From the NCBI GenBank assembly GCA_001871195.1, contig MNXA01000024.1, positions 1-47,805 of the forward strand: DNA of 47,805 nt, in the 5' to 3' direction. A model generated the notes under the pieces. The model ran no database searches and was not told where the DNA came from. It saw only the letters and a program-made list of their open reading frames with translations. The translations under genes and the position numbers were made by a program. The stretch comes from Zetaproteobacteria bacterium CG1_02_55_237 (GTDB taxonomy: Bacteria > Pseudomonadota > Zetaproteobacteria > Mariprofundales > Mariprofundaceae). Shown one piece after another: positions 1 through 47,805 of this stretch. Position 1 is the stretch's first letter. Every line of letters begins with the position of its first letter.

Positions 1-2165
1 GTAGCGGTTGCGTTACCGATAGCCACTGTGCTCATCACTGCGTTGGCTTCAACACTCACATCAGCCGGAACAGTCAGCACCGGAGCAGTGGTATCAACCA
101 CTGTCACGTTCTGTGTACCGCTTGTTGCGTTGCCATTGGCATCCGTTGCTGTCCAGGTCACTACTGTGGTTCCCAGTGCATAGGTTGCAGGTGCATCGGA
201 AGTGATGGTCACAGCGAAGATGTCAGTAGCGGTTGCGTTACCGATAGCCACTGTGCTCATCACTGCGTTGGCTTCAACACTCACATCAGCCGGAACAGTC
301 AGCACAGGAGCAGTGGTATCAACCACGGTTACTGTCTGTGTTGCAGTTGTCGTCAGGCCGTTGCCGTCAGTTGCCGTATAGGTAACAGTGGTCGAACCCA
401 GCGGGAATGTTGCCGGAGCGTCGTTCACAACCGTGGCACCAAAGATGTCGGTGGCTGTTGCTACACCCAGATCAACCGTGCTCAACACACCGTTGGCTTC
501 AACACTCACATCAGCCGGAACAGTCAGAACAGGTGCTGTGGTATCCACCACTGTCACGTTCTGTGTACCGGTTGTTGCGTTGCCGTTGGCGTCCGTTGCT
601 GTCCAGGTCACCACTGTGGTTCCCAGTGCATAGGTTGCAGGTGCATCGGATGTGACGGTCACAGCGAAGATGTCAGTAGCGGTTGCGCTACCGATCGACA
701 CCGTGCTCAGCACGCCGTTGGCCTCAACACTCACATCGGCCGGAACAGTCAGCACAGGAGCGGTGCTATCTGCCACTGTCACATTCTGTGTGCCGGTCGT
801 TGCGTTGCCGTTGGCATCCGTTGCTGTCCAGGTCACTGCCGTTGTACCAACCGGGAAGCCAGTTGCAGGCGCATCATTGGTGATGGTCACGGCAAAGATA
901 TCCTTAGCCTTTGCAACACCAAGATTCACCGAACTCAACACACCGTTGGCTTCAATGCTCACATCAGCAGGCACTGTCAGCACAGGCGCCGTGGTATCAA
1001 CCACGATAATATTCTGAATACCCTCTGTGACATTACCACCCATGTCAGTCGCCACCCAAGTCACTGGGGTCGTACCAAGGCTGAATCCTTGTTTATTAAA
1101 GTGCCCAGCGCCCATCAGAGCAATTTTTACCGAAGTCGCATCAGTAGCCGTAGCTCTGCCAACCGCGCCCTTCGGTATAAAGGTGATCAGGCCTCTTGCC
1201 TCCGTTGTGTAATCGGCGGGCACTGTCAGCACTGGTGCTATCGTATCCTGCACCGTTACTGTCTGCGTACCGGTCGAGGTCAGACCGTTGCCGTCAGTTG
1301 CTGTGTAGGTAACGACCGTGGTGCCCAGGCCGAAGGTGGCCGGTGCATCGTTGGCTACAGTCGCACCGAAGATATCGGTTGCTGTCGCAACACCCAGATC
1401 AACCGTGCTCAGCACGCCATTGGCTTCGATGCTCACATTGCCCGGAACAGTCAGCACAGGTGCCGTGGTATCAGCCACGGTGACTGTCTGTGTACCGGTA
1501 GAGACGTTGCCGTTGGCATCCGTCGCCGTCCAGTTCACCGTGGTATCACCCAGCCCGAACAGGGCCGGCGCATCGCTGGTTACCGTCACATTAAAGATAT
1601 CGGTCGCAGTTGCAGCACCGATCGTCACCGGGGTCAGGATACCGGTTGCCTCAGCCGTCACATTCGCTGGCAGCGTCAGCGCAGGCGCTGTTGTATCCAC
1701 AACCGTCACAGTCTGCGTCCCGGTTGTGGTCAGACCATTGTGGTCGGTTGCCGTATAGGTCACCGTCGACGTGCCCAGCGGGAACGTTGCCGGGGCATCG
1801 TTGCTGATGGTCACTGGATTGAAGAGATCGCTGGCGAGAGCAACGCCCAGATCAACTGTGCTCAGCACGCCGTTGGCTTCGATGCTCACGTTGGCCGGAA
1901 CAGCCAGCAATGGCGGCGTAGTATCCTGAACCGTCACAAGCATTGTATCGCTGGCAGTATTACCCGAACAATCGGTGGCCCTCACCGTCACAGTTGTCAC
2001 ACCCAGATTGTAGGGTGGTGAGTTGATAACCTGCACGTTAGGCGAGCAGCAATTGTCGCTCGTCGTAACCTGAGCCATAAGATCGAACAGCGTTCCGGAT
2101 GGACCGGTTGCTTCAAGCACCACATCCGGACCGGCGTTTACCGTAGGTGGCGTGGTATCCTGCAC
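1..2165 (-). repeat. Tandem HYR-domain DNA repeat array, period about 225 bp
   Basis: Within the giant secreted gene the motif encoding DTTAPxLTVPA recurs about every 225–250 bp (near 82, 307, 532, 760, 988, 1236, 1461, 1686, 1911 and 2151). Bases 1–80 and 226–305 are identical with a 225-bp period. Some unit pairs match better at 450 bp (for example about 126–235 against 576–685), because two unit types alternate: one ends TATDANGN, the other TATDGNGL. Units nearer the N-terminus (higher coordinates) have diverged more. Confidence 0.85.
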
Positions 2166-4139
2166 CTTCACCGAGGTGGTGGAGGTGGCTGTATGACCGT
2201 TCTGATCATCCACCGTCAGTGTTACCTGAGTGGTCCCCAGCGGGAAGGAAGCTGTCGGACTCACACCCGAAGCAGAGCCACCGCTCCACGACCAGCTATA
2301 GAGCAGCGCGTCGCCATCAGGGTCGGTAGATGCACCACCATTCAGCGTGGCATTGGCACTGGCTGCGCCCGTGCATTCCACAGTCTGCGCCACACCTGCA
2401 TTGGCTGTCGGTGCCTTGTTCGATGGTACACCCGGCGGGGTATCGAAGCCGCCCGGGATGGACAGGCGAATCATCGTCCAGCCACCGGTAGTCGAACCAT
2501 CATCGTAGCGCGTTTGGTTCTGTGTCATGTAAAATGCACCATCAGGACCGACGGTGGACAGATCGCCATAGCCTCCCGCGTGGTACGCAACAATCACCTC
2601 GGACGCGGTACCGGTAAAGCCCGGTCCGGTGAAATCAAAGCGTGAGACTGAACCGTCGGTATTGCCCGTGTACAGCGAGCCGCCACCGAAGGCCATGCCG
2701 TCCGGATTGGCGGTGCCTATGTAACCGCGGACATTAACGCGGTTGATCTCGTTGCCATTGGGATCAATGATAACAACCTGCTGTTTGTATCTAGAGGCCA
2801 GGGCGATGTAATCGCCAGCAGGCGTCGAGACGGTCGTCAAATCATCAATGAGGTTGCTTTCGGTGAAAATCTGGACATCGGTACCATTCGCCGGGTTATA
2901 CATCCACACGGTGTTGTTGACCTCGCGTACGATGCGACCGTCCGACAGCGTACCGATACCGTAATGGTATCCGTAACCCCTTTGTGCCGTGCCATATGAA
3001 GTACAAACCCAGTAAGAACCGTACCACCAACTGTATGCCCAATACCCAGTCGCACAATACGAATAGGAGTACGTCGCACCGACGCGAGTGGCAGCCCAAG
3101 TGTTTGGGTCCACCTTATACAGGCCTTCAGGTGAGTTGGCATACAGGAAGCCGTCCGTACCGTTGGTCATACCGTGGCCGGCCGGAAGGCCCGGAACGTT
3201 ATGAATGATATCCCGGTTAAACATGTCAGTTCCCCGGGTATTGAAGCTCTGGGTCGCGCTGTACTCGACAATCTGACCGTTTGCACGGCGCAGCATTCTG
3301 CCGTCTGCTGTCCAGGCAGTACCGAGGCCGCCGTAGTTGTAATCCACGATGTCCTGCTGCAGCTCGGGATCGATCAGCTCGAAATGCTGGCTGGGCGAAT
3401 TGGTCGACTGAACCGCAGGCACCAGGCACTGGGCAGTACTTCCGGCCACGCGGGCGACTTCGCAATCGGCCAGCGCCCGGGCATATATCTTCACCTCATC
3501 GATACCGCCGCTATACCAATACGGGGACTGCCCTGCCGGCGCCCCACCACCGATACGCACAGGCTGGTTGCCGGACACGACGGCGCCGGTAACAGGTAGC
3601 GAGCCATCCAGCGCGCCGTTAACGAAAAGCTTCACCGTTGCGCCATCATAGGTCATCGCAACATGGTATTGGCCACCGGTTGCCCAGGTACCATTACCCA
3701 TGAGCGTATGCAGGCCTGTGGTCGTCCCGATGGAAAGCCAGAAATGGCTATTGTAAAAGGTCAGTTGATACTGGCGCCCACCTGCATTTTCACCGTCCTT
3801 GGTAACAATATCGCCAGTCGACGTAGATGGCTGGACGAAGGCGCTGATGGTGAGAGACGTCGATGGATTCAGCGAAGCCGCATCGGGAACCACAACATTC
3901 TGATCGACGCCGTTGAAGTTCAGGCCTGTGTTTACATGACCGGGGCCAAAGGTCGCGCCGCCGTTGATGGCGCCCGTATTGCCGTTGCCGGACACATCGT
4001 TGGCCACGATGCCCACACCCTCATCGAAAGTCCAGTAAGCGGCCAGGCCGTCGTTCAGGCCGGCGTTCGCCGTGCCTGCCATGGTGAATGGCAGCAGAGC
4101 TGCCGCGAAGAAACCTAAAAGCTTGCGTTTGATGTTCAT
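1..4139 (-). CDS. Giant secreted LamG / propeller-like / PKD / HYR-repeat protein, 3' end outside window
   Basis: Only the first 1,379 codons are present; the frame stays open from the ATG at 4139 to base 1. A signal peptide (about residues 1–26, ending TANA) is followed by a LamG jelly-roll domain (about 27–220, starting LNDGLAAYWTFDEG and closing GGIDEVKIYARAL). Next is a region of about 340 residues with propeller-like repeats, then a PKD-like domain (about 570–660, KAPTANAG), then at least nine HYR/Ig-like repeats of about 75–83 residues beginning DTTAPVLTVPA. Residues about 361–379 form a Tyr/Trp-rich stretch between two cysteines. The ribosome site AAGGGGAAC lies inside the end of the upstream gene, only 2 bp away, so the two are co-transcribed. 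Likely a surface or matrix adhesin; the substrate is unknown. The sorting signal, if any, lies off the window. Domain names rest on visual recognition. Confidence 0.85.
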   Translation of the reverse strand, partial: MNIKRKLLGFFAAALLPFTMAGTANAGLNDGLAAYWTFDEGVGIVANDVSGNGNTGAINGGATFGPGHVNTGLNFNGVDQNVVVPDAASLNPSTSLTISAFVQPSTSTGDIVTKDGENAGGRQYQLTFYNSHFWLSIGTTTGLHTLMGNGTWATGGQYHVAMTYDGATVKLFVNGALDGSLPVTGAVVSGNQPVRIGGGAPAGQSPYWYSGGIDEVKIYARALADCEVARVAGSTAQCLVPAVQSTNSPSQHFELIDPELQQDIVDYNYGGLGTAWTADGRMLRRANGQIVEYSATQSFNTRGTDMFNRDIIHNVPGLPAGHGMTNGTDGFLYANSPEGLYKVDPNTWAATRVGATYSYSYCATGYWAYSWWYGSYWVCTSYGTAQRGYGYHYGIGTLSDGRIVREVNNTVWMYNPANGTDVQIFTESNLIDDLTTVSTPAGDYIALASRYKQQVVIIDPNGNEINRVNVRGYIGTANPDGMAFGGGSLYTGNTDGSVSRFDFTGPGFTGTASEVIVAYHAGGYGDLSTVGPDGAFYMTQNQTRYDDGSTTGGWTMIRLSIPGGFDTPPGVPSNKAPTANAGVAQTVECTGAASANATLNGGASTDPDGDALLYSWSWSGGSASGVSPTASFPLGTTQVTLTVDDQNGHTATSTTSVKVQDTTPPTVNAGPDVVLEATGPSGTLFDLMAQVTTSDNCCSPNVQVINSPPYNLGVTTVTVRATDCSGNTASDTMLVTVQDTTPPLLAVPANVSIEANGVLSTVDLGVALASDLFNPVTISNDAPATFPLGTSTVTYTATDHNGLTTTGTQTVTVVDTTAPALTLPANVTAEATGILTPVTIGAATATDIFNVTVTSDAPALFGLGDTTVNWTATDANGNVSTGTQTVTVADTTAPVLTVPGNVSIEANGVLSTVDLGVATATDIFGATVANDAPATFGLGTTVVTYTATDGNGLTSTGTQTVTVQDTIAPVLTVPADYTTEARGLITFIPKGAVGRATATDATSVKIALMGAGHFNKQGFSLGTTPVTWVATDMGGNVTEGIQNIIVVDTTAPVLTVPADVSIEANGVLSSVNLGVAKAKDIFAVTITNDAPATGFPVGTTAVTWTATDANGNATTGTQNVTVADSTAPVLTVPADVSVEANGVLSTVSIGSATATDIFAVTVTSDAPATYALGTTVVTWTATDANGNATTGTQNVTVVDTTAPVLTVPADVSVEANGVLSTVDLGVATATDIFGATVVNDAPATFPLGSTTVTYTATDGNGLTTTATQTVTVVDTTAPVLTVPADVSVEANAVMSTVAIGNATATDIFAVTITSDAPATYALGTTVVTWTATDANGNATSGTQNVTVVDTTAPVLTVPADVSVEANAVMSTVAIGNATA

Positions 4140-4141
4140 GA

Positions 4142-4501
4142 TCAGTTCCCCTTACTAACGATTGAAATCGAAACCGGCTGACCGGCGGCATCGCTGCCGT
4201 TACCGTCTAGGAAGATGTAACCGGATGGGGAAACCCCATCGAGCTTGAAGAAGGCCTTGCCACCGGCGGCAATGGTGCCGAGGTTGACTGGAGCCTGTGC
4301 ATCAACCCCTGCGCCCGACGGCTGAAGATTCACGTTAGCGACCGCATCCGGTCCGTTATTGGTAACTGTGACAGCTGCACTACCCCCTGCAGCCATATAA
4401 GTTGATGTCAGTATCGCAGCCGCCTGCGCAGAAAACGGCGCAATAGACAGCAAGGCCAGCAATGCAGCCCCGAATAACAGGTTTTGTTTAAGTCGGTTCA
4501 T
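4142..4501 (-). CDS. Small secreted Ig-like (DUF11/CARDB-like) protein
   Basis: 119 residues. The ATG at 4501 has a good AAAGGGGAACTAAT ribosome site. An in-frame extension upstream would run through the promoter region and lacks one. A signal peptide (MNRLKQNLLFGAALLALLSI, then APFSAQA) precedes one beta-sandwich-like domain with the DUF11/CARDB-type phrase VTVTNNGPDAVANVNL. It ends 2 bp before the giant LamG/HYR gene, and the two genes have near-identical ribosome-site segments, so they are probably one transcription unit. It may be a small partner or co-secreted component of the big protein; that role is inferred from linkage only. Confidence 0.75.
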   Translation of the reverse strand: MNRLKQNLLFGAALLALLSIAPFSAQAAAILTSTYMAAGGSAAVTVTNNGPDAVANVNLQPSGAGVDAQAPVNLGTIAAGGKAFFKLDGVSPSGYIFLDGNGSDAAGQPVSISIVSKGN

Positions 4502-4550
4502 ATTAGTTCCCCTTTTAGATATTCCCGGATATAAAAAAATACTTTTCCTA

Positions 4551-6443
4551 ATGCGCGCAATCATGCCGAACAAAATCCCTCTGGCATCCCCCAAATGGGG
4601 TAGAAAGAGGCGGTTGCCAAAAATGTATTTGCAACCTATAAACCGCCCCATGGGAAAAGGCAGCGAGGGAAAAACACACGGGAAGGCCGATGTGCGCGAC
4701 AGGCTCGTGCACAGCATCTATGCCCTTGTGGACAATGATGATGAATGGCCCAACCTGCTCCACGCAATGGATGAGTTCTTCGACCACGAAGATAACGATC
4801 CGCTCGACACCTTTGCCGATCACTTCTCCTCCCTGCTGCCACACGTAGAGCGAGCCAATCTCCTACTGGAGAAAATGGCAGCGCTTCACCTGAAAAACAG
4901 TCATGCCGACAGGGTGCTTGATCGAATCCCCATGGGTATTGTGCTCATCACACCTGAAGCAAAAATCATCTCCAGAAACGCCCGTGGCATCGCCCTTCTG
5001 GATCATGTGGAAGCCAGACATCATGACGGGGAACTCCAGTTCAGAGACAGCAACCAGCAGCGTGCCTTTGTGCGCGCCCTCAATCATGTTGCAAGCGGAG
5101 ATTCGCAGGGAGCCCCGGTCACCATGGGCCCCTTGAATCTATGGATATCTCACTATGGTGAAAGCTCAGTCGAACAACTGGCTGTGTATCTTGGTCATCA
5201 GACCTTCGAGCGAAATGTGCGTGTCGAGCAGTTGATGAAGCTATATGGCCTGACGGAAAAAGAGGCAAAGCTGACTGCACAACTGTGCAATGGCCGCGCC
5301 AGCCTTGAGGAAGCTGCGGGCAATCTGGGTATGAGCATCGGTACTGCGAGAACCCATCTGAAAAAAGTATTCTCCAAAACCGGTGCTCAACGACAGGCAG
5401 ATCTGGTTAAAATGGTGTTGATTAACCCCATCCTTACCATGCAACGCAGGGAACCCGCAAAGCAGAAGAACATGCCGTTATCTCGGGATACCCAGATAGC
5501 CCGCCTGCCCTCGGGGCGCACTGTTTCCTACGCCGAGCACGGCGACCCCAAGGGCAAGCCACTGCTGTTTTGCCACGCAATCACCGGCAGCCGACTGATG
5601 CTGCCGCCCGAATCCGGTTTGCTCGCAGGAAAGGGCCTTCGCCTCATCGTGCCGGACAGGGCGGGCTATGGTCTCTCCTCCCCAGCAATCACCGACCCCA
5701 TGGCACAGTGGCTTGAAGACATGCGTCATTTTATTCCCCATCTTGGTTTGTCCAGATGCTGCGTGCTTGGCCATTCCGCTGGCGGCGCTTATGCCATAGC
5801 ACTGGCAGAGGCCTTGCCGGAGATGGTCGAACATCTCTGTCTGATCAGCAGCGTTGCGCCAATGAGAAAATCCACCGACACCAAACATCTGCTACCTGTA
5901 AACCGCATGATCATTCAACTGGCGCGTAGTAACCCCGTTGCCGCTCGATCGTTTCTGAAGCTGTCCATGCAGGTTGCACTCAAGAAGCCCGATGCCTACT
6001 TCGACTTAATCACCAACAGCATTCCCGATCTTGATAAGGAAGTGCTGAACAACACCAGGCTTAAGCTCCTTTTGCTAACTGCATTCAAGGAAACAACCCG
6101 ACAGGGCGTTGATCATCTGATTGAGGAGCTCATGTACCTTTCCACTCAGTGGCGTGTCGATAGCGAGAAGATTTCCTGTCTGATAAGCATCTGGCATGGG
6201 AAAGAAGACAGGCATGCGCCCTTTCCTCTGATGCAGAATTTCAGCCGCTCATTGAAACAATGTGCTCAAACAAACTGGATGGATGGGGCCGGCCACTACA
6301 TGATCTTCCACCACTGGGACACGATCATGGAAAAAATCCACCCCAAGAAAAAGAGCAGTACATCACTATTGTCCGGCATGCTCGGGCTCATAACGTCATT
6401 GCAGATTATGGACTGGCTTCCGATGCTGGTTTTGGATATCTAA
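4551..6443 (+). CDS. PAS-like / LuxR HTH / alpha-beta hydrolase fusion regulator
   Basis: Up to 630 residues. About residues 115–220 resemble a PAS sensor (IPMGIVLITPEAKIISRNAR). About 230–290 is a LuxR-type helix-turn-helix (LTEKEAKLTAQLCNG...SIGTARTHLKKVFSKTG). About 305–600 is an alpha/beta hydrolase with nucleophile elbow GHSAGG (Ser near 408), an acid in HGKEDRHA and a His in GAGHY, so the catalytic triad looks intact. A LuxR HTH is usually C-terminal; here it sits in the middle. The gene is divergent from the secreted-protein pair, so it may regulate them, possibly by sensing a small ester or lactone; that is inference. The start is uncertain: the ATG at 4551 has no clear ribosome site, while the ATG at 4623 has GAGG 12 bp upstream. 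Confidence 0.82.
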   Translation: MRAIMPNKIPLASPKWGRKRRLPKMYLQPINRPMGKGSEGKTHGKADVRDRLVHSIYALVDNDDEWPNLLHAMDEFFDHEDNDPLDTFADHFSSLLPHVERANLLLEKMAALHLKNSHADRVLDRIPMGIVLITPEAKIISRNARGIALLDHVEARHHDGELQFRDSNQQRAFVRALNHVASGDSQGAPVTMGPLNLWISHYGESSVEQLAVYLGHQTFERNVRVEQLMKLYGLTEKEAKLTAQLCNGRASLEEAAGNLGMSIGTARTHLKKVFSKTGAQRQADLVKMVLINPILTMQRREPAKQKNMPLSRDTQIARLPSGRTVSYAEHGDPKGKPLLFCHAITGSRLMLPPESGLLAGKGLRLIVPDRAGYGLSSPAITDPMAQWLEDMRHFIPHLGLSRCCVLGHSAGGAYAIALAEALPEMVEHLCLISSVAPMRKSTDTKHLLPVNRMIIQLARSNPVAARSFLKLSMQVALKKPDAYFDLITNSIPDLDKEVLNNTRLKLLLLTAFKETTRQGVDHLIEELMYLSTQWRVDSEKISCLISIWHGKEDRHAPFPLMQNFSRSLKQCAQTNWMDGAGHYMIFHHWDTIMEKIHPKKKSSTSLLSGMLGLITSLQIMDWLPMLVLDI

Positions 6444-6495
6444 GCAGACGCACCGGTTTCCCATCCTTCCCCACTCTCCCACTTCTCACCGGCAA

Positions 6496-6849
6496 TCAGG
6501 CTGATGGGGCCAGTAAAGCCTCGTAGCGCTCCGGAGAAAACCCGACTTCGATATGATCGGCAAACTCAAGCACAGGGCGCTTGATCAGGGCCGGATACTC
6601 GGCCATCAGCGCAATGGCGCGCACCTCATCCATACCCTGCTTCTGGGCATCACTCAGACCCCGCCAAGTCAGGCCGCGGCGGTTGAGCAGCGTCTCCCAG
6701 CCAAGGCTGGCGCACCATGCGGCGATCTTCCCGGGCTCAATGCCCGCAACCCTGAAATCATGAAAGGTATAGGCAACGCCGGCATCATCCAGCCAGCGCA
6801 TGGCCTTTTTCATCGTGTCGCAGTTTTTGATGCCGTAGATCGTCAGCAT
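6496..6849 (-). CDS. ArsC/Spx-family protein (YffB-like)
   Basis: 117 residues, the normal size for this thioredoxin-fold family. It begins MLTIYGIKNCDTMKKAMRWL, with the single family cysteine in CDTMKKA, and has the conserved IKRPVLEF segment near the C-terminus. The YffB subgroup resembles arsenate reductase but its members mostly have no proven arsenate activity; a glutathione-dependent thiol reductase role has been suggested. It follows dapB on the same strand after 15 bp, so it is probably the last gene of the heat-shock/dapB transcript. It converges with the LuxR-hydrolase gene across 52 bp in which I see no clear terminator. Confidence 0.85.
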   Translation of the reverse strand: MLTIYGIKNCDTMKKAMRWLDDAGVAYTFHDFRVAGIEPGKIAAWCASLGWETLLNRRGLTWRGLSDAQKQGMDEVRAIALMAEYPALIKRPVLEFADHIEVGFSPERYEALLAPSA

Positions 6850-6864
6850 TGAAAGACCAGAAAC

Positions 6865-7665
6865 CTATTTCAGATTGAGAACATCGCCCATGCCATACCA
6901 ACCGGCAGGCTGATCCTGCAACCAGCTGGCAGCACGCACTGCACCGCGGGCAAACACCATGCGATCGGTGGCAATATGATTGATCTCGATGCGCTCTTCA
7001 TCGGAAACGAACATCGCCTTGTGCTCACCAACTATGGAGCCGGCACGCATCACCGAAAAACCGATATCGCCGCGCTTGCGCGCTCCGGTAATGCCTTCGC
7101 GCGCATACACAGCCGTTTCATCCAGCTGCACTCCGCGCCCGGCAGCCAATGAGCGCCCCATAGCCAGTGCCGTACCGCTCGGCGCATCCACCTTATGGCG
7201 ATGGTGTGCCTCGAAGATTTCGGCATCGTAATCGGCATCCAGCACAGCGGCGGCCTGCTCGATCAATTGCAGGGCCAGATTCACGCCCACGGAATAATTG
7301 GCGGCCATAACAACCGGGGTATTGGCCAGAATACTGTGCAGTTCATCCAGTTCAGCCGAGCTGTGTCCGGTCGTGCCAATCACCATGGCAATGCCGTGTT
7401 CAGCAGCAAACCGTGCATGCACCAGACTGGCTGCAGCAGCAGTGAAGTCGATCAAGACATCGGCCTTGGAAAGGCTGGACAGATCATCGCTGATAGCCAC
7501 ACCCAGATGACCTACACCAGCCAGTTCTCCGGCATCCTTGCCGAGAAACTCGGATTCCGAACGTTCGGTCGCGCCGACCAGTTCGGCTCCTTCCAAATCG
7601 TTGACCGCACGCACCAGCATGCGCCCCATGCGTCCAGAAGCCCCGGTTATAATTACCCGCATCAT
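6865..7665 (-). CDS. dapB: 4-hydroxy-tetrahydrodipicolinate reductase DapB
   Basis: 266 residues, full length. It reduces 4-hydroxy-tetrahydrodipicolinate with NAD(P)H in the diaminopimelate/lysine pathway in the cytoplasm. The N-terminal nucleotide-binding motif is GASGRMGRM, and the family signature EAHHRHKVDAPSGTA lies near residue 155 with the catalytic His and Lys. The start ATG overlaps the dnaJ stop by four bases (ATGA), so translation is coupled. A second ATG is the next codon. Coupling of dapB to dnaJ is seen in several proteobacteria. Confidence 0.97.
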   Translation of the reverse strand: MMRVIITGASGRMGRMLVRAVNDLEGAELVGATERSESEFLGKDAGELAGVGHLGVAISDDLSSLSKADVLIDFTAAAASLVHARFAAEHGIAMVIGTTGHSSAELDELHSILANTPVVMAANYSVGVNLALQLIEQAAAVLDADYDAEIFEAHHRHKVDAPSGTALAMGRSLAAGRGVQLDETAVYAREGITGARKRGDIGFSVMRAGSIVGEHKAMFVSDEERIEINHIATDRMVFARGAVRAASWLQDQPAGWYGMGDVLNLK

Positions 7666-8807
7666 TTCACCTCGCCGGACAGATCATCCCAGAACTGTTT
7701 GGCCTTATCCAGAAACGTTGTGCGCTCGGGATAAACTTCATCACCTGCTTCACCGGCAAACTGGCGCAACAGATCCTCCTGTCGCTTGCTCAACTTCTTG
7801 GGCACAGCCACATTAACACGCACAAACAGATCGCCGGTACGATTGACACGAATGTCCGGCACACCCTTACCGCGCAGACGGAAAACCTTGCCGCTATCGG
7901 TACCAGCGGGAATCTTGATCTTGATGCGCCCGTTCAGTGTCGGAGCATCCACCTCGGAACCAAGTGCTGCCTGCGGGAAGGTGATAGGCATATCGCAATA
8001 CAGATCAGCCCCATCACGCTCGAACATCGTGTGCTTCTTCAGCCGCACGACGATATAGAGATCGCCGCTTCCCCCACCCTGCGGCCCGGCCTCACCTTCA
8101 CCACTAACCCGCACCTGCGCACCATCATAAACGCCGGCTGGAATGCGTACCTTGAGCTTCTTCTTTGTTTGCACCAGACCGCTGCCGGCACAGTCAGTGC
8201 ATGGCGATTCGATCTTCTTGCCATTGCCATGGCACTCCGGACAGGTGCGCCGCATGGCGAAAAATCCTTGCTGCATCTGCACCTGGCCATGGCCACCGCA
8301 GGTCCGGCAGGGAACCGGATTCGTGCCGGGGCGGGCACCGCTGCCCTTGCAGGTTCCACAGGAAATATGCTTGGGTATTTCCAGCTCCACCTCGCGACCG
8401 TTGGCCGCATCCTCCAGACTCATATCCAGCTGATAACGCAGATCCGCGCCGCGATTGGAACGTCCACCGCCACCACCACCGAAAATATCTCCGAATACAT
8501 CACCGAATACATCACCGAAATCACGGAATGCATGCGAATCCTGGAAGCCGCCCTTGGCCCAGAAATCATGCATCTGGTCATCCACACCGGCATGCCCGTA
8601 CTGATCGTAGCGCGCCCGTTTTTCTTTATCGGACAACACTTCGTAGGCCTCGGTCACTTCACGGAACTTCTCCGCCGCGCTCTCATCATCCTTGTTGCGA
8701 TCGGGATGATATTTCATAGCCAGCTTACGGTAGGACCGCTTGATGGTGTTGATATCATCAGCCTTCTCAACGCCCAGAATTTCGTAGTAATCGCGTTTTG
8801 TCGCCAC
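7662..8807 (-). CDS. dnaJ: Chaperone protein DnaJ
   Basis: 381 residues from the GTG at 8807, chosen because AAGGAG sits five bases upstream and the product then starts VATKRDYYEILGV like other DnaJ proteins. An ATG seven codons earlier would read through this ribosome site. It is the Hsp40 co-chaperone that delivers substrates to DnaK and stimulates its ATPase. J domain residues about 5–70 contain HPD (KYHPDRN); then a Gly/Phe-rich linker; then four CxxCxGxG zinc-binding repeats (CGTCKGSG, CRTCGGHG, CPECHGNG, CTDCAGSG); then the C-terminal substrate-binding domains. It lies 140 bp downstream of dnaK, separated by a large hairpin, and overlaps dapB. Confidence 0.97.
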   Translation of the reverse strand: MATKRDYYEILGVEKADDINTIKRSYRKLAMKYHPDRNKDDESAAEKFREVTEAYEVLSDKEKRARYDQYGHAGVDDQMHDFWAKGGFQDSHAFRDFGDVFGDVFGDIFGGGGGGRSNRGADLRYQLDMSLEDAANGREVELEIPKHISCGTCKGSGARPGTNPVPCRTCGGHGQVQMQQGFFAMRRTCPECHGNGKKIESPCTDCAGSGLVQTKKKLKVRIPAGVYDGAQVRVSGEGEAGPQGGGSGDLYIVVRLKKHTMFERDGADLYCDMPITFPQAALGSEVDAPTLNGRIKIKIPAGTDSGKVFRLRGKGVPDIRVNRTGDLFVRVNVAVPKKLSKRQEDLLRQFAGEAGDEVYPERTTFLDKAKQFWDDLSGEVK

Positions 8808-8852
8808 GCTGTCTCCTTCCCTGTTCATTCAAACTGTCTTCCGACCCAAACG

Positions 8853-8912
8853 CCAAGGGCCTCCGCCCCCTGCCCCCCGATCAACGGGGGAACAGGCAAC
8901 GGAGGCCAAAGG
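8853..8912 (-). other. GC-rich hairpin between dnaK and dnaJ
   Basis: Inverted arms GGCCTCCG (8858–8865) and CGGAGGCC (8900–8907) enclose further pairs TGCC/GGCA and CCCC/GGGG around a short loop, giving a stem-loop of about 50 bases with CCAAGG/CCAAAGG shoulders. No T-run follows on the minus strand, so it is not a standard intrinsic terminator. A processing, stability or partial attenuation site setting the DnaK:DnaJ ratio is possible. Confidence 0.65.
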
Positions 8913-8920
8913 CTAGGGCT

Positions 8921-8935
8921 TGTTAATAATTAACA
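8921..8935. other. Perfect AT-rich palindrome TGTTAATAATTAACA
   Basis: Seven-base arms TGTTAAT/ATTAACA around one base, lying 12 bp beyond the dnaK stop codon. It could be a protein-binding site or a small stem. Function unknown. Confidence 0.5.
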
Positions 8936-8947
8936 GACCAGGCCGAC

Positions 8948-10879
8948 TTACTTCTTGTCGTCAACAACCTCGGCGTCGACCACATCGGCATCCTGTGCAT
9001 TGCTGTTGCCGCCCGATGAGGCGCCTGCATCAGCATCACTACCTGCCGCCCCGCCGGACGAAGCCTCAGCCTGCATCTGCTTGTAAACCTCTTCACCAAG
9101 CTTCTGTGACTTGGTCGCCAGATCCTCTTCGGCCGTCTTGATGGCCTCGATATCGTTGCCTTCCAGCTCTTTGCGGAGTGCAGCCAACGCATCCTCGATG
9201 GACTTGCGGGTATCCTCATCCACCTTGTCGCCATGCTCCTTGAGAGCCTTTTCCGTGGAATAGGCAAGCGCATCGGCACGATTCTTCGTTTCGATACCTT
9301 CCTTCAAGGCCTTGTCTTCCTCGGCATGCGCCTCGGCATCCTTCTGCATCTTCTCGATCTCTTCCTTGGACAGGCCGGAACCCGACTCGATGCGGATTGA
9401 GGCTTCCTTGGACGTACCCTTGTCCTTGGCATGCACATGCATAATGCCGTTGGCGTCGATATCGAAAGTCACCTCAATCTGCGGCATGCCTCGCGGCGCC
9501 GGAGCAACACCTTCAAGATTGAACACGCCGAGCATCTTGTTGGCATTGAAGATATCGCGCTCGCCCTGCGCTACCTTGATGGTCACAGCCGTCTGGTTGT
9601 CGGCAGCTGTTGTGTATGTCTGGCTCTTCTTGGTAGGAATGGTGGTATTCTTCTCAATGATGCGATTGAAGATACCGCCTTCCACCTCGATACCGAGGCT
9701 TAGGGGAGTGACATCCAGCAGCAGCACATCGGTCACATCGCCGGAAAGAACCGCGCCCTGAATGGCAGCACCGATAGCCACGACTTCATCCGGGTTCACA
9801 CCCTTGTGCGGCTCACGACCGAAGAATTCCTTCACCTTTTCCTGCACCAAAGGCATACGGGTCTGACCACCGACCAGCACAACCTCGTGAATCTCGGAGG
9901 CCTTCACACCGGCATCCTTGAGCGCCTGACGGCAAGGCTCGATGGAGCGATCCACCAGATCGGCAACCATGTTTTCATACTTGGCGCGGGTCAGCTTAAT
10001 CAGCAAATGCTTGGGGCCTGATGCATCAGCCGTGATGAACGGCAGGTTCACCTCGGTCTGGGTGCCGGAAGACAGTTCGATCTTGGCCTTTTCGGCAGCC
10101 TCTTTCAGACGCTGCAGGGCCAGCTTGTCGCTCATCAGATCGACGCCGCTTTCCTTTTTGAACTCGGCAGCCAGATACTGAATGATGCGCTGATCGAAAT
10201 CCTCGCCACCCAGGAAGGTGTCGCCATTGGTCGATTTCACTTCGAACACGCCGTCGCCGATTTCCAGCACGGAGATATCGAAAGTACCGCCACCCAGATC
10301 GTAAACTGCAATCAGATGGTTCTCTTCAGTCTTGTCCAGACCATAAGCCAGTGCCGAAGCTGTCGGCTCATTGATAATGCGCAGCACGTTCAGGCCTGCA
10401 ATCGCGCCGGCATCCTTGGTGGCCTGACGCTGCGAATCGTTGAAATAGGCAGGCACGGTAATCACCGCATCGGTGACCTTCTCGCCGAGATAGTCCTCTG
10501 CCGTCTTCTTCATCTTCTGCAGGGTGATGGCACTGATTTCCTGCGGGCTCATCTTCTTGCCGTCGACTTCAAGCCAGGCATCGCCGTTATCGGCGGTCAC
10601 CACAGGGTAGGAAACCAGATCCTTGTGATGCTGGGCTTCCTTTGAATTGGCCTTGCGACCGATCAGTCGTTTGACGGCATAAAAGGTCTTGTCCGGGTTA
10701 GTCACCATCTGCCGCTTGGCCGGTGCACCAACCAGACGCTCGCCATCCTTGGTAAAGGCCACAACCGACGGGGTGGTGTTATCGCCCTCGCTGTTGGGAA
10801 TGACCTTGGGCTTGTCGCCTTCCATCACGGCAACGCACGAGTTGGTGGTGCCGAGATCAATTCCGATTACTTTTGCCAT
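8948..10879 (-). CDS. dnaK: Chaperone protein DnaK (Hsp70)
   Basis: 643 residues, full length. It is the ATP-driven chaperone that binds unfolded polypeptides with DnaJ and GrpE. It begins [19 protein letters not shown] and has the Hsp70 signatures [19 protein letters not shown] (near residue 195) and [10 protein letters not shown] (near 340), the linker region [10 protein letters not shown], and a C-terminal tail rich in Gly/Ser/Ala ending [12 protein letters not shown]. The ribosome site GGAG precedes the ATG by eight bases (GGAGAAACTACAATG). A leader of about 100 nt separates it from an RpoH-type promoter that lies after grpE, so dnaK can be transcribed independently of hrcA-grpE. Confidence 0.99.
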
Positions 10880-10984
10880 TGTAGTTTCTCCATTTTTAAC
10901 AATCCGGTTTCATTTATATTCTTTTCCGACTTCACCCCTGCAACGGAACTCTATTTACCGTTACGCATGCCGGTCATGTTCAGT

Positions 10985-11013
10985 TTATGGGGGTCGAAAA
11001 CAGGCAATTCAAG
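10985..11013 (-). promoter_or_regulatory. RpoH (sigma-32) type heat-shock promoter for dnaK
   Basis: Minus-strand CTTGAA (11013–11008), then about 15 bases, then CCCCATAA (10992–10985). This closely fits the known sigma-32 consensus CTTGAAA / CCCCATnT. It lies about 105 bp upstream of the dnaK start in the grpE–dnaK gap. Confidence 0.75.
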
Positions 11014-11046
11014 TCCTGTAGAAAAAAAATATTCAGGGGAAGCTAT

Positions 11047-11592
11047 TTAATCACTCTGCGCATCGGCCGGACCGGCAGAAACCAGCACCCTGGCCGGGCG
11101 AAGCAATCGCCCGTGCAGTTTGTATCCGGCCACATGCTGGGCCACCACAGTGCCTTCAGGCGCATCAGCCGGCATCTGCGACAGAGCTTCATGATTATGC
11201 GGATCAAAGACCTCTCCGACGGCATCAACCCTTTCCAGATGGAACTTCTTCATCATCTCATGCCAGCTGTCGAGGGTCAGCTTCACACCGTCACGCAACG
11301 CCTTTTCATTACCTTCGGCGACATCCAGCGCACGTTCCAGATTATCCACCACATCAAGCAGGGCCACGGCAAATTTCTCGATCCCGAATTTGTGCGCATC
11401 GGCGACTTCTCTTTGAGTCCGCTTGCGCAGGTTGTCCATCTCGGCATGCGTACGCAGCAGCCTGTCCTTCATCTCGGCCACTTCACAGCGCGCTGCTTCA
11501 AGCTCGTCATCCACCACAGCTTCATCATCAGAAAACTGATCTTCCGGCAGTGCATCATCCTCTGTCATATCCACATCATCCTTGTCTTTCAT
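11047..11592 (-). CDS. grpE: Nucleotide exchange factor GrpE
   Basis: 181 residues from the ATG at 11592. A TTG six bases upstream (11598) is also possible, since AGGAGG precedes it by six bases. It is a homodimer that releases ADP from DnaK. An acidic N-terminal tail is followed by a long coiled-coil helix (ARCEVAEMKDRLLRTHAEMD, NLRKRTQREV) and a C-terminal beta-domain with the family stretch VFDPHNHEALSQMPA and EGTVVAQHVAGYKLHGRLLRPARV. It lies directly after hrcA, whose stop nearly abuts it. Confidence 0.96.
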   Translation of the reverse strand: MKDKDDVDMTEDDALPEDQFSDDEAVVDDELEAARCEVAEMKDRLLRTHAEMDNLRKRTQREVADAHKFGIEKFAVALLDVVDNLERALDVAEGNEKALRDGVKLTLDSWHEMMKKFHLERVDAVGEVFDPHNHEALSQMPADAPEGTVVAQHVAGYKLHGRLLRPARVLVSAGPADAQSD

Positions 11593-11594
11593 GC

Positions 11595-12641
11595 TCAAGT
11601 CCTGCCTCCTAAAATTCTGCTAACCAGCCGGGCCGTACAATCCACAACCTGCAGCACACGGTCGTACTGCATGCGGCGGGGGCCAATAACTCCCAGGGTA
11701 CCGATGGTATTCATCGGCCCCTTATAGCGCGCCATGACCATGGAAACCTGTTCCATATCCACCATCGCATGCTCGCTGCCGATAAACACCCGCACGCCGT
11801 GCTCATCTTTCTCCACCTGCTCCATCAGATGCAGCAGTTGCTCCTTCTCATCAAAAGCGGCGAGCAATGAGCGCACGGTATCAATGACCCCGAATTCGGG
11901 CATATCCAGCAATTGTCGCTGGCCGCTGACAAACATATCGTCCTGCCGGTTTGTAGGGGCCTCGGCCCAACGTTTCAAGTCTTCGAGCAGGCGACGCACA
12001 TGCAACCTGTCCTGCTCCATTTCTCTGCGCAGTCGTATTTGCGCTTCCTGCAAATCACAATCAGCCAGCAATTCATTCAAACGCACGGAAACGGCACGCA
12101 GTGCCTTGTCGCTCAGTCCTTCGGGGCGGGCAATCAGCCGATTCTGCACTTCGTCGTTGGAGGTAACGATAACCGCCAGCACCTTCTCGGAGCTGACCCC
12201 GATCAAATCAATGCGCCGGATACGCGTCACGCCTGTTTCATGCACCCAGACTAGACCTGCATAACGGGTTAAAGAGGCCAGCTCATCGGTCGCCTTGCGC
12301 AGCAACTCGCCTTGCATATCCGCCTCACTCAAATGCCCGGAAAGCAGCTTCTCCATATGCCGTTCGATCTGCGGATCCCTGATCATCAGCGCATCAACAA
12401 AATAACGCAGGCCACGATCGGTCGGCACACGGCCAGCCGAGGTGTGCGGCGAAGTAAGCAAGCCCTGATGCTCAAGCTCGGCCATCACATTGCGAATAGA
12501 GGCCGGGCTTAGAGAAAGCTGGCCCTGTTCGGCAAGCGTGCGCGAGCCCACCGGCTGACCATTGGCCAGATAGGCGCGCACCACATCACCCAGTATCCGC
12601 CCATGCCGCTCGTTTAAATCACTGCTACCGTGTCGTTTCAT
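11595..12641 (-). CDS. hrcA: Heat-inducible transcription repressor HrcA
   Basis: 348 residues from the ATG at 12641. An upstream in-frame TTG at 12683 would place the CIRCE-like operator inside the coding region, so I prefer 12641 although its ribosome site is weak. The N-terminal winged helix (LNERHGRILGDVVRAYLANG, PVGSRTLAEQ, SPASIRNVMAELE) is followed by the GLLTSPHTSAGRVPTDRGLRYFVD signature and a GAF-like dimerisation region ending with IGTLGVIGPRRMQYDRVL. It binds CIRCE and represses chaperone genes. It heads hrcA-grpE, with dnaK-dnaJ downstream. Confidence 0.96.
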   Translation of the reverse strand: MKRHGSSDLNERHGRILGDVVRAYLANGQPVGSRTLAEQGQLSLSPASIRNVMAELEHQGLLTSPHTSAGRVPTDRGLRYFVDALMIRDPQIERHMEKLLSGHLSEADMQGELLRKATDELASLTRYAGLVWVHETGVTRIRRIDLIGVSSEKVLAVIVTSNDEVQNRLIARPEGLSDKALRAVSVRLNELLADCDLQEAQIRLRREMEQDRLHVRRLLEDLKRWAEAPTNRQDDMFVSGQRQLLDMPEFGVIDTVRSLLAAFDEKEQLLHLMEQVEKDEHGVRVFIGSEHAMVDMEQVSMVMARYKGPMNTIGTLGVIGPRRMQYDRVLQVVDCTARLVSRILGGRT

Positions 12642-12646
12642 CAGGT

Positions 12647-12673
12647 CTGGCACTCTAGCGCCATAGCTGCCAG
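12647..12673 (-). promoter_or_regulatory. Degenerate CIRCE operator upstream of hrcA
   Basis: Plus-strand CTGGCACTC, nine bases, AGCTGCCAG. The spacing matches CIRCE (TTAGCACTC-N9-GAGTGCTAA). One arm matches 7 of 9 consensus bases, the other about 4 of 9. It ends five bases before the hrcA ATG, the expected position for autoregulation. Confidence 0.5.
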
Positions 12674-12830
12674 TGACAATCAATCAGGGGCAAGACAAAT
12701 AGACCATATCTAATGCCCGGATAAGCATGCACACTGCGCCATCGGCAGCACTTCTGTATCCTAAAGATGTGCCTGCCTCCGGATAATCTGGCCGACTACG
12801 GATTGCAGCAAAGAATTCCGACAAAAGGTT

Positions 12831-12858
12831 TTGACATCCGGCAAGTGCTGCCTATACT
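12831..12858 (+). promoter_or_regulatory. Sigma-70 promoter of rplM-rpsI
   Basis: TTGACA (12831–12836), 16-base spacer, TATACT (12853–12858). This is near-consensus and sits about 45 bp upstream of the rplM ATG. It fits a strong ribosomal-protein promoter. Confidence 0.85.
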
Positions 12859-12910
12859 CCGGCGCCTTGTGAAAAACGGCCCGAAACGGTCAGCAATGGA
12901 GTATAAAAAC

Positions 12911-13342
12911 ATGCGTACTTGGACCTATAGTCCCGGAAGTGTGACCCGCGAATGGTATGTCATTGATGCCAATGACTTGGTGCTTGGCCGTCTGGCCACT
13001 CGCGCCGCCACCATTTTGCGCGGTAAACACCGCCCGCAATACACCCCGCACGCCGACTGTGGCGATCATGTGATCGTTATCAATGCGGCCAAGGTTCGCG
13101 TCACCGGACGCAAAGAAGCCCAAAAAGTTTATTACCGCCACTCGGGTTATGCCGGCGGCCTCTCCAGCATCACGCTTGAGAAGCAGCGCGAGCGTTTCCC
13201 GGAGCGCATCATCGAACTGGCTATCAAGGGAATGCTTCCAAAGACCCCGCTCGGCCGCGCGATGTTCAAAAAGCTCAAGGTGTATGCCGGGGAAGATCAC
13301 CCGCACACCGCCCAGCAACCCAAACCACTCAGCCTGGCATAA
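12911..13342 (+). CDS. rplM: 50S ribosomal protein L13
   Basis: 143 residues from the ATG at 12911, close to the usual 142. Earlier in-frame codons include the ATG at 12896 and a reading through the promoter, which is not credible. TGGAG lies nine bases upstream. The protein starts [20 protein letters not shown] and carries the L13 features [18 protein letters not shown] and [13 protein letters not shown], with [20 protein letters not shown] near the C-terminus. It is an early assembly protein of the large subunit. It forms the usual pair with rpsI, 15 bp downstream. Confidence 0.98.
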
Positions 13343-13357
13343 CGGAGACCATTACCC

Positions 13358-13750
13358 ATGGCAGATACCATTTATCGCGGCACAGGCCGCCGCAAAAGCA
13401 GCACAGCACGTGTCATCATTCAGCCGGGTAGCGGCCGAATTGTGGTCAACGGCCGTGATGTCGCCAACTATTTCCCGGTTGAGATCGTGCGTCAGCATGC
13501 TCTCTCCCCGCTTGCTCTGACCCAGCTTGCCGGTCGTCTGGACGTTCGCGTCCTGGTGAACGGTGGCGGCACGTCCGGACAGGCAGGCGCCATCCGTCAT
13601 GGTCTGGCCCGCGCCCTGATCCTGTATGATGCAGGTCTGCGTGGACAGCTGAAGAAAGTCGGCATGCTGACCCGTGATCCGCGCGAAGTTGAGCGCAAGA
13701 AATACGGTCTGCACAAAGCCCGCAAGGCTCCGCAGTTCTCCAAGCGCTAA
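13358..13750 (+). CDS. rpsI: 30S ribosomal protein S9
   Basis: 130 residues, full length. It has the S9 signatures [19 protein letters not shown] and [19 protein letters not shown], and the invariant basic tail ending APQFSKR that reaches the P-site tRNA. GGAG lies upstream of the ATG. A perfect intrinsic terminator follows, closing the rplM-rpsI operon. Confidence 0.98.
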
Positions 13751-13772
13751 GCTTCGAGTACCGCACCAAATC

Positions 13773-13803
13773 AAAAGGGAAGGCTTCGGCCTTCCCTTTT
13801 TCT
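13773..13803 (+). terminator. Intrinsic terminator of rplM-rpsI
   Basis: A perfect 12-bp stem AAAAGGGAAGGC / GCCTTCCCTTTT with a TTCG tetraloop and trailing Ts, starting 22 bp after the rpsI stop codon. The A-run before the stem could let it work in the other direction as well. Confidence 0.93.
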
Positions 13804-13827
13804 TTGCCTTTTCCAGAGTCATTTCAC

Positions 13828-13869
13828 CACGAAGACACGAAGTACACGAAGTACACGAAGTACACGAAG
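13828..13869 (+). repeat. CACGAAG tandem microrepeat
   Basis: Five copies of CACGAAG start at 13828, 13836, 13845, 13854 and 13863. The last four have a 9-bp period (TACACGAAG). It lies in the non-coding stretch between the rpsI terminator and argC. I see no gene in this gap (13804–14229); it holds this repeat and the large hairpin element that follows. Confidence 0.9.
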
Positions 13870-13909
13870 AAAGGCGATTCAAGGGATTTGAGTTATAGAC
13901 TCTGACCTT

Positions 13910-14079
13910 GGGTCCCACTTGTAGCTGTGCCGGACCGGGCGCATACCCGGCGGGGCCTTGCGTAAAAAGAGGGAGATTCATTCCCGGTTTGCGCCCGCCG
14001 GGCATGTGTCCGGGCGGGGAATTCACAGCTACCCGTGGGTGCCCTTTCTTGCTTCTTCTTTGAGCACACAAAGAAGAAG
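13910..14079. repeat. Dispersed intergenic hairpin element, copy 1
   Basis: The outer arms GGGTCCCACTTGTAGCTGTG (from 13910) and CACAGCTACCCGTGGGTGCCC (to 14044) pair imperfectly across a GC-rich centre. A second stem CTTCTTCTTTG (14052–14062) / CAAAGAAGAAG (14069–14079) has a six-base loop. The same modules occur at 34322–34565. ORFs drawn through it are low-complexity artefacts of the element. It lies about 150 bp upstream of argC. Confidence 0.8.
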
Positions 14080-14229
14080 ATGTTTCATGGACATATCTCT
14101 TCAGGATGAGCTCCCGGTTCCTCGTGGAAGCATACGAAACGGGGGGAAAGTGAGCACATTGCACTTCGATTTTGGGACCACACAAGCCTCTCGGCTTGCC
14201 GAGGCGCGCCTGATGCGTAAGATGCCTGC

Positions 14230-15264
14230 ATGAAACAGATAGCCACAGCCATTCTCGGTGCCACCGGCTATACCGGAGCCGAGCTTATTCGCCTGATTGA
14301 TGCGCATCCTGCCATGCGTATCGCGCACCTTGGCGCGCATTCGCAGGCCGGCAAACTGGTTGCCGAAGTGCTGCCCGGCATCAGCGGCGCAGTATCGCAG
14401 ATGCAGTTGGCTGCTGCCGACACCCCGCTCCCTGCCGAGGTCGAACTGGTGTTCACTGCGCTGCCGCACGGTGCTGCTGCAGAAAGCGTGAAGAGTGCAC
14501 TCGATGCCGGTTGCCGGGTGGTCGATCTGTCGGCTGACTTCAGGCATCAGGATGCAGTCACCTATCGCGCAGCCTATGGCGTAGAGCATCCCTACCCCGA
14601 GTTGTTTGAACAAGCTGTGTTCGGCCTTTCGGAATGGGCCAGGGATGTTATTACCGGCACGAAACTGGTGGCCAATCCCGGCTGCTATCCGACCTGCACC
14701 CTGCTGCCGCTTCTGCCTCTGCTCAGGGCCGGTGTGCTGGATACCAGCCACATCATCGTGGATGCAAAATCCGGCACCTCGGGCGCCGGACGCAGTGCCA
14801 AAACCGAATTACTCTACTGCGATGCCAACGAAGGCGTGCGGGCCTATGGCCTGCCGCGCCACAGGCACGCCTGGGAAATGGAAGAATGGGCCGCGGCTTA
14901 CACAGGCCAGAATATTCATGTGAATTTCGTACCGCATATCCTGCCCATGACACGCGGTATGCTGGCTACCCTGCACCTGCGCGGCAGCGCGCCACAGGAC
15001 TGGCACGCCCTGCTTGCCGAGGCTTATGCCGGAGAGCCCTTCGTACGGGTATTGCCGCAGGGCTCCCTGCCTAGCACCAAGGGTGTGAGTGGAAGCAACC
15101 GTTGCGATATCGGCATAGCTGTAACCGGTCCTGAAAGTGCTGTTGTCATCAGCTGCATCGACAACCTGCTCAAGGGAGCATCCGGGCAGGCCCTGCAGAA
15201 TGCCAATATCATGCTTGGCCTCGATGAAACCCTTGGCCTGAGCGCGCAGGCGGTCTGGCCATGA
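14230..15264 (+). CDS. argC: N-acetyl-gamma-glutamyl-phosphate reductase ArgC
   Basis: 344 residues, full length. It carries out the NADPH-dependent reduction of N-acetylglutamyl phosphate, third step of arginine synthesis, in the cytoplasm. The nucleotide-binding loop is LGATGYTGAELIRL, the active-site cysteine is in NPGCYPT near residue 153, and SGTSGAGRSAK and HRHAWEMEE are family signatures. The ribosome site is weak. It stands after the intergenic hairpin element and heads a run that continues with the coiled-coil membrane protein and bactofilin. Confidence 0.97.
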   Translation: MKQIATAILGATGYTGAELIRLIDAHPAMRIAHLGAHSQAGKLVAEVLPGISGAVSQMQLAAADTPLPAEVELVFTALPHGAAAESVKSALDAGCRVVDLSADFRHQDAVTYRAAYGVEHPYPELFEQAVFGLSEWARDVITGTKLVANPGCYPTCTLLPLLPLLRAGVLDTSHIIVDAKSGTSGAGRSAKTELLYCDANEGVRAYGLPRHRHAWEMEEWAAAYTGQNIHVNFVPHILPMTRGMLATLHLRGSAPQDWHALLAEAYAGEPFVRVLPQGSLPSTKGVSGSNRCDIGIAVTGPESAVVISCIDNLLKGASGQALQNANIMLGLDETLGLSAQAVWP

Positions 15265-15277
15265 AGTGCAGAACCGT

Positions 15278-15314
15278 GAGCGTGTATTCAATGAGCGTGT
15301 ATTCAATGAGCGTG
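15278..15314 (+). repeat. 15-bp tandem repeat at the argC 3' junction
   Basis: Two perfect copies of GAGCGTGTATTCAAT (15278–15292, 15293–15307) and seven bases of a third. If the downstream gene started at the GTG at 15266, this would encode the repeat RVFNE twice. I prefer a later start. Confidence 0.85.
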
Positions 15315-15325
15315 CGAGTCTGAGT

Positions 15326-16060
15326 ATGTGGCACCGTCTCCTGAGGTTTCTGTTCAAAGGCTACCAGCTCATGTTGCTGGAGCCGGAGGGCGGTCACACC
15401 GTACGCCATATGCGCATCAATATTGCCTCAGTGCTGGGCATCGTATTAACCCTCTGCCTCGGCTCGGCAGCCTTGGTCTGGTATTACGCCCCGCAACAGA
15501 CTGAAGACCTTTCGGCTCGCTACTATCAGCTGCAGCAGCAGAACCATGACCTGCGTAACCAATTGGCAACCCGTGAGGGCGAACTGGCCGTGGCTATGCA
15601 ACAGATTGATGGGCTCAAGAATGAACTTTTGAACAGCCAGCAGCAAAACGAGGAACTCAGACAGTCGCAGAACATCTACGAAAGCATCCTCGAGGCCCGC
15701 AAATCAAGCGGCGTGCATATTCTGCGTGCCTCGGCACGCATCGAGGGTCGTGACCCGGCCATGGGCGGAAGCAAGCTGAGCTACACCATCGTGCTGGTAA
15801 AAGGTGGCAATTATCCACGTAGCGTTTCCGGCAGCGTGAGCATCGTTGCGCTTGGCGGAGATGGTCAGAAACAAACCCTGCAACTGGACCAGAAATCTGC
15901 GGAACTGCCATACATCATGGATACACATATATTTCTGGAAGGAAATGTGATCTGGCAACAAGACTGGCTTCCGGTCAAATTGCAGATTACCCGGATGAAT
16001 GCAAAGGGCGCTGAGCGCGACCAGATCGAAATCGATCTTGATGGAAATAAATCACAGTGA
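15326..16060 (+). CDS. Coiled-coil inner-membrane protein (DUF6776-like)
   Basis: 244 residues from the ATG at 15326. An in-frame GTG at 15266 would add a repeat-derived leader; neither start has a good ribosome site. One transmembrane helix lies near residues 32–54 (IASVLGIVLTLCLGSAALVW). A Gln-rich coiled coil follows (about 60–130: RYYQLQQQNHDLRNQLATRE), then a beta-rich periplasmic domain with about 120 residues. The length, layout and position between argC and a bactofilin resemble the DUF6776 family found in gammaproteobacteria. Function unknown; a membrane partner of the bactofilin is plausible from linkage alone. Confidence 0.75.
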   Translation: MWHRLLRFLFKGYQLMLLEPEGGHTVRHMRINIASVLGIVLTLCLGSAALVWYYAPQQTEDLSARYYQLQQQNHDLRNQLATREGELAVAMQQIDGLKNELLNSQQQNEELRQSQNIYESILEARKSSGVHILRASARIEGRDPAMGGSKLSYTIVLVKGGNYPRSVSGSVSIVALGGDGQKQTLQLDQKSAELPYIMDTHIFLEGNVIWQQDWLPVKLQITRMNAKGAERDQIEIDLDGNKSQ

Positions 16061-16072
16061 GCAGGAACCTGT

Positions 16073-16513
16073 ATGAAAGGATGGTGGAACATGAGATCAG
16101 CAACAGTGGATAACAACAATATTCAAACCATTATCGGGCAGCATGCCAGCTTTAAGGGCGAACTGAGTTTTGAGGGTGCCGTGCGTATCGATGGCAACTT
16201 CGAAGGTAATATCCGTTCCAGCAACGGTGGCACGCTGATCGTCAGCGAAGTGGCTAATATCACCGGTGAGGTGGATGTGCCCAACCTGGTATTGCATGGC
16301 ACCATCAGCGGCAATGTGCGGGCCAGCGAAAGCCTGAAGATGACCGCTACCGGTAAGCTAAGGGGCGATGTCGAATACCACATCATGTCGCTCAGCGAAG
16401 GCGCCTCGATCAATGGTCGTTGCAATCGCATCGATGATAAGAAGGCTGCGACAAACGAGCCTGGGAAAGGTGTGAAACTTCCTGCCGGAGACAGGCTCAG
16501 TCAGGTCGCATGA
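16073..16513 (+). CDS. Bactofilin (polymer-forming cytoskeletal protein)
   Basis: 146 residues. The core of short beta-helix repeats is typical of bactofilins: IIGQHASFKGELSFEGAVRI, DGNFEGNIRSSNGGTLIVSE, then ITGEVDVPNLVLHGTISGNV. The N- and C-terminal tails are short and charged. These proteins polymerise without nucleotides into membrane-associated filaments that position envelope or stalk machinery. AGGA precedes the ATG at 16073; an ATG at 16091 is an alternative. The stop overlaps the next gene (ATGA). Bactofilin/DUF6776 pairs occur elsewhere, so the association is probably functional. Confidence 0.9.
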   Translation: MKGWWNMRSATVDNNNIQTIIGQHASFKGELSFEGAVRIDGNFEGNIRSSNGGTLIVSEVANITGEVDVPNLVLHGTISGNVRASESLKMTATGKLRGDVEYHIMSLSEGASINGRCNRIDDKKAATNEPGKGVKLPAGDRLSQVA

Positions 16514-17028
16514 TTTTCCCCTATCGTCACTGGTCGCCGGACATCGATGCGTCGGCCTTTGTCGCCGACTCTGCCGAGGTGATGGGCAGGGTACGCATTG
16601 GGGCCGACTCAAGCATCTGGTATCAGTGCGTGCTGCGCGGAGATGTGCACGATATCCGCATCGGCGCGCGCAGCAATATTCAGGACCACTGTATGTTGCA
16701 CACCAGCCATAACGTTACGCCATGCGTGGTCGGTGATGACGTTACCGTCGGCCACCGGGTTATCCTGCATGGTTGCGAGGTTGAAGACGGCTGCCTGGTT
16801 GGCATGGGCTCAATTCTGATGGATCGTTCCCGCCTCGAATCCGGCTGCCTGCTGGCCGCAGGATCACTGGTGCCTGAGGGAAAGATTCTGCGTGGTGGCT
16901 ACCTCTATGCCGGATCGCCGGCACGCGAACGACGCGAATTGAATACTGATGAAATCGCCTTCCTGCGCACTTCCGCCTCTCGCTACGTTGCCCTGTCCAA
17001 AACCCATATCATCCAGCCCGCAAAGTAG
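16510..17028 (+). CDS. Gamma-carbonic anhydrase family protein
   Basis: 172 residues, the usual length of the YrdA/PaaY group. It shows a left-handed beta-helix of hexapeptide repeats (IGADSSIWYQCVLRGDVHDI, RIGARSNIQDHCMLHT) with the three expected metal-binding histidines in LHTSH, VGHRV and ILHGC. It may hydrate CO2 or be a metal-binding acyltransferase relative; many YrdA-type members have weak or no shown activity. The start overlaps the bactofilin stop by four bases, so it is translationally coupled. Confidence 0.92.
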   Translation: MIFPYRHWSPDIDASAFVADSAEVMGRVRIGADSSIWYQCVLRGDVHDIRIGARSNIQDHCMLHTSHNVTPCVVGDDVTVGHRVILHGCEVEDGCLVGMGSILMDRSRLESGCLLAAGSLVPEGKILRGGYLYAGSPARERRELNTDEIAFLRTSASRYVALSKTHIIQPAK

Positions 17029-17035
17029 GAACAAC

Positions 17036-17968
17036 ATGCTTCGTGCCTCAATCGACATTGGATCGAACACCTTCCGCATGCTGATTGCCCGTGCAGGTGA
17101 CAAACAGGCATGGGACACAGTGTATTACACACATCGCATCGTCCGCCTCGGCGAAGGGCTGCACCATACGGGTCGTTTGTCGGATGCAGGCATGGCGCGT
17201 GCGCTCAAGGCGATGAGCGAATTCGCCGCCATCATCCTCAGCCATGGCCTTGCCTTGGGTGATACACAAGCGGTGGCCACGGCCGCAATGCGCGAAGCGG
17301 CCAACGGGGAAGAATTCCGCCGGCAGATACTCGAAGAAACCGGCATCAACGTACGCATCATTGATGGTGACAGCGAGGCCACCATGTCGCTGGCAGGAGC
17401 CAGCGCGGTGCTGCATCGGGAAAGCCGCCGCGATATGCTGCTGTTCGATATCGGCGGCGGCAGTACGGAATTCGTGCGTGCTGCTGATGGGAAGCTGCAG
17501 GATGCCATCAGCCGCAAGCTTGGTGTGGTACGACTTGTGGAGGCACATTTACACAGTGATCCGCCCTCCCATGAAGATTATGCGGCCATGCTTGCCACTG
17601 CAGATGCGCATCTGGCCGAGGTGGAGGCACACTGGGGCGACGGACGCATTCCAGCACATCTGGTGGGTACAGCGGGAACCGTCACCACCCTGGCCGCCGT
17701 ACATCTCGATCTGTTTCCCTACGTGGTCGATAGGATCAACAACCATGTTATCAACTTTGATGAATTCTGCGCGCTGCGCGACCAGCTGCTTGGCATGACG
17801 CTGGCCGAGCGGCAAAAAGTACGTACCATTGAGCAGGGTCGTGCTGATCTGCTGATTGCCGGATTGGCTATTATTGAATCAATTTTCCTGCGCTGGAAGT
17901 ATCGCGAATTGTTTGTGGTGGATGCCGGTCTGCTTGAAGGTGCCTGGTTAAAGGCCTCGGCTCAATAA
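17036..17968 (+). CDS. Ppx/GppA-family phosphatase
   Basis: 310 residues from the ATG at 17036, which has AGGA five bases upstream. An upstream in-frame start at 16949 would overlap the carbonic anhydrase gene. The actin-like ATPase fold is shown by DIGSNTFRMLIARAG, LFDIGGGSTEFV and GTAGTVTTLAA. Family members hydrolyse polyphosphate and/or pppGpp. This is the short single-module form, without the C-terminal HD-like region of the long E. coli enzymes. It lies eight bases after the carbonic anhydrase gene and converges with the DUF374 gene. Confidence 0.93.
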   Translation: MLRASIDIGSNTFRMLIARAGDKQAWDTVYYTHRIVRLGEGLHHTGRLSDAGMARALKAMSEFAAIILSHGLALGDTQAVATAAMREAANGEEFRRQILEETGINVRIIDGDSEATMSLAGASAVLHRESRRDMLLFDIGGGSTEFVRAADGKLQDAISRKLGVVRLVEAHLHSDPPSHEDYAAMLATADAHLAEVEAHWGDGRIPAHLVGTAGTVTTLAAVHLDLFPYVVDRINNHVINFDEFCALRDQLLGMTLAERQKVRTIEQGRADLLIAGLAIIESIFLRWKYRELFVVDAGLLEGAWLKASAQ

Positions 17969-17972
17969 CTGC

Positions 17973-18632
17973 TCAGGAACCAACCTCGCCCGCCTGCTGA
18001 GACAGGAAAAAACCATCCGCACGTTGCTGCACCTCATCCATACCCTTCTGCACACGTGCCAGCGCCTCATCCATATCGTCATCCGAAGCAATGAAAAGCG
18101 GCTCGCCGTACACAAACACGCCGCGCGAAAAAGGCTGTGGAATGTAGAAGCGATCCCATGAGTTGGCCCGCCAGCAACGACTGGTGGCCCAGCAAATCGG
18201 CATCACCGGCAGGCCAGATTTCATAGCCAGTTGAATTGTGCCCTTCTGGACCACTTCGCGCGGTCCTTTCGGCCCGTCGGGCGTAATGCCGAGATGGCGC
18301 CGTTCATTTTTCACGGCGCGCAGCATTTTAAGCATGGCACGTGCACCACCACGGGTGGTTGAGCCGCGGACCGTATCCACACCGCACAGATTTAAAGTAT
18401 CTGAGATAAACCCACCGTCGCGATGCTCTGAGATCAACATATAGCCGTGCCATTTCGGGGTGATGCGCAACAGCATCAAAAGGCGGGCATGCCAGAAGGC
18501 ATGAATGCAGCGCTGGCTATCCTCAGGCCGATAGGGCACGCCGACGTCCTGCCAGCGAATGCTATAGCGTAAGAAAAGGTAAGCGATTCTGATCAGGCGC
18601 GGCACCAGCCAGATAACAAACCTGTCCTGCAA
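17973..18632 (-). CDS. DUF374 lysophospholipid acyltransferase-like protein
   Basis: 219 residues from a TTG at 18632; the start is uncertain because the nearest purine-rich site (GGGGGAGGG) is about 16 bases away. DUF374 features are seen: a hydrophobic N-terminus, SEHRDGGFIS, VRGSTTRGGARAML, GITPDGPKGPRE and LAMKSGLPVMPI. DUF374 includes LpxJ, a secondary lipid A acyltransferase described in epsilonproteobacteria. Its place just after msbA supports a role in lipid A or phospholipid acylation at the inner membrane. Last gene of the export operon. Confidence 0.85.
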   Translation of the reverse strand: MQDRFVIWLVPRLIRIAYLFLRYSIRWQDVGVPYRPEDSQRCIHAFWHARLLMLLRITPKWHGYMLISEHRDGGFISDTLNLCGVDTVRGSTTRGGARAMLKMLRAVKNERRHLGITPDGPKGPREVVQKGTIQLAMKSGLPVMPICWATSRCWRANSWDRFYIPQPFSRGVFVYGEPLFIASDDDMDEALARVQKGMDEVQQRADGFFLSQQAGEVGS

Positions 18633-18644
18633 GGAAAGGCTGAT

Positions 18645-20459
18645 TCAGCCCTCCCCCGCCGGGGATGCTTGTGCTTCGGAATCCGCTTCCGCCTGCACAT
18701 CCTGCTGCGCTTCCAATTGGGATTCGAACTGCATGTGATACAGCTCGCCGTACAGCCCACCCCGGACAATCAGCTCATCGTGCGTGCCGATCTGCGCCAC
18801 ATTTCCACCCTCCAGCACGACGATGCGGCTGGCATGCCGGATGGTGGAAAGCCGATGCGCAATCACGATCACCGTCCGACCATGCATCAGCCTATCAATC
18901 GCCTGCTGCACCAGACGCTCGGATTCTGTATCCAGCGCGCTGGTCGCCTCATCGAGAATCAGGATCGGCGCGTCCTTGAGCAGTGCGCGGGCCAAGGACA
19001 AGCGTTGCCTCTGCCCACCGGAGAGAATCACGCCGCGCTCACCAACCAGCGTGTCGTAGCCTTCCGGCAGCGCTGTAATGAAATCATGCGCATTGGCCGC
19101 TTTCGCCACAGCCTCGATATCCTTCTGCCGCGAGGCGTCCAGACCGTAGGCGATATTGTTTCTCACTGTATCGTTAAACAGCACGATTTCCTGCGTCACC
19201 ATGGCCATCTGGCTGCGTAGCGAAGCCTGGGTAAGCCTGCGCACATCCTGCCCGTCGATCAGCACAGCTCCACCGGACACATCCATAAAGCGCGGTACCA
19301 GATTAACCAGTGAAGTTTTGCCTGCACCACTGCGCCCCACCAGTGCCACGACTTCGCCCCGCATCACCTCAAAACTTACATCTCGCAGGACAGGCGCATC
19401 AGTATTGGGATATTGCAGGCCGACACGGTCAAAACAAACGCTGCGCGAAAAATCATTCAGAATCTTGGCATCAGCAGCATCTTCCACGGCGACCCGTTCA
19501 TCGAGAATATCAAACAAGCGCTCGGCAGCGGCCAAGCCCTGCTGAATTTCATTATTCGCCCTTGAGAGTCGCTTCACCGGTTCATACAACATTATCAGCG
19601 CAGCCAGAAAGGAAACCAGCGTACCGGCTGTGGTCTGCCCGGAAGCCACCCGCATGCCCCCATAAAGCAGGACGCCGGCAATACCGAAACCGGCGAGCAG
19701 CTCCATGATAGGGAAAGACAATGCCTGCACGCGAATCATACGCAACTGGTGGAAAAGGAAATCGCCGGTCAGCCGACGGAAACGACTGCGCTCATAATCT
19801 TCCATGCCGAAAGCCTTGACCACACGGATACCACCGACCGTTTCCTCCACCAGACTGGACATCTCTCCCATCGATACCTGTCCGTCGAAGCTGGCATGGC
19901 GCATGCGTTTTCCGAAACGGGCAATCGGGTATATCACCAGCGGGAATACCAGCATGGCAATCACGGCCAGCATCCATTCCTGATAAAACACCACGCCGAG
20001 AAGAAAAACGATGCTGACCGAATCGCGCATCAGCGCCGTCACCGAAGTGCTGACTGCAGCCTGCACCAGCGTCACATCGTAGGATATGCGGGCCAGCATC
20101 TCGCCCACCTTGCGATGTGCAAAAAACTCCAGCGACTGGTAGGTCAGCTGATCGTAAATGCGATTGCGCAAATCATAAATCACCCGCTGGCCGACATGCC
20201 CCATGAGCGTGGCCTGACCGTAGTAGGCCACGCCCTTGATGATATAAAGCACAATCACCAACAGTGGAATCAGATATATCAGCTCCGGATTCTTGCCCGA
20301 CAGCGCCTCATCCAGCGCAGGCTGCAAGGCCCATGCCGTTGCCGCAGTACAGGCAGCAAGAATCACCATGCATCCCATGGCAAGCGCAACACGCCCGCGA
20401 TAGGGCTTAAGAAATTCCAGAAGACGAAGGTAAAGCTGCATGGAAGTCGGCTTGCTCAT
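18645..20459 (-). CDS. msbA: MsbA-type lipid A flippase (ABC permease–ATPase)
   Basis: 604 residues, a half-transporter that dimerises. About residues 20–320 contain six membrane helices; about 345–585 hold the ATPase with Walker A (GRSGAGKTSL), signature LSGGQRQRLSLARALLKDAP, Walker B ILILDEATSALD and the switch histidine in VIAHRLSTI. It flips lipid A-core across the inner membrane at the expense of ATP. The start overlaps the amidase stop by four bases. Unusually it sits inside a polysaccharide export operon, so transport of another lipid-linked glycan is also possible. Confidence 0.92.
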   Translation of the reverse strand: MSKPTSMQLYLRLLEFLKPYRGRVALAMGCMVILAACTAATAWALQPALDEALSGKNPELIYLIPLLVIVLYIIKGVAYYGQATLMGHVGQRVIYDLRNRIYDQLTYQSLEFFAHRKVGEMLARISYDVTLVQAAVSTSVTALMRDSVSIVFLLGVVFYQEWMLAVIAMLVFPLVIYPIARFGKRMRHASFDGQVSMGEMSSLVEETVGGIRVVKAFGMEDYERSRFRRLTGDFLFHQLRMIRVQALSFPIMELLAGFGIAGVLLYGGMRVASGQTTAGTLVSFLAALIMLYEPVKRLSRANNEIQQGLAAAERLFDILDERVAVEDAADAKILNDFSRSVCFDRVGLQYPNTDAPVLRDVSFEVMRGEVVALVGRSGAGKTSLVNLVPRFMDVSGGAVLIDGQDVRRLTQASLRSQMAMVTQEIVLFNDTVRNNIAYGLDASRQKDIEAVAKAANAHDFITALPEGYDTLVGERGVILSGGQRQRLSLARALLKDAPILILDEATSALDTESERLVQQAIDRLMHGRTVIVIAHRLSTIRHASRIVVLEGGNVAQIGTHDELIVRGGLYGELYHMQFESQLEAQQDVQAEADSEAQASPAGEG

Positions 20460-21688
20460 GTCGTCGGCTGCCCGGGGGATGTGCGGCGCAGCGCAGAACG
20501 ATCCCCGCTCCTGCTCTGACCGATCTGCGTAGGCGGCAGCCTCCCCTGCTCTTTCAGGAAGGTGCGGCTGGCATCAAGCAGTGCGGCAGCCAAGCGATCC
20601 TGATGCGCTGGGCTGCGCAACAGGCGTTCCCGATCAGGATTGGAGATATAATCCAGTTCCACCAGTACGCTGGGTATTTCGGCTGCCGTGAGCACGACAA
20701 ATCGGGCGTGTTTGGGGGCATCGTATTTCACCGGTCCGACCTGACCGATGTGCCTGATAATCTGCTCAGCCAGCATCTCGGCACTATTAAGGCTGTCACG
20801 CTTGATCAGATCAGCAAGAATGCTTTGCACCAGCGGGTCCTCGACCTCTCCTGGCATCACACCACCCACCGCATCGGAACTGTTTTCTTTCTTTGCCAAG
20901 AGCGCCGCAACCCGATCGGAAGCACCCTTCTCCGATAAGGTATATACGCTTGCGCCGGAAACCTTACGCTGTTTTACCGCATCGGCATGGATGCTGATCA
21001 TCAGATCTGCCTTGGCCGCGCGGGCTATAGCCACTCGCTTCTTAAGGGCCAGAAAATAATCACCTCGCCGGGTCAGCACGGCCCGCATGCCGGGTGTTTT
21101 ATTAATGGATTCGGCAAAGCGCAAGGCTACAGCCAGGGTGATATCCTTCTCCCGGATACGATGCGGCCCGGAAGCACCGGGATCCTCCCCGCCATGCCCG
21201 GCATCTACAGCAATCACAATCGTCTTTTGTTTGGCTTCAGAGGCCCGCGCAACCACCTTCTTCTCCTCATCGACCGAACGCATCAGATCAATGACCAGAC
21301 GATAGGGCTTACCCTGCATGGGCTTGAGCAAAAAAGAGCGAATCTGCACCTTTTCCCGCACATCCATCACCAGCCGCAGGGTGCCGGGATTGGGTTTGCC
21401 GTAGCGCACCGCAGCCAGCACCGGATCATTCTTTTCAAAACCATCGAGGCTGGCGCGCAATTCAGCACCTTTGATATCCACCACCACTCGCTCAGGGTTA
21501 GGCAGGCTATAGGCACGGTATTCGACCCCTGCACTCAGGTCGAGAACTGCCCGGGTATGGTCGGGAGCCGTCCAGAAGCGCGCCTCCTTGATAAGCGGAG
21601 TCGCAGCAAAACTGATAGAAACGCCGCCTGCCATCAGACAGAGAACAAGCAAAATGGTGGAATATATAGCCCTATGCATAAGGTTCAC
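20456..21688 (-). CDS. amiC: N-acetylmuramoyl-L-alanine amidase (AmiC-like)
   Basis: About 410 residues; GTG at 21688 overlaps the upstream stop (GTGA), and an ATG at 21679 is an alternative. A signal peptide ends SFAATP. An AMIN domain (about 33–140, EARFWTAPDHTRAVLDLSAG) is followed by an Amidase_3 zinc domain (about 155–385: DAGHGGEDPGASG, RIREKDITLAVA, MISIHADA, VELDYISNPDRE). It cleaves the amide bond between MurNAc and the stem peptide in the periplasm. AmiC-type enzymes normally separate daughter cells; here it is locked between an O-antigen ligase-like gene and msbA, suggesting local wall opening for the export machine. Confidence 0.93.
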   Translation of the reverse strand: MNLMHRAIYSTILLVLCLMAGGVSISFAATPLIKEARFWTAPDHTRAVLDLSAGVEYRAYSLPNPERVVVDIKGAELRASLDGFEKNDPVLAAVRYGKPNPGTLRLVMDVREKVQIRSFLLKPMQGKPYRLVIDLMRSVDEEKKVVARASEAKQKTIVIAVDAGHGGEDPGASGPHRIREKDITLAVALRFAESINKTPGMRAVLTRRGDYFLALKKRVAIARAAKADLMISIHADAVKQRKVSGASVYTLSEKGASDRVAALLAKKENSSDAVGGVMPGEVEDPLVQSILADLIKRDSLNSAEMLAEQIIRHIGQVGPVKYDAPKHARFVVLTAAEIPSVLVELDYISNPDRERLLRSPAHQDRLAAALLDASRTFLKEQGRLPPTQIGQSRSGDRSALRRTSPGQPTT

Positions 21689-23133
21689 ACCCGAACTGCA
21701 TCAACAGGCTCATCGCCTTTGGTCTGTGCTTCAGATTCGGCTTCACGTTCCTGATCCTGCTCCTGAATCAGCAAAGCCGCCACCAGCAAACCAAGCAAAA
21801 TCATTAGCGGCTCCATAATACGCACGATAATAAAGGTATTGGAACCAAGGGCATGAAACAACAGGCCACCAAAACCACATAGTACCCCCAGCGACATTCC
21901 CCGCATACGCTCATCACTTAAATGACGATGGCATATCTTGAGCAATACCCACATGCGCCGCACCCACCAGAGAAACATAATCAGACCAATGATCCCGGTC
22001 TCTGAAAGAACACGCGGATATTGCGCATCCATAAACCTGCCTCCGGTCACACCAACGCCAAGCAAAGGATGCCGGGGCAGATCTATAGTAATCACTTTCA
22101 CCCAGGCTTCGAGGCGTTCGCTGGTTGAGGTATCAATGCGCGCCCCTGCCAGCGCAATCTGCCCTGCTTCTTCAGGCTGCTCGAAGGTAAACATCACCCT
22201 GTCTACAATGTTTTTAGGTACGATAAAGGGTGCCAGACTCAAGGCGGCCAGACAAAGCCCGACCAACAGGCGTTTGTGATCAGAGAATATAATAAACAGC
22301 ACGATCATCATCAAGAAAGCCAGATATGATGTTCTTGATTCGGTAAAGGCGAGCGGAATCAAGATCAGCATCAATAAGGCTCCCCAATACCAGCGTTTAG
22401 CCGAATCGACCTCATAAAGAAACATACCCATAACCACTGAGAACATCAGCACCAGATATCCACCAAAGGAGTTGGGCTCTCCCATCTCACCCTCAAACGG
22501 GGCAGATACTCGCTCTCCACCCGGTATCTGCGCAATTCCCAACAGGCAAACGACAACGCAGGTGAATAGCATGACATTCATATAACGATGAATAGCTTCC
22601 TTATCGTGAATCTGATTGATGATCATGTAGAACAGCACAAAATATTCGAGATACTTTAGCACAAAGAAGAAACCGTACAGACCAACGCGTCCGGAATAAA
22701 ATCCGGCCACCGTCGCCAAAACAGTAATCAAAAAATACCAGGCAATGGGCTGATTAATGGGCGTATTGCGCACCGCGCCCAGTTCCTTGTACACCGCCAT
22801 GCGGAACATCCAAGTGAGACAAATGACCGTAAGCTGCAAATCGTCCAGCCTGAGCGTCACACCTCGCGAGGATGTGGCTGTATCGGCTCCAGTAATTGCA
22901 TCGCCGCCGAATTGAAGCTCCGGAGAAAGCAAAGTGGACAATATCAGCAAATACAATGTTAGTTCGACACTGGTAAATGCCACCAAAGCGACCATCAGAG
23001 AGGCAGATACCAGCAATCCCAGACGCATCGGTTCAGGCGCAATCGCATACGCTGCCAGCAAGAGAAGTGTCGTCGAAACCAGCGTGAGCAACACAGCGGG
23101 AGGAACGTGCACACGAATGGTTAGTGATCTCAT
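21685..23133 (-). CDS. O-antigen ligase/polymerase-like membrane protein
   Basis: 482 residues with about ten to twelve hydrophobic helices, such as VPPAVLLTLVSTTLLLLAAY and LYGFFFVLKYLEYFVLFYMI. A large periplasmic loop (about 300–375) carries the Wzy_C-type stretch ERLEAWVKVI...HPLLGVGVTGG. The polar C-terminal tail is rich in Glu and Gln. Members either polymerise repeat units (Wzy) or transfer glycans to lipid A or protein (WaaL/PglL). The coupling to Wza and Wzc homologues favours polymerase or ligase action on the exported polymer. Both ends overlap neighbours by four bases. Confidence 0.87.
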   Translation of the reverse strand: MRSLTIRVHVPPAVLLTLVSTTLLLLAAYAIAPEPMRLGLLVSASLMVALVAFTSVELTLYLLILSTLLSPELQFGGDAITGADTATSSRGVTLRLDDLQLTVICLTWMFRMAVYKELGAVRNTPINQPIAWYFLITVLATVAGFYSGRVGLYGFFFVLKYLEYFVLFYMIINQIHDKEAIHRYMNVMLFTCVVVCLLGIAQIPGGERVSAPFEGEMGEPNSFGGYLVLMFSVVMGMFLYEVDSAKRWYWGALLMLILIPLAFTESRTSYLAFLMMIVLFIIFSDHKRLLVGLCLAALSLAPFIVPKNIVDRVMFTFEQPEEAGQIALAGARIDTSTSERLEAWVKVITIDLPRHPLLGVGVTGGRFMDAQYPRVLSETGIIGLIMFLWWVRRMWVLLKICHRHLSDERMRGMSLGVLCGFGGLLFHALGSNTFIIVRIMEPLMILLGLLVAALLIQEQDQEREAESEAQTKGDEPVDAVRV

Positions 23134-23360
23134 CGTTTAGGGGGCAATAATCCGCTTTCTTTTAACTTGTTGTAGGTCTCAAAATCGCTGCGAAGCTGAT
23201 CAAGAGGTACGTACTGCTCGTTAAGGGTTCCCTGCAAATCTTCACCACATTGCCGCACTGAAACAGCGACCAGCGCTGCAAGCATACTGATCATTGATAC
23301 CACCACAATGCGTCTCCGCCTGCGCTTTTTGAACCGCAGGTGATCCAATTGTCGCTGCAT
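23130..23360 (-). CDS. Small single-pass membrane protein, unknown
   Basis: 76 residues. A very basic N-terminus (RFKKRRRRR) precedes one membrane helix (IVVVSMISMLAALVAVSV), then a short soluble tail (DLQGTLNEQYVPLDQLRSDF). By charge it should be N-in, C-out. Its ATG follows the kinase TAG with no gap, and its TGA overlaps the next ATG by four bases, so it is translated with them and is likely real despite its size. I do not recognise a family. It may be an accessory subunit of the export or polymerisation complex. Confidence 0.75.
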   Translation of the reverse strand: MQRQLDHLRFKKRRRRRIVVVSMISMLAALVAVSVRQCGEDLQGTLNEQYVPLDQLRSDFETYNKLKESGLLPPKR

Positions 23361-25664
23361 CTACTTTTTAAACTTCCGCAACAGAGCATACACCTGCTCT
23401 ATCGCGTAGTTACTGACAAATTTGATTACTTTGCGGACCTCATCATTGGCTTGATCAAGCCAGTTGTCGTGCTTCCCCTTGCTGTCGCCATATGCATATG
23501 CATAGGTTTTAGAGACCTTATACTTGGAAAAATCGGGCGACAACTCGCCACGAACACCATTCAATACAATGCCTATCACTGTGCCCCCCACAGCCTCAAT
23601 CCCCGTTTTCACACGCTTCAATGCGCTGCGCACAACCGAACCTATATGGTAAACCAGCAACACGCCATCCACTTTGGTTGCCAGCACCGAGGCGTCCGTT
23701 GTATGCAGCAATGGAGGCATATCCAAAATAACCATATCGTAATCTTCGCGTGCCTGCACAAGAAACTGGTCCATCACTGGCGTCGCGAGCAAACCCGCCG
23801 GATTTGTGGCTTGTCTGCCGCATGTCATAATATCCAGCTGATCAAGACCCGGGGTCATGAGCGCCTGATCCACACCAAAATCACCCAACAGCACATCGGA
23901 TATGTGCCGCACCGCATCCTGCCAGGGAATTTGACCCAACAGGTATTCACTCAGACCAGGCTCCCGATCAAGCCCGAAAGTCTTGTGCTGCATCGGCTTA
24001 TGCATATCCCCATCAATCAACAGTACCCGAGCTCCCTGCTGCGCGTACACAATCGCCAGATTGGATGCCACCGTACTTTTGCCTTCCTGCATGGTAGAAC
24101 TGCTGACCAGAACAACGCGGTTTTCTCCCGACTTCGAAAACATTAAGTTGGTTCGCAGGCTGCGATAGGCTTCGGAAATCGTAGATGGTGGTGCAAAATG
24201 CGTTACCAGCCGTATTTGTCGCTCCAGCTCGTGTCCGCTGGTAGCAAGACCCTGCACACCTGAAAACAACTGTGCGGCCTCATCACGCGCCAAATTAGGA
24301 ACAAAGCCGACAACCGACGACCCAATATAACTCTCCACTTCCTCGATAGTCCCCACCGAGCTATCCATCGCCTCGATAATAAGTGCGATGATCAGACCTA
24401 ACACCAGTCCTAAAATAATCCCCGCCACAGCTGTCTGAGTGGTACGCGCCGGGTTTATTCGAACGTGTGAAACCAGGGCAGGCCTCACCAGACTTACTTC
24501 CTCTACCTTTTCAGCCTCTTTGATCTGCACTTCCTGAAATTTCCCTTCCAGGACCGTGTACAATTGCTCGTTGGTGACGACCTGACGTTCCAGTCGGCGC
24601 ATTAATAGTTCCTGCTCGGGCACATCACGGTAGCGCAGCGCAGTCTCTTCCATGCTCTGCTGTATATTGACCATTCTCAACTTAATCTGTGCAGCTTGCT
24701 TTTTCAGCTCATCCACCATACTGACCAAAACATCATTACCCTGGGTTTGCAAATCTTTAATCGCGGGGTGCTCATCCGTGAAATCGGTCGCAAGCTCGGT
24801 CCGCTTCACGGCCATCGCAACCAGCCTGGCATTCAACTGGGTAAAGTATGGGCTAACCGGATCATCAACCGATACCGGCTTGTAGTCCCACGGCCCCTTA
24901 TTCATACGCTCCTGAAGCTTGGTCATGGCAAACTCGACTATATTCAGTTGCAAGGCCTGTTTCCTGTATTGATCCTCCTGCTCGGATCCAATTCTGGACA
25001 AGGCGGCCGACCCTCGCCCCGCCATCAGGGATTTGTTTTCCTCGCGAAAAGTACGCACTGCGTCCTCAGCCTTTTTCAGGCGATCGCTTACTACCTTAAG
25101 CTGCAACTGAATAAATCGCTTGGCCTCGGTGACACGCTTGTTCTTCTCCTCGATATTAAGCTGGCGAAACTCCTCGGCGACAGTCTGCGCCAGATCACGG
25201 GCAAACTCAGGGCTGCCCGAGGTGGTTGTGATATTAATAATGCCGCTTGCACCTTCCTGTTTGGCCTCAATATTATTTTTGAGACCGAGAATCTTATCCA
25301 TATAGACGGCATTTTTACGAATATCGGCATCCGACAAATTCTCGGGAATCATCCCCATGCGCCGGGCCACCCTTTCCATGAGAAAATAGGATTTAATCAG
25401 TGCAAGCTGGGTACCCATGTCATCCACAGCGCTGAAGGCAATGCTTTGCATCATCAGCCCGGTCATATCCGTTGATTTTTCTATCCTCACCGAGGTATTG
25501 GAGGAATATAGTGCCGGTGGCTGGTTCATCCAGGTGAACAACCAGCTAAAACTCCCCAGTGCAAGCGCGCAAAACAGGATCACTTCGCGTCGACGAAGGA
25601 TAATATTCCAGTATTCCTCCAGATTCAGTTCATAACTGGCGGTTGTGCTGATCGGGTTTGCCAT
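23361..25664 (-). CDS. Wzc-type polysaccharide co-polymerase and BY-kinase
   Basis: 767 residues. A Wzz-like chain-length domain with first membrane helix (about 27–47) is followed by long periplasmic helices (about 170–400), a second helix (about 408–430, AVAGIILGLVLGLIIALIIE) and a cytoplasmic tyrosine kinase: Walker A SSSTMQEGKST (about 520), Walker A' LLIDGDMHKP (about 548), Walker B VILDMPPLL (about 645). A short C-terminal tyrosine cluster (YKVSKTYAYAYGD) is the likely autophosphorylation site and is followed by a basic tail. It sets polymer length and gates Wza-type export. It begins one base after the Wza-fusion stop. No partner phosphatase gene is present in the window. Confidence 0.92.
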   Translation of the reverse strand: MANPISTTASYELNLEEYWNIILRRREVILFCALALGSFSWLFTWMNQPPALYSSNTSVRIEKSTDMTGLMMQSIAFSAVDDMGTQLALIKSYFLMERVARRMGMIPENLSDADIRKNAVYMDKILGLKNNIEAKQEGASGIINITTTSGSPEFARDLAQTVAEEFRQLNIEEKNKRVTEAKRFIQLQLKVVSDRLKKAEDAVRTFREENKSLMAGRGSAALSRIGSEQEDQYRKQALQLNIVEFAMTKLQERMNKGPWDYKPVSVDDPVSPYFTQLNARLVAMAVKRTELATDFTDEHPAIKDLQTQGNDVLVSMVDELKKQAAQIKLRMVNIQQSMEETALRYRDVPEQELLMRRLERQVVTNEQLYTVLEGKFQEVQIKEAEKVEEVSLVRPALVSHVRINPARTTQTAVAGIILGLVLGLIIALIIEAMDSSVGTIEEVESYIGSSVVGFVPNLARDEAAQLFSGVQGLATSGHELERQIRLVTHFAPPSTISEAYRSLRTNLMFSKSGENRVVLVSSSTMQEGKSTVASNLAIVYAQQGARVLLIDGDMHKPMQHKTFGLDREPGLSEYLLGQIPWQDAVRHISDVLLGDFGVDQALMTPGLDQLDIMTCGRQATNPAGLLATPVMDQFLVQAREDYDMVILDMPPLLHTTDASVLATKVDGVLLVYHIGSVVRSALKRVKTGIEAVGGTVIGIVLNGVRGELSPDFSKYKVSKTYAYAYGDSKGKHDNWLDQANDEVRKVIKFVSNYAIEQVYALLRKFKK

Positions 25665-25665
25665 A

Positions 25666-28311
25666 TTATTTTAGAATTGCCGTCGTGCCGCCGCCAACCA
25701 ATGCCTTGTTCGCGAGGCGAATACTTTGCGACTGAGAAACCGCGTTCATCGGCTTGAATAACAGCAAGTCCAACGATGGTGAAATATTCTTGATAAACTG
25801 ATTCCAGTTCCCGATCGGGCTGCGTGGGACAATAATGACGTCCCTGTCGTTCAATGCCAGATTCTGAGTCAAATCACCCTCCTCCAGTAAACGGTCAAAG
25901 GCGACAGGCATGATCAGCGGCTTGTCACGATCAGCGCGAATCACGCGAATATCCGGATAGTATACATTTTCGCCAAAGCCACCTGTTTTGGAAATCGCAT
26001 CCAGAAGACGGAAATCACCCGTAAACTCTACAATTCCCGGCGTTTTCACCTCTCCCAGCACATACACCCGGCGCCCGGCCTGCTCCAATGATGGAACAAA
26101 AACTGTATCACCATCATTGATAATAGCGTTCTCCCGCCAGTCCGCCTGCTGAATCGCACGCTCCAGGTTCAATTTAACCACCTTGCCACCACGAATAATC
26201 TGAACCTGCGTCATATCAGCTTTCTCGGTTGGGCCACCCGTTCGAGAGATGAAATCAACCAGTGTTTCCTTACCTTGGAGAGGGTAAGTTCCCGGTCCGG
26301 TCGGCTGTCTCTGCAAATCCCTGATCTGGCCAAAAATAGTGGCATTTTTGCTTTTATACTTGAGAATATTCACATCCACTCGCGGATGGCGCACGTAACG
26401 CAACAAGGTTTTGGTCATGAACTCATCGATCTCGGTCGGCGTCATATCATTGATATTCACCCCCTCGAAGAAAGGCAGAGATATCGTGCCATCAACACCC
26501 ACCGTAACCTTGTGCACTTCCGGCTTGGAGCCTTGCCACATGGTAATGGAGACCTCATCGCCGGGACCAACCCGATATTCAGGAACACCATTGATCGTTT
26601 TAAATGCTGCATTTTCATCAATATTAAACATATCCCTTTCAACCCGTGCCCCTTTGGTCAGAGGCAAGCGGACTGACATCAACGGATAGGCCTGCACCCA
26701 TGCGCTACGATTCTGCTGCAGGGCTTCTTCACTCACGCCTGGCGGCATAGGGTCTTTATCGCCCAAGCCCTGCACTTTAATCCTATCGGCAGCAACGCCC
26801 TGCTCACGCAACACGGCACTTGCCGCCTCGGCCCGAGCCAGGGAAAGCGCTTCATTATTGGGGAAAACCTCACTGTGTATTGAACGGGCATCAGCCTTGC
26901 CGGAAATGCGGAAATAAAGATCCTTGGGCTTGTCTCCAAGTGTTTTGAGCCACTCGGACATGGCCTTTGCATCAGCCCCACTCACATTCGCCAGTGCCGT
27001 ATCAAAATGTACCTTCAGCGGCTCGCCCAGTGGCTCCCCGACAAACTCTTGCACAGGCTCCTGCTCCGCACTCTCAAAAGACCAGACCTGAACAGCGCCA
27101 TCGGTGCGCAAAGCAGCGACATCCAAAAGCCCCCGTCCATGCACATCCCCCAAATCAAGGCTGTAATACGTCCCACTGTCCGGCAACCATCCCGTCAATG
27201 GCGTGAACCCTGCCCCTCCCGACATGAAACCACCCTTCCATTGCCACAAGCCCAGGCCCCGGCCATCTTTTGATGCAGCCACCAGTTCGCGCTTGCCATC
27301 ACCATCCAGGTCGCCCACACGCAACGAACCCCAGGACCCCTCATCCACAACGGTCTGTTTAACCCAGCCGGTTTTACTACCCAGCCACAGCTCAATCCCA
27401 TGTAAATAGAGACCGGCAACGATGTCCATGCGCCCATCCCCATTCACATCCGCCACAGTCACAGATTCAGCATCGCCTGGAGCCGGAAGGTTCTCAGGCT
27501 CCCATCGCCCGGACCCATCGCCATACCAGACTTCCACACCACCGACCGTGACCCAACTCCCCCTCCATGTATCGGTCAAATGTTGTGCGCCAGCCCCGCC
27601 ACGCCGGGAAGCGACGATATCAAGATGACCATCCGCGTTGACATCAGCCACAACCAAGCCGGTAAAGATACCATTCGCCAGTGGACCGATATGCGGTTCC
27701 CAGCCGGCTTTGGCATCATTCAGCCACACATGCAGGCCGCCATCGGTTTCTGAGTTCACCTGCGCACCAATCGCATCGGGCCAACCATCTTCATTAATAT
27801 CCGCCAATACGACTTCACGGAATTGCCCGCTCTCCGTTGGGGCAATATGCGGAGCCTTCCATTCCCCACCTCGATTCAGGTGCCAAACCTGCAAGCCTTG
27901 CTGATCGCCTTCCCCGCCAATAAGAATATCCATTTCACCATCATGCTCAACATCCGCCATAGCAGCCGAACGCACCTCCATGGTGGTGCCCGGCCCCTGC
28001 TGCGAACTCCAGTTCCCAAGACCATCACCCCATTCCAACTGGAACCCGGCTTCCGGTTTCCTCAGGCCCACCAGCAAATCCACATGACCATCCTCATTCA
28101 TGTCGGCATAGCGCACAGAAAAAGCATGCCGCACGTGCTGCGGACCAATATTATGCATCGAGTATTCGGGAAAGGGCTTGTCTACATCCTTGATCGGCAT
28201 ACTGGGCTCAGGGACGGTGGTGCGACAGGAAGCGACCCCAAGTACACACACCATAGCAAGTGCGGCCAAGAGACGCCTTCCGGTTCTTCTATTCACAGGC
28301 AATATATTCAA
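25666..28311 (-). CDS. FG-GAP propeller / OmpA-like / Wza-type polysaccharide export fusion lipoprotein
   Basis: 881 residues from a TTG at 28311 (AAGGA six bases upstream). The lipobox LGVASC puts the mature lipidated Cys near 29. About 50–420 holds seven FG-GAP/EF-like motifs (ADMNEDGHVDLLVG, ADVEHDGEMDILIG, ADINEDGWPDAIGA, ADVNADGHLDIVAS, ADVNGDGRMDIVAG, GDLDGDGKRELVAA, GDVHGRGLLDVAAL), consistent with a seven-bladed calcium-binding propeller. About 430–555 is OmpA-like (HFDTALANVSG, GKADARS, LSLARAEAA). From about 575 it has a Poly_export domain (YRVGPGDEVSITMW) and two SLBB domains (near 655–745 and 748–830; VYVLGEVKTPG). Ordinary Wza is about 380 residues and lacks the first two parts. 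First gene of the tight export operon. Confidence 0.9.
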   Translation of the reverse strand: MNILPVNRRTGRRLLAALAMVCVLGVASCRTTVPEPSMPIKDVDKPFPEYSMHNIGPQHVRHAFSVRYADMNEDGHVDLLVGLRKPEAGFQLEWGDGLGNWSSQQGPGTTMEVRSAAMADVEHDGEMDILIGGEGDQQGLQVWHLNRGGEWKAPHIAPTESGQFREVVLADINEDGWPDAIGAQVNSETDGGLHVWLNDAKAGWEPHIGPLANGIFTGLVVADVNADGHLDIVASRRGGAGAQHLTDTWRGSWVTVGGVEVWYGDGSGRWEPENLPAPGDAESVTVADVNGDGRMDIVAGLYLHGIELWLGSKTGWVKQTVVDEGSWGSLRVGDLDGDGKRELVAASKDGRGLGLWQWKGGFMSGGAGFTPLTGWLPDSGTYYSLDLGDVHGRGLLDVAALRTDGAVQVWSFESAEQEPVQEFVGEPLGEPLKVHFDTALANVSGADAKAMSEWLKTLGDKPKDLYFRISGKADARSIHSEVFPNNEALSLARAEAASAVLREQGVAADRIKVQGLGDKDPMPPGVSEEALQQNRSAWVQAYPLMSVRLPLTKGARVERDMFNIDENAAFKTINGVPEYRVGPGDEVSITMWQGSKPEVHKVTVGVDGTISLPFFEGVNINDMTPTEIDEFMTKTLLRYVRHPRVDVNILKYKSKNATIFGQIRDLQRQPTGPGTYPLQGKETLVDFISRTGGPTEKADMTQVQIIRGGKVVKLNLERAIQQADWRENAIINDGDTVFVPSLEQAGRRVYVLGEVKTPGIVEFTGDFRLLDAISKTGGFGENVYYPDIRVIRADRDKPLIMPVAFDRLLEEGDLTQNLALNDRDVIIVPRSPIGNWNQFIKNISPSLDLLLFKPMNAVSQSQSIRLANKALVGGGTTAILK

Positions 28312-28498
28312 TATTTTTCCTTGAATGTCAATATGTTACCTCATTTCAGCCATTAAACAGAGTCAGCAAAAGAGGCGAAACCAAACAAGCTTCGGCAGCA
28401 ATAGGCAAGCATCTCATCCTTGGCAGAACATGCCAAGCGCGGGAAACAATTATGTCGGACTTCCTGGCGTGCATAACAAGGGCAATAAACCCTTATTT

Positions 28499-30289
28499 TC
28501 ATTCGTTAATAAAAATTTCCACACGGCGATTTTTGGCGCGTCCTTCGGCCGTATCGTTTGAGGCAATCGGATTGCTACTGCCGAATGCACCGGTTTCGAT
28601 TCTTTCAAAACCAACCCCCGCCAGAATCAGCGCGCGGACTACGGCAGTGGCGCGCTCCTGAGAAACCGCCATATTACTATCCAATGCATGCGAGGGCTCA
28701 TGTGTGTTGCCTGCATAGCCGCCCACCGGCTCGCCGTCGGAATGGCCGGCAACACGCACCTTTGCCGTTGGTGAGAGAGTCTTGGCAAATTCGTCAATCT
28801 TGCGCTGCATGGCCTTTGATACACCCCTGTGACCCGAACCGAAGAAGAGCCGCAGCTTCATGACCCAATCCTGCGACAACTGCTTGCTCGCGGGAGCAGT
28901 GGCTTGACCCCCCGCCTCCTGTGCTGCCTGCTGAGGCGCGGCACTTGCCTTGGCTTGTGAATCCTCCGGGACAGATGCTTCGACCTGCTTCCCGGAACCC
29001 ATGCCTGAAGACCCGCCGCTATTGGTCATGCGGCTATCCGGCACCGTTGCTTGAGTTGTTTGGCTTTGTCGCCCTGTCTTTTGAACAAAATTCGAGACAG
29101 CAGACTCACCGCCAGCCATCGGCTCTTCGATCTTCCTGCGGGCTTCCAGATTGTCTTTGGCAGCAACAACGGTTGCCGTTTCCGTTTGAATAGCCGCCAC
29201 ACTCTGCGCGGCCGGCTCTACCAGGGTTTCCGTCTGCACAGGCAGTTCTGTTTGTGTTAGCTCTGAAGCAGGCCCATCCGGATTTACTTGCGCAATCTGG
29301 CTCATGTGTGCGGAGAACTGCCCGGACAGAGCATCAAGCTGCTGCTTGATCGATGCGATTTCCGCACCTTGATATGAAGCCCCGGATGATGGCACCCCGG
29401 AAGCAAGTTGCGCTTCCAGCTGGGCGATACGTCCGGACATGCCTATATTCATTCCTATGGCCCCGATCGCAGCAATGATGCCAATCAGGCCAACGATCAC
29501 ACCCATGCCCATACGGGGTTTTTCCACGGCTAAAGAAGCAGGTTTGTGGGTGGAATCGCCTGAGCGATGCTTTGTAGATGACTCCGCATGCTTCTTGCTG
29601 GCATGTTCTGCCACATCATCTTTCGCCACCGTTGTTGCAGCATGCTCGGTGGAAGATTCCATATCCATCGACTCCCGGCGCTCAGGAGCAGTGGATTTTT
29701 CTTCGATAGAATCCTTATCGATGGACTGATCGGAGGCCTTCGATTCTTCCTGTTCAGACGCTTCAACATCTGCTTCTACCGCATTAACCTTGGTCAGGGC
29801 TTTATCCTGCTGGTCGGGAGCATCCGATTCGGCAATATCGCCTTCTGATGTTTCACCTTCCTCATTCGGATTCAGGGAATCGTCACTTGTTGTATTGAAG
29901 ATGTCCGGGGCTTTCTCCTCATCTTCCATATCGTCCACAAGCTCTGAGGCGGCATCGTTTTCCACTGCCTCGACATCAAGGCCTGAGGCAGCGATTGTAC
30001 CTTCAGTTTTTCCGCTTTTCAGAAGGGTTTTGGCATCATCCTTACCACCTCCGGAAGATGCCTCCGACTCCTCCTCGACAAACAAATCTTCAATGTCATC
30101 AAGTGTACTTGCCGGCTTTGGCTTCTGTTCGGTCGCACTGGAAGCAACAGGCGTATTCGCGCTTCTCTGCGTCTCCAATTCAGAGCTGTCCCCACTCTCG
30201 TCAGGAAACATTGAATCGGACGGTTCCGATGTCACCTCATCTTTCCCCTTGGGTTTCTTCGGTGATTTAGCCTTGGGTCGAACCGCCAT
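28499..30289 (-). CDS. OmpA-family, single-pass protein with long acidic cytoplasmic tail
   Basis: 596 residues from the ATG at 30289 (GGAGGAATTG ahead of it; an ATG at 30301 is less likely). Residues about 10–250 are a low-complexity acidic, Ser/Glu/Asp-rich segment, probably disordered and cytoplasmic. A membrane helix follows (about 257–280, VIVGLIGIIAAIGAIGMNIG). Then comes a coiled/Gln-rich linker and a C-terminal OmpA domain (about 490–596: VRVAGHSDGEP, VSQERATAVVRALI, NDTAEGRAKNRRVEIFINE) with the Asp and Arg positions used to bind peptidoglycan. The layout recalls MotB or ExeB/TonB-like couplers. It precedes the export operon by 187 bp and is divergent from an ExeA-like ATPase, so a structural or energising role in export is inferred. 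Confidence 0.85.
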   Translation of the reverse strand: MAVRPKAKSPKKPKGKDEVTSEPSDSMFPDESGDSSELETQRSANTPVASSATEQKPKPASTLDDIEDLFVEEESEASSGGGKDDAKTLLKSGKTEGTIAASGLDVEAVENDAASELVDDMEDEEKAPDIFNTTSDDSLNPNEEGETSEGDIAESDAPDQQDKALTKVNAVEADVEASEQEESKASDQSIDKDSIEEKSTAPERRESMDMESSTEHAATTVAKDDVAEHASKKHAESSTKHRSGDSTHKPASLAVEKPRMGMGVIVGLIGIIAAIGAIGMNIGMSGRIAQLEAQLASGVPSSGASYQGAEIASIKQQLDALSGQFSAHMSQIAQVNPDGPASELTQTELPVQTETLVEPAAQSVAAIQTETATVVAAKDNLEARRKIEEPMAGGESAVSNFVQKTGRQSQTTQATVPDSRMTNSGGSSGMGSGKQVEASVPEDSQAKASAAPQQAAQEAGGQATAPASKQLSQDWVMKLRLFFGSGHRGVSKAMQRKIDEFAKTLSPTAKVRVAGHSDGEPVGGYAGNTHEPSHALDSNMAVSQERATAVVRALILAGVGFERIETGAFGSSNPIASNDTAEGRAKNRRVEIFINE

Positions 30290-30475
30290 CAATTCCTCCA
30301 TTCACACGGAAACTAAAAAACTTTTGCCGCATACCCTACAGGCATCCCCATGCATCGGGCAAAGTGTGCAGTCAGGGACCCATTGATGGCAAGCAACATA
30401 ACTGACTGTCTGGCAAGTCAATGTGCACAAAAACGTTAATTCACCGGCGTCCGAAGCGATTGGAACTAAATGCAA

Positions 30476-30497
30476 AAATGTGTGCCCTGTCACATCT
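30476..30497. promoter_or_regulatory. CRP-like binding palindrome
   Basis: AAATGTGT-GCCCTG-TCACATCT, 22 bases, matching the CRP consensus AAATGTGA-N6-TCACATTT at 14 of 16 arm positions. It lies in the 366-bp gap between the divergent OmpA-family and ExeA-like genes. The rest of that gap (30290–30655) holds only a candidate promoter; I see no gene there. Confidence 0.6.
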
Positions 30498-30500
30498 TTA

Positions 30501-30530
30501 TGGACATTCACACAACCTTTGTTTTATCTT
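30501..30530 (+). promoter_or_regulatory. Candidate sigma-70 promoter for the ExeA-like ATPase gene
   Basis: TGGACA (30501–30506), 18-base spacer, TATCTT (30525–30530). The CRP-like site would be centred about 50 bases before the predicted start point, which is not one of the classical activating distances (−41.5 or −61.5). The pairing is tentative. Confidence 0.4.
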
Positions 30531-30655
30531 TCGGCCTTAAAAGGATACCATCTTCTGAATTAGGGGCTAAAAATTTCTGAGGATTCTTTTTTCGAAACGT
30601 CCTAGCTTGAGAAGTTCGGCTGGGAAAAGAACCGTGAAGTTCAATGAGGATGAAT

Positions 30656-31465
30656 ATGTATCTTGAGTATTGGAATCTGAAGCACATGCCGTTTGAGAAC
30701 GTGCCAGACCCCAATTATTTCTACGATTCGGAAGTCCACCATCCCGCTTTTGAAGATCTGAGAGAATCCATTATGCATCGCAAGGGAGCAATCCTGCTCA
30801 CCGGCGATATTGGCTGCGGCAAAACCACCCTTACCCAACGTGTGTTGCTCTCTCTGCCGGAAAAGCGTTTCGATATTGCTTTGATTACCTACCCATGCCT
30901 CTCCCCTCTGGAAATGTTGCGTGAAATCAATCAGCAACTCGGGCTGGAGACAAAAAACTCGGGCAATGCAGGTAAAAACACCCTGTTGCATGTCCTGCAA
31001 GAACATCTGGCGGGAACTGCAGCAACCGATCGTGATACACTCATCTGTATTGATGAGGCGCAAAGCATTCCCACCCTTGAAACCTTCGAGGAGCTGCGCC
31101 TGCTGCTGAACTTTCAACTCAGCGACCGGTTTCTGCTCACCCTGTTGTTCATTGGACAACCTGAATTGAAAAACATCATTGCCAAGCTGCCGCAGCTTCG
31201 CCAGCGCATGGCTCTGCATTTGCATCTAGGTCCATTGTCCATGCAGGATACCAGTCGCTATATACTGTACCGTCTGCGGGCTGCCGGGTGTAATCGTCCC
31301 ATCCTTACCCGACAGGCCGTTGAATCCGTATACCGGCATACCGGCGGCGTGCCGCGCAGCATCAACCACCTGGCAGACCACTGTCTTCTTACTGGTATGC
31401 GCAAGGGCGTTTCCCTCATAGACAGCAACCTCGTAACAGAAACGGTAGAGAAGTATCACGTTTAA
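30656..31465 (+). CDS. ExeA/GspA-like AAA ATPase
   Basis: 269 residues from the ATG at 30656, chosen for GAGG six bases upstream; two earlier in-frame ATGs (30644, 30650) lack this. It starts MYLEYWNLKHMPFENVPDPN, like ExeA proteins. Walker A GDIGCGKTT (about residue 48), Walker B LICIDEAQ, and the sensor-like FIGQPEL and GGVPRSINHLAD are all present. Aeromonas ExeA has extra membrane and peptidoglycan-binding parts; this protein stops after the ATPase. Such stand-alone forms occur in exopolysaccharide/exosortase gene clusters. It overlaps the next gene by one base. Confidence 0.9.
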   Translation: MYLEYWNLKHMPFENVPDPNYFYDSEVHHPAFEDLRESIMHRKGAILLTGDIGCGKTTLTQRVLLSLPEKRFDIALITYPCLSPLEMLREINQQLGLETKNSGNAGKNTLLHVLQEHLAGTAATDRDTLICIDEAQSIPTLETFEELRLLLNFQLSDRFLLTLLFIGQPELKNIIAKLPQLRQRMALHLHLGPLSMQDTSRYILYRLRAAGCNRPILTRQAVESVYRHTGGVPRSINHLADHCLLTGMRKGVSLIDSNLVTETVEKYHV

Positions 31466-32595
31466 TGCCTAATTATATTGATCTACTTCGCTCCCATCAT
31501 CAGCCGGGAAAGAAAGAAACCGCAACCCCGGTGACCGAAGAGGAGCACCGCGAACTCCTGCAGGAAGAGGAAGGGTATGTAGAACCCGGGACATGGGACC
31601 CCCAGTCGGAAGCCGACCTGCTCGTGGAAGAGGATGAAAGTGCGCAGACATCTGGGAAGGGAAGCTCTGCAAAACCCACAGCGGCAACAGATGACAAACA
31701 GTGGCTGAACCATTGTGTGCACTATGTTGCCAACGTGTTCAAAACTGCCGGGGAGAACAAGCTCGGCGACACAACCATCCTTTCGGATCACGTCAAAACC
31801 TTCATTGCCTCCATACCCAATCGCCCCGATCAACTTGCCGTGCTGGAACTAATGATCAGCGAAAAAGGCACGAAAATTCAGGATCTTTATGGCGGGCTTG
31901 TAACGAAATCAATCATGCTGATGCTCTATGCCATCAAGATGGGACAGCAACTCCAGCTGGATGAGGATGAGCTGCATGCGCTGGTGATGGCCGGCATGCT
32001 ACATCACATCGGCATGGCACAAGTCCCAGCCAGCATTCGTGACAAGAAAGAAAAACTGACCAAAGATGAATTTAAACAGATCAGCCATTCTCCGAAACTG
32101 GGTGCGGAATATCTGCAGCAATGTGGCGTTAGCGACAAGCGCATTCTGAGTGCAGCCTTACAGGCCCGGGAACGCTTTGACGGATCGGGTCCGACCGGTC
32201 TGAAGGGTAATGAAATAAGCAGCACTGCCCGCATTGTCAGTCTTCTCTCTTTATTCGAAGCCCTTGTTCACTACCGCGCTTATCGCAAGCGCATGCTTCC
32301 TCGTGCGGCCATTCGTGAGATCCTCCTTAACCATAAAAAGGCTTATGATCCGGAATATCTCAAATGCCTGCTCGATGCGATTTCCTTATACCCGGTCGGC
32401 ACTTATGTCCAATTGAATTCAGGCGATATTGGTCAGGTGGTACGTGTCCACCGACGTCTTCCCCTGCGCCCTGTTGTACATATAAACATGGATCGCCATG
32501 GCAGCAAAATAAAACCACGCGACATCGATCTGCAAACTCAGGCAAACCTGATTGTGGAACGGTGCATGTATCCCGAAGACCTTAAGGATTTATAA
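31465..32595 (+). CDS. Degenerate HD-GYP domain protein
   Basis: 376 residues. The N-terminal 85 residues are acidic and low complexity. About 90–330 resembles an HD-GYP domain, but the catalytic signatures are altered: HDIGK is HHIGMAQVP, the HHE before the DG is replaced (AALQARERFDGSG), and the GYP motif reads GPTGLKG. Metal binding and c-di-GMP hydrolysis are therefore doubtful, so it may act as a binding or signalling partner. The C-terminus (PVGTYVQLNSGDIGQVVRVH) matches the usual HD-GYP tail. It is translationally coupled to the ExeA-like ATPase (TAATG). Confidence 0.85.
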   Translation: MPNYIDLLRSHHQPGKKETATPVTEEEHRELLQEEEGYVEPGTWDPQSEADLLVEEDESAQTSGKGSSAKPTAATDDKQWLNHCVHYVANVFKTAGENKLGDTTILSDHVKTFIASIPNRPDQLAVLELMISEKGTKIQDLYGGLVTKSIMLMLYAIKMGQQLQLDEDELHALVMAGMLHHIGMAQVPASIRDKKEKLTKDEFKQISHSPKLGAEYLQQCGVSDKRILSAALQARERFDGSGPTGLKGNEISSTARIVSLLSLFEALVHYRAYRKRMLPRAAIREILLNHKKAYDPEYLKCLLDAISLYPVGTYVQLNSGDIGQVVRVHRRLPLRPVVHINMDRHGSKIKPRDIDLQTQANLIVERCMYPEDLKDL

Positions 32596-32603
32596 ATACT
32601 TTT

Positions 32604-33383
32604 TCAGCGTCGCAGATAACGTGCCATCAGCCGCAGAGCAAGTCTGCGCGGAGTGATTTTCTGGATGTAATACAACAGCTTATGACGATTGCCCGGCACG
32701 CAGAAACCACCGCCGCGATCCAGTTGCTTCAAACCTTCCTCGACAATCAACCGGGCACGGCTGCGGAAACGGCTTCCAGGCCCATCCGGCATGCCGGACA
32801 CATCGCGAAAACCGGTTGGCGAAGGCCCGGGAGACAGCGTGACGACACGCACCTCCTTCTCCAGCTCAAGCCGTGTGGCCTCACTCCAGTAGGTTAATCC
32901 CGACTTGGCTGCAGCATAGGTACTCATATAGGGCAGTGGACTTTCACCGGCCAAGGATGAGACATTGATAATAAAGCCGCGATTGCGGCGCAGGGTCGGC
33001 AGCAGAGCGTGGGTGATATCCACGGGAGCAACCAGATCGGTAAGCAAAACCCCCATCTGCGGCTTGATTTCACGTTGCTCGAAAGCGCCCCAAACGCCGA
33101 ACCCAGCATTGTTCACCAAGCCATACAGGCCGGGATACTGCTTCACCTTCTCAATAAAGGCCTCGCGCGCATCATCCAGTGCCAGATCGGCATACAGGCA
33201 GACATGCGATTTCGGGGCTTTCAGATTATGCAGCGTCATCAGCATGCGCGGCTTGTCCCGGCCGTGCAGAATCAGACGATAGCCCCGCTCCTCAAGCTGG
33301 CGGGCAAACTCACCACCGAAACCACCGGACGCGCCGGTAAGCAGCACGACCGGCCGTGTGTCAGGCTTGTCTGTCTTTGGCAT
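32604..33383 (-). CDS. Short-chain dehydrogenase/reductase
   Basis: 259 residues of a classical SDR. The cofactor-binding motif is TGASGGFGGEFA, followed by NNAGFGVWG, the catalytic Ser in NVSSLAGESP and the YAAAK catalytic pair. The R/D pattern after beta-2 (HGRDKPR) suggests NADP preference. The C-terminus is basic and hydrophobic (RRLALRLMARYLRR), perhaps membrane-associated. Substrate not predictable. Its start lies inside the last 23 bases of the PHP gene, so the two are co-transcribed; it converges with the HD-GYP-like gene 8 bp away. Confidence 0.9.
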   Translation of the reverse strand: MPKTDKPDTRPVVLLTGASGGFGGEFARQLEERGYRLILHGRDKPRMLMTLHNLKAPKSHVCLYADLALDDAREAFIEKVKQYPGLYGLVNNAGFGVWGAFEQREIKPQMGVLLTDLVAPVDITHALLPTLRRNRGFIINVSSLAGESPLPYMSTYAAAKSGLTYWSEATRLELEKEVRVVTLSPGPSPTGFRDVSGMPDGPGSRFRSRARLIVEEGLKQLDRGGGFCVPGNRHKLLYYIQKITPRRLALRLMARYLRR

Positions 33384-34230
33384 GAGATACTCGGGATTGC
33401 TTCACTTTAGCACGAACAATGGGCTGCATACTGCGCTTTCGACCCTTGAATACGCACACTTCATGCACGCCGCAGGATTCGAGCAGGCTCAGGCATTCAT
33501 CCATGCCGTGCCCCACAGCATCAGGACCGTGCGCATCGGAGCCATAGGCAAAGGGAATGCCGAGCTCTGCGGCACGGGCCACAATGCGGGGATGCGGATA
33601 AATCTCGCCAACCGGCTTGCGCAAGCCAGCCGAGCTGATTTCCAGGGCACAACCCGATTTCTTTACAGCCTGAAGCATCGCCTCTTCCGCCTGCAATACG
33701 CGTTTGCTTCCATCAGGCGGCCGATGACCGAATTTCTTGATAAGGTCGGGATGACCGATGATATCAAACATGCCGCTGACTGCCGATTTCCCCACCAGAT
33801 CGAAATAGGCGCAATACACCTCTTCCACACCCACCTTGTCCCATTGCGACAGCTTAGACGGATTATCGAAATCCCAGTCGCCGATGTAGTGCACCGACCC
33901 GATAATGAAATCCCAGTCATAGAGCTTAAGCAGGCGCTTCAACCCAGCCTCACTGCCAAGGCGAAAATCCGCTTCCAGACCAATGCGCACGCAAAGCTTG
34001 CGGGCAAGTGTATCGCGCACCTTCTCAACCTCGGTCAGGTAACTGTGCAGTTCAGCCGGATCCATGCGCCAATCGTCCATATAACCGTTGGGCATCGGCG
34101 AATGATCGGACATACCGATTTCCTTCATCCCCAAAGCCATTGCCGCCTGGGCAAATTCACGCACCGTGCCGCTGGCATGATGACAACGCGGCGTGTGCAT
34201 ATGGTAGTCGGGAACGGGTTGGTAAATCAT
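33361..34230 (-). CDS. PHP-domain phosphatase, histidinol-phosphatase (HisK) type
   Basis: 289 residues from the ATG at 34230; an upstream in-frame extension to 34362 reads through the intergenic repeat element and is not credible. Metal-binding motifs are HMHTPRCHHASG, SDHSPMP, GLEADF, GSVHYIGDWDFD and SDAHGPDAVGHG, the pattern of HisK-type PHP phosphatases that remove phosphate from histidinol phosphate. No other histidine genes are near, so another small phosphoester is possible. The upstream 34231–34564 region holds no gene, only the repeat element. Confidence 0.87.
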   Translation of the reverse strand: MIYQPVPDYHMHTPRCHHASGTVREFAQAAMALGMKEIGMSDHSPMPNGYMDDWRMDPAELHSYLTEVEKVRDTLARKLCVRIGLEADFRLGSEAGLKRLLKLYDWDFIIGSVHYIGDWDFDNPSKLSQWDKVGVEEVYCAYFDLVGKSAVSGMFDIIGHPDLIKKFGHRPPDGSKRVLQAEEAMLQAVKKSGCALEISSAGLRKPVGEIYPHPRIVARAAELGIPFAYGSDAHGPDAVGHGMDECLSLLESCGVHEVCVFKGRKRSMQPIVRAKVKQSRVSHAKDRQA

Positions 34231-34321
34231 GCCGTTAAACGTAGTACAAACAACTTCATCAGACCAGATGCTTTTTTCACAAATACAACAGTAACTGGTG
34301 TTCAGCTTTGACTTTGATTTC

Positions 34322-34565
34322 GGGTCCCACTTGTTGCTGTGCCGGACCGGGCGCCTGATCATCGGAAATTGCGCAAAAACCGTGTTTATTTTTGCGCCCG
34401 ATGAACAAGTGCACGGGCCGGGAATTCACAGCTATCCGCGGGTGCCCTTTCTTGCTTCTTTTTGACTCGGGACATCCATGCCCCTCGCCCTGCTGGCGCC
34501 CTCCGGGCGTCCAATTCGACTGTCCTGTCGAATTGTGGTCGCGCAAAGAAGAAGGGGCACTTCTT
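34322..34565. repeat. Dispersed intergenic hairpin element, copy 2
   Basis: It shares with the copy at 13910 the modules GGGTCCCACTTGTTGCTGTG, GCCGGACCGGGCGC, GGGAATTCACAGCTATCC and GGTGCCCTTTCTTGCTTCTT. Here the second stem is opened by an insert of about 70 bases with its own palindrome AATTCGAC-N6-GTCGAATT, closing with AAAGAAGAAGGGGCAC. It fills most of the apbE–PHP gap and ends at the apbE stop codon. The small ORF across it is an artefact. Confidence 0.8.
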
Positions 34566-35563
34566 TACTGCACCGAGGGATGAAAAGGTAGCAGCGTGAG
34601 TTTAGTCGCATGCATTTGCCCGTCGGCATCGACCAGCAAAGCCTGCATACCGCGTGATTCAAGCAGCGGCAGGCCATCCTCGCCGAGCACGAACAGCGCC
34701 GTGCTCCATGCATCAGCCAGCGTGGCGTTGTTTGTCACCACCGTAGCGCTGCTGCTGCGATCAGCGGGCATGCCGGTTGCGGGATCGAGGATGTGCTGAT
34801 AGCGCCTGCCCTGATAAGTAAAAAATCGTTCGTAATCGCCCGAAGTGACAATACTGATATCGCCGCGGGCCTCGAACCAGCCGAGCGTAGCCCCTTCTTT
34901 GCGCGGATGGCGCAAGCCGATACGCCACGGTTGCCCGGCGTGATCGCCGATCACGCGCAAATCACCGCCCGCATCAAGGATGGCATTACTGATACCCTGA
35001 GCGCGCAATACGGCCATACCTCGATCAATCGCATAGCCCTTGGCGATAGCGCCGAAATCGAGCATGGTCTGCGTGCTCAGACGCTTCCAACCCGTCTCCG
35101 TCCGCTCAATATACTTGAGGTCTACGCCACTCCGGGCAGCAGTAATATTACTGGCGGAAGGCGGCTTCACAGGTGCTTCGGGCAGGGAAAAACCCCATAA
35201 CAGACTCAGACTGCCGATGACAGGTGTGAATGCACCGCCGCTTTTCCAGGCCACATCGAGCGAGGTGGCAAGCAGGCCATCCACCTCATCCGGCAGCATC
35301 ACGATGTCGCCCGGCTCGCTGGCATTGAAGGCTTTCACGGTATTGGCATGTGCACCGTAGATGGTGAATACATCCTCGATGCGCTGCATCTCGTCGGCTG
35401 CGACGCGAATCGCCTCCAGCGCCTTGTCCTGTTGCACACCTGAGATGGTGAATTGCACCAGCGTACCCATAATAAAACGGGATTCATGGATGTCCTGCGG
35501 CTGGCTTGAACAACCCGCCAGCAGTATCAGCAGGGCAAACCGGAAACGAATGGTGCGCCTCAT
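34565..35563 (-). CDS. apbE: FAD:protein FMN transferase ApbE
   Basis: 332 residues. A lipoprotein signal (LLILLAGC, Cys near 18) exports it to the periplasm. Family features: ESRFIMGTLVQFTI, DFGAIAKGYAIDRG, ILDAGGDLRVIG, HILDPATGMPADRSS and the metal-binding NATLADAWSTALFVLG. It attaches FMN to threonines of proteins such as NqrB/C or RnfG, none of which are in this window. It follows panD by 28 bp on the same strand and probably rides on the pan transcript. The ribosome site is weak. Confidence 0.95.
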   Translation of the reverse strand: MRRTIRFRFALLILLAGCSSQPQDIHESRFIMGTLVQFTISGVQQDKALEAIRVAADEMQRIEDVFTIYGAHANTVKAFNASEPGDIVMLPDEVDGLLATSLDVAWKSGGAFTPVIGSLSLLWGFSLPEAPVKPPSASNITAARSGVDLKYIERTETGWKRLSTQTMLDFGAIAKGYAIDRGMAVLRAQGISNAILDAGGDLRVIGDHAGQPWRIGLRHPRKEGATLGWFEARGDISIVTSGDYERFFTYQGRRYQHILDPATGMPADRSSSATVVTNNATLADAWSTALFVLGEDGLPLLESRGMQALLVDADGQMHATKLTLLPFHPSVQ

Positions 35564-35591
35564 CGGAAATAAATGGGCGAACGGAACAAAA

Positions 35592-35969
35592 TCAAACCGC
35601 CGCCAGTTTTCCGCAACTCACGCGTACAATCGCATTGGCCGCATCCACATAAACGAGCTCCGGCTTGAAACTCTTCGCCTGCGCAGTATCCATCTCCGCA
35701 TAGGTGCAGATAATCAACAGGTCTCCAGCACTTGCCTTATGTGCTGCGGCACCATTCACCCCGATGGTTCCGGAACCGCGGGGCGCCTCGATGGCATAGG
35801 TCGTGAAACGTTCGCCGTTGTTCACATTGTAAATGTGCAACTGCTCGAAGGGCAGGATATTAGCCGCCTCCAGCAGATCGACATCGATAGCACAGGAGCC
35901 TTCGTAGTGCAGCTCGGCGTGGGTCACCGTGGCACGGTGGATTTTCGATTTCAGCATGGTGAGGTTCAT
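35592..35969 (-). CDS. panD: Aspartate 1-decarboxylase PanD
   Basis: 125 residues, normal length. It starts [20 protein letters not shown] and has the self-cleavage site Gly-Ser in [10 protein letters not shown] (Ser 25), which forms the pyruvoyl group. It makes beta-alanine from aspartate for pantothenate. GGAG lies eight bases before the ATG, and the start overlaps panC by four bases (ATGA). Confidence 0.97.
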
Positions 35970-36823
35970 GGCGTCTCCGTCATTGTTTCAATAGGAATAT
36001 TATCAATCAGGCGGGCCCGGCCGATACGCGCAGCAACAAAGGCGCGCGCCGGGTTCCCGTTCAGACTATCCAGAGCCTTTAACGAACCGGCATCACGGAT
36101 ATCCAGATATTCGGGTTCGATGCCCGATTCAAGCAACAGGCGGTGCCCGACGGCTTTAATGGCAGGCACATCACGCTCACCATTAGCAACCTGCGTCTGC
36201 ATGGCGCGCAGCGCAGCGGACAGGGCTATAGATTTTTCCAGCTCGACATCATTGAGATAACGGTTACGACTGCTCATGGCCAGACCATCAGCCTCGCGCA
36301 CCGTTTGCACCCCGACGATCTCAAGCGGCATATGCAGATCGGCCACCATTCGGCGGATAATGGCCAGCTGCTGCCAGTCCTTTTCACCGAACACGGCAAT
36401 GTCCGGCTGCACGGCATTGAACAAAATGGCGACCACCGTTGCCACGCCGTCAAAATGTCCCGGGCGAGTTGCACCGCAAAGCGAGTCACCCAGTTCACGC
36501 ACTGTAAGCGTGACCTTGGGACCGTCCTCGGGATACAGATTGTGCGGATGGAAAATGATGTCGGCACCCTCGACTGCACAAATCTCGGCATCGGCGTCGA
36601 AGCTGCGCGGATAGCGAGAAAAATCCTCGCTGGGACCGAATTGCAGTGGATTCACATAAATGCTGACCACCACGATATCGGCCAGACTGCGCGCCTCGCG
36701 GATCAACCGTGCATGCCCGGCATGCAAACAACCCATGGTCGGCACCAGCGCCACGGACTTGCCTGCGCGTCTCGATTCAGCAAGCTGGATGCGCAGTTCG
36801 GCGGTTGTTGTGACGACCTTCAT
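35966..36823 (-). CDS. panC: Pantothenate synthetase PanC
   Basis: 285 residues. It joins pantoate and beta-alanine using ATP. The nucleotidyltransferase motif [14 protein letters not shown] holds the HxGH-type site; [36 protein letters not shown] and [11 protein letters not shown] are PanC signatures. It overlaps panB and panD by four bases at each end, making a tight panB-panC-panD operon. Confidence 0.98.
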
Positions 36824-37617
36824 CCGGGGAACCTCCCCTGCCGCACATCATCACCCCAACGCGCGATGGCATCGTGCATCAACTGGCGCGCATTCGCATA
36901 GGCGGGAGCAAACGGCGGATTAGTTGCAGACAGGCCAAGCAGATCGTGCCACACCAGCACCTGCGCATCGCAATCAGGCCCTGCCCCGATCCCGACGGTG
37001 GGAATGCTTACGCTTGCGTTAATTTCCTTGGCCAGATCGTGCGGAATGTTTTCCAGCACCAGTGCCACAGCCCCAGCCTCACAAACGGCTGTTGCATCTT
37101 CAAGCAATTGCTCGCGTTCGTCCCCACTCTTGCCGCGCCGGCCATAGCTGCCGAATTTCTTCACCGATTGCGGCGTCAGCCCGATATGCGCCACCACCGC
37201 AATGCCGCGTTCAGCAAGGAAGCGAATTGTCTCAGCCATCGGCACGCCGCCTTCAAGCTTCACAGCATCGCAACGGGTTTCCTGCAACACACGCACCGAA
37301 TTCCCAAAGGCCTGTTGCGGAGAGAGCTGATAGCTACCGAAGGGAAGGTCGCAGACCACCCAGGCGCGCTTGCGGCCGCGCACAACGGCGGCCGTATGAT
37401 GAATCATTTCATTGAGGGTAACGGGAATGGTGGAATCGTAGCCCAGACATACCATACCGAGCGAATCGCCGACCAGCAGAACATCCACAGCGGCTTCTTC
37501 CGCCAAAAGCGCCGAGGACGCATCGTAGGCAGTCAGCCATATCATCTTTTGGTCATCCCGCTTGGCGCGCATCAGCGTCGCCGCAGTGACCGGTTTTTCA
37601 GTCTTTTTTGCGTTCAT
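36820..37617 (-). CDS. panB: 3-methyl-2-oxobutanoate hydroxymethyltransferase PanB
   Basis: 265 residues from the ATG at 37617, preceded by GGAAAGGTGAC; an ATG 12 codons earlier lacks this. It makes ketopantoate from alpha-ketoisovalerate and methylene-tetrahydrofolate. It shows LTAYDASSALLAEEA, the metal-binding VGDSLGMVCLGYDST, KLEGG, AHIGLTPQSV and the GIGAGPDCDAQVLVWHDLLG signature. First gene of the pan operon, divergent from gltB. Confidence 0.97.
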   Translation of the reverse strand: MNAKKTEKPVTAATLMRAKRDDQKMIWLTAYDASSALLAEEAAVDVLLVGDSLGMVCLGYDSTIPVTLNEMIHHTAAVVRGRKRAWVVCDLPFGSYQLSPQQAFGNSVRVLQETRCDAVKLEGGVPMAETIRFLAERGIAVVAHIGLTPQSVKKFGSYGRRGKSGDEREQLLEDATAVCEAGAVALVLENIPHDLAKEINASVSIPTVGIGAGPDCDAQVLVWHDLLGLSATNPPFAPAYANARQLMHDAIARWGDDVRQGRFPG

Positions 37618-37751
37618 GTCACCTTTCCGCTTCGCTCCGCATGCACTGGGCATGCCGGTAGCGTCTTTAAGGATGAGCCGAAGCCTACATTTATCACACC
37701 CCGTCTGCCTAGTGCCGGTTCAAATCGTGCCACAGCAGGCCGTCATGTCTG

Positions 37752-37772
37752 CCGATAAAGAGATATTATCGG
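37752..37772. promoter_or_regulatory. Palindrome in the panB–gltB divergent region
   Basis: CCGATAA-N7-TTATCGG, a perfect seven-base inverted repeat, lies in the 313-bp gap between panB and gltB (37618–37930). It could be an operator for either gene. I see no other gene, clear promoter or known riboswitch in the gap. Confidence 0.4.
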
Positions 37773-37930
37773 GCTGGAGAATACCTCCGCTCTTCTATAT
37801 ATTGCGCCCCCCCTGCTGGAGGCGAGTCGAGCGCTCCACAAACGCAGGACATATATTAAGTGTTTACCCGCGCCGGACCAGCCGCGACCATACGTCGCCG
37901 TACCAGCGCGCCAGGATTAAGGGAGTTTGC

Positions 37931-40900
37931 ATGAATACATCAACCAGCCATCCGCATATGGAGCCGGGCATGCCGAAGAAACAGGGGCTGTATAATCCGG
38001 CGAATGAACACGATGCCTGCGGCGTCGGCTTTATTGCAAACATCAAAAACGAAAAAAGCCATGTCATCGTGCAGAAGGGTCTGGAGATTCTGACCCGCCT
38101 GACGCATCGTGGCGCCGCCGGTGCCGACCCGCGCGAAGGTGATGGCGCTGGTATCCTGACCCAGCTGCCGCATACCTTCTTTGCTGCAAAAGCCACAGAA
38201 CTCGGCTTCAGTCTGCCTGAGCCCGGTCACTATGGCGTTGGCATGATTTTCTTCCCCAAGAACAAGGGACATCGCAACACATGCCGCTCGGTGATCGAAC
38301 AGACCATCGTCGAGGAAGGCAACAGTGTACTCGGCTGGCGTGAAGTTCCGGTCGATGCCGTAGCCGCCGATCTTCTGGACAGCGTGCTGGCCTGCGAGCC
38401 GGTAATTGAACAGGTATTCATTGCACGTGGCGAAGGCTTTGCCGATCAGGACGCCTTCGAACGCAAGCTTTTTGTCACCCGCAAGGTGGTTAACATCCGT
38501 GTGCGCAAGATTGGCTTTGTCGATGTGGCCAAGTTCTATACCGCATCCTTGTCGTCGCGCACCATCGTCTACAAGGGCATGTTCCTGTCGCATCAGGTAG
38601 GCGCTTACTATCTTGATCTGAGTGATCCGCTCTTCGCCAGTGCGCTGGCTCTGGTGCATCAGCGGTTCTCCACCAACACCTTCCCTTCATGGGAACTGGC
38701 ACACCCCTTCCGCATGGTGGCGCACAACGGTGAAATCAACACCCTGCGCGGCAACCTGAACTGGATGAACGCACGCCGTCATTCGATGCAGTCGGATGTA
38801 CTGGGCGAGGACCTGAATCGCCTGTGGCCAATCAGCAACGAAGGGCAGTCTGATACCGCCTGTTTCGACAATGCGCTTGAACTGCTCTACATGGGCGGCT
38901 ATTCGCTGGCCCACGCGGCCATGCTGATGATTCCCGAAGCATGGGCAGGCAACACCCTGATGGATGACGAACGCAAGGCTTTCTACGAACACCATGCAGC
39001 CCTGATGGAGCCTTGGGATGGCCCGGCAGCCGTAGCCTTTACCGACGGTCGCCAGATCGGCGCCACCCTGGACCGCAACGGCCTGCGCCCGGCACGTTAC
39101 CTGATCACCGACGACAATCTGGTGGTCGGCGCATCGGAAATGGGCGTGCTGGATATTCCCGAGGAAAAAATTGTTAAAAAGTGGCGCCTGCAACCGGGCA
39201 AGATGCTGCTCATCGACCTTGAAGAAGGACGCATCATCGACGATGAGGAAATCAAGCGGAAACTCGCCTCGGCCCGTCCGTATCGCAAGATTCTGGGCGA
39301 AACCCAGATTCAGCTGGAAGACCTGCCGGACAAGATTCCGACCATGCCGCCGAATCATGAGGTTCTGTTGCAGCGCATGAAGGCCTACGGCTATTCGCAG
39401 GAAGACCTGAAGTTCCTGATGGCGCCGATGGCCATCTCCGGACAGGAAGCCATTGGCTCCATGGGCAACGACAACCCGTTGGCCGTGCTGTCCAACCGTT
39501 CGCGCCATTTGAGCAACTATTTCCGCCAACTGTTTGCTCAGGTGACCAATCCGCCGATTGACCCGATCCGTGAGGAAATGGTCATGAGCCTGACCTCCAT
39601 CATCGGGCCCAATCCCAATCTGCTGGGCATGAACGACAACACGCCGCATCTGCGTCTGGAAGTGCACCAGCCGATCCTCGATAACGTGGAACTGGAAAAG
39701 ATTCGCTACATCGATCAGTCCACCAATGGCAAGTTCCGCACCATCACCCTGTCGCTGTGCTACCCGGTGAGTCAGGGCGTGGAAGGCATGAAGCCGGCCA
39801 TCGATGCCCTGTGCGCCGCCGCCGAAAAGGCAGTCAGCGAGCAGTACAATATCGTCATCCTCTCCGATCGCGGCGTGGATGCCGACAACATCGCCATTCC
39901 GTCACTGCTGGCCACCTCGGCTGTGCATCAGCACCTGATCCGTCAGGGTCTGCGCACCGAAACAGGCCTGGTGGTCGAAGCGGGTACAGCACGCGAAGTG
40001 CATCATTTCGCCACGCTGGCCGGTTATGGCGCCGAGGCTATCAATCCCTACATGGCCTTTGAGGTGCTCTACGACATGCAGCGCAGCGGCCTGCTGCCGG
40101 ACGACATCCCGCGCGATGAAATCCGCAAGCGTTACATCAAGGCTGTCGGCAAGGGTATCTACAAGGTCATGTCCAAGATGGGCATTTCCACCTATCAGTC
40201 TTACTGCGGCGCACAGATTTTCGAGGCCGTCGGCCTGTCTTCACAATTCGTGAAGGACTACTTCACCGGCACCCGCACACAGATCGAAGGCGTGGGCCTC
40301 GCGGAAATCGCCGAGGAAACCATGCAGTTGCACCGCGAGGCCTTTGCCCACTCTCCGGGCTACCGCAATGCGCTGGATGTCGGCGGCCAGTATGCCTGGC
40401 GCAACAAGGGCGAGGAGCACACCCTGACCCCCGAGGTCATCGCCAAGGTGCAGCACGCCGTGCGCACCAATAACTACAAGCTCTACAAAGAATATGCCAA
40501 ATCCATCAACGAGCAGAATGGTCGCCTGTTGACCCTGCGCGGCCTGTTCAAGTTCAAGCCGTGCACACCTGTTCCGCTTGAAGAGGTGGAAGCGGCAACC
40601 AGCATCGCCAAGCGCTTTGCCACCGGCGCCATGAGCTTCGGCTCTATTTCGCATGAGGCACATTCCACCCTGGCCATTGCCATGAACCGTCTGGGCGGCA
40701 AATCAAATACCGGTGAGGGCGGCGAAGAGCCGGAGCGTTTCAAGCCTCTGGCTAATGGCGATTCGATGCGCAGTGCCATCAAGCAGGTGGCCTCGGGCCG
40801 TTTCGGCGTAACCACCGAATATCTTGCCAACGCGGATCAGATTCAGATCAAGATGGCGCAGGGTGCCAAGCCCGGCGAAGGCGGCCAGCTGCCCGGTCAC

Positions 40901-42601
40901 AAGGTCGATGCGCGCATCGGCCGCGTACGTCACTCCACTCCAGGTGTGGGTCTGATTTCCCCGCCGCCGCATCATGATATTTACTCCATTGAGGATCTGG
41001 CACAGCTGATTTTCGATCTGAAGAACACCAACACGGATGCCGATATCTCGGTGAAGCTGGTGTCGGAAATCGGCGTCGGAACCGTTGCCGCAGGCGTGGT
41101 TAAAGCGCATGCCGACCATGTGGTGATTGCCGGTCACGACGGTGGTACGGGTGCAAGCCCCCTCACCTCCATCAAGCATGCCGGTTCCCCGTGGGAGCTG
41201 GGCCTGGCAGAAACACAGCAGACCCTGGTGCTCAACCGTCTGCGCAGCCGCATGACCCTGCAGGCCGACGGCCAGATGCGTACCGGCCGCGATGTGGTGA
41301 TTGCCGGCCTCCTGGGCGCGGATGAAATCGCCTTTGGCACCATCGCACTGGTGGCGGAAGGCTGCATCATGATGCGCAAATGCCATCTGAACACTTGCCC
41401 GGTCGGCGTGGCCACGCAGGACCCTGAATTGCGCCAGAAGTTTGTTGGCAAGCCAGAGGATGTGATCAACTTCTTCATGTTTGTCGCCGAAGAAGCGCGT
41501 GAGCTCATGGCTGAACTTGGCTTCCGCACATTCGATGAGCTCATCGGCCGTTCCGACCTGCTCGACACCAACGATGCGATCCGTCACTGGAAGTCGCAGG
41601 GGCTGGATCTCGGCCCGCTGTTCCACCGTGTCGAACCGAACGGCACGCCAGTGTTCCATTGCGACAAGCAGGATCACGGGCTGGATGCGCTGATCGACAA
41701 CTGGCTGATCAAACAGGCCAAGTCAGCGATTGAGGATAAGAAGCCGGTCATTATCGAAACCAAAATCCGCAACTCGGATCGTAGTTTCGGCACCATGCTT
41801 TCCGGCAAGATAGCCAAGAAGCACGGACAGGCAGGCCTGGTCGATGACACCATCGTCATCAAGGCCAAGGGCACAGCCGGGCAATCGCTCGGCGCATGGC
41901 TGTCGCGCGGTGTGACCATCGAGCTTGCCGGCGAAGGCAACGATTACGTCGGCAAGGGACTCTCCGGTGGACGCATTGTGATTTACCCGCCGGAAAAATC
42001 CGGCATCGTGGCCGAGGACAACATCATTGTCGGTAATACCGTGCTATTCGGCGCCACCGAAGGCGAGTGCTACTTCCGCGGTATCGGCGGCGAGCGCTTT
42101 GCTGTGCGAAACTCCGGCGCAGTCGCCGTAGTTGAAGGCGTGGGCGATCATGGTTGCGAATACATGACCGGCGGCACCGTGGTTGTGCTGGGCGGAACAG
42201 GACGCAACTTCGCAGCCGGCATGAGCGGCGGCGTAGCCTATGTACTGGATGCGGATGGCACGTTCGAATCGCGCTGCAATATGGCGCAGGTCGAGCTGCA
42301 ACCGATACTGTCCGAATCCGATGCGCTGGAGGATTACGATCATCAGGGGCCGGATATGGAAATGCACGGCCGCGTGGATATCGAACATTCACTGAGCCAG
42401 AACGATCAGCAGATTCTGCACACGCTGATCAGCCGGCATGTGCACTACACCAATTCTGCCGTGGGCAAGAAGATGCTGGCGAACTGGGCGGATTACTGTG
42501 GCAAGTTCGTCAAGGTGATGCCGGTCGAATACCGCCGCGCCTTGCAGGATATCGAAACCGAAAAAGCCGCCAAAGAGGGCAAGGAGTTGACTCATGGGTA
42601 A
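37931..42601 (+). CDS. gltB: Glutamate synthase large subunit GltB
   Basis: 1,556 residues from the ATG at 37931 (GGGAG five bases upstream); the frame is open to 37562 but that reads through the panB promoter region. A 29-residue propeptide precedes the catalytic Cys30 ([12 protein letters not shown]), the N-terminal nucleophile amidotransferase that releases ammonia from glutamine. The central and FMN-binding domains follow, with the iron–sulfur cysteines in [15 protein letters not shown] near residue 1150, then the glycine-rich beta-helix C-terminal domain ([13 protein letters not shown]). With GltD it makes two glutamates from glutamine and 2-oxoglutarate using NADPH. It overlaps gltD by eight bases. 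Confidence 0.98.
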
Positions 42602-44030
42602 GCCAACCGGATTCAAGGAATTTGCGCGCGAGGGCCTGAGCTATGCCCCGGTCGCCGACCGCATTGTGCATTACAAGGAGTTCTCCTCACTACCAGAGGA
42701 CATGAGTCGTCAGGGTGCGCGCTGCATGGATTGTGGTATCCCTTTCTGCCACAACGGCTGCCCGATCAATAACCTGATTCCCGACTTCAATGATGCGGTG
42801 TATCGCGGCAAATGGCGCGAAGCGCTGGATATCCTGCACACCACCAATAATTTTCCCGAATTCACCGGCCGCGTCTGCCCCGCCCCTTGCGAGGAAGCCT
42901 GCACAGTGAATCTTATCGGCGATGCGGTGTCGATTAAAAACATCGAGCTGTCCATCATCGAAAAGGGTTGGGAGAAGGACTGGATTGTGCCAGAGATTGC
43001 CGAGCACAAGAGCGGCAAGCGCGTGGCAGTGGTGGGTTCCGGCCCTGCTGGCCTGTCCTGTGCGCAGCAGTTGGCGCGTGCCGGTCACGATGTCGTGGTG
43101 TTCGAGAAGAACGACCGCATCGGCGGCCTGATGCGCTACGGCATCCCGAACTTCAAGTTCGATAAGAAGGTGATTGATCGCCGTTTGACCCAGATGCGCG
43201 CCGAGGGCGTGGAATTCAAGGTAAACGCGAATATCGGCGTGGATATCCCGGCCAAGAAATTGCTTGAAGATTTCGATGCCGTTGTACTTACCGGCGGTTC
43301 CGAGAAATCACGCGATCTGCCAGCACCGGGCCGCGAGCTCAAGGGCATCCATTTCGCCATGGAATTCCTGCCCATGAACACCAAACGCGTGCTCGGCGAT
43401 AAAATCCCTGCCGATCAGTGGATTTCTGCCGAGGGCAAGCATGTGGTGGTCATCGGCGGCGGCGATACCGGCTCCGACTGCATCGGCACATCCAACCGGC
43501 ATGGCGCTGCATCGGTCACGCAGATCGAAATCCTGCCCAAGCCCTCCGCCAACCCGGACAAGCTGCTGGTCTGGCCGAACTGGCCCATGAAGCTGCGTAC
43601 CTCCACTTCTCAGGAAGAAGGTTGTGATCGCGATTGGGAGGTCAACACACGGCGCTTTGTGGACGATGGCAAGGGCAATGTGAAGGCCATCGAATGCGTG
43701 CGCGTTGAATGGAAACAGGAAAACGGCCAGTGGAAGATGTCCGAGGTTGAAGACAGCGAGTTCGAACTCAAGGCCGACCTGGTACTGCTCGCCATGGGCT
43801 TTTTGCATCCCGTGCATGAAGGCATGCTCGACGAGCTTGGCGTGGATAAGGATGGTCGGGGCAACGTGGCGGCCAACACCGATGACTACCGCACCAGCCT
43901 CGACAAGGTGTTCTCCGCCGGCGATATGCGTCGCGGCCAGTCACTGGTCGTCTGGGCCATCAACGAAGGCCGCCGTTGTGCTGCCTCCGTCGATGAATAC
44001 CTGATGGGCCATACCACCCTGCCCCGCTAA
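42594..44030 (+). CDS. gltD: Glutamate synthase small subunit GltD
   Basis: 478 residues. Cys clusters for [4Fe-4S] centres ([32 protein letters not shown]) lie in the first 110 residues. The FAD motif is [20 protein letters not shown], the NADPH motif [14 protein letters not shown], and the C-terminus has [17 protein letters not shown]. It passes electrons from NADPH to GltB. A strong intrinsic terminator follows. Confidence 0.98.
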
Positions 44031-44049
44031 ACAGGCAGACGCGCAAACC

Positions 44050-44091
44050 AAAACCGGCGGCACTCCTTCTCGGATGGCCGCCGGTTTTTTT
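44050..44091 (+). terminator. Intrinsic terminator of gltBD
   Basis: Stem AAAACCGGCGGC / GCCGCCGGTTTT with a 15-base loop and a T7 run, 20 bp after the gltD stop codon. Confidence 0.93.
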
Positions 44092-44228
44092 GTACTCTCG
44101 TTACTTCACCAGACTCTTCCCCTAATTACGGTGACAGTTTACTTATTTATTGGTGCAAGATACGCCCTTCCGCATTCTGATTTGCTACGTAGGCTCCCGT
44201 TGTATTCACACGTCATCAGGAGGAAACC

Positions 44229-44921
44229 ATGGGTGAGATGATCAGCTTCAAGCGGCCGGATGGCCAGGCATCAAAGGGATATCTGGTTGAACCGGCACAG
44301 GGCAGCAGCGCGCCGGGGATCGTGGTGATTCAGGAGTGGTGGGGCCTCAACGACCAGATCAAGCGCGTTGCCGAAAAACTGGCCGCAGCCGGCTACCGGG
44401 CGCTGGTGCCCGATCTGTATCGCGGCAAGCAGGCGCTGGAGGCCAACGAAGCCGAGCATTTGATGAACGACCTAGACTTCGGCGATGCCGCGGGGCAGGA
44501 CATTCGCGGTGCCGTGCAGTATCTCAAGGACTCGGGCAGCGCCAAGGCGGGTGTGACCGGCTTCTGCATGGGTGGGGCGCTTACGCTGCTCGCGGCCGTG
44601 TTCGTCCAGGAGAGCGATGCCAATGCCACGTGGTACGGCTATCCGCCGCTTGAATATGTCGATGCCGGCAAGATCAGGGCGCCGCTGCTGGGCCACTGGG
44701 GCTTGCGGGATGAGTTCTTCGCCATCGACGGCGTGGATGCGCTGGAGGCAAAGCTGCGCGAAGCGCACGTGGACTACGAGTTCCACCGCTACGACGCCAA
44801 GCACGCCTTCGCGAACGAGGAGTCCGATGCGAGAAATCTGCCGCCGCTCGGCTACAACCCGGAAGCCGCCGAACTTGCCTGGCAACGCACCCTGACGTTC
44901 TTCGAGAAACATCTGCACTGA
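44229..44921 (+). CDS. Dienelactone hydrolase family protein
   Basis: 230 residues, the usual length. The alpha/beta hydrolase has a Cys nucleophile in GFCMGGAL (about residue 115), Asp in GLRDEFF and His in AKHAFANE, the triad of carboxymethylenebutenolidase. The oxyanion-side motif VIQEWWGLNDQIKRVAE is typical. Natural substrates of these stand-alone homologues are often unknown, and no aromatic catabolism genes are nearby. A very strong ribosome site (CAGGAGGAAACC) precedes the ATG. It stands alone between gaps of about 200 and 180 bp, neither showing another gene. Confidence 0.93.
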   Translation: MGEMISFKRPDGQASKGYLVEPAQGSSAPGIVVIQEWWGLNDQIKRVAEKLAAAGYRALVPDLYRGKQALEANEAEHLMNDLDFGDAAGQDIRGAVQYLKDSGSAKAGVTGFCMGGALTLLAAVFVQESDANATWYGYPPLEYVDAGKIRAPLLGHWGLRDEFFAIDGVDALEAKLREAHVDYEFHRYDAKHAFANEESDARNLPPLGYNPEAAELAWQRTLTFFEKHLH

Positions 44922-45100
44922 TCGGCTGCCCCACCGCTGCGCTGTGAATCAACAGGGTCGATTGATACACCCTGTGCTGCTAAACAGGCAGGTGGATGAC
45001 TTGAACTTCCCATGCTCCGGCTGGCTGTTGGAGATGTTAAGGCGTACCTTGTCTGCAAGAGATAACCGGGGGCAATAAAATCGCTACCAGATATGAAAAA

Positions 45101-45994
45101 ATGAAGATGTCGCTGCTGATTGTCGTTGTTGCCGCGCTGTTTTTTTCGGCATCATTTGTCAAAATGCCGGGAATTGACCGGCTGGCTAATGCTTATTTTG
45201 CCGAGTCCATCAAGGCTGCCACCCTGGCCTATGCCACCACTCGAACAGTCAATGCGGTGGTCTCGGTCGTTAAGGAATCGCATCTGGAATTTGCTCCCGC
45301 AGGTGTCGGCGTAAGCATCGCAGCTGGTCAGGTTCTCGACCCGATTGACGATATGACCGAGTGTCTTTCCACGATGTTGGTAGCTGCCATTGCCTCAATC
45401 GGCATCCAGAAAATCGGTTTTGAGATCGGCATGGCGGTATCCTTCAAGGCCATATCCATCTTGCTGCTGCTAGCTGTCCCCCTGCTCTGGCTGAACGGTG
45501 CAAGTGGGGCATCCCTGTTGCAGCCCGCGATCAAGCTTTGCCTGATACTGCTGTTGCTGCGCTTCATGCTGCCTCTCTCGGCAATGATCAGCGACTCGAT
45601 TTATACCACATGGCTCAAGCCTGGTGTCGAGAATTCACTGGAAAGACTTTCCATCGTTTCAGGCAGCTACAGCGAGCTGAAGAGCTTACCCCCGGAACAG
45701 GACGATGGTTTCTTTTCTTCGCTGAGGAGGAATGCCTCCGAGCAGGTGGATAATACACGCAAGGCATTTTCGATCATGATGCAAAACGCGGAAATCATTG
45801 TCGCCTCATTGCTCAGCCTGATGACCGCCTATCTGACCATTTTTGTCGTTCAGGTGCTGCTGCTACCGCTGACCATGCTCTGGCTGCTACTCTCCCTGTT
45901 CAGGGGAAAGCCAATGGACGAGTTCTCAGGGCACATTGTAAACAGGCTCTTATCCGTAGTGCGAACCAGCCAGGGGCTCGCTAAACCTAGCTGA
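45101..45994 (+). CDS. Membrane protein of unknown family
   Basis: 297 residues. Hydrophobic segments: about 3–20 (SLLIVVVAALFFSASFV), about 95–150 (two or three helices, SILLLLAVPLLWL and LCLILLLLRFMLPL), and about 230–262 (IIVASLLSLMTAYLTIFVVQ, VLLLPLTMLWLLLSLF). A soluble region lies between about 165 and 225. I do not recognise a family. No good ribosome site is seen for the ATG at 45101 or 45107. Its last eight bases overlap the convergent mgtE gene. Codon use looks normal, so a real gene is likely. Confidence 0.7.
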   Translation: MKMSLLIVVVAALFFSASFVKMPGIDRLANAYFAESIKAATLAYATTRTVNAVVSVVKESHLEFAPAGVGVSIAAGQVLDPIDDMTECLSTMLVAAIASIGIQKIGFEIGMAVSFKAISILLLLAVPLLWLNGASGASLLQPAIKLCLILLLLRFMLPLSAMISDSIYTTWLKPGVENSLERLSIVSGSYSELKSLPPEQDDGFFSSLRRNASEQVDNTRKAFSIMMQNAEIIVASLLSLMTAYLTIFVVQVLLLPLTMLWLLLSLFRGKPMDEFSGHIVNRLLSVVRTSQGLAKPS

Positions 45995-47375
45995 CAGTGA
46001 GATGCGGCAGCATCAGGGCGGCGAGGCTCAGGATCAGGAAGAAGCCGCACATATCGGTCACCGTGGTGAGAATAGGGCCTGAGGCAACAGCAGGATCCTT
46101 GCCCATGCGCTTGAGAATCAGGGGCACCGTGCCACCGATGGATACGGCGATGACTGTGTTCACTGCTAATGCGACCCCGACCACCAGACCAAGCCAGGGA
46201 TTGCCCTTCCACAACATAGCGACACCTGCCAGCAGGATACCGAGAATCACCCCGTTGATGCAGCCGACCGTCACCTCTTTCAGCCAGACACGCATAATTT
46301 CATAAGGCTTGATGATGCCCAGCGCCAGTTCACGCATGCTGACTGCCACGGCCTGATTGCCCGAACAGCCGCTCATATCCGAAACAATGGGCAGGAAAAC
46401 TACCAGCGCGATGACTGCGCTTAAGGTGTCCTGATACAGCGCGATGACGCTGGCGGAAATGATGTTGAGCACGATATTCAGGCTCAGCCACGACACCCGA
46501 CGACCGGAGCGCAGCAGCAGCGGTTGCGAGCGAATTTCATCGCCGCCGATGATGCCCTGCGATTTTCGATAGGTTGCCGCAGCATTGTCTGCCAACGCCT
46601 CGGCCACATGCTGACGATGCACCACGCCCAGCAGCCGATCATGCCGATCCACCACGGGCACGGCGAGAAAGGCATAGCGATCGAAAAATTCGTCGAGCTC
46701 ACTCAGCGGAGCATCTTCCGCAACTGAAAGACAGGGCTTGCAGATAAACGCGATAGGCGAACTGTGGTTCGATAGCACAAGACTGTGTAACTCCACCACG
46801 CCGGTTAGCTTGCCGGACCTGGAAGTTACATAAACATACATGCCGAGGGAGGATGGCTGCTTCTCCCGCTCGCTGAGGCCTGCAATCACCTCCGCGGCCG
46901 TTGTATCCTCGTTGTAGGCGATGAACTCGCTCATCATCAGACCACCGGCCGAATCCGAATCGTAGCGGTTCAAGCGCTCAACATTGGCCGCAGCTTCAGG
47001 CGGCATTTCGGCCAGCACAGCCTTGGCACTCGCCGCCTTCAACTCACCGATCACACCCGCCTGATCGTTACTTTCCATTTCGTTCAGGATCGAGGCTGCA
47101 TCGACGGCTGACAGCTTCTGAATCATCTCGGCTGCATGCTGGTTCGGGATCTCTTCAATAAAATCTGCCGCATCCTCGGCCGATAAGGTGGTCAGCACCT
47201 TCTCCCGATCATCGACGGACAGGCGCAGGATGGCGCTGAAGGTTTCATTCACCCCGATAGACTTAACGTACTCCCTGAGACGCTCGGCATCGTCGGCATT
47301 GGCAAGCGATCTCAGCACATCCCGGGGCTTCTGTTCCCGGTTCTGTTGGGTTTCCTGTTGGGCTTTCTGTTCCAT
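45987..47375 (-). CDS. mgtE: Magnesium transporter MgtE
   Basis: 462 residues from the ATG at 47375, preceded by GGGGGT; the reading frame is open further upstream but normal family length supports this start. An N-terminal superhelical MgtE_N domain (about 30–150) is followed by two CBS domains (about 155–280) that sense Mg2+, then five membrane helices with the pore signature PIVSDMSGCSGNQAVAVSMRELALG. It conducts Mg2+ down its gradient and closes when cytoplasmic Mg2+ is high. No Mg2+ riboswitch was recognised upstream. Confidence 0.95.
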   Translation of the reverse strand: MEQKAQQETQQNREQKPRDVLRSLANADDAERLREYVKSIGVNETFSAILRLSVDDREKVLTTLSAEDAADFIEEIPNQHAAEMIQKLSAVDAASILNEMESNDQAGVIGELKAASAKAVLAEMPPEAAANVERLNRYDSDSAGGLMMSEFIAYNEDTTAAEVIAGLSEREKQPSSLGMYVYVTSRSGKLTGVVELHSLVLSNHSSPIAFICKPCLSVAEDAPLSELDEFFDRYAFLAVPVVDRHDRLLGVVHRQHVAEALADNAAATYRKSQGIIGGDEIRSQPLLLRSGRRVSWLSLNIVLNIISASVIALYQDTLSAVIALVVFLPIVSDMSGCSGNQAVAVSMRELALGIIKPYEIMRVWLKEVTVGCINGVILGILLAGVAMLWKGNPWLGLVVGVALAVNTVIAVSIGGTVPLILKRMGKDPAVASGPILTTVTDMCGFFLILSLAALMLPHLTVS

Positions 47376-47541
47376 TTGCATACCCCCGGAAGCATCGAAC
47401 GTTCCCGGCGAAGGTTCCCGCCATGCTTCATGTTCTCTATGACAATAGCATTTTTCCAAAGCCACACCAAGTCGGCTTGCCCGGCCTGTCGGCAGCACAT
47501 AACCTGTCCTCATCAGTAGCTCATAAGTTGTCCGGTCTGAA

Positions 47542-47560
47542 GATTACCCGAGAGGTAATC
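47542..47560. other. Inverted repeat upstream of the transposase gene
   Basis: GATTACC-N5-GGTAATC, perfect seven-base arms, 40 bp before the transposase ATG. It is probably within the left part of the insertion element. The exact element end cannot be set from one side. Confidence 0.5.
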
Positions 47561-47600
47561 AGAGATGAGACGAACGACAGTGTTACAGGAGGTCAGGAAG

Positions 47601-47805
47601 ATGAGATTTGATGAGGCATATGGTGGTTGGCAGAGAGGCCAGTTGACCCAGGAAGAGGCGGGACGACTGCTCGGCATGAGCGAGCGTAACTTCCGGCGTT
47701 ATGTAGAGCGTTATCAGGGGGAAGGCGAAGCTGGGTTGATGGACAAGCGTTTGACGCAAGCATCCAGCCGGTGTGCCCCGGTGGACGAGGTGTTGCGACT
47801 CACCG
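47601..47805 (+). CDS. ISNCY-family transposase, N-terminal part
   Basis: The first 68 codons are in the window and the gene runs off the right edge. The ATG at 47601 has AGGAGG upstream (AGGAGGTCAGGAAGATG). The product begins MRFDEAYGGWQRGQLTQEEA and has a helix-turn-helix (AGRLLGMSERNFRRYVERYQ) followed by GLMDKRLTQASSR, the typical N-terminus of ISNCY-group transposases with a downstream integrase core. Whether the element is intact cannot be seen. Confidence 0.85.
   Translation, partial: MRFDEAYGGWQRGQLTQEEAGRLLGMSERNFRRYVERYQGEGEAGLMDKRLTQASSRCAPVDEVLRLT

Follow-up and report, generated by a model that had tools for sequence, protein, structure and literature searches.

The window analysed here is a 47,805-nucleotide stretch of DNA from Zetaproteobacteria bacterium CG1_02_55_237 (contig MNXA01000024.1). 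On its minus strand, positions 25666 to 28311 form one open frame of 881 codons without internal stops, which starts at a TTG codon with an AAGGA Shine-Dalgarno sequence about 7 nucleotides ahead of it. The product is a lipoprotein in which an FG-GAP propeller, an OmpA_C-type domain and a Wza-like OPX part follow one another on one chain (hereafter, the OPX fusion). The preliminary description had proposed both the 881-residue lipoprotein at this position, without giving its strand, and its three-part composition; both were confirmed, and profile matches, fold and key residues together identify every segment. The chain begins with a signal peptide (28225–28311, minus strand) ending in the lipobox VASC, and Cys29 is predicted to be lipidated. 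As expected of an OPX protein with its lipoprotein signal, Cys29 was found to be unchanged in the alignment of 16 orthologues, and a lipobox is also present in those orthologues whose N-terminus is intact.

The propeller occupies residues ~50–412 (27076–28164, minus strand). Pfam FG-GAP_3 matches it in five stretches above the curated cut-off (121.9 bits, 1.6e-35), and seven FG-GAP units were counted by eye and in the alignment, in agreement with the seven motifs originally noticed. Calcium-type loops (Dx[ND]xDGxxD or DxDxDG) lie at residues 70, 120, 171, 223, 288 and 334, and the seventh loop (residues 389–397, DVHGRGLLD) is degenerate; some of the other loops vary too. Binding of Ca2+ is therefore predicted from the loop motifs for six of the seven blades. 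The AlphaFold strands form a propeller fold, with pLDDT mostly 80–93, and Foldseek matched the propeller to CRTAC1, LGI1 and integrin, with a Photorhabdus lectin also among the fold matches. Two genomes, G007 and G039, have orthologues of greater length (930 and 905 residues; loci L015 and L020), that of G007 carrying an insertion of ~30 residues within the propeller.

The OmpA_C-type domain follows at residues ~426–545 (26677–27036, minus strand). Pfam OmpA matches residues 447–535 with 38.5 bits against a cut-off of 27.2 (1.5e-9), and the closest matches of the domain are YiaD and PomB. Conserved aspartate and arginine residues of OmpA_C domains contact diaminopimelate, roles assigned in Acinetobacter OmpA. 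The corresponding D474 and R493 were found in all 14 OmpA-bearing orthologues among the 16 aligned (Pfam, E <= 0.001), and their spacing and the insertion between them are PomB-like. The OmpA-like nature of this region, suspected earlier, was thus borne out by profile, fold and the D474/R493 pair, and peptidoglycan binding is predicted from these residues. In two members of the window's own genus (G001 and G002) the OmpA domain is missing and the propeller is joined almost directly to D1, the rest being kept. The anchor can therefore be lost, and wall anchoring is not indispensable.

A linker (residues 546–576; 26584–26676, minus strand), modelled with low confidence (pLDDT below 50 at residues 546–567 and 570–573), connects the OmpA domain to the Wza-like part. 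This part begins with a Poly_export domain, equivalent to Wza D1 or PES (residues 577–649; 26365–26583, minus strand; 61.8 bits against a Pfam cut-off of 28), the only Poly_export match in the window's genome. Two SLBB domains follow, the first at residues ~656–740 (26092–26346, minus strand; Pfam SLBB/SLBB_2) and the second at residues 748–828 (25828–26070, minus strand; Pfam SLBB_2), together matched by SLBB_2 in two stretches at 81 bits, above the curated cut-off, so that the domain set expected of OPX proteins is present. Alignment with Wza spans residues 577–848, up to the C-terminal helix, and supports the Poly_export and double-SLBB region as first described. The last segment, a Wza-type helix with the motif NWNxFI..PS (residues 834–872; 25696–25812, minus strand), is a putative outer-membrane pore helix; it aligns with the Wza segment PVSRWNRLINQLLPT. 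AlphaFold places helices at 836–852 and 857–872. However, an unbroken barrel of helices is uncertain, because the Pfam Wza_C model matches only 2 of the 16 orthologues and a conserved proline breaks the C-terminal helix; hydrophobic moments computed for the helices were not decisive.

The AlphaFold model of the whole chain, built from 16 orthologues, has a mean pLDDT of 77.8. It contains a confident propeller, an OmpA-type fold and a Wza-type C-terminal half, with low confidence in the linker (546–573). Its pTM of only 0.50 means that the relative placement of the domains is not fixed by the model. The best Foldseek match was Wza (E 4e-20).

Could the three parts have been brought together by an assembly chimera or a frameshift joining neighbouring genes? 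A joint near position 27000 had been named as a concern. Orthologues with the same domain order, at 64% down to 37% identity, read through this region in one frame in dozens of independent assemblies, including a genome from a singleton sister class; this excludes such a joint and leaves an artefact with a negligible probability. FG-GAP, Poly_export and SLBB matches were found in all 16 aligned orthologues, one of them from the singleton class. dN/dS was 0.05–0.09 for the propeller, 0.01–0.12 for the OmpA domain and ~0.02–0.03 for the OPX part, indicative of purifying selection on all three. The fusion was matched in 39 of 78 genomes of the class Zetaproteobacteria, some with the gene cut by contig ends, and the OmpA domain is missing from two of them (G001 and G002). 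Outside the class, 398 genomes sampled evenly from the phylum gave a single full-length match, G041, from the singleton class. A scan of a genome collection returned mostly unrelated FG-GAP proteins and three full-length matches. The domain order, which the preliminary description had proposed to seek in other genomes, thus belongs to a lineage-wide family rather than a one-off: the OPX fusion is a real, conserved, lineage-specific gene family. A divergent full-length homologue of 30% identity (L034, 181–2955) was also seen on a contig of 38% GC from a MAG that bears the doubtful label Maribacter.

OPX proteins are usually described as consisting of D1 and SLBB-type domains, plus a pore helix in class 1. 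Two papers on OPX structural classes (PMC9603273, PMC9601211) do not mention OmpA or FG-GAP parts. Searches of the open literature on FG-GAP in connection with polysaccharide export or Poly_export, and on OmpA or peptidoglycan binding in connection with Wza, returned nothing relevant. The variant with a propeller and an OmpA domain is apparently undescribed in the open literature searched.

The OPX fusion is the first of six co-oriented genes on the minus strand. A Wzc-like polysaccharide co-polymerase (PCP) with a BY-kinase follows after a 1-bp gap (23361–25664; matches to NCBIfam Wzc, TIGR01007, TIGR03007 and TIGR03018), and then come a Wzy_C polymerase or O-antigen ligase-like protein (21685–23133; Pfam Wzy_C), an AmiC-type N-acetylmuramoyl-L-alanine amidase with AMIN and Amidase_3 domains (20456–21688), an MsbA-type ABC exporter (18645–20459) and a DUF374 protein (17973–18632). 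The wzy, amiC and msbA genes overlap by 4 bp each, and all five downstream genes are syntenic in relatives. The order OPX-PCP-Wzy is held in 16 of 17 loci, and the PCP gene, whose linkage is typical of OPX proteins, adjoins the OPX gene here as at every other syntenic locus examined but L034, where a Wzy_C-like gene follows the fusion homologue directly on a 4.5-kb contig. AmiC comes next wherever the contig extends that far, except in G041 and in Ghiorsea, where no amidase adjoins the operon; the order OPX-PCP-Wzy-AmiC-MsbA is conserved in most relatives outside Ghiorsea. No glycosyltransferase was found in the operon, and two initiating glycosyltransferases lie elsewhere in the window's genome. 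In G002, the OPX, PCP and Wzy proteins are 40–58% identical to those of the window, as against 82–91% for the flanking DUF374, MsbA and AmiC proteins, so that this three-gene cassette was either replaced by exchange or subject to rapid divergence. At L133 (G002) and L138 (G001) alike, the OPX-PCP-Wzy cassette has no OmpA domain and is strongly diverged between flanks of far higher identity, which suggests cassette exchange at the fusion site.

On the other side of the OPX fusion, a divergent pair of syntenic plus-strand genes encodes an XrtA-associated-type AAA ATPase (30644–31465; TIGR03015-like, below the curated cut-off) and an HD-GYP protein of the c-di-GMP phosphodiesterase type (31465–32595). 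Between the OPX fusion and the ATPase gene lies, in this genome only among the loci compared, a gene for a 600-residue protein (28499–30301, minus strand) whose N-terminus is long and acidic and which has a single apparent transmembrane segment and an OmpA domain at its C-terminus, a putative second wall-binding protein inserted at the locus. At the contig end, a gene for a large secreted protein (3–4139, minus strand), which starts with a LamG-like part and contains numerous HYR-like repeats in 225-bp tandem units, runs off the sequence. XrtA/PEP-CTERM loci supply some of the best NCBIfam resemblances of the OPX, PCP and ATPase proteins (TIGR03027, TIGR03007, TIGR03018, TIGR03015). However, all these matches fall under the curated cut-offs, and no match to exosortase PF09721 was found in the window's genome, which is rated 99.99% complete; the ATPase gene thus occurs in a genome without an exosortase match. 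Because of this absence, membership of the fusion operon in an XrtA/PEP-CTERM exopolysaccharide system was rejected, leaving a resemblance only.

Taken together, the OPX fusion is probably the class-1 OPX channel of a Wzx/Wzy-type exopolysaccharide exporter, anchored to the wall and carrying a periplasmic propeller. Lipidated Cys29 would hold the chain to the outer membrane at its inner leaflet. Rings of Poly_export and SLBB domains would assemble into a Wza-like octamer above the adjacent Wzc-like kinase, with the C-terminal helices lining an outer-membrane pore. Each protomer would hold, between its lipid and the ring, a seven-bladed, Ca2+-stabilised propeller in the periplasm together with a MotB/PomB-like OmpA domain. 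The amidase of the operon may first open the peptidoglycan mesh, after which the OmpA domains would grip the surrounding peptidoglycan and hold the channel in place in the wall. The PomB-like sequence, insertion and D474/R493 pair of these domains suggest a stator-like anchor, with up to eight grips on the extruding channel. The propeller is the weakest step of this mechanism; our best guess is a Ca2+-stabilised docking platform for partner proteins or handling of the nascent glycan.

The N-terminal half could instead be exposed on the cell surface as a lipoprotein lectin or adhesin and hold the exported polymer there, with the OmpA-like domain as a spacer rather than a wall anchor. FG-GAP-type propellers are known in lectins and integrins, the Photorhabdus lectin is among the fold matches, and the two congeners without the OmpA domain retain their propellers. 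However, the aspartate and arginine expected for diaminopimelate binding occur in all 14 OmpA-bearing members, which argues for a periplasmic place, and D1, which must be periplasmic, is reached by a linker of only ~30 residues. Since propeller and OmpA domain both lie between the lipid anchor and D1, and D1 and the wall are both periplasmic, the propeller is periplasmic rather than a surface adhesin if the OmpA domain binds the wall. The surface lectin or adhesin is accordingly considered unlikely.

What is most informative lies outside 25666–28311: the operon with its amidase, and the alternation of this operon with the sfz stalk cluster at one site. The sfz cluster lies upstream of amiC-msbA in six Mariprofundus-type genomes, and most fusion-bearing genomes have the OPX operon at this site; G008 and G021 have neither there. 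Genus g9 (Mariprofundus by inference) has a complete sfz cluster that agrees with the published one of Mariprofundus; its genes encode BcsB-like, MshEN-GT2, glycoside hydrolase and SH3-CotH proteins and are followed by genes for an ATP/ADP carrier, a mannose-P enzyme, AmiC and MsbA. No Sfz2 homologue was matched in the window's genome (G000). Among the 78 genomes, 38 have the fusion alone, 19 Sfz2 alone, one (G038) both and 20 neither, and several genera are without either system. This exclusivity is strong per genome (Fisher p=3e-6) but vanishes per genus (p=1.0). Sfz being almost restricted to one genus, the alternation is clade-driven and its statistical weight small, and it was rejected as independent statistical evidence. 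The positional coincidence at amiC-msbA is the stronger fact. Two genomes (G027 and G087) have two Sfz2 copies each, ~66–82% identical to the query, possibly marking a second stalk cluster.

Does the operon then replace sfz functionally, as matrix exporter for iron-oxide sheaths or similar structures in Zetaproteobacteria without stalks? This proposal, compatible with the wall-anchored exporter, draws on the shared site and on the co-occurrence of both systems in only one of 78 genomes. Iron-oxide sheaths of 1 um have been attributed to the population of the Ghiorsea MAG AMOR20_M1306; no sfz homologue was found in Ghiorsea MAGs, and a different mechanism was inferred (PMC10734525). The fusion operon is present in this MAG (L032), its protein being identical to that of G075 (genus g8, which like g9 belongs to the window's family). 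However, cultured Ghiorsea was reported to form amorphous particles only and no sheaths (PMC10734525), yet 15 of the 16 Ghiorsea genomes of the set carry the gene, which is thus unlikely to suffice for sheaths. The Ghiorsea operon does not adjoin amiC, several genera have neither system, and the alternation is not significant per genus. A sheath exporter is therefore a speculative proposal of low probability. Equally speculative is its extension to the class, in which Zetaproteobacteria would use one of two unrelated matrix exporters, often at one site: sfz for the twisted stalks and dreads of Mariprofundus, or elsewhere the wall-anchored propeller-OPX system, which would export the organic template on which sheaths and further iron-oxide structures other than stalks form.

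Zetaproteobacterial iron-oxide structures are discussed as biosignatures. Through its same-site alternation with the stalk cluster, the fusion offers a defined gene that can be tested for a part in the unexplained structures formed without sfz, and its operon is a candidate, open to test, for the system that builds the extracellular matrix in iron bacteria lacking stalks. If the reading is true, a channel that brings along a wall anchor on the same chain would directly illustrate how an envelope-spanning exporter is fixed against the load of polymer extrusion, like flagellar stators.

What distinguishes the OPX fusion from known systems? Wza has an N-terminal lipid anchor and docks on Wzc. A continuous Wza-Wzc channel has been reported (PMC12881504). 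Like the class-1 OPX protein Wza (PDB 2j58, 9r60, 26gs), the fusion is a lipoprotein with a Poly_export D1, two SLBB domains, a C-terminal W-N-x-F/L-I helix and a Wzc-like BY-kinase as partner. However, D1 starts from about residue 63–84 in Wza chains, whereas ~550 residues precede it in the fusion, and the extra stretch of ~520 residues between lipid and D1 holds the propeller and the OmpA_C domain. The propeller shares seven repeats, Dx[ND]xDGxxD loops and fold with the FG-GAP/integrin-alpha-like propellers of CRTAC1, integrin alpha and LGI1, but is bacterial, probably periplasmic and joined to an export channel. The OmpA_C domain has the fold, the D474/R493 equivalents and the PomB-like insertion between them in common with PomB/MotB and YiaD, but here belongs to an outer-membrane exporter, whereas theirs are part of a flagellar stator or of a small lipoprotein. 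Finally, the operon shares with the sfz twisted-stalk cluster (Koeksoy 2021, PMC8250860) its chromosomal site by amiC-msbA, its occurrence in related genera and a proposed role in exopolysaccharide export. Homology of the two was rejected, the flank being common and the core genes not: sfz is of the synthase type (BcsB-like Sfz1, GT2 Sfz2) and shares none of the OPX-PCP-Wzy core genes.
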